Source: Chromatiaceae bacterium
GTDB lineage: Bacteria; Pseudomonadota; Gammaproteobacteria; Chromatiales; Chromatiaceae
Length of the DNA: 42,698 nt
Direction of reading: 5' to 3'
NCBI GenBank assembly: GCA_003562815.1
Contig: PWTO01000281.1
Location: forward strand, 1-42,698
Each line of letters opens with the position of its first letter. The first letter of the stretch is position 1. Below, one piece after another: positions 1 through 42,698 of this stretch. The position numbers were made by a program, and so were the translations under genes. The notes beneath the pieces are model-generated. The model searched no databases and had not been told where the DNA came from. It saw only the letters and a list, made by a program, of their open reading frames with translations.

Positions 1-96
1 AACGGCATCGAGATGGAACGCGACGAGAACGGCGCCCGTGGGATTTTCCTGCGGGCTTTGGTGGATTCGCCCATCCTCATCGAGGGTGCGCGTTAG
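1..96 (+). CDS. 3' end of an unidentified protein (partial)
   Basis: An open frame runs in from the left edge and ends at the TAG at 94-96, giving 31 residues that finish [12 protein letters not shown]. The fragment is too short for me to name a family. It lies 38 bp upstream of terD on the same strand, so it may be an earlier member of the same stress cluster, but that is inference from position only. Confidence 0.5.
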
Positions 97-100
97 CGTA

Positions 101-120
101 TGTTAACGAAACAGAATCAG
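101..120 (+). repeat. 20-bp leader repeat, copy A (before terD)
   Basis: The sequence TGTTAACGAAACAGAATCAG occurs here and again, base for base, at 29803-29822. It contains the small dyad TGTT-N5-AACA. The last bases run into the terD ribosome-binding site (CAGGAG), and the ATG of terD is 14 bases further on. Its function is unknown; a shared operator or shared 5' leader is possible. Confidence 0.75.
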
Positions 121-134
121 GAGAAGCAACCATC

Positions 135-713
135 ATGGCGATTTCGTTGAGTAAGGGCGGTAACGTCAGCCTTTCCAAGGAACAACCGGGCTTGAAGCGC
201 ATCCTGATCGGTCTCGGCTGGGATGCCCGGGCGAGCGACGGGCATGATTTCGACCTCGACGCCTCGGCCTTCATGCTCGGCGCGACGGGCAAGGTGCCGA
301 ACGATCAGGCCTTCATCTTCTACAACAACCTCGTTTCCACCGACGGTTCGGTTGAGCACACCGGCGATAACCTGACCGGCGACGGCGAGGGCGATGACGA
401 GGTGATCAAGGTTACGCTCGATCAGGTCTCTGAGCAGGTGCACTCGGTTGCCATCACCGTCACCATCCATGACGCCGAGGCCCGCCGTCAGAATTTTGGC
501 CAGGTGCGTAATGCCTTCATCCGCATCGTCAACGACGAGACCGGCACCGAGATCGCGCGCTACGACCTGTCCGAGGATTACAGCACCGAGACGGCGATGA
601 TCTTCGGTGAGGTCTACCGCCACGAGACCGAGTGGAAATTCCGCGCCATCGGCCAGGGTTACTCGGGTGGACTGGCGGCCATGTGCAAACAATACGGTGT
701 CAATATCGCCTGA
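135..713 (+). CDS. terD: TerD family stress / tellurium resistance protein
   Basis: This is a 192-residue TerD-domain protein, the usual length for the family. It opens [16 protein letters not shown] and carries the typical core [17 protein letters not shown], then VFRNAFIRI-like and [19 protein letters not shown] segments, ending near [14 protein letters not shown]. TerD proteins are calcium-binding cytoplasmic proteins of the Ter stress response, linked to tellurite, phage and oxidative stress. The acidic residues of the calcium sites (DFDLDAS and the GDGEGDDE stretch near residues 80-86) are present. The start at 135 has a good GGAGA site upstream. It is followed after 13 bp by the first vWA gene, so the five genes 135-5100 look like one operon. 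Confidence 0.95.
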
Positions 714-726
714 TCAGGAGGCTCGC

Positions 727-1365
727 ATGCGCCGCTTACCGGTCTATCTCGTGCTCGATGTGTCGGGGTCCATGCAGGGTGAGCCGATCGAGGCCGTGCG
801 CCAGGGTGTCCAACTGCTCATCAGCACGCTGCGCAAAGATCCCTATGCGTTGGAGACCGCCGCGCTGTCGGTGATTCTGTTCGATGCCAAGGCGCGTCAG
901 GCGGTCCCGCTGACCGAACTCATGGCCTTTCAGGCGCCCAAGATCGAGGCTGGAAGCACCACGTCGCTGGGCGCCGCGCTCGAGCTGACCAAGACCTGCA
1001 TCGAGCGCGAGGTGCAAAAGACCACGGCGGACGCCAAGGGCGACTGGAAACCGCTGGTGTTCATCATGACCGATGGCCACCCCACCGATGACTGGCGCCG
1101 GGGGCTCGACGTCTTTCGCCAGGCCAAGACCGGTCTGGTGATCGCCTGCGGCGCCGGTCCCGACGCCGATACCACGGTCTTGAAAACCATCACCGAGGCC
1201 GTGGTCAGCCTCGATACCGCCGACAGCAGCACCATCGGCGCCTTCTTCAAATGGGTCTCGGCGTCGATCTCGACCTCGTCGAAGAAGGTCGATCTGACCA
1301 AAGCGGATTCCAGTGAGATCAACGAGCTGCCGCCGCCGCCACCGCAGATCAATCTCGTGACCTGA
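727..1365 (+). CDS. terY: TerY-like von Willebrand factor A domain protein 1
   Basis: A 212-residue protein that is almost entirely one vWA domain. The MIDAS metal site is visible: DVSGS near residue 10, the threonine/serine loop GSTTSLG near residue 80, and MTDG near residue 117. The ATG at 727 is chosen because it follows an AGGAG site and the vWA strand begins at once (MRRLPVYLVLDVSGSM); a longer open frame from 607 overlaps terD and is unlikely. The C-terminus ends ELPPPPPQINLVT, a proline-rich tail also found in the next gene. In TerY-P systems the vWA protein is thought to scaffold a kinase and a PP2C phosphatase, both of which follow here. Confidence 0.9.
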   Translation: MRRLPVYLVLDVSGSMQGEPIEAVRQGVQLLISTLRKDPYALETAALSVILFDAKARQAVPLTELMAFQAPKIEAGSTTSLGAALELTKTCIEREVQKTTADAKGDWKPLVFIMTDGHPTDDWRRGLDVFRQAKTGLVIACGAGPDADTTVLKTITEAVVSLDTADSSTIGAFFKWVSASISTSSKKVDLTKADSSEINELPPPPPQINLVT

Positions 1366-1420
1366 GGACTTGGCCACCGGCGAGCACGAGGACAGGGCAA
1401 CAGCACTCGATGGAGGCATC

Positions 1421-2056
1421 GTGAGGCGACTTCCGGTCTATTTGCTGCTCGATACATCCGGCTCCATGCGCGGCGAGCCTATTGAGGCGGTCAACACGGG
1501 CATCCGCGTCATGGTCAGCGCCTTGCGACAAGATCCGCATGCGTTGGAAACCGTGCATGTGAGCCTCATCACCTTCGATCACGCGGCAACCGTAGTGACG
1601 CCCCTGACGGCGCTCGACGAGCTGCAGGTACCGGTCATCGCCACGCCGCAGTCCGGGCCCACGCACCTCGGGCTCGCCCTGCAAACCCTGCGTGGCCGGG
1701 TCCTGGCGGAGGTCAAAAAATCGACCCCGGCGTCGAAGGGCGACTGGGCGCCATACCTGTTCGTGATGACCGATGGCAAGCCGTCCGATCTGCAAGTGTT
1801 CGCAGAGCAGTGTCCGCTGGTGCGAGCGCTTGGCTTTGCCAGCATCATCGGCTGTGTCGCCGGACCCAAGGCGCGCAAGGAGGATCTTGAACCCCTGTGC
1901 GATCACATCGTGACGCTGGATACCCTCGATAGCGCCGCCTTCAGCGGCTTCTTCAAATGGGTGACCTCGACGATCTCGGGCGGCAACAAGACGGTCGGCG
2001 CGGCGGCGTCGGTCAAGCTGCCACCGCCGCCGCCAGAGATTCAGGTTGTCTTCTGA
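1421..2056 (+). CDS. terY: TerY-like von Willebrand factor A domain protein 2
   Basis: A second vWA protein of 211 residues, clearly a paralogue of its upstream neighbour (opening RRLPVYLLLDTSGSMRGEPIEAV against RRLPVYLVLDVSGSMQGEPIEAV). MIDAS elements are DTSGS, the SGPTHLG loop (the position carrying S-T-T-S in the first copy) and VMTDG. The GTG at 1421 is preferred because it follows GGAGG and matches the start of copy 1. The C-terminus KLPPPPPEIQVVF repeats the proline-rich tail. The pair suggests a tandem duplication followed by divergence; whether they form a heteromer or have separate partners cannot be read from sequence. Confidence 0.88.
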   Translation: MRRLPVYLLLDTSGSMRGEPIEAVNTGIRVMVSALRQDPHALETVHVSLITFDHAATVVTPLTALDELQVPVIATPQSGPTHLGLALQTLRGRVLAEVKKSTPASKGDWAPYLFVMTDGKPSDLQVFAEQCPLVRALGFASIIGCVAGPKARKEDLEPLCDHIVTLDTLDSAAFSGFFKWVTSTISGGNKTVGAAASVKLPPPPPEIQVVF

Positions 2057-2078
2057 GCGCGCTGGTGCGAGCACGACG

Positions 2079-3590
2079 ATGACGGATCAAGACAGCGCGC
2101 AGAACGCACTGCCACGACCGGTCGAGCGCGCCTGGACGCAGCTGCTCGAAGCCCTGCGGCAGGCCGGCGTGCCGAGCGCCGAGGAGGGCGCCTATGGCTT
2201 CGGCGGGCTGCCGCCGGAGGTACGCCGGGTGCTGACCTTCATCGATCGGCGCTGGCCAGGCGCTTATGCAGCGAGCGATTCTGCCACCAAGATCGAGGAG
2301 ACCGACATGCCACCTGCTCCCGCCGATCCTCCCATCGTCGCCACCGAGCAACCGGCAGTGGACGCCGCCGAGGTGACGCCCGATGCTGCCGAGGGGATGT
2401 CGATGGCGGTCTCCAAGCAGACCATCTTGCTCAAAAACGCCCGTATCGATCAGCCTTACCAGGAGACGATCGCGCTGGAAGGGGTCGATGAGCTGGAACT
2501 CATCGACGATGCCGACACCGGACTCGCTCTCGACCCTGAGCAGGACGCGGCGATCCTCAAGGGCCTCCCTCGACACAGCGGCGATTTCCTGCTGCGCCTG
2601 CGCGGCTGGCGCGCCGATCGGCCCTGCGAGATCAGCGCGCATCTGGCGGTGATCCCCGATCCCAAATCGCTCTGGGTGTCCAAGGAGAGCGATCGCGAGG
2701 ATCCGTTCTGGAAGCCGGATGCGGTGTTCCAGCGCGTCGAAGGCGAATTACTGTGTATCGGCGCCAGCAAGCGCGGGCGCGCGCACGCTAAGGATGGGCT
2801 GTTTCGAGACGATCACGTCGGGGTCAGTGTCGATGCCGCGAGCGGTTGGCACATCGCCGCCGTCGCCGATGGCGCCGGTAGCGCGAGGTTCTCCCGGCGC
2901 GGCTCGCAGATCGCCGTTGACAGCGTCATCGAGCACTTACCCGCGCGGCTGCAAACGCATGTCAGCCCCCATCTCGACGCCCTGGTCGCGGCCTATCTGA
3001 GTCAGGCGCCCGATGCCGAGGCGAGACTCAAGGGCCAGCTCTATCGGGCACTCGCTGCGGCCGCTTTCGACGCCGCCAAGGCCATCGAGGCGGAAGCGGC
3101 CGCCCATGACCAGACCGCCGCCGCCTTCTCGACGACCCTGGTCGTCGGGGTGGCCCGCAAGCTCGAGGACGGTTGGTTTTTCGCCGCGTTCTCGGTCGGC
3201 GATGGCGGGGCTGCGGTCTTCGATCTGGACGCTGAATCCCTGACCACGCTGAGCCTACCCGACAGCGGTGAGTTCGCCGGTCAGACACGCTTTCTGCACA
3301 AGTCCGAGTTCGTCGATTACGAGGCGGTCGCGAAACGCATCTTTTTCGCGGTGCGGCCCAGCTTCACCGCGATGATCCTGATGACCGATGGCATCACCGA
3401 TGCCAAATTTCCGACCGAGACCCTGTTTGCGCAGCACGCCCAGTGGTTCGCGTTTTGGCGCGATGATCTCGCTCAGGCCGTCGAGTTCTCGCGCGCCAAC
3501 GCCGATCTCCAAGCGCAACTCCTGGCCTGGCTCGATTTCTGGTCGCCGGGCAATCACGACGATCGCACGCTCGCGGTCCTGGTGCCCTAG
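2079..3590 (+). CDS. PP2C-family serine/threonine phosphatase with long N-terminal extension
   Basis: 503 residues from ATG 2079 (a TTG at 2046 overlapping the previous gene is an alternative). Residues about 230-503 form a PP2C domain: the DDHVGV and VADGAGS segments with metal-binding aspartates, SVGDGGAAVF, LMTDGITDAKFP near 434, and the C-terminal NHDDRTLAVLV. Residues about 115-195 (LKNARIDQPYQETI ... TGLALD ... LKGLPRHSGDFLLRL) resemble the putative Ig-like 'He_PIG' fold, and residues 1-75 form a separate helical stretch. It should remove phosphate from targets of the downstream kinase. This is the phosphatase member of a TerY-P triad. The Ig-like call is pattern recognition and needs a profile search. 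Confidence 0.85.
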   Translation: MTDQDSAQNALPRPVERAWTQLLEALRQAGVPSAEEGAYGFGGLPPEVRRVLTFIDRRWPGAYAASDSATKIEETDMPPAPADPPIVATEQPAVDAAEVTPDAAEGMSMAVSKQTILLKNARIDQPYQETIALEGVDELELIDDADTGLALDPEQDAAILKGLPRHSGDFLLRLRGWRADRPCEISAHLAVIPDPKSLWVSKESDREDPFWKPDAVFQRVEGELLCIGASKRGRAHAKDGLFRDDHVGVSVDAASGWHIAAVADGAGSARFSRRGSQIAVDSVIEHLPARLQTHVSPHLDALVAAYLSQAPDAEARLKGQLYRALAAAAFDAAKAIEAEAAAHDQTAAAFSTTLVVGVARKLEDGWFFAAFSVGDGGAAVFDLDAESLTTLSLPDSGEFAGQTRFLHKSEFVDYEAVAKRIFFAVRPSFTAMILMTDGITDAKFPTETLFAQHAQWFAFWRDDLAQAVEFSRANADLQAQLLAWLDFWSPGNHDDRTLAVLVP

Positions 3591-3603
3591 AGGAAAGAAC
3601 GCC

Positions 3604-5100
3604 ATGGCGGTCATCAGGCTCACGACGACCGACGGCCAGCCGGTTGAATACGAAGACGAACTCATCGCCCAGGGCGGCATGAAGGATGTCTATTTCAGCC
3701 CCGACCGCGCCTATGTCGTCGCCTTCTTCCGCGACCCGCTCGACGCTCAGGGCCAGGCGCGCTTGCGAGCGATCGTCGGTCCCTATCGCCAGGGCATCTT
3801 CGAGAACGAGGGCGGGGCCTATTGGCGCGACCTGTTTTGCTGGCCGACGGCGGTGGTCGAGCAGGACGGTCGCACCGGTGTCGTCGTGCCGGTGTATCAG
3901 CCGACGTTTTTCTTCGCCCACGGCTCGGTCAATGATGACATGCTCGGTATCAAGGGCAAGGAAAAGGAAGGCAAGTGGTTCGCGAGCGCGTCCAACCGCG
4001 CCAAATACCTCCCTGCGGAGGAGAAAGGGAACTGGCTGACGCACTTGCAGATCTGCCTGATGATCAGTCGCGCGATTCGCCGGCTGCATGCCGCCGGACT
4101 CGCCCATTCCGATTTATCCTACAAAAACGTGCTGGTCGATCCGGTCACCGGCAGGGCCTGCGTGATCGACATCGATGGTCTGGTGGTGCCGGGCAAGTTC
4201 CCGCCGGATGTGGTTGGCACGCCGGACTTCATCGCCCCCGAGGTGGTCGCGACCCAGCATCTCGAGAAGACCGATCCCGCGCGCACGTTGCCCTCGACCC
4301 TGACCGACCGCCATGCGCTGGCGGTGTTGATCTATATGTACCTGTTCTACCGGCATCCGCTGCGCGGCGGCAAAGTTCACGACATGGACCCGGGCCAGGA
4401 CGAAACGCTCGCAATGGGCGAGCGAGCGCTCTTCGTCGAACATCCGTCCGATGCCAGCAACCGCGTCAGGGCCGAGCGCCTGACCCCGGCCCAGCGGCCT
4501 TGGGGCGATCCGGCCAGCATGCCGTACACCATCGCCGGCCCCCTGTTGACGGACTTGTTTCGCAAGGCCTTCATCGATGGCTTGCATGCGCCCTTGGAGC
4601 GACCCACCCCGTCGGAGTGGGAGAGCGCCTTGGTGCGCACCATCGACATGATTCAGCCCTGCTCGAACCAGTGTGAAATGGGTTGGTACGTCTTCGACAA
4701 TACGACCAAGCCGAGGTGTCCGTATTGCGGCACGCCGTATCGCGGCCAGTTGCCGGTCTTGAATCTCTATTCCAGCCGTCATAGTGGCGCTTATCAGCCG
4801 GATAATCACCGGGTGATGGTCTGGGATGGTCAATCGCTTTTCCCCTGGCATGTCACGCGCACGCTCTTTCCCAATGAGCATCTCAGTGCCGCCGAACGCA
4901 AGCGCGTCGGCTATTTTCAACGCCATCAGGGCGACTGGTATCTGGTCAATGAGGCCATGCCACAGATGTACGATGTCGGCGCGAAACGGGATGTGCCCAT
5001 CGGCGGCTATGTGAAGCTGCTCGATGGCACGCAGCTCTTGCTCTCGCGCGAGGAGGGCGGCCGACTCGTGCAGGTGCAATTGGTGCTCGGCGAGGGCTAG
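3604..5100 (+). CDS. TerY-P type protein kinase with zinc ribbon
   Basis: 498 residues. ATG 3604 follows AGGAAAG by a few bases and starts 13 bp after the phosphatase stop. Kinase motifs: glycine-rich GGMKDVYF near residue 25, catalytic loop HSDLSYKNVLVD near 168-179, DIDG in place of DFG near 189, and APEV near 211. The usual beta-3 VAxK lysine is not evident (the segment reads YVVAFFRD); a lysine sits in the glycine loop instead. After the kinase come paired cysteines CSNQC and CPYC (about 353-375), a probable zinc ribbon, then a beta-rich C-terminal domain that could be FHA-like. It is the kinase partner of the vWA and PP2C genes upstream. Substrates are unknown. Confidence 0.87.
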   Translation: MAVIRLTTTDGQPVEYEDELIAQGGMKDVYFSPDRAYVVAFFRDPLDAQGQARLRAIVGPYRQGIFENEGGAYWRDLFCWPTAVVEQDGRTGVVVPVYQPTFFFAHGSVNDDMLGIKGKEKEGKWFASASNRAKYLPAEEKGNWLTHLQICLMISRAIRRLHAAGLAHSDLSYKNVLVDPVTGRACVIDIDGLVVPGKFPPDVVGTPDFIAPEVVATQHLEKTDPARTLPSTLTDRHALAVLIYMYLFYRHPLRGGKVHDMDPGQDETLAMGERALFVEHPSDASNRVRAERLTPAQRPWGDPASMPYTIAGPLLTDLFRKAFIDGLHAPLERPTPSEWESALVRTIDMIQPCSNQCEMGWYVFDNTTKPRCPYCGTPYRGQLPVLNLYSSRHSGAYQPDNHRVMVWDGQSLFPWHVTRTLFPNEHLSAAERKRVGYFQRHQGDWYLVNEAMPQMYDVGAKRDVPIGGYVKLLDGTQLLLSREEGGRLVQVQLVLGEG

Positions 5101-5176
5101 AGCGAGGTCCAGCACGGCTGCAGGGGGGCGAGGTCTCCAGCGGGTTCGCAGAGACCAGCGCCAGCGCGCGCCGGCA

Positions 5177-5923
5177 TCAGAGCGTGCGCGCCAGAGTCCA
5201 GATATCAACCTGCTCACAGCCGCCGCGCTGCAGCACCTGCGTCAACTCCGAGACCGTGGCGCCGGTGGTGACCACATCGTCAAGGATCGCCAGATGCCGG
5301 GGCAATGGCCCGATGACCTCGAAGGCATCGCGCAGGTTGATCAGACGCAACCGTTGGTTTAGCGTCGTCTGCGCCTGAGTCGCTCGGGTGCGCCGGCAGC
5401 AGCGGTGGTTGACGGGAATGTCCAGTCGGCGTTCGACCACCCGCGCCAACTCCAACGCCTGATTGTAACCGCGCGTTCGCAAGCGGCGCGGATGTAGGGG
5501 CACCGGCACGATCGCCGCCGGCGGCTGCCAGTCGGGGCGCTCGCTTGCGGCGCTCAGCGCATCGGCTAATAGCTCGCCGAGCAAGCGAATCACATTCATT
5601 TTCGAGCGGAATTTGATGTCGATGACCAGCGAGGACAGGGGCTCTTCGTAGCGAAAGGCGGCCGTGCAGCACGCGAAGGGCGGTGGCGCTTGCTGACAGC
5701 GACCACAGAGGCGGCCCATGCCCGTGCCCGAGATGGAGAACGGCTGTGCACAGCGCGCGCAATGCGCGCCAATCAGCGGCAGATCGTCCGCGCAGCCCGC
5801 GCAGAGGTCGCGTCCGGCCTCGCCGGGCGCGCCGCAGAGCACGCAAGTAGGCGGATAGAGCAGCGCCAAGGCCCGCTCTGCGAAGCCGTGCAAGGGGGAT
5901 CGTGTGCGACGGGCGATAGGCAT
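5177..5923 (-). CDS. comF: ComF family phosphoribosyltransferase-like protein
   Basis: 248 residues, standard length for ComF/GntX. The N-terminus carries a zinc-binding set of cysteine pairs (CVLCG, CAGC, CARC, CGRC within residues 27-80). The C-terminal half has the type I phosphoribosyltransferase core: VPVPLHPRRLRTRGYNQA, then TQAQTTLNQ, then the PRPP loop ILDDVVTTGAT near residue 215. ComF is needed for DNA uptake and transformation in competent bacteria, but in many bacteria its role is undefined. It converges with the kinase gene; in 5101-5176 a weak inverted repeat (GGTCTC/GAGACC) could act as a terminator. Confidence 0.93.
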   Translation of the reverse strand: MPIARRTRSPLHGFAERALALLYPPTCVLCGAPGEAGRDLCAGCADDLPLIGAHCARCAQPFSISGTGMGRLCGRCQQAPPPFACCTAAFRYEEPLSSLVIDIKFRSKMNVIRLLGELLADALSAASERPDWQPPAAIVPVPLHPRRLRTRGYNQALELARVVERRLDIPVNHRCCRRTRATQAQTTLNQRLRLINLRDAFEVIGPLPRHLAILDDVVTTGATVSELTQVLQRGGCEQVDIWTLARTL

Positions 5924-6101
5924 GGCCTATGACTACGCGTCGGGCATATAAATCGCTAACTGCTTGTTTTTCCATACCCGCCAATATCCGTGCCTGATGG
6001 TTATTGCCAATAATGCCGCAGAAAAAGCGTTCGACTTTTGCGTATTTCGCGATCTTCTGCTACGTTTACTCATACCATTCACATTAAAAAAGGCTTTAGT
6101 C

Positions 6102-6323
6102 ATGGATACGTCCGTTAATAATGTCGTCAACGCATCGCTGTACATGAATCAAGCGCAGACCGCGCAACAGGCGCAGATGCAAATCCTTCGGGAGGCGCTA
6201 GATAATCAGAAAGATCAGGTCGCTGCTTTGATGGACTCCTCGATGGCAGGCTCGGGTACAGACTCGAATGCTAACCTGGCATCCGAGGGTAACCTTGGCA
6301 CCCAAGTCAATACCTACGCCTGA
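6102..6323 (+). CDS. YjfB-like putative motility protein
   Basis: A 73-residue protein starting at ATG 6102 (MDTSVNNVV). It has the pattern of the YjfB putative motility family: a short helical protein with an alternating Q/A-rich helix (MNQAQTAQQAQMQILREALDNQ) and a C-terminus ending GTQVNTYA, close to the family's G-x-x-V-x-x-x-A ending. Function is not established in the family. It sits alone between comF and bioB, and the 178 bp before it (5924-6101) is much AT-richer than the surroundings, holding its promoter but no motif I can assign with confidence. Confidence 0.75.
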   Translation: MDTSVNNVVNASLYMNQAQTAQQAQMQILREALDNQKDQVAALMDSSMAGSGTDSNANLASEGNLGTQVNTYA

Positions 6324-6351
6324 CGTCATCCTTCGAGTCGGCTCGATCTCC

Positions 6352-6382
6352 TGTCAACCGCAAGTGCGGTTTTTGGTTGACA
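6352..6382 (+). promoter_or_regulatory. Candidate BirA (biotin repressor) operator upstream of bioB
   Basis: TGTCAACC at 6352-6359 and GGTTGACA at 6375-6382 form a perfect dyad separated by 15 bases. The known BirA site is TTGTAAACC-N14-16-GGTTTACAA; this differs at one symmetric position per half (C/G for A/T) and at the outermost base. It lies directly upstream of bioB, and its right half contains the TTGACA -35 box, which fits repression by promoter occlusion. The birA gene is not in the window. Confidence 0.65.
6356..6374 (+). terminator. Rho-independent terminator of the yjfB-like gene
   Basis: A 6-bp stem AACCGC/GCGGTT with loop AAGT is followed by T residues (6372-6374), 32 bp after the stop of the yjfB-like gene. 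The hairpin is nested inside a larger dyad that looks like a BirA operator for bioB. Confidence 0.6.
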
Positions 6383-6404
6383 GGGCCGAGCCGATGGTTA
6401 GGCT
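6377..6404 (+). promoter_or_regulatory. Candidate sigma70 promoter of the bio operon
   Basis: A consensus TTGACA -35 box (6377-6382) is followed after 16 bases by TAGGCT (6399-6404), a weak -10. Transcription would begin near 6411, which favours the bioB start at 6470 over the one at 6413. Confidence 0.45.
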
Positions 6405-6469
6405 AGCAGTTTATGCACGGCGGCCTGCCCCTGCGCCGCGACTCCAAAACCTGCTGCCGGATCTGCGTT

Positions 6470-7546
6470 ATGTCGTCCTCTCTACCGTGTGCCCCCGTCT
6501 CGCCTGAAGACACAGCGCCGATCCGTCACGACTGGTCGCTCGAGGAGGCGCGCGGGTGCCTGGAACAGCCGTTCAACGATCTGCTGTTCGCGGCCCAATC
6601 GGCGCATCGCGCGCACTTCGATCCGAACCGCATCCAAGTCAGCACCTTGCTCAGCATCAAGACCGGCGCCTGTCCAGAAGACTGCGGCTACTGCGCGCAG
6701 AGCGCCAAACACGACACCGGCCTCGAACGCGAGCGCCTGCTGCCGGTCGACGAGGTGCTGCAGGCCGCGCGCGCCGCGCGTGAGCAAGGCGCGACCCGCT
6801 TCTGCATGGGCGCGGCCTGGCGCAACCCGACTGACAACAACCTAGAGCAGGTCATCGAGATGGTGCGCGGGGTCAAGGCGCTGGGCCTGGAGACCTGCGT
6901 CACGCTTGGGATGCTAGAGCAGGAGCAGGCCCAACGCCTGCGCGCGGCGGGGCTCGACTACTACAACCATAATCTGGACACCTCGCCCGAGTTCTACGGC
7001 CAGGTGATCAGCACCCGCACCTATCAAGACCGCTTGCAGACGCTCGACTATGTGCGTGAAGCCGGCCTCAAGACCTGCAGCGGCGGCATCCTCGGCATGG
7101 GAGAATCGCGTCGCGACCGCGCCGCGCTGCTGTGCCAGCTCGCCAACCTGCCAGCGCATCCAGAATCGGTGCCGATCAACCTGCTGGTGCAGGTCGAAGG
7201 CACGCCCTTATTCGGCACTGAGGCGCTCGATCCGTTCGAGCTGGTGCGCACCATCGCCACCGCCCGCCTCATGATGCCGGCCTCCTATGTGCGCCTGTCA
7301 GCCGGGCGCGCCAGCCTCTCCGACGAGCTGCAGGCGCTGTGTTTCGCCGCCGGCGCCAACTCAGTGTTCCATGGCGATCGCCTGCTCACCACCGACAACG
7401 CCGAGGCCGCGCGCGATCGGCAACTCTTTGCCCGTCTCGGTTTGCAGCCGGAAGTCGCCGAGTTCGAGGGACGCGATCGCCCCGGCGCCTGTCACAAATC
7501 CATCGATCGCCAGACCTCGGCGAGGCCATCTGCAGCGGGCGAATGA
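6470..7546 (+). CDS. bioB: Biotin synthase BioB
   Basis: A radical-SAM enzyme that inserts sulfur into dethiobiotin, the last step of biotin synthesis. From ATG 6470 it is 358 residues (E. coli 346). The [4Fe-4S] motif is [13 protein letters not shown] with CX3CX2C cysteines near residues 68, 72 and 75. Other family segments are [31 protein letters not shown] and the C-terminal YVRLSAGR and [12 protein letters not shown] 6413 is an alternative start, but a promoter at 6377-6404 would leave it no leader. The stop overlaps the bioF start (ATGA at 7543-7546), so the two are translationally coupled. It is the first gene of bioBFHCD. Confidence 0.96.
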
Positions 7547-8772
7547 TCGATCTAGCCTCGGAACTGACCGCGCTACGTCAGGCCGGCCTGTACCGCCAAC
7601 GCCGCCTGCTCAGCGGGCCCCAGGGGGTGCGCCCGCGCATCGATGGCCGCGAGCGGCTCGCCTTCTGCAGCAACGACTATCTTGGCCTTGCCGCACATCC
7701 GGCGGTGATCGAGGCTCTGCGCGACGGTGCCGTGCGCGACGGCGTCGGCAGCGGTGCCTCGCATCTGATCACCGGCCATCACCAGGCCCACGCAGCGCTC
7801 GAAGACGCGCTCGCCGCCTTCCTCGGCCGCGAGCGCGTGCTGCTGTTCTCGACCGGCTACATGGCCAACCTCGGCGTCATCCAGGCCCTCTGCGGGCGTG
7901 GCGATCAACTCCTCGCCGACCGTCTCAACCACGCCTCGCTGTTGGATGGCGCCCAACTCAGCCAAGCGCGGCTGCGGCGCTATCCGCATGCCGATACCGA
8001 CCGACTCAAGACCATGCTCGGCAGTACCCATCGCAGCGCAGGTCAGAGCGCAGGCGGCCACCTGATCGTCAGCGACGGCGTGTTCAGCATGGACGGCGAC
8101 CTCGCGCCGATACCAGCGCTCGCCACCATCGCCAACGCAACCGGTGCCACGCTCATGATCGACGACGCCCACGGCATCGGCATCCTCGGCGCCCAGGGGC
8201 GTGGCAGCCTCGAACATCTCGGTTTCGATGGGGCAGATGCCCAAACCGCCGTCCCGGTCCTGATCGGCACTCTCGGTAAAGCCCTCGGCACCGTTGGCGC
8301 CTTCGTCGCCGGCAGCGCCGAGCTGATCGAGTACCTGATTCAACGCGCACGCAGCTACCTCTACACCACTGCACTGCCGCCGGCGCTCGCCCGCGCCAGC
8401 CTCGCGGCGCTGCGGATCGCCGCGCACGAGCACGAGCGGCGCGACCAGCTCCACCGCCTGATCGCCCGCTTTCGCGCTGGCGCTGAAACCCTGGGACTGA
8501 CCTTGGCCGACTCGCCGACGCCAATCCAACCGCTGATGGCCGGCGATATCGACACCGCCCTGCGCTGGAGCCAATTCCTCGAAGACAACGGCATCCTGGT
8601 CACCGCGATCCGCCCACCGACCGTGCCCCAAGGCACCGCCCGCCTGCGCATCACCTTCTCGGCTGCCCACCAAACCGGCGATGTCGATCGCCTGCTTGAG
8701 ACCCTGGCGAGGCTGCCAAAGCGGCGCTCCAAGAAGCAGCAGCAACAGCCAGCAGCGCTACTGGATCACTAA
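7543..8772 (+). CDS. bioF: 8-amino-7-oxononanoate synthase BioF
   Basis: A PLP enzyme joining pimeloyl-ACP (or CoA) and L-alanine to make KAPA. It has 409 residues, about 25 longer than E. coli BioF, mostly at the C-terminus (an R/K/Q-rich tail). Motifs: [33 protein letters not shown] (the histidine/aspartate pair near the cofactor), and the PLP lysine in [16 protein letters not shown] 7543 overlaps the bioB stop by one base pair step. The next gene, bioH, starts 31 bp after its stop. Confidence 0.96.
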
Positions 8773-8803
8773 AGCACGCAAGCACTCACTGTTCCCATCG
8801 ACG

Positions 8804-9649
8804 ATGCACAACAACCGACCCACTCTCGTCCTGCTCCACGGCTGGGGCATGAACAACGGTGTCTGGGAGGCACTCCCAGCCGCGTTCAGCGAGCGCTTCC
8901 ACCTGCATCCCATCGAGCTTCCCGGCCACGGCAACGCACCCTTTCAACCACACTGGCGAGATCTGCCGGACTGGGCCGACGCCGTGCTCGCCCAAGCCCC
9001 CGAGCAGGCCATCTGGCTGGGCTGGTCGCTCGGCGCTCTGGTCGCGCTGCAGGCTGCGCTCCAGACCCGCACCCCAGGTCGTCCCCTCGGCCCCGGCCAG
9101 CAGGCTCCGGCGCTGGACGTCGCGGCTCGGGACGTCGCACCACGCCGCCGCGCGCCCTCGCGCATCAGCGCCCTGATCCTGGTCACCGCCAACCCGCGCT
9201 TCGTCCAATCCGTGGATTGGCGCGCCGCCATGCCTGCCAGCACCTTCGACGGCTTCCACACCGCGCTCCTCGACGATCCCGCCGCGACGCTCGAGCGCTT
9301 CCTCTCGCTCCAGGTGCGCGGCAGCCAGGACGCCCGTCAGACCCTGCGTCGCCTGCGCGCTGGCATCGCCGAGCGCCCCCAGCCGCAACCCGAGGCACTA
9401 CTCGCCGGCCTTGACCTGCTGCGCGAGGACGACCTGCGCGCGCGCCTCGCCGACATCCAACAACCCGCGCTCTGGCTGTTCGGCGAGCGCGATACCCTGG
9501 TGCCAGCCGCCGTCGCCGAGCGGGTTGCGCTGTTGATGCCCCAGGCCCAATGTCGAACCATCGCCGGTGCCGCCCATGCGCCCTTGCTCTCGCACGGCAA
9601 CGAGGCCGCTGAGCTCATCACCGCCTTTCTCGACGAGACCACTCCATGA
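8804..9649 (+). CDS. bioH: Pimeloyl-ACP methyl ester esterase BioH
   Basis: An alpha/beta hydrolase that cleaves pimeloyl-ACP methyl ester, ending the BioC-BioH route to pimelate. 281 residues against about 256 in E. coli. The oxyanion segment LLHGWGMNNGVW, nucleophile GWSLGAL, acid LFGERDTLVP and histidine GAAHAPLLSH are all present. The extra length is an insertion of roughly 30 residues, rich in Pro, Arg and Ala, directly after the nucleophile helix (9067-9166), before SALILVTANPRFV. ATG 8804 is chosen because the hydrolase strand starts just after; the longer frame from 8681 runs into bioF. The stop overlaps bioC (ATGA). Confidence 0.93.
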   Translation: MHNNRPTLVLLHGWGMNNGVWEALPAAFSERFHLHPIELPGHGNAPFQPHWRDLPDWADAVLAQAPEQAIWLGWSLGALVALQAALQTRTPGRPLGPGQQAPALDVAARDVAPRRRAPSRISALILVTANPRFVQSVDWRAAMPASTFDGFHTALLDDPAATLERFLSLQVRGSQDARQTLRRLRAGIAERPQPQPEALLAGLDLLREDDLRARLADIQQPALWLFGERDTLVPAAVAERVALLMPQAQCRTIAGAAHAPLLSHGNEAAELITAFLDETTP

Positions 9650-10527
9650 ACCCGATCGACAAACGCGCCACCCGCCGCGCCTTCGAGCGCGCCGCGCCCA
9701 GTTATGACGAAGCCGCCGTGCTGCAGCGCGAGATCGGCACGCGCATGCTCGAGCGGCTCGACTATGTGCGCCTGCGCCCGGCGACCATCCTCGAACTCGG
9801 CTGCGGCACCGGGCAGGGCATCGACGCTCTGGCCAAGCGCTGGCGCCAATCCCGGATCATCGCCCTCGACCTCGCCGAGGCGATGCTCCAGCGCGCCCGG
9901 CGCCGGGGCACCTGGCTGAACCGCCCGCGCCCGCTCTGCGCCGACTTGGAGGCCTTGCCATTGGCTAACGACTCGGTCGATCTGGTGATCTCCAACGCCA
10001 CCCTGCAATGGGCTGGCGATCTCGCGCGCGCCTTCGCCGAGCTGCGGCGCGTGTTGCGCCCCGAAGGTTTGCTGATGTTCACCACCTTCGGCCCGGACAC
10101 CCTGATCGAGCTGCGCCGCGCGTGGGCTACCGCCGATGGCGGTGCCCATGCGCATGTCAGCCCGTTCCTGGATATGCACGATATCGGCGATGCCCTGGTC
10201 CGGGCCGGTTTCGCCGATCCGGTGATCGATGCCGAGCGCATCGCCATGACCTATGCCAGCGTGCGCGACCTGATGCGCGACCTCAAGGCCATCGGCGGGC
10301 GCAACGCGCTGCACGAGCGCCCGCGCGCGCTGACCGGTCGTGCGACCTTAGCGGCGATGGAAGCGGCCTATGAGCAGGCACGGCGCGACGGGCGCCTGCC
10401 CTCGACCTGGGAGGTCGTCTATGGCCAGGCCTGGATGCCGGCCGGGGCCAAGGCACCCGCGCAGCAACAGACCGCCGACGGGGTCGCGATCCCGCTCACG
10501 GCCATCCCGCGCCGGGCCGCGCGGTGA
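9646..10527 (+). CDS. bioC: Malonyl-ACP O-methyltransferase BioC
   Basis: A SAM-dependent methyltransferase that caps malonyl-ACP as a methyl ester so fatty-acid synthesis can build pimelate. 293 residues. It opens with the BioC signature of a basic N-terminus then FERAAPSYDEAAVLQREIG; SAM motif I is LELGCGTGQG near residue 50, followed by LVISNATLQW and VLRPEGLLMFTTFGPDTL. The C-terminus has the family's STWEVVYGQAWMP segment. ATG overlaps the bioH stop by the ATGA arrangement, which suggests matched production of the enzyme that adds the methyl cap and the one that removes it. Confidence 0.95.
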   Translation: MNPIDKRATRRAFERAAPSYDEAAVLQREIGTRMLERLDYVRLRPATILELGCGTGQGIDALAKRWRQSRIIALDLAEAMLQRARRRGTWLNRPRPLCADLEALPLANDSVDLVISNATLQWAGDLARAFAELRRVLRPEGLLMFTTFGPDTLIELRRAWATADGGAHAHVSPFLDMHDIGDALVRAGFADPVIDAERIAMTYASVRDLMRDLKAIGGRNALHERPRALTGRATLAAMEAAYEQARRDGRLPSTWEVVYGQAWMPAGAKAPAQQQTADGVAIPLTAIPRRAAR

Positions 10528-10536
10528 GTGGGTTAA

Positions 10537-13014
<2,478 letters not shown>

Positions 13015-13021
<7 letters not shown>

Positions 13022-13896
13022 GGCGTATCGGAGTGGGTATGGCCGCCCCAGCCGAGCTTGGCGCGCAGGATGCGGTAGTGGTTATGATCGTGCGGATGCA
13101 GCAGGCGGATGCGGCGTGGGCTGCGCTCGATGCGAATGGTGGCGCCGGCCTCGAGGGGTAAGTCGACCTGGCCGTCGCAGGTCAGGCGCACCTGCTCCGG
13201 CTCCAGGTTGCAGATGCGGATCTCGATGCGGCTACCGCCCGGCACCACCAGCGGCCGATTGCTCAGCGTGTGCGGACAGATCGGCACCAGCAGCAGGGTA
13301 TCGAGCCGCGGATGCAGCAGCGGGCCACCGCCGGAGAGGGCATAGGCGGTGGAGCCGGTCGGGGTGGCGACGATCATGCCGTCGGAGCGCTGGGCATTGA
13401 TGAACTGCCCGTCGATGTAGGTCTCGAATTCGATCATGCGCACCGAATTCCATTTGTGGATCACCACATCGTTGAGCGCGCGCTTGGGTGCGGCTTGATC
13501 GCCCATGCGCGCGTCGAGCAGGATGCGGGTGTCGGCCTCGTAGGCGCCGCCGAGGATCTGCTCCAGGCGCGCCTCGATCTCATCGGGCAGGATATCGACC
13601 AGGAAGCCGAGGCGACCGAGGTTGATGCCGACCAGCGCGACCTCGTGCTCGGCCAGCACCCTGGCGGCGTGCAGGAAGGTGCCGTCGCCGCCGACCACCA
13701 GCACCAAGTCGCAGCGCTCACCGATGCGCTCGATGCTGACGCCATCGTTGCGTTGCAGCAGGGCCGCCGTGGCCTGCTCGAAGGAGGTCCGCACCCCGTG
13801 CGCGCCGAGGTAGCTGACGGCGCGCGCGACCGTGGTCGCCACACGCGCGTCGTCATGTTGTTTGGCAATGATACCGATATGCTGGAACCAGGCCAT
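13015..13896 (-). CDS. nadK: NAD kinase
   Basis: Phosphorylates NAD to NADP. 293 residues, close to E. coli NadK (292). Motifs: GGDGTFLHAAR (the GGDGT catalytic aspartate), GINLGRLGFL, NDVVIHK, then ATPTGSTAYALSGGGP, and RLTCDGQ near the C-terminus. An AGGAG lies upstream of the ATG at 13896. It overlaps the start of recN by 7 bp, a nadK-recN order known in many gammaproteobacteria. The gene is divergent from hrcA; the 229 bp between them carries the hrcA promoter and CIRCE. Confidence 0.96.
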
Positions 13897-14007
13897 CGAT
13901 GGCGCGCGACTCCTAGGAGGCGAGGGTGAGACGAAGCATTGGGCGGGTAAGTAACGTTAGCACGCGGCCGCGAGCGCGCCAATCATCGCTCGTTCGCCGG
14001 GCTGCGT

Positions 14008-14037
14008 CTTGACATCATCCGGCGCGCCCCTTAGATT
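14008..14037 (+). promoter_or_regulatory. hrcA promoter, overlapping sigma32-like and sigma70-like elements
   Basis: CTTGACA at 14008-14014 and CCCCTTAG at 14027-14034 (12-bp spacer) resemble a sigma32 promoter (CTTGAAA ... CCCCATNT). The same bases read as sigma70: TTGACA 14009-14014, 17-bp spacer, TAGATT 14032-14037. Transcription would start at the left edge of the CIRCE element. Confidence 0.65.
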
Positions 14038-14044
14038 GAACGTA

Positions 14045-14071
14045 TTAGCACTCGTTCGATAAGAGTGCTAA
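14045..14071 (+). promoter_or_regulatory. CIRCE element (HrcA operator)
   Basis: A perfect consensus CIRCE: TTAGCACTC (14045-14053), nine spacer bases, GAGTGCTAA (14063-14071). It is the binding site for HrcA, encoded 54 bp downstream, so hrcA and the linked chaperone genes should be repressed at normal temperature, with autoregulation. Confidence 0.97.
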
Positions 14072-14125
14072 CAACCGATTGATAGCCCGAGAGCCCAGAT
14101 TCCATGGGGTTCGTTCAGCCGCTAA

Positions 14126-15208
14126 GTGAGTGACAATCTCGTGTCGATGGACTCTAGAGCCAGTGGTCGTTTTGCCGAAGGCCAGGTCAGCGAGCGTGCG
14201 CTCCACTTTCTGAAGGTGCTCGTCGAACGCCACATCCGCGATGGCCAGCCGGTCGGGTCGCGCACCTTGGCGCGCGATACCGGGCTCGATCTGAGCCCGG
14301 CGACGGTGCGTAACGTGATGTCGGATCTCGAGGATCTGGGGCTGGTGTCGTCGCCACACACCTCGGCAGGGCGAGTGCCGACCGCGTCCGGTTATCGACT
14401 CTTCATCGATAGCCTGCTCAAGGTCGCGCCGCTCACCGAGGCGGATGTATCGAGGTTGCGCGATCAGTTCGCGCGCACCACCGATACCGTGAGCCTGATT
14501 CAAACCGCTTCGCGGGCGCTCTCTGGCGTGACCCATCTGGCCGGGCTGGTGATGGTGCCACGCCACGAGCGCGAGGTGTTTCGGCAAATCGAATTCGTCC
14601 CCCTCTCGGGGCGGCGGGTGTTGGCGATTCTGGTCACCGGCGATGGCGAGGTGCATAACCGGATCCTCGAGACCGAGCAGCCGGTGTCGGCCTCGCAGCT
14701 CGAGCAGGCGTCGAATTATCTGACCCAGATGTTCAACGGCCATGAGATGCGCGAGGTGCGCCAGCAGTTGATGGCCGATCTCAAGCGCACCCATGCGCAC
14801 ATGGATGAGCTGATGATGCGCGCGGTGACGATGGCGCAGCGCGTCATCGAGGCCGCCGAGCACAAGGACGATGTGATGATCGCGGGCCAGACCAATCTGA
14901 TGGAGTTCACCGAACTCTCCAGCATGGATCGGCTCAAGGCGTTGTTCGATGCCTTCACCGAAAAGCGCCAGATTCTGGACCTGCTCGATCGCTGCATTGA
15001 GGCCGAGGGCGTGCAGATCTTCATCGGCGAGGAATCGGGCTATGCATTGCTCGACGATTGCAGTGTTGTGACCGCCACCTACCGCGTCGAGGATCAGGTG
15101 CTCGGGGTGCTCGGGGTGATCGGCCCGACGCGGATGAATTACCAGCAGGTGATTCCGGTGGTCGATGTCACGGCGAAGCTGCTCGCGGCCGCCCTGCGCG
15201 GGCGTTGA
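14126..15208 (+). CDS. hrcA: Heat-inducible transcription repressor HrcA
   Basis: Winged-helix repressor of class I heat-shock genes, acting at CIRCE and folded with help from GroE. 360 residues from GTG 14126 (an ATG at 14147 is an alternative). The N-terminal segment SERALHFLKVLVERHIRDGQPVGSRTL and SPATVRNVMSDLEDLGLVSSPHTSAGRVPTASGYR is the family's DNA-binding signature; IFIGEES and VLGVIGPTRMNY near the C-terminus are also characteristic. The operator lies just upstream. grpE follows 89 bp downstream with no promoter I can recognise between, so read-through is likely. Confidence 0.97.
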   Translation: MSDNLVSMDSRASGRFAEGQVSERALHFLKVLVERHIRDGQPVGSRTLARDTGLDLSPATVRNVMSDLEDLGLVSSPHTSAGRVPTASGYRLFIDSLLKVAPLTEADVSRLRDQFARTTDTVSLIQTASRALSGVTHLAGLVMVPRHEREVFRQIEFVPLSGRRVLAILVTGDGEVHNRILETEQPVSASQLEQASNYLTQMFNGHEMREVRQQLMADLKRTHAHMDELMMRAVTMAQRVIEAAEHKDDVMIAGQTNLMEFTELSSMDRLKALFDAFTEKRQILDLLDRCIEAEGVQIFIGEESGYALLDDCSVVTATYRVEDQVLGVLGVIGPTRMNYQQVIPVVDVTAKLLAAALRGR

Positions 15209-15297
15209 TTCGCGACAACTCATATTCAACGCTAGGGTCACGGGCGTGCTTGCGGCGCAGTCGCCGCCCGCCGAGTGGCCCGGGAAGAGGTTTAGAG

Positions 15298-15939
15298 ATG
15301 ACGAAGGAGCAAGAGGAAGCGCGTCGCCCGATCGAGGGCATCGATCGGGCGCTGCACGACGAAGACACGGCAGAACCGGCGTTAGCGGCAGCAGACGCCG
15401 AGGAGGAGGCGCTTGAGCCTGATGCGTCCCAGCCGGATGTCGCCCCACCGGACGTTGAGCATGCCGACCCGGTCGAGCTGGCCATGCAGTTGGAAGCAGC
15501 GCGCGCACAGGCCGACGAGGCCAACAACCAGTTGCTGCGTCTGCGCGCCGAGATGGAGAACATGTCGCGGCGCCAAGCCAAGGAACTCGAGAACGCACAC
15601 AAGTTTGCGCTCGATGGATTCGTCAAGGAATTGCTACAGGTGCGCGATAGCCTCGAACTCGGCCAGGCCGCCGCCGAGGCCCCGGATGCCGATGTCGCCA
15701 AGCTGCGTGAAGGCACCGGGCTGACGCTGAAATTGCTCAGCGATGTGATGGCCAAATTTGGCGTCGCGCGCATCGAGCCCGAAGGTGAGCCCTTCAACCC
15801 GGACTATCACCAAGCGATGTCGATGCAGCCACGCTCCGATGTGCCACCGAATACCGTGGTGACCGTCGTGCAGAGCGGTTACCTGTTGAATGGCCGTTTG
15901 GTGCGTCCGGCGTTGGTGATGGTGTCGCAAGCGGCTTGA
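15298..15939 (+). CDS. grpE: Nucleotide exchange factor GrpE
   Basis: Releases ADP from DnaK during the chaperone cycle. 213 residues from ATG 15298, with a GAAGAGG site upstream. The N-terminal 55 residues are acidic and low-complexity (Ala, Glu, Asp, Pro), followed by the long dimerisation helix (residues about 60-110: NNQLLRLRAEMENMSRRQAKE) and the beta-wing domain with the family signature FNPDYHQAMS ... VVTVVQSGYLLNGRLVRPALV. It lies between hrcA and dnaK. Confidence 0.97.
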   Translation: MTKEQEEARRPIEGIDRALHDEDTAEPALAAADAEEEALEPDASQPDVAPPDVEHADPVELAMQLEAARAQADEANNQLLRLRAEMENMSRRQAKELENAHKFALDGFVKELLQVRDSLELGQAAAEAPDADVAKLREGTGLTLKLLSDVMAKFGVARIEPEGEPFNPDYHQAMSMQPRSDVPPNTVVTVVQSGYLLNGRLVRPALVMVSQAA

Positions 15940-16002
15940 TTGCGCGAGATCAGCCAGCGTCTTGAAAGCCGCCGCTGGACCTGCGGCAAGGCCGTGAGAA
16001 TG

Positions 16003-16031
16003 CTTGAGAATCACAGGGTTTTGCCCCAAAT
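16003..16031 (+). promoter_or_regulatory. Candidate sigma32 promoter of dnaK
   Basis: CTTGAGA at 16003-16009 and CCCCAAAT at 16024-16031, with a 14-bp spacer, closely match the heat-shock sigma factor consensus CTTGAAA ... CCCCATNT. It lies 40 bp before dnaK, giving dnaK-dnaJ a heat-shock promoter of its own in addition to read-through from the CIRCE-controlled promoter. No second CIRCE is seen here. Confidence 0.65.
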
Positions 16032-16070
16032 CCTGCGCCAACCAAATTGAACTAGATTCGGAGATAAGCT

Positions 16071-18011
16071 ATGGGAAAGATCATCGGTATCGATCTCGGT
16101 ACGACCAATTCTTGTGTCGCCGTCATGGAGGGCGACAAACCCAAGGTCATCGAAAACGCCGAGGGCGATCGCACCACCCCGAGTATCGTCGCCTTCACCA
16201 GTGACGATGAAGTCTTGGTGGGCCAATCGGCCAAGCGCCAGGCGGTCACCAATCCGGCCAACACCCTGTTCGCGATCAAGCGCCTGATCGGACGGCGTTA
16301 CGAGGATCAGGTGGTCGGCAAGGACAAGGACATGGTGCCGTACAAGATCGTCAAGGCCGACAATGGCGACGCCTGGGTCGAGGCCAACGGCAAGAAGATG
16401 GCGCCGCCGGAGATCTCGGCCAAGATCCTGCAGAAGATGAAGAAGACCGCCGAGGATTACCTGGGCGAGAAGGTCACCGAGGCGGTGATCACGGTGCCGG
16501 CCTACTTCAACGACTCGCAGCGCCAGGCGACCAAGGATGCCGGGCGCATCGCCGGTCTCGATGTCAAGCGCATCATCAACGAGCCGACGGCCGCCTCGCT
16601 CGCCTACGGCATGGACAAAAAGCGCGGCGATCAAAAGCTCGCGGTCTATGACCTCGGCGGCGGCACCTTCGACATCTCGATCATCGAGATCGCCGAGATC
16701 GAGGGCGAACATCAGTTCGAGGTGCTCTCGACCAATGGCGATACCTTCCTCGGTGGCGAGGACTTCGACCTGCGCATCATCGATTTCCTCGCCGAGACCT
16801 TCAAGAAGGAGCAGGGCGTCGATCTGCACAATGATCCGCTCGCGCTGCAGCGCCTGAAAGAGGCCGCCGAAAAGGCCAAGATCGAGCTGTCTTCGAGTCA
16901 GCAGACCGATATCAATCTGCCTTACATCACCGCCGATCAGACCGGACCGAAGCATCTCAACGTCAAGCTGACGCGCTCCAAGCTCGAATCGCTGGTCGAG
17001 GATCTGGTCGATCGCACCATCGGGCCCTGCCGCACGGCGCTGAAGGATGCCGGCATCGGTGCCGGTGACATCAACGAGGTGATCCTGGTCGGCGGTCAGA
17101 CGCGCATGCCCAAGGTGCAAGCCAAGGTCGAGGAGTTCTTCGGCAAGGCGCCGCGCAAGGACGTCAACCCGGACGAGGCCGTGGCGGTCGGCGCGGCGAT
17201 CCAGGGCGGTGTGCTGGGCGGTGGGGTCAAGGATGTGCTGCTGCTCGATGTGACCCCGCTGTCGCTCGGCATCGAAACGCTGGGCGGCGTCATGACCAAG
17301 CTGATCGAGAAGAACACCACCATCCCGACCTCGGCCAATCAGGTGTTCTCGACCGCCGACGACCATCAGACCGCCGTCACCGTGCATGTGCTGCAGGGCG
17401 AGCGCGAGCGGGCCGTCGATAACAAGTCGCTCGGGCGCTTCGATCTCTCGGACATCCCACCGGCGCCGCGCGGCGTGCCGCAGATCGAGGTCAAGTTCGA
17501 CATCAACGCCAATGGCATCTTGAATGTGCACGCCAAGGACAAGGCCACTGGCAAGGAGCAGTCGATCGTGATCAAGGCCAGCTCGGGGCTCTCGGATGAG
17601 GAGGTCGAGCGCATGGTCAAGGATGCCGAGGCGCATGCCGAGGACGATCGCAAGTTCCACGAGCTGGTCGGCGCGCGCAATCAGGCCGACTCGATCATCC
17701 ACGCCACGCGCAAGTCGATGGAACAGCTCGGCGACGAGAAGCTCGAGGAGGGCGAAAAGGAACGCATCGAGAGCACCATCGGCGACCTCGAGGAGGCCAT
17801 GAAAGGCGAGGACAAGGACAAGATCGAGGCGCTGAGCAAGGCCCTCGGCGAGGCCTCCGGTAAGATGGCCGAGCGGCTCTATGCCCAAGATCAGGGCGGC
17901 GAGGCCGGCGCGGGTCCGGCGGGTGAGGCCGGTGCCGGCGAGGGCGCGAAAGCGCAGACCGACGATGTGGTCGATGCCGAATTCGAAGAGGTCAAGGACG
18001 ATAAGCGCTAA
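16071..18011 (+). CDS. dnaK: Chaperone DnaK (Hsp70)
   Basis: 646 residues, typical length. The ATPase domain (about 1-385) shows [16 protein letters not shown] at the start, [45 protein letters not shown] and [11 protein letters not shown]. The substrate-binding domain includes [14 protein letters not shown] and [16 protein letters not shown]. The lid ends in a Gly/Ala/Glu-rich linker and the conserved [14 protein letters not shown] tail, which binds co-chaperones. The start follows CGGAGATAAGCT. It works with GrpE and DnaJ encoded on either side. Confidence 0.98.
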
Positions 18012-18052
18012 GCTGCGCGCCATGCCCCGAGCGCCTGCGCTGCGGCCAGGCG

Positions 18053-18082
18053 ACGGCGCGTGGGCATGGGCCCACGCGCCGT
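18053..18082 (+). other. Strong hairpin between dnaK and dnaJ
   Basis: A perfect 12-bp inverted repeat, ACGGCGCGTGGG and CCCACGCGCCGT, around a 6-base loop, followed at once by a second small hairpin (GATCG-TTTT-CGATC, 18083-18096). It has only a weak T-run, so it may be an attenuator or an RNA stability/processing signal that keeps dnaJ transcript levels below dnaK. Confidence 0.55.
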
Positions 18083-18145
18083 GATCGTTTTCGATCGCCC
18101 CCGCGATCTGGATTTCTGTTTTCCAACGACTGACCGATTACGCGA

Positions 18146-19291
18146 ATGTCCCAGCGCGATTACTACGACGTCCTCGGCCTGAGCCGAAATGCCAGCGAGC
18201 AGGACATCAAGAAGGCGTTTCGGCGTCTCGCCATGAAATACCATCCGGATCGCAACCCGGATGATGCCGAAGCGCTTGCCAAGTTTAAGGAGGCCAAGGA
18301 GGCGCACGACGTCCTCGCCGATGCCCGCAAACGCAGCGCCTACGATCAGTTCGGCCATGCCGGCGTCAGTGGCCAAGGCGGTTTCGGAGGGGGCGGGGGT
18401 CCGAGTGACTTCGCCGGCGGTGGCTTCTCCGATATCTTCGGCGATGTCTTCGGCGACATCTTCGGCGGCCGTGGTGGCGGTGGTGGCCGGCGTACCGCGC
18501 GCGGTGCCGATCTGCGCTACGACCTGTCGCTGACCTTGGAGGAGGCGGTCACCGGCAAGGATGTCAAGATCCGCATCCCGACCACGGTGGAATGCCATCA
18601 CTGCAGCGGCAGCGGCGCCAAGCCCGGCACCAGCCCGAAGGACTGTCCCACCTGTCATGGTATGGGCCAGGTGCGCATGCAGCAGGGCTTCTTCTCGATC
18701 CAGCAGACCTGTCCCGAGTGTCGCGGGACCGGCAAGGTGGTCGAGGAGCCCTGTCGGCATTGCCGTGGCGTCGGGCGTTTGAAAGAGGAGAAGACCCTCT
18801 CGGTCAAGGTCCCGGCGGGCGTCGATACCGGGGATCGTATCCGCCTCGCCGGCGAGGGCGAGCCGAGCGAGCATGGCGGCATGGCGGGCGATCTCTACGT
18901 GCAGGTCGTGGTCCAGGAACATCCGATCTTCAAGCGCGAGGACAGCCACCTGTTCTGCGAGGTGCCGATCAGCGTCGTCACCGCCGCGCTCGGTGGCGAG
19001 ATCGAGGTGCCGACGCTCAATGGCAAGGTCGTGCTCAAGGTGCCGGCCGGAACGCAGACCGGTAAGCTGTTTCGCCTGCGCGGCAAGGGCGTGAAGCCGG
19101 TGCGTGGTGGCCCGGTCGGCGATCTACTCTGTCGCGTGATCGTCGAGATCCCGGTGAATCTGACCGAGCGCCAGAAGGAACTCCTGCGCGAATTCGAGGA
19201 GAGCGTCAGCGCTGGCGGCAAGCACCACAGCCCGCAGTCGAGTTCCTGGCTCGACGGCGTCAAGCACTTTTTCGAGAAGATGGGGCTCTAG
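18146..19291 (+). CDS. dnaJ: Chaperone DnaJ (Hsp40)
   Basis: Type I DnaJ of 381 residues. The J domain (1-70) has YHPDRNPDD with the HPD motif that stimulates DnaK. A glycine/phenylalanine-rich linker ([10 protein letters not shown] ... [18 protein letters not shown]) follows. Four zinc-binding CXXCXGXG repeats are complete: [24 protein letters not shown] and CRHCRGVG (about 150-215). The C-terminal substrate-binding domains contain [20 protein letters not shown]. It ends 15 bp before dapB. Confidence 0.98.
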
Positions 19292-20122
<831 letters not shown>

Positions 20123-20150
20123 CCGCAGGACGTCAGACGGCTGCCGGGAA

Positions 20151-21092
20151 TTAGGCCAGCTGATGCTGCTCGCGCATGTAATCGTAGACCAGCCCCGATA
20201 CCGAACGTATGGCGTTGCTGCGATTGGTGATCCAGGTGGTGTAATGGTTGGTGCGCTGGCTCTTCTGGATGATGCCGACGAAGGTATAGGCGCGCGGCCG
20301 ACCGCGCCGGTCCTGGCTCTCGACGATCCCCATCGCTCCACAGAGCATCGCGGTTGAGCCCGACTTATGGTAGAGGCGCACCGTCGATGGGATGTTGCTG
20401 ACCCCGCGTGTGATGCGATTATGATTGGGCAGTCCCATGATGCGTCGGATCTCGTGGGCGTACGGCATGCGGTCATGCCAAAGCGCCCAGAGGAAGCGGC
20501 TGTAATCGCGCGCTGAGGCCTGATTGAGATACGTGCGGCCGTTGGCCGGAATGTACTCGACGAAGCGGGTCTGCTGGAACACGCCCGGCGCATGGCGCTT
20601 GAGTACGCGCTCGACATCGATGGGACCATTGTTGCCGTTGTGGCGGCTGATCAGTCGCATGATCTCGGTGGTCGCCGGATTGCTGCTGTTGCGGATCATC
20701 CGCTCCATGGTCTCGCGCACCGCGTCCGTATAGCGCAGCGTCGAGCCTTGTTCCTGCAGGGTGTAGAAGAAGGCCTGCGCCACGAAGGGCTTGGTCATGC
20801 TGGCCGCCTGACGGGGGACCTCCTCGTTGATGGAGACCAGCTTCTTGGCCGTGGTGAAGTCATAAACCGACCAAGACGTTTGCTCGTCGGCGCGAATCAG
20901 CCCCTGCGCGCGCTGTTGCTTGACCAGTCGTACCAATTGGCTCTGCAAGGTGATGTGGCGCGCCGCCGCGCTCGGCAGCGGTGCGCCGAGTAGGACGGCG
21001 GCGGTGGCTCCGCCCAGCGTGGTGACGAATCGGCGCCGATCGATGCGCGCCCCCCCGGTTGCCCAAACCCCTGTGTCTTCTAGACCGCTCAT
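20151..21092 (-). CDS. Tat-exported serine hydrolase of the class A beta-lactamase fold
   Basis: 313 residues. The N-terminus has a twin-arginine signal (DRRRFVTTLGG then a hydrophobic stretch ending PLPSAAA), so it is exported folded. Active-site motifs of the beta-lactamase2/penicillin-binding superfamily: SMTK (SxxK) near residue 97, SSN in place of SDN near 135, and HKSGS (KTG box) near 245. It lacks an obvious omega-loop glutamate of true class A beta-lactamases, so a peptidoglycan-acting or unknown hydrolase is more likely than drug resistance. Its leader holds AACAGAATCAGG (21124-21135) and a 7-bp hairpin at 21143-21160. The 211 bp upstream contain an AT-rich patch that may hold the promoter. 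Confidence 0.85.
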   Translation of the reverse strand: MSGLEDTGVWATGGARIDRRRFVTTLGGATAAVLLGAPLPSAAARHITLQSQLVRLVKQQRAQGLIRADEQTSWSVYDFTTAKKLVSINEEVPRQAASMTKPFVAQAFFYTLQEQGSTLRYTDAVRETMERMIRNSSNPATTEIMRLISRHNGNNGPIDVERVLKRHAPGVFQQTRFVEYIPANGRTYLNQASARDYSRFLWALWHDRMPYAHEIRRIMGLPNHNRITRGVSNIPSTVRLYHKSGSTAMLCGAMGIVESQDRRGRPRAYTFVGIIQKSQRTNHYTTWITNRSNAIRSVSGLVYDYMREQHQLA

Positions 21093-21123
21093 CGCACTGC
21101 CTCGATGCGTGTTAAGCCTGCTA

Positions 21124-21135
21124 CCTGATTCTGTT
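21124..21135 (-). repeat. 12-bp core of the leader repeat (copy C)
   Basis: Read on the reverse strand, AACAGAATCAGG matches positions 110-121 before terD and, for 11 bases, the copy at 29803-29822. It lies about 30 bp before the start of the serine hydrolase. A 12-base match alone could be chance, but its position just before a gene start, in the gene's orientation, is like that of the other two. Confidence 0.4.
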
Positions 21136-21303
21136 GGTGCCGGCGCCTGGAGTCAGGCGCGGCCTCGCACCAGCACCCCCTATGGCCCTCAGGATAGGCC
21201 GAACCGCTCATAAAAACAAGGCGAGTATGATCAAAAACAGCTTTCCAGTCAGTGCTATCGAACACTTTCCTCGATAAATTCTGATGTTTTACGCGTGGCT
21301 CGA

Positions 21304-21606
21304 TCAGGGCTCGGGGTTCTCAACATCGTAACGGGCCAGCATCTCGTCGATCTTGCGCGTCAAGCGGTCTTCGATCTCCGCCTTCATCGGACTCAGGAGC
21401 AGCCCGAGGTCGATCCAGAGATCCATGGAGTCATCGGCGACCGCGATCATCCCCCCGATTCCCGAGCGACTGACATGAAGCACATCACCGTCCCAGTGAT
21501 ACTCGGCACCGTACTCGTCATGCACCCGAGCGGCGATGCGCTCGATCTCGGCGCGGGCCGCCTCAAGGCCAAGGCGGTGCGGGCGCGCAACGTGAATCTT
21601 CGACAT
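21304..21606 (-). CDS. Polyhydroxyalkanoic acid system family protein
   Basis: A 100-residue cytoplasmic protein of the PHA_gran_rgn type, found with PHA granules in proteobacteria. The family pattern is visible: MSKIHVARPHRLGLEAARAEIERIA, a central YHWDGDVLHVSRSGIGGMIAVADD and LDLGLLLSPMKAEIEDRLTRKIDEML-like ending. No PHA synthase is in the window, so its link to storage granules rests on family knowledge. It is upstream of, and on the same strand as, the serine hydrolase. Confidence 0.85.
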   Translation of the reverse strand: MSKIHVARPHRLGLEAARAEIERIAARVHDEYGAEYHWDGDVLHVSRSGIGGMIAVADDSMDLWIDLGLLLSPMKAEIEDRLTRKIDEMLARYDVENPEP

Positions 21607-21637
21607 AAAGGGGTCTCATTGTCTCGCGAGTGTCTCG

Positions 21638-22363
21638 CTAGTGTAAGGTCGCCGCTTGCTGCAGTGAACGGCGATAGGCCGCTGAGCGCCGATCGCCCCC
21701 GCGCGGGCGCGGGCGCGCGCGACGATTGAGTTTGTTTTCAATGGCCAGGCAGAAGCGCTCGTCACCCAGCACCCAGGCCTTATTGGTCGAGGCCCTGATG
21801 TGCTCGATGAGCGCCTGACTTAAGCCGGTATCGACTTGCGCGCGGTAGGCCCGCTGGCGCTCCGTGGCGGTGTCGCCGAGGGCACGATAGACCGCATGCG
21901 GGCTGATCAGTTCATCCTCGATGCCGAGCGCGTTGGCGGCATAACTCGACCAATCATACTCATCCGCGTGCGCGACGAACCCAGCGCGCACGGCGTTGGT
22001 CTCGATGTAGTGGCTCACCGGAAGCAGCAGCGCCTGCGGGTCGAGCAGGGTGGCGCGGTAGCGTCCTTCCCAGAGCGTCCCGCGGCGCTGATAGCGGTGG
22101 TTGATGTGCTGCACGAAATAGCGCCCGGTGTACTGCATCAGCTTGCCGATGCCATCCTCGCGCCAGGGGGTGAGCAGCAGATGAAAATGATCCGGCATCA
22201 GCACATAGGCATGGATGTCGCAATCGAACTTGGCCGCCGCGTCACCCAATCGGCCCCAGAGGAACCAATAATCCTCCTCGTCGCGCAGGATCATCCGATG
22301 ATTGCCACGTTGGATCACATGCTGCGGAAAACCGGGAAGAACGAAACGCGGAAGACGGGCCAT
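21638..22363 (-). CDS. REP-associated tyrosine transposase (RAYT, Y1_Tnp)
   Basis: 241 residues. The HUH nuclease motif appears as MPDHFHLLLTP near residue 57; further family features are GFPQHVIQRGNHR at the N-terminus, LWEGRYRATLL, and HYIETNAVRAGFV with WSSYAAN. The C-terminal tail is very arginine-rich. RAYTs process REP palindromes. I found no REP-like palindromes flanking this copy, so it looks like a solitary chromosomal gene rather than part of an active element. Confidence 0.92.
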   Translation of the reverse strand: MARLPRFVLPGFPQHVIQRGNHRMILRDEEDYWFLWGRLGDAAAKFDCDIHAYVLMPDHFHLLLTPWREDGIGKLMQYTGRYFVQHINHRYQRRGTLWEGRYRATLLDPQALLLPVSHYIETNAVRAGFVAHADEYDWSSYAANALGIEDELISPHAVYRALGDTATERQRAYRAQVDTGLSQALIEHIRASTNKAWVLGDERFCLAIENKLNRRARPRPRGGDRRSAAYRRSLQQAATLH

Positions 22364-22495
22364 AGGTGACCACCCCCCTGCAGCAAACGGGCCTGACTTC
22401 CAGTATAGACGATCGATGGGGGATGACTGTTTTTGCCTGCGATAAGGGGCCAGGCTAGGGTATCATGGCGCGTTTTTCATCCAGCGGAGATCCTC

Positions 22496-23594
22496 ATGGA
22501 AGACATCAACCCGGTTCGCGCGCAGATCGCCGACCTCAAGGAGCGTCTCAAGCTCCTTAGGGGGTATCTTTGACGTTGCCGGCAAACAAGAACGCCTGAC
22601 CGAGGTTCTGCGCGAACTCGAGGCGCCCGAGGTCTGGGCCGACCCCGAGCGCGCCCAAGCGCTGGGGCGCGAGCGCGCCGCGCTCGAGACTGTGGTCAAT
22701 AGCACCCGGGAACTCGATGACGGCCTCGCCGATGCCGACGATCTGCTGGCCATGGCCGCCGAGGAAGAGGACGCCGAAACGGTCGCGGCCGTGCTTGCCG
22801 ACCTGCAAGGCTACGAACAACGCGTCGGCGAACTCGAGTTTCGGCGCATGTTCTCCGGCGAGATGGACCCCAACAACGCCTTCATCGATATCCAGGCCGG
22901 CTCCGGCGGCACCGAGGCGCAGGACTGGGCCGAGATGCTGCTGCGCATGTACCTGCGCTGGGCCGAGGCGCACGACTTCAAGGCCGAACTCACCGAGGTT
23001 TCGCCCGGCGATGTGGCCGGGATCAAATCGGCCACGGTCTCGGTGCAGGGCGATCATGCCTTCGGTTGGCTGCGCACCGAGACCGGTGTCCATCGGCTGG
23101 TGCGCAAGTCGCCGTTCGATTCTGGCAATCGGCGCCACACCTCGTTCGCGGCGGTGTTCGTCTCGCCCGAGATCGACGACTCGTTCGAGATCGAGATCAA
23201 TCCCGCCGAGCTGCGCATCGATGTCTATCGCGCCTCGGGGGCTGGCGGTCAGCACGTCAACCGCACCGAATCGGCGGTGCGCATTACCCATCTGCCGACC
23301 AACACCGTCACCCAATGCCAAAATGGCCGCTCGCAACATGCCAACAAGGACCAGGCGATGAAGCAGCTCAAGGCCAAGCTCTATGAGCTGGAGATGCAGA
23401 AGCGGCGCAGCGAGCAGCAGGCGCTGGAAGAGAGCAAGTCCGACATCGGTTGGGGCAGCCAGATCCGCTCCTATGTGCTAGATCAGTCGCGCATCAAGGA
23501 TTTACGCACCAATATCGAGACCGGCAACACCCAGGCGGTGCTCGACGGCGGCCTTGATCCCTTCATCGAGGCGAGCCTCAAGAGCGGGCTTTGA
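22496..23594 (+). CDS. prfB: Peptide chain release factor 2 (programmed +1 frameshift)
   Basis: Recognises UGA and UAA stop codons. ATG 22496 opens a 25-codon first frame that ends in TGA at 22571-22573; translation continues in the +1 frame from 22572 (GAC GTT GCC) to 23594. The joined product is 365 residues, the same as E. coli RF2. Motifs in the second frame: SPF (RKSPFDSG), the stop-codon anticodon tripeptide, and GGQ ([16 protein letters not shown]), the catalytic motif. lysS follows, as in many gammaproteobacteria. Confidence 0.97.
22559..22574 (+). promoter_or_regulatory. prfB autoregulatory frameshift site
   Basis: AGG GGG TAT CTT TGA C: an internal Shine-Dalgarno-like AGGGGG three bases upstream of the slippery CTT followed by an in-frame TGA and C. 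It matches the classic RF2 site. When RF2 is scarce, the ribosome pauses at UGAC and shifts +1. Confidence 0.97.
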
Positions 23595-23687
23595 TGCCCG
23601 GCCGAGACAGGGCCTGCGGATACGCACCACCACCACGACACGCGCGGATAGGCGCCACGCATCCGCCAACCACGCCGATTGGGAACC

Positions 23688-25250
<1,563 letters not shown>

Positions 25251-25273
25251 ACCCTGGACGCTGAGCATTGATC

Positions 25274-26050
25274 ATGAGCGGCACACGATTCGACCTCGAA
25301 TTTGCCGGCGAGCTGACGCCCGGGACCACTCCAGGCCAAGCCCGCGCGCGCGTCAAGGCGCTGTTCAAACTCACCGATGCGGCCGTCGCCCAGCTCTTCA
25401 GCGGCATGCCGGTGACCGTCAAGCGCGGGATCGATAGCGCGCTCGCAGCCCGACTCCACGCCGCCTTCGCCCAAGCCGGCGCGCTAGTGCGCATCATCCC
25501 CTCTGGCGGCGAAGGGCTGACGCCAGCGGCGAGTGATCAGCATAAGAGTCCGTCACCCGCCGAGCTGCCGGGGCTGGATCTGTTCGGAGTCGCCAAGCCC
25601 AAGCATCGCCATCCGATCCTGCATGCGCTCTTCCATTACTTCGAGCGCAGTCTCGCGTTCGTGCTGCTGCTGTTGATCGCTGGCGTCGCGGTGATCGCGC
25701 TGGTCGAACTCTGCTTCATCCTCTACCAAGATCTGTTCAGCACCGATGGCTTCTTGCTCGGGCTCGAAGAGCTGTTCGAGGTCTTCGGCATGTTCCTCAT
25801 CGTGCTGATCGCGGTCGAACTGATGGCCAGCATCTACATGTACATGGTCGATAAGTCGGTGCATGTCGAGATGATGCTGTTGATCGCCATCACCGCGCTG
25901 GCGCGCAAGGTCGTCGTGCTCGACCTCGAGGGCAAAGGCGATCCAGCCATGTATATGATTGGCATGGCGGCGCTGCTGGCAACGCTGATCGGTGGCTACT
26001 ACCTGATAAAACGCCTCGACCACTCCGCCTATCGACGCAAGTCGGACTAG
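25274..26050 (+). CDS. PsiE-like four-helix membrane protein with N-terminal soluble domain
   Basis: 258 residues from ATG 25274 (TTG 25268 also possible). The first about 80 residues form a soluble domain (RFDLEFAGELTPGTTPGQARARVKALFKL ... LFSGMPVTVKRGID) of a kind seen attached to various gammaproteobacterial membrane proteins; function unknown. Four hydrophobic segments follow, about 120-147, 165-190, 197-215 and 222-243, with ELMASIYMYMVDKSVHVEMMLLIAITALARKVVVLD resembling PsiE (phosphate-starvation-inducible E). It starts 23 bp after lysS and ends 3 bp before the next membrane gene, so the three may be cotranscribed. Confidence 0.72.
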   Translation: MSGTRFDLEFAGELTPGTTPGQARARVKALFKLTDAAVAQLFSGMPVTVKRGIDSALAARLHAAFAQAGALVRIIPSGGEGLTPAASDQHKSPSPAELPGLDLFGVAKPKHRHPILHALFHYFERSLAFVLLLLIAGVAVIALVELCFILYQDLFSTDGFLLGLEELFEVFGMFLIVLIAVELMASIYMYMVDKSVHVEMMLLIAITALARKVVVLDLEGKGDPAMYMIGMAALLATLIGGYYLIKRLDHSAYRRKSD

Positions 26051-26053
26051 CCT

Positions 26054-26734
26054 ATGAAATGGTCCGACGCCTCCTGGCGGCTCGATCGCTCCCTGCTTGG
26101 CGCCGTGCTCTTGACGGTGGCGTTGGTGGCCGCGCTCTCGCTGGCGCTCTGGCTCTTCTGGAACTATGAGCGCATCCTCGACTGGAAGCGCGAGGCCGAT
26201 CCGTTCTCGTTCTTCCTGCTGGCGGCCGTGCTACCGGCGCTGGGTTTTCCGATCACGCCGCTGTTCGTGCTCGCCGGCGCTGTGTTTGGCACCGCGCTCG
26301 GGCTGTTCGGCTCGCTTCTGGCCTTGGCCGCGAATCTCTTGCTCTGCCACTGGATCGCGCACAGCGCGCTGCGTCCGCATCTGGAGCGTCTGCTAGCGCG
26401 CACGCGCTATCGCTTGCCCTCGTTCGACGGCAAGCGCTCGAACGCCCTGCGGTTCACGCTGCTGCTGCGGGTCACGCCTGGCCTACCGCTGTTCATCAAG
26501 AATTACCTGCTCGGCTTCTCCGGCATTCCGCTGAAGCTGCATTTCGGGGTATCGATGTTGCTGACCGGAGCCTATGCGGCGGGTTTCGTGCTACTCGGCG
26601 AATCCATGTTCGAGCGCAACCTCGCCGAGGCGGTCATCGGCGTGGTCGTCCTGATCGTCATCTCGCTCGCGGTGCTGTTGCTCAGACGCCTGCTGCGAGC
26701 AGGTGAGGCTGCTGCCCTGCGGACGCGTGATTGA
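26054..26734 (+). CDS. VTT/TVP38-family membrane protein
   Basis: 226 residues with about five or six hydrophobic segments. The VTT domain signature is visible: LPALGFPITPLFVLAGAVFGTALGLFGSLLALAANLLLCHWIA, then LRVTPGLPLFIKNYLLGFSGIPLKLHFGVSMLLTGAY. VTT proteins (related to DedA, TMEM64/TVP38) are linked to lipid movement across membranes. It begins 3 bp after the PsiE-like gene and converges with cobJ. Confidence 0.85.
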   Translation: MKWSDASWRLDRSLLGAVLLTVALVAALSLALWLFWNYERILDWKREADPFSFFLLAAVLPALGFPITPLFVLAGAVFGTALGLFGSLLALAANLLLCHWIAHSALRPHLERLLARTRYRLPSFDGKRSNALRFTLLLRVTPGLPLFIKNYLLGFSGIPLKLHFGVSMLLTGAYAAGFVLLGESMFERNLAEAVIGVVVLIVISLAVLLLRRLLRAGEAAALRTRD

Positions 26735-26749
26735 TATTCGCGCCAAGAT

Positions 26750-27565
26750 TCAATTGACACATGGTGACGCAGCCGGATACCAGCGCGGCGTATAGACCCA
26801 GCGCCGGCCCTCGGCGGCCTCGATGAAGCGGGTCTGCGAGGAACCGACGATCACGACCGTGCGCATATCGACCTGCGCGGGATCGACCTCGGCGAGGCTC
26901 GTGACGATGACTTGCTCGTCGGCGCGGCCGATCGAGCGGCCCAAGATCACGGCGGTCTCGGGCGCGCGCCGCTCGCGCAACAGCGCCAGCGCTTCGCTGA
27001 ACTGATGCGGCCGCGCGCGCGAACGCGGGTTGTAGAGCGCGATCACCAGATCGGCCTCGGCGGCGAGCTGCAAGCGGCGCGCGATCACCGACCAGGGCTT
27101 GAGATTGTCCGACAGCGACAGGGTGCAGAAGTCGTGCCCGAGCGGCGCGCCGACACGGGCGGCGGCGGCGTGCGCGGCCGAGATGCCAGGGATAATGTCC
27201 AGATCGACCGCGCGCCAAGCCGGATCCTCGGCCTGCTCCAGCGCCTCCATCACCGCCGTGGCCATGGCGAAGACGCCGGGATCCCCCGAGGAGACCACGA
27301 CGACACGGCGCCCGCCGGCGGCGAGCTGGAAAGCATGGCGGGCGCGCTCGAGTTCGACCCGGTTGTCGGAGTCGTGCACGCGCTGATCGTCCCGAAACGG
27401 ACCCGCGAGCTGGATGTAAGTGCGGTAGCCGATGATCTCCTCGGCCTCGCTCAGCGCCGCGCGCGCCGCCGGGGCGAGTAGGGCCGGTGCACCGGGGCCG
27501 AGTCCGATCACGCGCAGCCAGCCGCGAGGTTTGGGGTTTGAGTGGCTGTGCTGGTTCGTTTGCAT
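26750..27565 (-). CDS. cobJ: Precorrin-3B C17-methyltransferase CobJ/CbiH
   Basis: A SAM-dependent enzyme of corrin-ring synthesis that methylates C17 with ring contraction. 271 residues. Family motifs: VIGLGPGAPALLAPAARAALSEAEEIIGYRTYIQL, the SAM-binding GDPGVFAMA (VVSSGDPG), GISAAHAAAARVGAPLGHDFCTLSLSD, and LYNPRSRARP. Seven bases separate its ATG from the cobI stop, so the two are one operon. It is the middle step of a cluster with CobI and CobL; other cob genes must lie elsewhere. Confidence 0.95.
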   Translation of the reverse strand: MQTNQHSHSNPKPRGWLRVIGLGPGAPALLAPAARAALSEAEEIIGYRTYIQLAGPFRDDQRVHDSDNRVELERARHAFQLAAGGRRVVVVSSGDPGVFAMATAVMEALEQAEDPAWRAVDLDIIPGISAAHAAAARVGAPLGHDFCTLSLSDNLKPWSVIARRLQLAAEADLVIALYNPRSRARPHQFSEALALLRERRAPETAVILGRSIGRADEQVIVTSLAEVDPAQVDMRTVVIVGSSQTRFIEAAEGRRWVYTPRWYPAASPCVN

Positions 27566-27572
27566 CGCGGGT

Positions 27573-28325
27573 TTACTCCCCCTGCCAGCGCTCGCCGGGC
27601 ACCAGGATCATCGAGAAGTAGGGCACTTGCGCCGGATCGACCTCGGCGAGCGGGCGGATCTGCTCATTGGCCATGGTCGCGCGCTCGACGTAGCGCGCGC
27701 GCCCGCCAAGCCCGAGCCGCAGGATCACGCGCCGCACCTTCTCGAAGTTGCTGCCGAGCTTCATGATCGCCGCCGCCTGGGTCTCGGCCAGCAAGCGTTC
27801 CAGATCCGCCTCCGGCAAGGTGCCGGCGAGCACGAAGAAGGTCTGGTCCCGATAGACCAGCGGCGTTTGCAGCACCGAGGCGCTGGCCACCACCGAGCAG
27901 ACGCCCGGCACCACCTCGGTGTCGAAATGCTCGGCGAGGCGATCATGCAGGTACATGAAGGAGCCGTAGAACAGCGGATCGCCCTCGCACAGCGCGGCGA
28001 CATCGCGCCCGGCGCGCAGGTGCTCGGCGACGCGCTCGGCGGAGGCATCGTAGAAGGCGCGCATGGTGCCTTCGTAATCGAACGGCGGCGGCGGCGGGCG
28101 ACCGGTGACCGGATAGATCAGCGGCAGGCGCTCCTGATCGTCGCGTAGCCAGGACTCGACGCTGGTGAGCGCGTTGCCGTGCTTGTGCGGGCCGGCATAA
28201 TAGGCGATCACCTGCGATTCGCGCAGTCGCCGCAGCGCTTTGACGGTGATCAGCTCCGGATCGCCGGGGCCAACCCCCAGTCCGAACAGCCGCCCCGACG
28301 GGATCGGCTCGATCGCCGCCGCCAT
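27573..28325 (-). CDS. cobI: Precorrin-2 C20-methyltransferase CobI/CbiL
   Basis: Adds the C20 methyl to precorrin-2, committing it to cobalamin. 250 residues from ATG 28325, which overlaps the stop of a small upstream ORF (TGATG). The open frame extends to 28466 but the family match starts at this [26 protein letters not shown], then [18 protein letters not shown] (SAM-binding GDP), [23 protein letters not shown] and [14 protein letters not shown]. No B12 riboswitch box (GCCACTG) is visible in 28326-28575. Confidence 0.94.
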
Positions 28326-28432
28326 CAGCGCGCCCACGCGAAGAGGTCGATGCGCGTGCGCCACGCGCGGCGGATGGGGGCGAAGGCATGGCGGGAGAGA
28401 ACATGAGCGTCGTGGTGAGAATGGTGCATCAT
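28325..28432 (-). CDS. Small His-rich ORF translationally coupled to cobI
   Basis: A 35-residue ORF beginning [10 protein letters not shown], with six histidines in the first 15 residues, and ending DLFAWAR. Its TGA overlaps the cobI ATG as TGATG, an arrangement typical of translational coupling. There is no clear ribosome-binding site before the ATGATG start. It could be a metal-binding or regulatory leader peptide for the cobalt pathway, or chance coding in a GC-rich leader. I recognise no family, and it is too short for one. Confidence 0.35.
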
Positions 28433-28483
28433 CGGGATGGGCTTGTGGGAGAGCAATCGGGGCCAAGGCGGCGGTCGGCGAAT

Positions 28484-28513
28484 GGCCAAACGGACAAGGT
28501 TAACCGTTGGCCG
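28484..28513 (+). other. Imperfect hairpin in the cobI-cobL divergent region
   Basis: GGCCAA-A-CGG and CCG-TTGGCC form a 9-bp stem with one bulge around a loop ending GGTTAA, 62 bp before the cobL start. It could be an operator dyad or a structured leader. No known motif is matched. Confidence 0.3.
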
Positions 28514-28575
28514 CGATGGCGACCAGACCCGTCTTGGGCTCGACGCATTCGCTTTAGTTTCCCTGGAGGGGGTCA

Positions 28576-29808
28576 ATGATCAATCAGGCATGGCTGACGG
28601 TGGTTGGCATCGGCGAAGACGGCCCACGCGGCCTTGGTGCCGAGGCGCGCGCGGCGCTTGCGGCGGCGGCGGTGGTCTTCGGCGGCGAGCGCCATCTCGC
28701 GCTGTGGCCGCCCCAGGCGGGTCAGCAGCGCCGGCCCTGGCCGCGACCCTTCACGCAGGCTTACGATCAGGTGCTCGCGCACCGGGGCGAGCGGGTCTGC
28801 GTGCTGGCGAGCGGTGATCCGATGTTCTACGGCATCGGCTCGGCATTGGCCGAGCGCCTGCCGCGCGAGGAACTGCGCGTGCTGCCGGTGCCGTCGTCGA
28901 TGAGCCTGGCCGCAGCCCGCCTGGGCTGGCCATTGCAACAGGTACGGGTGATACCGGCGCACGGTCGCCCGCTCGCGCGCGTCGCCCTCTATCTGGCCGA
29001 GGGCGCGCGCTTGCTGGTGCTCAGTGCCGATGGCGAGACGCCGGCGCAACTGGCACGTCTGCTGTGCGCGCAGGGCTATGGCGCCAGCCGGCTCAGCCTG
29101 TTCGCCCACCTTGGCGGGCCGGATGAGAGGCGTCGCGAGGGCCTCGCCGCCGACTGGGAGCCGTCGCCCTGTGCCGCGCTCAATGTGGTCGGGGTGCGCT
29201 GCCATGCCGATCCGGGCCTGCGCCCGCTGTCCCGGCGCGGCGCGCTGCCGGACGCCGCTTTCGAGCACGATGGGCAGTTGACCAAGCGCGATGTGCGCGC
29301 CCTGACCCTGGCGCGGCTGGCGCCCCGCCCGGGCGAGTTGCTCTGGGATGTTGGCGCCGGTTGCGGATCGATCGGCATCGAGTGGCTGCGCGCCGAGTCC
29401 AGCGCCCGGGCGATCGCGATCGAGTCGCATGCCGAGCGCTGTGGCTTCATCGCGCGTAACCGCGAGCGGCTCGGGGTGCCGGGGCTCGAGCTGGTGGCGA
29501 GCCGCGCGCCGCAGGCGCTGGCGGGGCTGGACGCGCCCGAGGCCATCTTCATCGGCGGCGGTCTCACCGTCGAGGGCGTCGTCGAGCACTGCTGGCAGGC
29601 ACTCAAGCCCGGCGGGCGGCTGGTGGCCAATGCCGTCACTTTGCAGACGGAATCGGCGCTGGTTGCCTGGCGCGCGCGCATCGGCGGCGAGCTGACGCGC
29701 GTGAGTGTGGCCCAGGCCGAGCCACTCGGGCGTTTCGATGGCTGGCGCACGGCGCGGCCGATCACGTTGCTGAGCGTCGATAAGCCACTGGCCCGATCAG
29801 TTTGTTAA
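28576..29808 (+). CDS. cobL: Precorrin-6Y C5,15-methyltransferase (decarboxylating) CobL / CbiE-CbiT fusion
   Basis: A bifunctional enzyme that methylates C5 and C15 and decarboxylates precorrin-6Y. 410 residues; a GGAGGGGG site precedes ATG 28576. Residues about 1-205 are the CbiE half ([38 protein letters not shown]). Residues about 225-405 are the CbiT half ([21 protein letters not shown] motif [26 protein letters not shown]). It is divergent from cobI-cobJ. Its stop codon (29806-29808) lies inside the 20-bp leader repeat of the next gene. Confidence 0.96.
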
Positions 29809-29822
29809 CGAAACAGAATCAG
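29803..29822 (+). repeat. 20-bp leader repeat, copy B (before the PAS kinase)
   Basis: TGTTAACGAAACAGAATCAG, identical to 101-120. It overlaps the cobL stop and abuts the ATG of the PAS histidine kinase at 29823. One mismatch further upstream two more bases agree (GT), so the similarity covers 22 of 23 positions. Confidence 0.75.
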
Positions 29823-32159
29823 ATGCAGATAACAAGACACGCGCAACGACTGATGACCAAACACGACCTTGCCGCCCTGTTAGCGTCGATCGCGCCTCCC
29901 GACGCGGCGGCGGCGCATCAATTCGCCGAGCGCTGCGAGCGCATTGTCGAGCGGGTCGATGCGCTGATGCTGGCGCGTGCCGATTTGGATGCGCTGATTG
30001 GTGTCTCGAATCAGGCTCACATGCACCGTAATCACCGCCATCATGGCGCGTTCATGGCGTCCTTGTTCGCCGATTACGATGCCTCGCGTCTGCTGGAGAC
30101 GGTGCTCTGGGTATTGCCTGCCTATCAGGCGCATGGGTTCAAGCTGGGGTATTGGGAGGCACAGTTAGCGGCCTGGCAGAACGCATCAGCAGACCTGTTG
30201 GATGCCGATGTCTGGCAGCAGATCGCGCCCCTCTATGCCTGGATGCGCGCGCATCTGGACACCATCCATCGCTTAGGCCTGGCCGAGCAGGCGACCCTGC
30301 ACCAGGTGCTCCCACTCATCGGCGATCACACCAGCGATCGCATGATGATGCGGATTATTCAGGCCACCCCGCTGGCCTTCTGCATCACCAACGAACAGGG
30401 GGTTTTCGAGTACACCAATCCGGCCTACTGCACCTTCTATGGCTATTCGCCGGCTGAATTGATCGGCGAGCATTTCACCAAAATCGTCCATCCGGCGGCG
30501 CGCCAACGGCTGATCGAATTGCACGATCAATTCATCGCCGGGGGAGCGGAAATTCGTGGTGAGTGGACCGTCATGGATCGCGCTGGAACCAGTCGGTATG
30601 TGCTCGCCGATGCCGTCCGAATCCTCGGTGAGGATGGTCTTGCGCGTAAAGTCACCTTTATCGTCGACATCACCCAGCGTAAAGAAACCGAGATCGCCTT
30701 GCACGAAAGCCAGGCGCGTTTCGCGCGTTTGACCTCCCAGTTGGGGGATCGACTGTTTTTCTTCACCAATGCGCTCGATGGCAGGCTGTTGTACCTCTCC
30801 GAAGGCTGCAGGACGTTGCTCGGCTGCGCGAGCGTCGAGGAGGCGATGGGGCGATCCTGGCGCGAGCTGGCCGATTGGTCGCCCGAATCGCTGGCGACAG
30901 TGAGCGAGGAGCTGTGGCTGTCGCGCACGAACGGCAACGCGCGTTTTGAGCTGAGTTTTCGTCACCCGGACGGCGGCTGGCGCCAGCTCGAGGTGCATGC
31001 CTGCCGGATTTTCGATCAGCAGCGCGAACGCGAGCTGATCGAGGGCATCGCGCTCGATGTCACCGAGCAACGCGCGCAGGATGCGCGCTTGCGGACCTTG
31101 ATGCGAGCGGTGGAACACGCGCCGGTGTCCATCACCGTGACCGACCCCCAGGGCGACATTCTCCATGTCAACCCGCATTTCACCCAGCTCAGCGGTTACA
31201 CCAGCGAGGAAGCGATCGGGAGAAATTCACGTTTTCTTCAGTCAGGCGAACAAAGTCAAACCTTCTACCGGCAGATGTGGGCCACGCTGGAACGCGGCGA
31301 GACCTGGCGCGGCGAACTGATCAACCACAACAAACAGGGGCAGGTGTACTGGGTGGACACCGCCATCTCGCCGGTATTCGACGAGCAGGGGGTGCTGCGC
31401 AACTATGTGGCGGTCAAGCAAGACATCAAGGATCGCAAGGAACTCGAACGTATCAGGGAAGATGTCGAACGGATGATGCGCCACGACCTAAAAGCGCCGC
31501 TCAATGCCATCATCAATCTGCCCGAGCTGCTGCTGATGGACGACAACCTCAGCGCGGAACAACGCAAAGATATTGACCTGATTCGTGAATCCGGTCGGGA
31601 CATGCTCGCGCTGATCGATCGCTCCCTCGATCTGTTCAAAATGGAGAGCGGTCAGTTTCATTACAGCCCGAATCAGGTCGATCTGATGAAGATCGTGCAG
31701 ACCGCCTGCGCCTTCATCGCCGAACCGCTGAGCCGCAAGCAACTGCGCCTGGCGCTTTGCCGCAATGGCCAGATGCGCTCGCTGGAGGCGGCCGCCGCCA
31801 ATCGGTGTGAGATCGCCGCCGATGCACCTTTGCTGCTGTCGATGCTCGGCAATCTGCTGACCAATGCCGTCGAGGCCTCGCCGCCCGGCGAGACCATTCG
31901 CCTGGACATCCGTGCGCCTGACGCGACCGATGACCAGGTGCAACTCGCGATCTGCAACCGAGGCGCGGTTCCGGCGCCGATGCGCGAACGGTTCTTCGCC
32001 AAATATTGCACCCACGGCAAGGCCAATGGCACCGGGATTGGCACCTATTCAGCCAAACTCATGGCCGACACCATGGGCTTTACGCTGAGCATGAGCACCT
32101 CGGATGCCGAGGATCGCACCTGTCTGCACCTGCGCATGCCGGCGGCAGGCCGTCCATGA
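29823..32159 (+). CDS. Three-PAS sensor histidine kinase
   Basis: 778 residues from ATG 29823 (ATG 29853, or TTG 29802, are alternatives; none has a good ribosome-binding site). No transmembrane segment is visible, so it is probably cytoplasmic. Residues 1-165 are a helical domain I do not recognise, with a histidine cluster HMHRNHRHH near residue 62-70. PAS domains lie at about 177-295, 300-420 and 425-545. The kinase core has H-box MMRHDLKAPLNAI (His about 554), N-box NLLTNAVEAS, and G-box GTGIGTYSAKLMA. The G1 box is altered to CNRGAVPAPMRERFF, a variant seen in some kinase subfamilies. No response regulator is adjacent, so its partner is unknown. Confidence 0.9.
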   Translation: MQITRHAQRLMTKHDLAALLASIAPPDAAAAHQFAERCERIVERVDALMLARADLDALIGVSNQAHMHRNHRHHGAFMASLFADYDASRLLETVLWVLPAYQAHGFKLGYWEAQLAAWQNASADLLDADVWQQIAPLYAWMRAHLDTIHRLGLAEQATLHQVLPLIGDHTSDRMMMRIIQATPLAFCITNEQGVFEYTNPAYCTFYGYSPAELIGEHFTKIVHPAARQRLIELHDQFIAGGAEIRGEWTVMDRAGTSRYVLADAVRILGEDGLARKVTFIVDITQRKETEIALHESQARFARLTSQLGDRLFFFTNALDGRLLYLSEGCRTLLGCASVEEAMGRSWRELADWSPESLATVSEELWLSRTNGNARFELSFRHPDGGWRQLEVHACRIFDQQRERELIEGIALDVTEQRAQDARLRTLMRAVEHAPVSITVTDPQGDILHVNPHFTQLSGYTSEEAIGRNSRFLQSGEQSQTFYRQMWATLERGETWRGELINHNKQGQVYWVDTAISPVFDEQGVLRNYVAVKQDIKDRKELERIREDVERMMRHDLKAPLNAIINLPELLLMDDNLSAEQRKDIDLIRESGRDMLALIDRSLDLFKMESGQFHYSPNQVDLMKIVQTACAFIAEPLSRKQLRLALCRNGQMRSLEAAAANRCEIAADAPLLLSMLGNLLTNAVEASPPGETIRLDIRAPDATDDQVQLAICNRGAVPAPMRERFFAKYCTHGKANGTGIGTYSAKLMADTMGFTLSMSTSDAEDRTCLHLRMPAAGRP

Positions 32160-32171
32160 ACAGACCGCCTC

Positions 32172-33668
32172 TCAGGTTCCGCAGAAGGTGCGCTCGACGA
32201 CCTCATCGGGGCGCGGCGGCTGCCGGTACTCGGTCTGTGTCGGCTGCTCTGCGAAGGGCCGCGAGACCACTTCGAGCAGCCGCTCGAGCGGCCCGAGATC
32301 GCCCTTATTGGCGGCATCGATCGCCTGCTGCACGCGATGATTGCGCGGGATGTAGGCTGGATTTGCCACGCGCATGATCGCCTGGCGCTGGCTGTCTGGC
32401 TGGGTCTGGGTGGCAAGGCGCGTGCGCCACTGCACCGCCCATTGATCGAACGCGCTCGGATCATCGAACAACGCCCGCACCGGGGCATCGCGCGCTGGAT
32501 CGGCGGCAGCGACGTCGCAGAGCGCGCGAAAGGTATTGGTGAAGTCGGCCTGTTGCGCGGCCATGCGCCCGAGTAGATCCAGCGCGAGATCCTCATCGCC
32601 CGCGCGCGCGTCGAGCAGGCCAATTTTTGTCCGCAGGCCGCCGTAATAACGCGCCTCGAAGGCCTTGCCGTAGCTGTCGAGCGCGGCGCGCGCGGCCTGC
32701 TTGGCGTCGTCCTCGTCAGCGCCGAGCAGCGGCAGTAGGCAGTTGGCAAACTGGGTCAGATTCCAGTAGCCGATGCGCGGCTGCCGATCCCAGGCGTAGC
32801 GGCCAAAGTGATCGATGGAGCTGTAGACCGTCTGCGGATGGAAACTGTCCATGAAGGCACAGGGGCCGTAGTCGATGGTCTCGCCTGAGATCGCCACGTT
32901 GTCGGTATTCATCACGCCGTGGATGAAGCCGACCAGCATCCACTGGGCAATCAACTCGGCCTGGCGCTTGACGACCTGCTCAAGCAGCGCTGCATAGGGC
33001 TGCTCGGCCTCGGCGCAGGCGGGATCGTGGCGGTTGATCACATAATCGGCCAAGGTCTTCACCGCCTCGGTGTCGCCGCGCCGGGCGAAGTACTCAAAGG
33101 TGCCAACGCGCACATGGCCAGCGGCGACGCGCACCAGCAGGGCGCCGCGCTCGATGCGCTCGCGATAGACCTCCTCGCCGGTCGCGACCATCGCCAGCGC
33201 GCGCGTGGTCGGGATGCCGAGGGCAGCCATCGCCTCGCCGAGCAGGTATTCGCGCAGCACCGGGCCGAGCGCCGCGCGCCCATCGCCCGCGCGCGAGAAG
33301 GGCGTGCGCCCGGCGCCCTTGAGATGGATGTCGCGTCGCACCCCGTCGCGGTCGATCAGCTCGCCGAGCAGGATCGCGCGGCCATCGCCGAGACTGGGCA
33401 CGAACTGCGCGAACTGATGGCCGGCATAGGCCATGGCGATCGGCTCGGCGCCGTTGGGGATCTGATTGCCGGCGAGCATCGCCGCTCCGGCGGGGCTGCA
33501 GAGGGCGGCGGGCGCGAGCCCGAGCTGCTCGGCGAGCGCTCGGTTCAGCCGCAGCAGCACCGGCTCGGCCACCGGCGTTGGCAGCACGCGCGCATAGAAA
33601 TGCTCGGGCAAGCGCGCGTAGCTGTTGTCGAAGGCGAACACTGGCGCGAGGTCGCTGGGGCTGTTCAT
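32172..33668 (-). CDS. selO: Protein adenylyltransferase SelO (YdiU)
   Basis: A pseudokinase-fold enzyme that transfers AMP to Ser, Thr or Tyr of target proteins during oxidative stress. 498 residues, near the E. coli YdiU length (478). Motifs: FDNSYARLPEHFY, AYAGHQFAQFVPSLGDGRAILLGE, LKGAGRTPFSRAGDGRA, and HGVMNTDNVAISGETIDYGPCAFMD with the metal-binding Asn/Asp residues. The C-terminus ends TFCGT, with the redox cysteine that is selenocysteine in eukaryotic SelO. It converges with the PAS kinase, 12 bp apart. Confidence 0.96.
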   Translation of the reverse strand: MNSPSDLAPVFAFDNSYARLPEHFYARVLPTPVAEPVLLRLNRALAEQLGLAPAALCSPAGAAMLAGNQIPNGAEPIAMAYAGHQFAQFVPSLGDGRAILLGELIDRDGVRRDIHLKGAGRTPFSRAGDGRAALGPVLREYLLGEAMAALGIPTTRALAMVATGEEVYRERIERGALLVRVAAGHVRVGTFEYFARRGDTEAVKTLADYVINRHDPACAEAEQPYAALLEQVVKRQAELIAQWMLVGFIHGVMNTDNVAISGETIDYGPCAFMDSFHPQTVYSSIDHFGRYAWDRQPRIGYWNLTQFANCLLPLLGADEDDAKQAARAALDSYGKAFEARYYGGLRTKIGLLDARAGDEDLALDLLGRMAAQQADFTNTFRALCDVAAADPARDAPVRALFDDPSAFDQWAVQWRTRLATQTQPDSQRQAIMRVANPAYIPRNHRVQQAIDAANKGDLGPLERLLEVVSRPFAEQPTQTEYRQPPRPDEVVERTFCGT

Positions 33669-33764
33669 GGTAACGCGTGGTTCCCGAGTTCCGCAGTCAG
33701 GTTTAAGCGATCAAGGTGCGGGCACTGGCGGACACCATCAACGGCTAAATCGGTAACGACCGGA

Positions 33765-33795
33765 AAGCGCCTCAGCGCTCAGCGCTGAGGCGCTT
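33765..33795 (-). terminator. Perfect 14-bp hairpin over the META-gene stop codon
   Basis: AAGCGCCTCAGCGC and GCGCTGAGGCGCTT form a perfect stem around a 3-base loop. On the reverse strand the stem ends in a short T-run (GCGCTTTCC). The stop codon of the META-domain gene (33772-33774) lies inside it, so terminator and last codons share sequence. Confidence 0.6.
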
Positions 33796-34500
33796 CTCGT
33801 CAGTCGTGATCAACAGCAGCCCGCCGTCGGGCGTGATCTCGAAGCGGTTGACGGCCTGCAGCAACGCGAGGAAGCGCTGTTCGGTCTCCATCTGTGGCGC
33901 GGGGCAGGCCATCATGGTGCCGGCGATCTGGCCGAACGAGAGCCCCTCGCCGGTCAGCGCATAGCCGCCCATGAAGCGGTTGCAACCACTGCTACCCGCG
34001 ATGCGGTCGTCGTCGAGAAAGCGCAGGGTGACCGAGACCCCATCCGGCACCGGCTTGCCAGCGAGCGAGCGGACCGTCCATTCGTCTCCTTCGAGCAAGG
34101 CGTGTGGCTCGCCGCCGCAGCCGCTCAGGCGCCGATCCTCGAACTCGAGCACGACAGTGCTCGGATAGGGCATGCCAGTCATGCTGTCGTTGCATGGGTA
34201 CTCGCTGATGCGGATGCTTAGATTCTGCTCGGGCAGTTGATAGACCCGCGTGACGTCGGTGACGACCGGTGCCGGCAGCGTGGCCTCGAGTTCACGCGCG
34301 CCATAATCGAGCGAGAGCTGCAGCTGCGCGTCGCTGACTTCGAGCATCCACCCCGGCTCATTGCCGCGCGCTCTGAATGGAGTTTTCGGCGAGCGCTCGG
34401 CGGTGGCTGAATCGGGCAGGGTGCGGGTCGAGTCATTGGCCTGAGTCAGGCCGGCGAGGGCGAATAAAACGGATAGCAGAGTGAGTGCGCGCACGAACAT
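33772..34500 (-). CDS. Exported META-domain (HslJ-like) protein
   Basis: 242 residues. Signal peptide 1-21 (FVRALTLLSVLFALAGLTQA). Residues about 42-125 match the small COG3650-like envelope domain (FRARGNEPGWMLEV ... LSIRISEYPCNDSMTGMPYP). Residues about 135-242 are a META domain: RFLDDDRIAGSSGCNRFMGGY ... IAGTMMACPAPQMETEQRFLALL. Such proteins are linked to heat-shock and novobiocin tolerance (HslJ) and are usually periplasmic or outer-membrane. It is divergent from the esterase-like gene with an 81-bp gap that must hold both promoters. The 103 bp between it and selO (33669-33771) hold nothing else I recognise. Confidence 0.87.
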   Translation of the reverse strand: MFVRALTLLSVLFALAGLTQANDSTRTLPDSATAERSPKTPFRARGNEPGWMLEVSDAQLQLSLDYGARELEATLPAPVVTDVTRVYQLPEQNLSIRISEYPCNDSMTGMPYPSTVVLEFEDRRLSGCGGEPHALLEGDEWTVRSLAGKPVPDGVSVTLRFLDDDRIAGSSGCNRFMGGYALTGEGLSFGQIAGTMMACPAPQMETEQRFLALLQAVNRFEITPDGGLLLITTDEKRLSAER

Positions 34501-34581
34501 GCAGTAGTAACCTCTTGAGCAAGAATGGTTGGCAGGATGCTAATCTGCTTGTCACCGATTCGCCAAGTGGAGGACATCATC

Positions 34582-35922
34582 ATGCGCCCGATGAACCCGC
34601 CTCGTGAGACCTTACACCGATGCCTGCTGGTGCTGCTGCTGATGCTCGGCTCGGGGGTCGCCGCAGCCGAGGAGGCCTTGGTCGCCGCCTTGCGCGAGAT
34701 CGCGATCCCGCTCGGCGCACCGCCCGACCTGTCCCCATTGATCGAGCGGATCGCCCCGGCACGGGTGGTCTTGCTCGGCGAGGCCAGCCACGGCACCTCC
34801 GAGTTCTACAGCCTGCGCGCCGAGATCAGCCGCGACCTGATCGCCGAGCATGGGTTTCGCTTCATCGCCGTCGAGGGCGACTGGAACGCGCTCTACCGCC
34901 TCAATCGCTATGTGAAAGGCTACGACCAGGACGCGGCAAGCGCGCGCGAGATCATGCGCACCTTCGAGCGCTGGCCGACCTGGATGTGGGCCAACGAGGA
35001 GACCGCCGCGCTGATCGAATGGCTCAAGACGCACAATGCCAAGCTGCCACCCGAGCAGCGGGTCGGCTTCTATGGCATCGATGTCTATGGTAAAGCCGAT
35101 GCGCTGCGCGAGCTGCCGGCGTCCATGGCCGCCCTCGACGCCGAGGAGGCCGAGTGGCTGCGCGAGCAGTACGCGCCCTTCGATGCGCTGCTCGAAGACA
35201 CCCGCGCCTATGTACGCCGCCTTCAGCGTGGAGACGAAGGGCTTGGCGGCAACGCGCGCGCGGTGGTCGAACGCCTGCAGGAACAGCGCGATCACCTGGC
35301 TATCGATGCCGCCGAATATCTCCACCTCAAGCAGATGGCCTGGGTGGTGAAGAATGCCGAGAAGCATTACGGCGGCATGGCCGGACGCGGCCCCGAGTCC
35401 TGGAATACTCGGGTCGATCACTTCTATCAGACCCTAGAGCGCCTGCTCGCCTTCTATGGCGCGGATGCGAAAGGGATCGTCTGGGCGCATAACACCCATG
35501 TCGGCGATGCACGCGCGACCGATATGGCACGCCGGCAACGGCGCAATATCGGTCAGCTCGCCCGCGAGGGACTCGGGCCGGAGCAGGTCGCGGCGGTTGG
35601 ATTCGGCACCGAGCGCGGCCGCGTGCTCGCCGGTCGCGCCTGGGAGGCGCCGATGGAGCGAATGAGCGCGCCACCGGCGGCGCCCGGTAGCATCGAGGCC
35701 GCCATGCGCGCGGCCGGCGATGGCGAGGACTTGTTGTTCCTGTTCGATGACGCGATCCCGGCGCCGCTGCGCCAGCGCCATGGTCATCGCGCGATCGGCG
35801 TGGTCTACCAACCCGAGCGCGAGGTTCCCGGCAACTATGTGCCAACGGTGCTGCCTCGGCGCTACGATGCCTTTGTGTTCATCAATGAGACCGAGGCGCT
35901 GACGCCGATTCCGTCGCCCTGA
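34582..35922 (+). CDS. Erythromycin esterase-like exported protein
   Basis: 446 residues. ATG 34582 has a GGAGG site; the longer frame from 34525 does not. A signal peptide (LHRCLLVLLLMLGSGVAAA) precedes the mature protein. Erythromycin-esterase family motifs: LLGEASHGTSEFYSLRAEISRDLI (catalytic Glu and His), VEGDWNALYRLNRYV, FYGIDVYGK and IVWAHNTHVGDARATDM. Most chromosomal members are not proven macrolide esterases, so resistance should not be assumed from this sequence alone. It converges with yihY with only 9 bp between. Confidence 0.88.
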   Translation: MRPMNPPRETLHRCLLVLLLMLGSGVAAAEEALVAALREIAIPLGAPPDLSPLIERIAPARVVLLGEASHGTSEFYSLRAEISRDLIAEHGFRFIAVEGDWNALYRLNRYVKGYDQDAASAREIMRTFERWPTWMWANEETAALIEWLKTHNAKLPPEQRVGFYGIDVYGKADALRELPASMAALDAEEAEWLREQYAPFDALLEDTRAYVRRLQRGDEGLGGNARAVVERLQEQRDHLAIDAAEYLHLKQMAWVVKNAEKHYGGMAGRGPESWNTRVDHFYQTLERLLAFYGADAKGIVWAHNTHVGDARATDMARRQRRNIGQLAREGLGPEQVAAVGFGTERGRVLAGRAWEAPMERMSAPPAAPGSIEAAMRAAGDGEDLLFLFDDAIPAPLRQRHGHRAIGVVYQPEREVPGNYVPTVLPRRYDAFVFINETEALTPIPSP

Positions 35923-35931
35923 GGGCATGCT

Positions 35932-36891
35932 TTAGGTTGCCTTTTGCCGGTTAGGTGACCGGGCGCATTCCTGAGCCGCCTCGTCGCCTGCGTCCGGCTC
36001 CTGGTACCAGGGCAACCCGGCCTCCGAGCTGCGCTCGAGTTCGGCGATGACCTGGGCTCCCAGCAGCAGGATGGCCGCCGCCGCCTCCAGACTCAGCAGC
36101 AGCACGATCACCGTGCCGAGGGAGCCGTAGACCAGGTTGACCATGGAGACCTTCGCAAACCACCAGACCAGGATCAAGCGCACGATCTCCCAGAGTGCGG
36201 CGGCGACCAGGCCACCGACGAGTGCGCGCACGCTATCGACCGGCACTACTGGCAGGATCTTGTAGATCGAGGCGAAGAGCAGGGCAACCCCGAAGAAGGT
36301 CGAGGCCCAGACCCCAAACACGGCAGCCGCCGAGAACGGCAACGCCACCCCGAGCAGGCTCAGGTCGGTGCGGCCCATGGCGTTGAGGATCGCCACCAAG
36401 CCGGTGAGGCCAAACAGTGCGACCCCGAGCACGGCGACGTACATATAGGGCAGGAGTGCGGCGACCCAGGCGCGACGCTCAGCCGAGCGCTGGTGGCGCT
36501 GAAAGATGATCGCCACGGCATCGTCCAGCATCCGAAACGCCAGCGAACTGAAGAACAGCATCACGCCAAAGCCAACCCAGCCGATCAGTTGGCGTCGATC
36601 GAGCAGCGAGCGCAAGGTCTCGATCAGCTGTTCCGAGAGGCCCGGCGTCAACAGACGCGCTTGCAGCGCGATGACATCGAGTAGGCGTTCCTCGCTGACG
36701 ACATGCGACAACGTCGCCGCCAGCACCGCAAACAGTGGGATGATCGATAGCAGGATGTTGTAGCCGACGCCGCCGGCCAGCAACAGCCCGCGATTGTGGC
36801 TGAAATGCCGCAGCACCCGCCGCGCAAAGCACGGGAAGCGGCCGATCCCTGTCAGCAATGAGTCGATCCCACCTGAGCCTTGCATCGCCAT
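35932..36891 (-). CDS. yihY: YihY/BrkB family inner-membrane protein
   Basis: 319 residues with six hydrophobic segments, as in the UPF0761/YihY family (once called ribonuclease BN in error). Recognisable parts: LRHFSHNRGLLLAGGVGYNILLSIIPLFAVL at the start, LLDRRQLIGWVGFGVMLFFSSLAFRMLDDA, and WFAKVSMVNLVYGSLGTVIVLLLSLEAAAAILLLGAQVIAEL near the end. Function is undefined. ATG 36891 overlaps the stop of the upstream gene (TGATG), so they are coupled. A longer open frame to 37815 is only a shadow of that neighbour. Confidence 0.88.
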   Translation of the reverse strand: MAMQGSGGIDSLLTGIGRFPCFARRVLRHFSHNRGLLLAGGVGYNILLSIIPLFAVLAATLSHVVSEERLLDVIALQARLLTPGLSEQLIETLRSLLDRRQLIGWVGFGVMLFFSSLAFRMLDDAVAIIFQRHQRSAERRAWVAALLPYMYVAVLGVALFGLTGLVAILNAMGRTDLSLLGVALPFSAAAVFGVWASTFFGVALLFASIYKILPVVPVDSVRALVGGLVAAALWEIVRLILVWWFAKVSMVNLVYGSLGTVIVLLLSLEAAAAILLLGAQVIAELERSSEAGLPWYQEPDAGDEAAQECARSPNRQKAT

Positions 36892-39260
36892 CACAATCCC
36901 ATCGTATCCTGCCTGCTCAAGCCTTCCAGGCGTCCGGCCCCGCGCCGAGCGATCAGCCAGGCGCCGAGGTAGCAGCCGATGCCGGCCAGCAGCGTGACCG
37001 GCTGACCGGCTTGGACCGAGAGCAGCGTCGCCGTCGATGCGGCCAGCACCGATGCAAAGCCGTTGATCGCCCAGCTCCAGGGTTGCCAGCTGCGCGTGCC
37101 GACCAGGTGCTGCAGCGCCCAGGGAAACGGCCGGCCCATGGCCCAGGTCATCGGCAACAGCAACGCCGCCAGCAGCGTGATGCGCGCGAACAGCGGCAGT
37201 GCCAGCAGGGGCTGGCCGGGCCACCAGAGGGCCAGCAGCGCGATGCCGCCGCCGATCGCCAAGGCGCCGAAGATCGGCGGCAAGGCGTCGGCACCGCAGC
37301 GCCGCGTGGGCATCGCGCTGCCGATGCCGGCACCGATCATGAAGACGGCGAAGATCACCGCCGCAGCCAGCACCGGCAGCTCGACGAAGGCGATCGTGCG
37401 CTGCAGCAGCGCAAGTTCGACCAGCATGAAGCCGAACCCCAGCAGCCCGAAATAGCCAATGACCTCGGTGCGCGTGAAGGCCGCCGAGGCAGGTGGCATT
37501 CGTCCCAGCGGTGCCAGGATCAACAGCGCGGCCGCCAATGTCGCGACGACCAGCGTCACGGCCGACATGACCAACGTCCAGTCCAGGTAGCTGGCCGCCT
37601 GCGCGCCGAGTATCTCGAACAAGCGTGGGATGGTCGACCACTGCATCGCATGCCAGAAATAAGGCCGGTCGATGCCGACCGCGCCGGTCTCGAACCAGCG
37701 CGCCTGTTCGGGCAGGGCGGTATCGCCGAACACGGCCTGGGCGGCCTCGAAGAAGACCGGCGTGTCGAGCAGGTGGTAGCGATTGACATCCTCCGCTCGA
37801 AGACCGCGATACCAAACCCGGTCGAAGCTCCAGCGCTCGGAGAAGGTGCGGATCAGATCCAGGTCCGCGTCGGTCAGCGGTTGTGGCGAGACCAGGATCA
37901 GCAGCGCCTGCATGCCGCGCAGCGCGGCGACGTGGTCGGCTGGCTTATCGACGCCGGCCGCGCGCAGGCTCGCGGCAATGGTCGCCAGCATGCGCGGCCC
38001 CTGCCGCGGCGGGTAATCGATCTTCAGCGGAATCGCCAGCAGGCCGTTGTCGTCGAGTCGGGCGAGCGCCGCCCGCAGACCCTGGCGCGTAAGCAGATAG
38101 TCTTCGGTTGCGGCGCCGGAGCCCTCGAAGGTGCGATCGAGCGCGATGACGGCGAACGAATCGCGGTGCGTGGCCAGGAAGCGGAAAGGACTGTCCTGGA
38201 TGGCCTCGACAACCAGGCCGCGCTCGATGGCCAGCGCCGGCAAGCGGCGGTCGGGCTCGACCCAGCTCAATGGCCGGTCGACCGCGTGCGAGGGGGTCGC
38301 CCAAGTGCTGCTGCCGAGCACCGCGACCCGGCCATTGGGGCGCATCTGTAGGGCCAGCGCGGCCAGCGAGGCCTCCGAATGCTCCGGCGCCTGTCGATAA
38401 TCGCGTTCGATCGGCACCAGCCGGTCGCTACCGACGATGGCCGCATCCGAGGCCGCCACCCGGCCGGTCCAGTTCAGGCTCAGGCCCGGCGCCGAGCGCA
38501 GGCTGGCTGAGCGGACCAGGGTCAGGCGTCCAGCCAACCCAGGGCGCTGCTCGAGCATCTGGGCATCCGATAGCGCCAGCACGCGCGCGAGCGCCTTGAA
38601 GTCGGAGATCGCCGGCTCGGGCGGGCTCAGGACCAGCCAGGACGCCGCGACCAGGAGCACGGCGGCCGCGATGATCCCGAGCCGGATGCGGCGCAGCACC
38701 GAGAACAGCACGCAGAAGACCAGCAGCAGCGCCGCGACCAGCGCCAGCGCTGCCTCGGGCATCATCGCGACCAGCAGTAGCGTTGCGAATAGGGTGCCGA
38801 TGCCGGAGCCACCGAGGTTGGCCGCATACAGCCAGCCGGCGTGCCGGGGCCAGCGCGCGAAGACCTGCCCCAAGGCGAGGCCGGCGCCGAAGAACGGGAT
38901 GAAGGCGGCGAAGTCGATCGCCAGCAGGCGCAACAGCTCGGAGGCGTCCCAGATCGCCATGAGCGGGCGCAGTGCGACCCAGGCATGCAACAGCAGCACC
39001 ACCAGGAAACCGAGCGCCGCGACCAGCAGCGACAGGACCAGCCAGCGGTCGCCAAAGCGGCCCGCGTGCTCGCCGATGACGCTGAGCAGCGTGCCCGAGG
39101 CACCGAAGCCGAGCAGCGCCAGCGCGATGGTCAGCCCGGCGAAGTGATGCCAATGGCTGAACTCGAACAGCCGCAACAGCACGATCTCGAACGCCAGCAC
39201 CGAGCCGGCTAAGACGCCGACGGCGATCAGGTGCAGCGGTCTGGGCGCTGCTTCGGGCAC
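36891..39260 (-). CDS. Large membrane protein with degenerate spermidine-synthase-like domain
   Basis: 789 residues from GTG 39260. About seven hydrophobic segments lie in residues 1-215, then a soluble domain (about 220-540) and seven more hydrophobic segments to the end. The soluble part has the layout of a spermidine-synthase Rossmann domain (VAVLGSSTWATPSHA ... WVEPDRRLPAL ... FAVIALDRTFEGSGAATEDYLLT ... LARLDDNGLLAIPL), but the usual glycine-rich SAM motif and DxE are not clear, so catalysis is doubtful. It is coupled to yihY downstream and starts one base after pcm. Function unknown. Confidence 0.8.
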   Translation of the reverse strand: MPEAAPRPLHLIAVGVLAGSVLAFEIVLLRLFEFSHWHHFAGLTIALALLGFGASGTLLSVIGEHAGRFGDRWLVLSLLVAALGFLVVLLLHAWVALRPLMAIWDASELLRLLAIDFAAFIPFFGAGLALGQVFARWPRHAGWLYAANLGGSGIGTLFATLLLVAMMPEAALALVAALLLVFCVLFSVLRRIRLGIIAAAVLLVAASWLVLSPPEPAISDFKALARVLALSDAQMLEQRPGLAGRLTLVRSASLRSAPGLSLNWTGRVAASDAAIVGSDRLVPIERDYRQAPEHSEASLAALALQMRPNGRVAVLGSSTWATPSHAVDRPLSWVEPDRRLPALAIERGLVVEAIQDSPFRFLATHRDSFAVIALDRTFEGSGAATEDYLLTRQGLRAALARLDDNGLLAIPLKIDYPPRQGPRMLATIAASLRAAGVDKPADHVAALRGMQALLILVSPQPLTDADLDLIRTFSERWSFDRVWYRGLRAEDVNRYHLLDTPVFFEAAQAVFGDTALPEQARWFETGAVGIDRPYFWHAMQWSTIPRLFEILGAQAASYLDWTLVMSAVTLVVATLAAALLILAPLGRMPPASAAFTRTEVIGYFGLLGFGFMLVELALLQRTIAFVELPVLAAAVIFAVFMIGAGIGSAMPTRRCGADALPPIFGALAIGGGIALLALWWPGQPLLALPLFARITLLAALLLPMTWAMGRPFPWALQHLVGTRSWQPWSWAINGFASVLAASTATLLSVQAGQPVTLLAGIGCYLGAWLIARRGAGRLEGLSRQDTMGL

Positions 39261-39261
39261 C

Positions 39262-40074
39262 TCAGCGCTCGCCGTTTCGTTCGCCGGTTAGGGGCACGAA
39301 GGCCACCGACATCAGATTGCGCGTCTGGGTCTTGCCGTCTTCTGTCTTGGTCACCAGCAGCAGATTCTGGGTCCAGCCGGCGCGTCCGACCGGGATCACC
39401 ATGCGCTTGCCGGGCTTGAGCTGCTCGATGAGCGGCGGTGGCACATGCTGCGCGGCCGCCGTGACGATGATGGCATCGTAGGGCGCGAGCGCCTGGTAGC
39501 CGTAGTAGCCGTCACCCTGGATCGCGGTGATGTTGTCGTAGCCAAGCCGCTCGAACAGGCCGGCGGCCTGCTCGGCCAGCGGTCGGACGATCTCGATGGT
39601 CACGACTTCGACGCCCATGGCGCCGAGGATCGCGGCCTGGTAGCCGGAGCCGGTGCCGATCTCGAGCACGCGGTCGCCCGGGGCCAGCTGCAGGGTCTCG
39701 GTCATGAACGCGACGATGTAGGGCTGCGAGATGGTCTGCCCGTGCCCGATCGGCAAGGGGCTGTCCGCATAGGCCCGGTCGCGGAGATCCGGGGGGACGA
39801 AGGCGTGTCGCGGCACCGAGCGCATCGCGTCCAGGACGGCCTCGTCGGTGACACCGCGCTGCTCGACTTGGCGCTCGATCATCTGATGGCGCTCCTCCTC
39901 GCGTGGCGCGTTAAAGGTCGGCCGCCCCATGGGGCCGGGCTTGTCGGCGCGCAGCAGAACCTCGGTATCGGGCCGGTTCGTTTTCTGTGTGGCAGCGTCC
40001 GGCTGGGCCAGCGCTAGGCATGAGAATGCCAACCCAACAGAGAATAAAAGCTTCTTAAACAAAGGTTTCTTCAT
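39262..40074 (-). CDS. pcm: Exported protein-L-isoaspartate O-methyltransferase
   Basis: 270 residues from ATG 40074, which follows a strong AGGAGG site. A signal peptide (KKPLFKKLLFSVGLAFSCLALA) is present, so this copy is predicted to act outside the cytoplasm, unlike E. coli Pcm. The enzyme repairs isoaspartate in aged proteins using SAM. Motifs: RHAFVPPDLRDRAYADSPLPIGHGQTISQPYIVAFMTE, SAM motif VLEIGTGSGYQAAIL and YDAIIVTAAAQHVP. It starts a reverse-strand operon with the next two genes. A TAGAAT -10-like box lies about 30 bp upstream of its start. Confidence 0.92.
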   Translation of the reverse strand: MKKPLFKKLLFSVGLAFSCLALAQPDAATQKTNRPDTEVLLRADKPGPMGRPTFNAPREEERHQMIERQVEQRGVTDEAVLDAMRSVPRHAFVPPDLRDRAYADSPLPIGHGQTISQPYIVAFMTETLQLAPGDRVLEIGTGSGYQAAILGAMGVEVVTIEIVRPLAEQAAGLFERLGYDNITAIQGDGYYGYQALAPYDAIIVTAAAQHVPPPLIEQLKPGKRMVIPVGRAGWTQNLLLVTKTEDGKTQTRNLMSVAFVPLTGERNGER

Positions 40075-40133
40075 GATTTGCCTCCTGCTGCGCACGGCAC
40101 TTTATTCTACCCACCGAGCCTAGCCAGGTCGAA

Positions 40134-40295
40134 TCGCCGGCAAGGCCTGGAAGCCATGTCCTGATTTGCGGCTATGGAGATCGAGGGCAGAACCTTACGG
40201 CCGTGTTCGCCTGCGAGGACATGGGGATTCTAGCGCTGGATCTGGACCCGACAGGCAGCTGCAGGGAAGGATCGATCTCGAGGGCGCTTTGGTAG
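40134..40295 (+). pseudogene. Remnant of a KefB/TrkA-N (RCK) domain gene
   Basis: The 329-bp gap 40075-40403 is not empty. Read from 40134, it encodes SPARPGSHVLICGYGDRGQN, LTAVFACEDMGILALDLDP and ends at TAG 40293-40295. HVLICGYG-x-x-GQNL ... ALDLDP is the start of the NAD-binding RCK_N domain of KefB/KefC-type potassium efflux proteins. There is no start codon, the frame closes after about 50 residues, and the rest of the gene is absent, so this is a decayed fragment. The remaining gap (40296-40403) holds a possible TTGACT box (40374-40379) but no clear promoter. Confidence 0.6.
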
Positions 40296-40403
40296 CCAGG
40301 ATGTGTCATCTTGGCACCTCGGCGCACTGTGACTGTTTTGCATCCTCCCGTTTCCGTTGGTCCGTTTTCTCTATTGACTTCCGATTCTTGCGAGGCTGAA
40401 TAC

Positions 40404-41462
40404 ATGAAGAAGGCCCCTTTTTGGAATACTGCCGGCGCTTGCACTGGCCTGCGGCCATCACGGGTTTCCCGCGCTAGGCGTGGAGCGATTGCCTTGGCCG
40501 CGCTGCTGGTGCTTGCCAGGCCATTGAGCGCGATGGCGCAGAGCGATGTTGCTGACGCGCGCGATCACGAGCAGATCCCCCGCTATGAGGGTAGCTGGAT
40601 TCTCGGGCATGAGACCAAGCGCTTCGACCGTTTTGCGCTCCCCACCGGACCTGCGGTGCGTCGCAATGGGCAGTGGCAGGGCGAGACGGAGCAGGTGCTC
40701 GAAGGTTCGCGAACCCGCTTGCTCTACGTTGCGCCTCAAGAGCGCAGCACATTGGAGGTGTTCCGCAATTATCAAACCGCCCTTGAGGAACGCGGTTTCG
40801 AGACGCTGTATGCTTGCTCCGGGCGGGAGTGCGGGAGCAACAACAGCATCGCGCGCAACATCCTGTGGACGCTCGACCGGCGGCTTTCCAATGCCGGGGA
40901 CAAGACAAGGTCCGCCTTCACCGGCATGCACGACGACCATTACCTCGCCGTCCGTAATGCCGCAGGCACGACCTGGGTCGGACTGTACATCGCACGAAAC
41001 AACTTCAAGCACTTTGCGGATACCTACTTGCGCTCGATCATCCTGGTCGAAGTCGTGGATGTCGGCGCGATGGAACAACGCATGATCGATGCCACGATAA
41101 TGGCCAAGAGCATCTCCGAAACGGGCAAGGTGATCCTGGACAACATCTACTTCGACTTCGGCAAGGCGACGCTGAAGCCGGAATCCGACCCCGCCCTGGC
41201 CGAGATGGCCAAGCTGCTCGTCAACGACCCGAACGTGTCGGTTTACGTCGTCGGGCATACCGACAACGTGGGCAGCCACGAGGCCAACATGACATTATCG
41301 AGGGCGCGCGCCGCCGCTGTCGTCGATGCGCTCGTCAGCCGCCACGGCGTGCAGCGCGCCCGCATCGTGCCTGCCGGCGTAGGCCCCCTAGCACCGCTTG
41401 CAAGCAACGAGACCGAAGACGGTCGCAGCAAGAACCGGCGGGTCGAACTCGTGCAGCGATGA
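40404..41462 (+). CDS. DUF4892-OmpA type outer-membrane protein
   Basis: 352 residues from ATG 40404. A long basic N-terminus leads to a signal peptide (GAIALAALLVLARPLSAMAQ). Residues about 55-215 resemble DUF4892 (DHEQIPRYEGSWILGHETKRFDRFALPTG; YACSGRECGSNN). Residues about 240-352 are an OmpA-like peptidoglycan-binding domain: NIYFDFGKATLKPESDPALAEMAKLL, VVGHTDNVGSHEANMTLSRARAAAVVDAL, and GRSKNRRVELV. It probably tethers the outer membrane to the cell wall. It stands alone, with its own upstream region. Confidence 0.9.
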   Translation: MKKAPFWNTAGACTGLRPSRVSRARRGAIALAALLVLARPLSAMAQSDVADARDHEQIPRYEGSWILGHETKRFDRFALPTGPAVRRNGQWQGETEQVLEGSRTRLLYVAPQERSTLEVFRNYQTALEERGFETLYACSGRECGSNNSIARNILWTLDRRLSNAGDKTRSAFTGMHDDHYLAVRNAAGTTWVGLYIARNNFKHFADTYLRSIILVEVVDVGAMEQRMIDATIMAKSISETGKVILDNIYFDFGKATLKPESDPALAEMAKLLVNDPNVSVYVVGHTDNVGSHEANMTLSRARAAAVVDALVSRHGVQRARIVPAGVGPLAPLASNETEDGRSKNRRVELVQR

Positions 41463-41508
41463 AGTGGCGGTCGGTCATGGCTGTCTAGATGCTCGCCACG
41501 TTCAGGTA

Positions 41509-41525
41509 CTGGCCGGCTCGGCCAG
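41509..41525 (+). other. Short hairpin in the gap after the OmpA-like gene
   Basis: CTGGCCG and CGGCCAG form a 7-bp stem with a 3-base loop 46 bp after the OmpA-like stop. There is no T-run, so a terminator role is doubtful. The remainder of the 166-bp gap holds nothing I recognise. Confidence 0.3.
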
Positions 41526-41628
41526 CCCTGTCGGCATTTCTCGAACGCTCGGTCTTGCTCTATCACAGCGGGAGGCATAAATTCCCAATTATCGCTTAGC
41601 TCTTGTCACACCGGCGGGTATCGCAAGC

Positions 41629-42390
41629 ATGACGACCGAACAACTTTATGGTCGCTTCGTTTCCATCGTGCGCCGAATGGCACCCGAGTGCCCGATTCAG
41701 CCCGAAACGCGTACCCAGGAGGTGCGTGCTCAGGCCAGTCGTGCGGCTACCTTGATTTCGGCGCTGGCCGACGGGCTGAAAGTCGCCATTCCGGGCGGTG
41801 CGGCGACTTCCCTAGCTATTTCCGGCGCCACTGCGAACAGCAGTGCAGACGTGGCCAATGCAGCGGTCGACTCCGCAGCCACGAGAGGCGCCGGCATGGC
41901 AATGGGGGCCGAGGCCGGGCCGGTGGTGGGTGGCGCCATCATGATCCTGCGCGGGACGTCCCAGGGGGTGGGTCGGTCCCATCAAGTCGTTACATATTTG
42001 TTGGGCATCGGCGGCTATGTCAACTGCCTGGCCCGGTGCGCGATCCACGCGGTAAATAGCCCACTCCCCTATATCAGTCTGCCTCAACCGATCGCGCCGT
42101 CCTACATAGCGGGCGATCTGTACACCAACGGGCTGCGTGAGGCCTGGCGTGCGGGATACTGGCGGGTCCGCGAGGTGATCCAGGAAATAGACAACTTGCG
42201 GCCCGTCCAGGGCGCTCTTTATTCAAAACAGTGCCTGATCCAGCTGGCCCTGGATGCGGGTCATCCGGGTGGCCGTGGGGAGGATCCTCGCATCCGTATC
42301 CGTTGCGAGGGCCATATCCTCAACCAGATTCTCGCCACAAACTTGCGCACCCAGCGCGATAGGCTCCGGCGCTGGTCGAACGCGCCGTAA
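41629..42390 (+). CDS. Protein of unknown function
   Basis: 253 residues from ATG 41629. I do not recognise a family. Residues about 45-110 are rich in Ala and Gly (GLKVAIPGGAATSLAISG; GAGMAMGAEAGPVVGGAIMILRG), with a hydrophobic stretch that could span or enter a membrane. The C-terminal half is Arg-rich with scattered cysteines (CLARC near 135, QCLI, IRCEG). No signal peptide is evident. It is flanked by gaps of 166 and 141 bp on the same strand as its neighbours, so it may be a single-gene unit. The gap 42391-42531 holds no motif I can name. Confidence 0.6.
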   Translation: MTTEQLYGRFVSIVRRMAPECPIQPETRTQEVRAQASRAATLISALADGLKVAIPGGAATSLAISGATANSSADVANAAVDSAATRGAGMAMGAEAGPVVGGAIMILRGTSQGVGRSHQVVTYLLGIGGYVNCLARCAIHAVNSPLPYISLPQPIAPSYIAGDLYTNGLREAWRAGYWRVREVIQEIDNLRPVQGALYSKQCLIQLALDAGHPGGRGEDPRIRIRCEGHILNQILATNLRTQRDRLRRWSNAP

Positions 42391-42531
42391 ATCGGCACGC
42401 AGGGCGGGAATGGTCCAACGATCTACACGGTAGGCGGCCCGAGGTAGGATTGTGCACATCTGCGTTCGGCTTTGCGATCCGAAACCGCGACCGCATTTAG
42501 CGGATGTCAAAGAACCAACCGAGTAACGACC

Positions 42532-42698
42532 ATGCCGACGCGACTTTTTCTCGTTCGCCACGGTGCGACCGAGCTGACTGCCGAGGATCGCTTCTCGGGC
42601 GCAACCGACGTGCCGCTCTCCGAGATGGGGTGCAAGCAGGTCGAGAGTCTTGCCAGCCGCCTCGCTGACGAGCCGCTTGATGCCATCTATGCGAGCCC
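42532..42698 (+). CDS. Histidine phosphatase family protein (5' part)
   Basis: The first 55 residues of a phosphoglycerate-mutase-fold phosphatase that runs off the right edge. LFLVRHGATELTAEDRFSGATDVPLSEMG has the RHG catalytic histidine near residue 10 and the family's 'D-x-P-L-S-x-x-G' turn. Members act on sugar phosphates, alpha-ribazole-5'-phosphate (CobC) or other small phosphates. The fragment cannot tell which. Confidence 0.88.
   Translation, partial: MPTRLFLVRHGATELTAEDRFSGATDVPLSEMGCKQVESLASRLADEPLDAIYAS

Follow-up and report, generated by a model that had tools for sequence, protein, structure and literature searches.

The interval between a yjfB-like gene and bioB in this Chromatiaceae contig raises the question of whether one short sequence can bind a repressor, provide the promoter which that repressor controls and also end the transcript arriving from upstream, as proposed in a sequence-only reading of the window (the whole stretch of 42,698 nucleotides that was analyzed). 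We hold with high confidence that the 35-bp dyad in this interval is a BirA operator laid over the bio promoter, accompanied by a yjfB neighbor inserted in this lineage, a hairpin that may or may not terminate transcription, and an outer repeat that probably arose by accident. The features under discussion are as follows.

5177..5923, minus strand: comF-like gene, divergent from bioB (DZR_2 domain)
6102..6323, plus strand: yjfB-like gene (PF14070; Pfam), upstream of and co-directional with bioB
6338-6345 and 6387-6394 (span 6338..6394), no strand: outer inverted repeat with arms TCGGCTCG and CGAGCCGA, probably accidental
6350..6384, no strand: predicted BirA operator, CCTGTCAACC-N15-GGTTGACAGG (perfect arms, conservation, published consensus)
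6356..6371, plus strand: terminator-like hairpin AACCGC-AAGT-GCGGTT, then TTTGG, a possible yjfB terminator (consensus scan)
6377..6382, plus strand: TTGACA, -35 box of the candidate bio promoter, within the right operator half (TTGAC in 72/74 operators)
6399..6404, plus strand: likely -10 box TAGGCT, 16 nt after the -35 box (offset conservation; identical in the nearest relative, G066)
6470..7546, plus strand: bioB, first gene of bioB-F-H-C-D (Pfam Radical_SAM and BATS)

The names bioB, bioF, bioH, bioC and bioD are those we take to apply to the operon, judging from Pfam domains, gene order and general knowledge. The bioB ATG at 6470 is common to G066, whose bioB is 90% identical; the best named bioB match is that of Lamprobacter modestohalophilus (87% identity), and the upstream sequence of one further genus genome (G097, locus L159) equals the Lamprobacter modestohalophilus record L008 in the stretch compared. 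These matches suggest that the window comes from a purple sulfur bacterium related closely to Lamprobacter.

A predicted BirA operator before bioB

The biotin regulon of E. coli has bioO as its BirA operator. At 6350-6384, upstream of bioB, the window carries a dyad whose arms (6350-6359 and 6375-6384) are perfectly complementary and flank a 15-nt gap; the arms had been noticed before, yet at 10 bp each they are longer than the 8 bp then given. The dyad agrees with TTGTnAACC-type inverted half-sites at 14 of 16 scored positions with an N15 spacer, which bears out the earlier remark that it comes close to the BirA consensus, and such sites recur in the family far above shuffled sequence (see below). 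The consensus itself reads TTGTAAACC-[N14/15]-GGTTTACAA, and close variants exist, according to an excerpt of PMC545781. Within the genome the exact pattern is a single copy. Allowing three mismatches adds one match, on contig C85, whose right half is poor; since three turn up in the reversed control, matches at this level are attributable to chance. A search for a second copy of 6325-6412 returned none, other matches spanning at most 19 bases. A second BirA-like site in the window (29802-29835, score 13, TTGTTAACG-N16-AGATAACAA) likewise has a poor right half and is probably a chance match.

Conservation was assessed in a family sample of 96 genomes, bioB being found in 89. The operator survey comprised 93 upstream regions, 88 from this sample plus 5 from further genus members; G062 was left out because its contig begins at bioB, and a second bioB match in G038 was not used. 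Loci were oriented by tblastn and scored at 16 positions with spacers of 14-16 nt, a score of at least 13/16 counting as a site. Conservation before biotin biosynthesis genes, as expected of a BirA operator, was found: such a site lies upstream of bioB in 74 of the 93 genomes, compared with 9 of 3750 dinucleotide shuffles (75 of the 93 regions, 50 shuffles each). The spacer is N15 in 68 of these operators, N16 in 5 and N14 in 1, and all 8 genus genomes have an N15 operator at bioB with scores of 13-15. A looser, uncontrolled scan of 80 named bioB loci, excluded from the operator counts, picked up comparable sites in several purple sulfur bacteria as well as in several Pseudoxanthomonas and Lysobacter; in many other loci the sites were poor. 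The conservation pattern makes it very likely that 6350-6384 is the BirA operator before bioB-F-H-C-D.

The candidate bio promoter, BirA and the extent of the regulon

The claim that the right operator half doubles as a -35 box stood up well. TTGACA occupies 6377-6382, and across the 74 operators the right half reads TTGAC in 72 and TTGACA in 66. The G of the right half is kept in 72, whereas its counterpart in the left half varies (A in 35, T in 20, C in 19), so the promoter appears to hold one half only; by this pattern the protein would tolerate variation in the left half-site while the promoter fixes the right. A TAnnnT motif follows 16-18 nt past the -35 box in 63/74 operators, against an average of 1/74 for five other offset sets. 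In the window, the candidate sigma-70-type promoter (TTGACA, 16 nt, TAGGCT) has a weak -10 box that matches only 3/6 consensus positions; the consensus promoter scan, which required at least 4/6, did not call this promoter. As judged from the aligned operators, nesting of the predicted operator with the -35 box is real and general in this family sample. Elsewhere in the window, a promoter-like TTGACA-N17-TAGATT (14009-14037) matches at 10/12 positions, promoter-like matches there being overall at chance level.

The checks suggested along with the operator claim included a BirA with an N-terminal helix-turn-helix (HTH) and a similar dyad before bioA. The first turned out positive: the genome encodes an HTH-bearing BirA on contig C265, with HTH_11, BPL_LplA_LipB and BPL_C all above cut-off. 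In the other genomes, a BirA match beginning before query residue 20 was taken as a sign of the HTH. Of the genomes with such early-starting matches, 60 of 74 have the operator; of those with later-starting matches, 2 have it and 5 lack it. Operators are thus associated with full-length BirA matches (Fisher p = 0.007). The two exceptions that combine an operator with a later match (G023, G017) have one poor half-site each. Twelve operator-bearing genomes fall outside this comparison, 7 without a match at E <= 1e-10 and 5 absent from the search. Counting against the operator reading are the 14 genomes in which the BirA match is complete at its N-terminus but no site reaches a score of 13.

The second check came out negative, an outcome that had been named beforehand as one that would refute the claim. 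bioA lies elsewhere in the genome, on contig C182, and no operator was found before it (best upstream score 11) or before birA (best upstream score 9), both values being at the level of shuffled regions, which mostly score 9-11. The strict pattern TGTnAAYY-N14-16-RRTTnACA occurs once each in 6/8 genus genomes, always at bioB (control, 1), and the remaining 2/8 have a weaker site at bioB. Since the strict pattern is found only at bioB in the genus, the missing bioA dyad does not refute the operator reading, which stands; going by these scans, the regulon appears to consist of one site in the genus. In locus L005 (900-1480), bioA is separated from the remaining bio genes and follows what by eye looks like nadA, and that stretch contains no BirA-like site.

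The spacer hairpin, the yjfB neighbor and the outer arms

The terminator-like stem-loop that had been placed inside the operator spacer is present at 6356-6371, with one correction: its left arm takes up the AACC of the left half-site, and the hairpin therefore overlaps the operator instead of lying wholly in the spacer. It has a 6-bp stem with 4 G-C pairs (-7.6 kcal/mol) and a run of five T, two of them within the stem, broken by GG. Of the 74 operators only 1, that of the window, is overlapped by a terminator-like hairpin. The window also stands apart in its gene neighborhood. A comF homologue lies on the strand opposite bioB in 37/58 loci, the window included, and the comF-like gene is probably the ancestral neighbor of bioB; in the window the yjfB-like gene sits between the two (6031-6324), and yjfB adjoins bioB in this 1 locus of the 58 checked (some of the 58 come from the same genome or offer little sequence upstream; the 661-base loci are not among them). 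In 6/7 other genus genomes yjfB and bioB are on separate contigs, and the yjfB upstream region is by eye partly conserved in the genus. In G066, yjfB is flanked on one side by sequence corresponding to window positions 28576-29797, some 22 kb distant, and on the other by sequence that matches other contigs; on account of these split matches the region seems to be rearranged.

This coincidence of hairpin and neighbor admits two explanations. The hairpin could be a genuine terminator, selected after the yjfB insertion, so that the 35-bp element would end yjfB, start bio and bind BirA; we place this slightly below an even chance. It draws support from the fact that the sole hairpin-bearing operator of 74 comes from the genome in which yjfB adjoins bioB, and the consensus scan found no other terminator-like site in 5900-6700. 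Appearance of the hairpin where a co-directional gene was inserted is suggestive, yet it is a single event. Alternatively, the hairpin could be a coincidence, with yjfB transcripts running into bioB or ending otherwise, for instance by Rho, an explanation whose chances we regard as evenly balanced. Terminator-like matches are at chance level (1 found versus 0.6 expected in the local scan; 10 versus 8.3 in window 1-20000). Neither conservation (1/74) nor a local excess of such matches, by which an intrinsic terminator might be recognized, was found; this agrees with coincidence and weakens the terminator explanation. What coincidence accounts for poorly, besides the concurrence with the yjfB insertion, is the rarity of the hairpin within the fixed operator frame. 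Random spacers placed between the window arms gave such a hairpin in 63/20000 cases, and a stem of at least 6 bp with at least 4 G-C pairs in 6/20000; real spacers placed there gave it in 2/74, the window's own included. The terminator explanation is weakened further by the short, weak stem and interrupted T-run, by the full operator hairpin (-16.6 kcal/mol) that would compete in the RNA, and by the nearest relative, which has much of the same spacer, containing GAGTGCGG, yet no hairpin. Taken together, the hairpin, which none of the other genomes compared shares, may or may not be functional, and the chances that it weakly terminates yjfB transcripts are about even. A bolder proposal, according to which the spacer evolved after the insertion into a working terminator, giving three roles in 35 bp, while bound BirA might adjust how much yjfB transcription reads through into bioB, strikes us as rather unlikely. 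No published nesting of terminator and operator appeared among the titles of the matches listed, in a limited search that is no proof of absence.

The spacer also invites a different reading. The core of the Haemophilus-type DNA uptake sequence is AAGTGCGGT, which occurs twice in the window (6362-6370 and 27418-27426), above the window's shuffles. Genome-wide, however, 13 copies versus 17 for the reversed control show no excess, and the uptake-sequence reading is rejected.

The outer inverted repeat had been thought to extend the dyad, a claim that did not survive comparison. Within 25-nt flanks, 8-bp outer arms occur in 2/74 operators (those of the window and of G015, a member of its genus) and arms of at least 6 bp in 14/74; the arms are absent in the nearest relative, and the repeat is rejected as part of the operator. 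Its right arm resembles the promoter spacers of some relatives (L158), and its left arm by eye lies near the junction of yjfB flank and operator, for which reason we consider the outer repeat probably an accident of that junction. The nested repeat as a whole (6338-6394) might act as an RNA structure, for example a bioB attenuator, and its strong fold (-34.9 kcal/mol, z -4.6) would be compatible with such a role. However, the minus strand also folds (-34.0 kcal/mol, z -6.1), as inverted repeats do, and the outer arms are not conserved. The whole repeat precedes the inferred start site and would be absent from bio mRNA, though present in yjfB read-through RNA, on which ground the attenuator is rejected; any RNA-structural role is highly improbable.

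Proposed mechanism and comparison with known systems

The predicted operator can be fitted to the known BirA system, in which holo-BirA dimers act on the operator (excerpts of PMC2964542 and PMC4016012). With ample biotin, BirA loaded with biotinyl-AMP would dimerize on the operator and cover the -35 box TTGACA in its right half-site, switching bioBFHCD off; when biotin is short, RNA polymerase would start near 6411. Overlap of the predicted operator with the promoter is shown by conservation; that BirA binds and represses here, and where transcription starts, is carried over by analogy from the known system. In this lineage, yjfB would have come between comF and the operator, pointing to bioB, and the operator spacer now also forms a short hairpin sequence followed by a run of T. 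We regard the whole as very likely an ordinary BirA operator with an unproven local oddity, the type of switch being shared with many related bacteria. BirA repressors and their regulons have been stated for gamma- and delta-proteobacteria (excerpt of PMC5343134), and the present analysis extends the sequence-predicted BirA regulon across the bacterium's family. It also indicates an operator in which the promoter constrains one half to TTGACA as the other half varies. If the hairpin does terminate, the locus would be a compact case of three transcription signals that arose after a gene insertion.

Compared with intrinsic (Rho-independent) terminators, the window hairpin is alike in coming after a gene and leading into a T-run, but differs in its short stem, interrupted T-run and lack of conservation. 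Likeness to BirA operators (E. coli bioO; the consensus in the excerpt of PMC545781) extends to the half-sites, their spacing, the place before bioB and an HTH-bearing BirA. The delta-proteobacterial Desulfuromonas BirA site tabulated in PMC545781, aTGTcAACC-[N14]-GGTTgACAg, as given in the excerpt, is also close: both halves are nearly letter-identical, including the C and G as in the window, with a spacer of 15 here and 14 there. Set against BirA operators, the site in the window differs in having a right half that reads TTGACA and merges with the -35 box, in being the single site of its genome and in the extra hairpin in the spacer.
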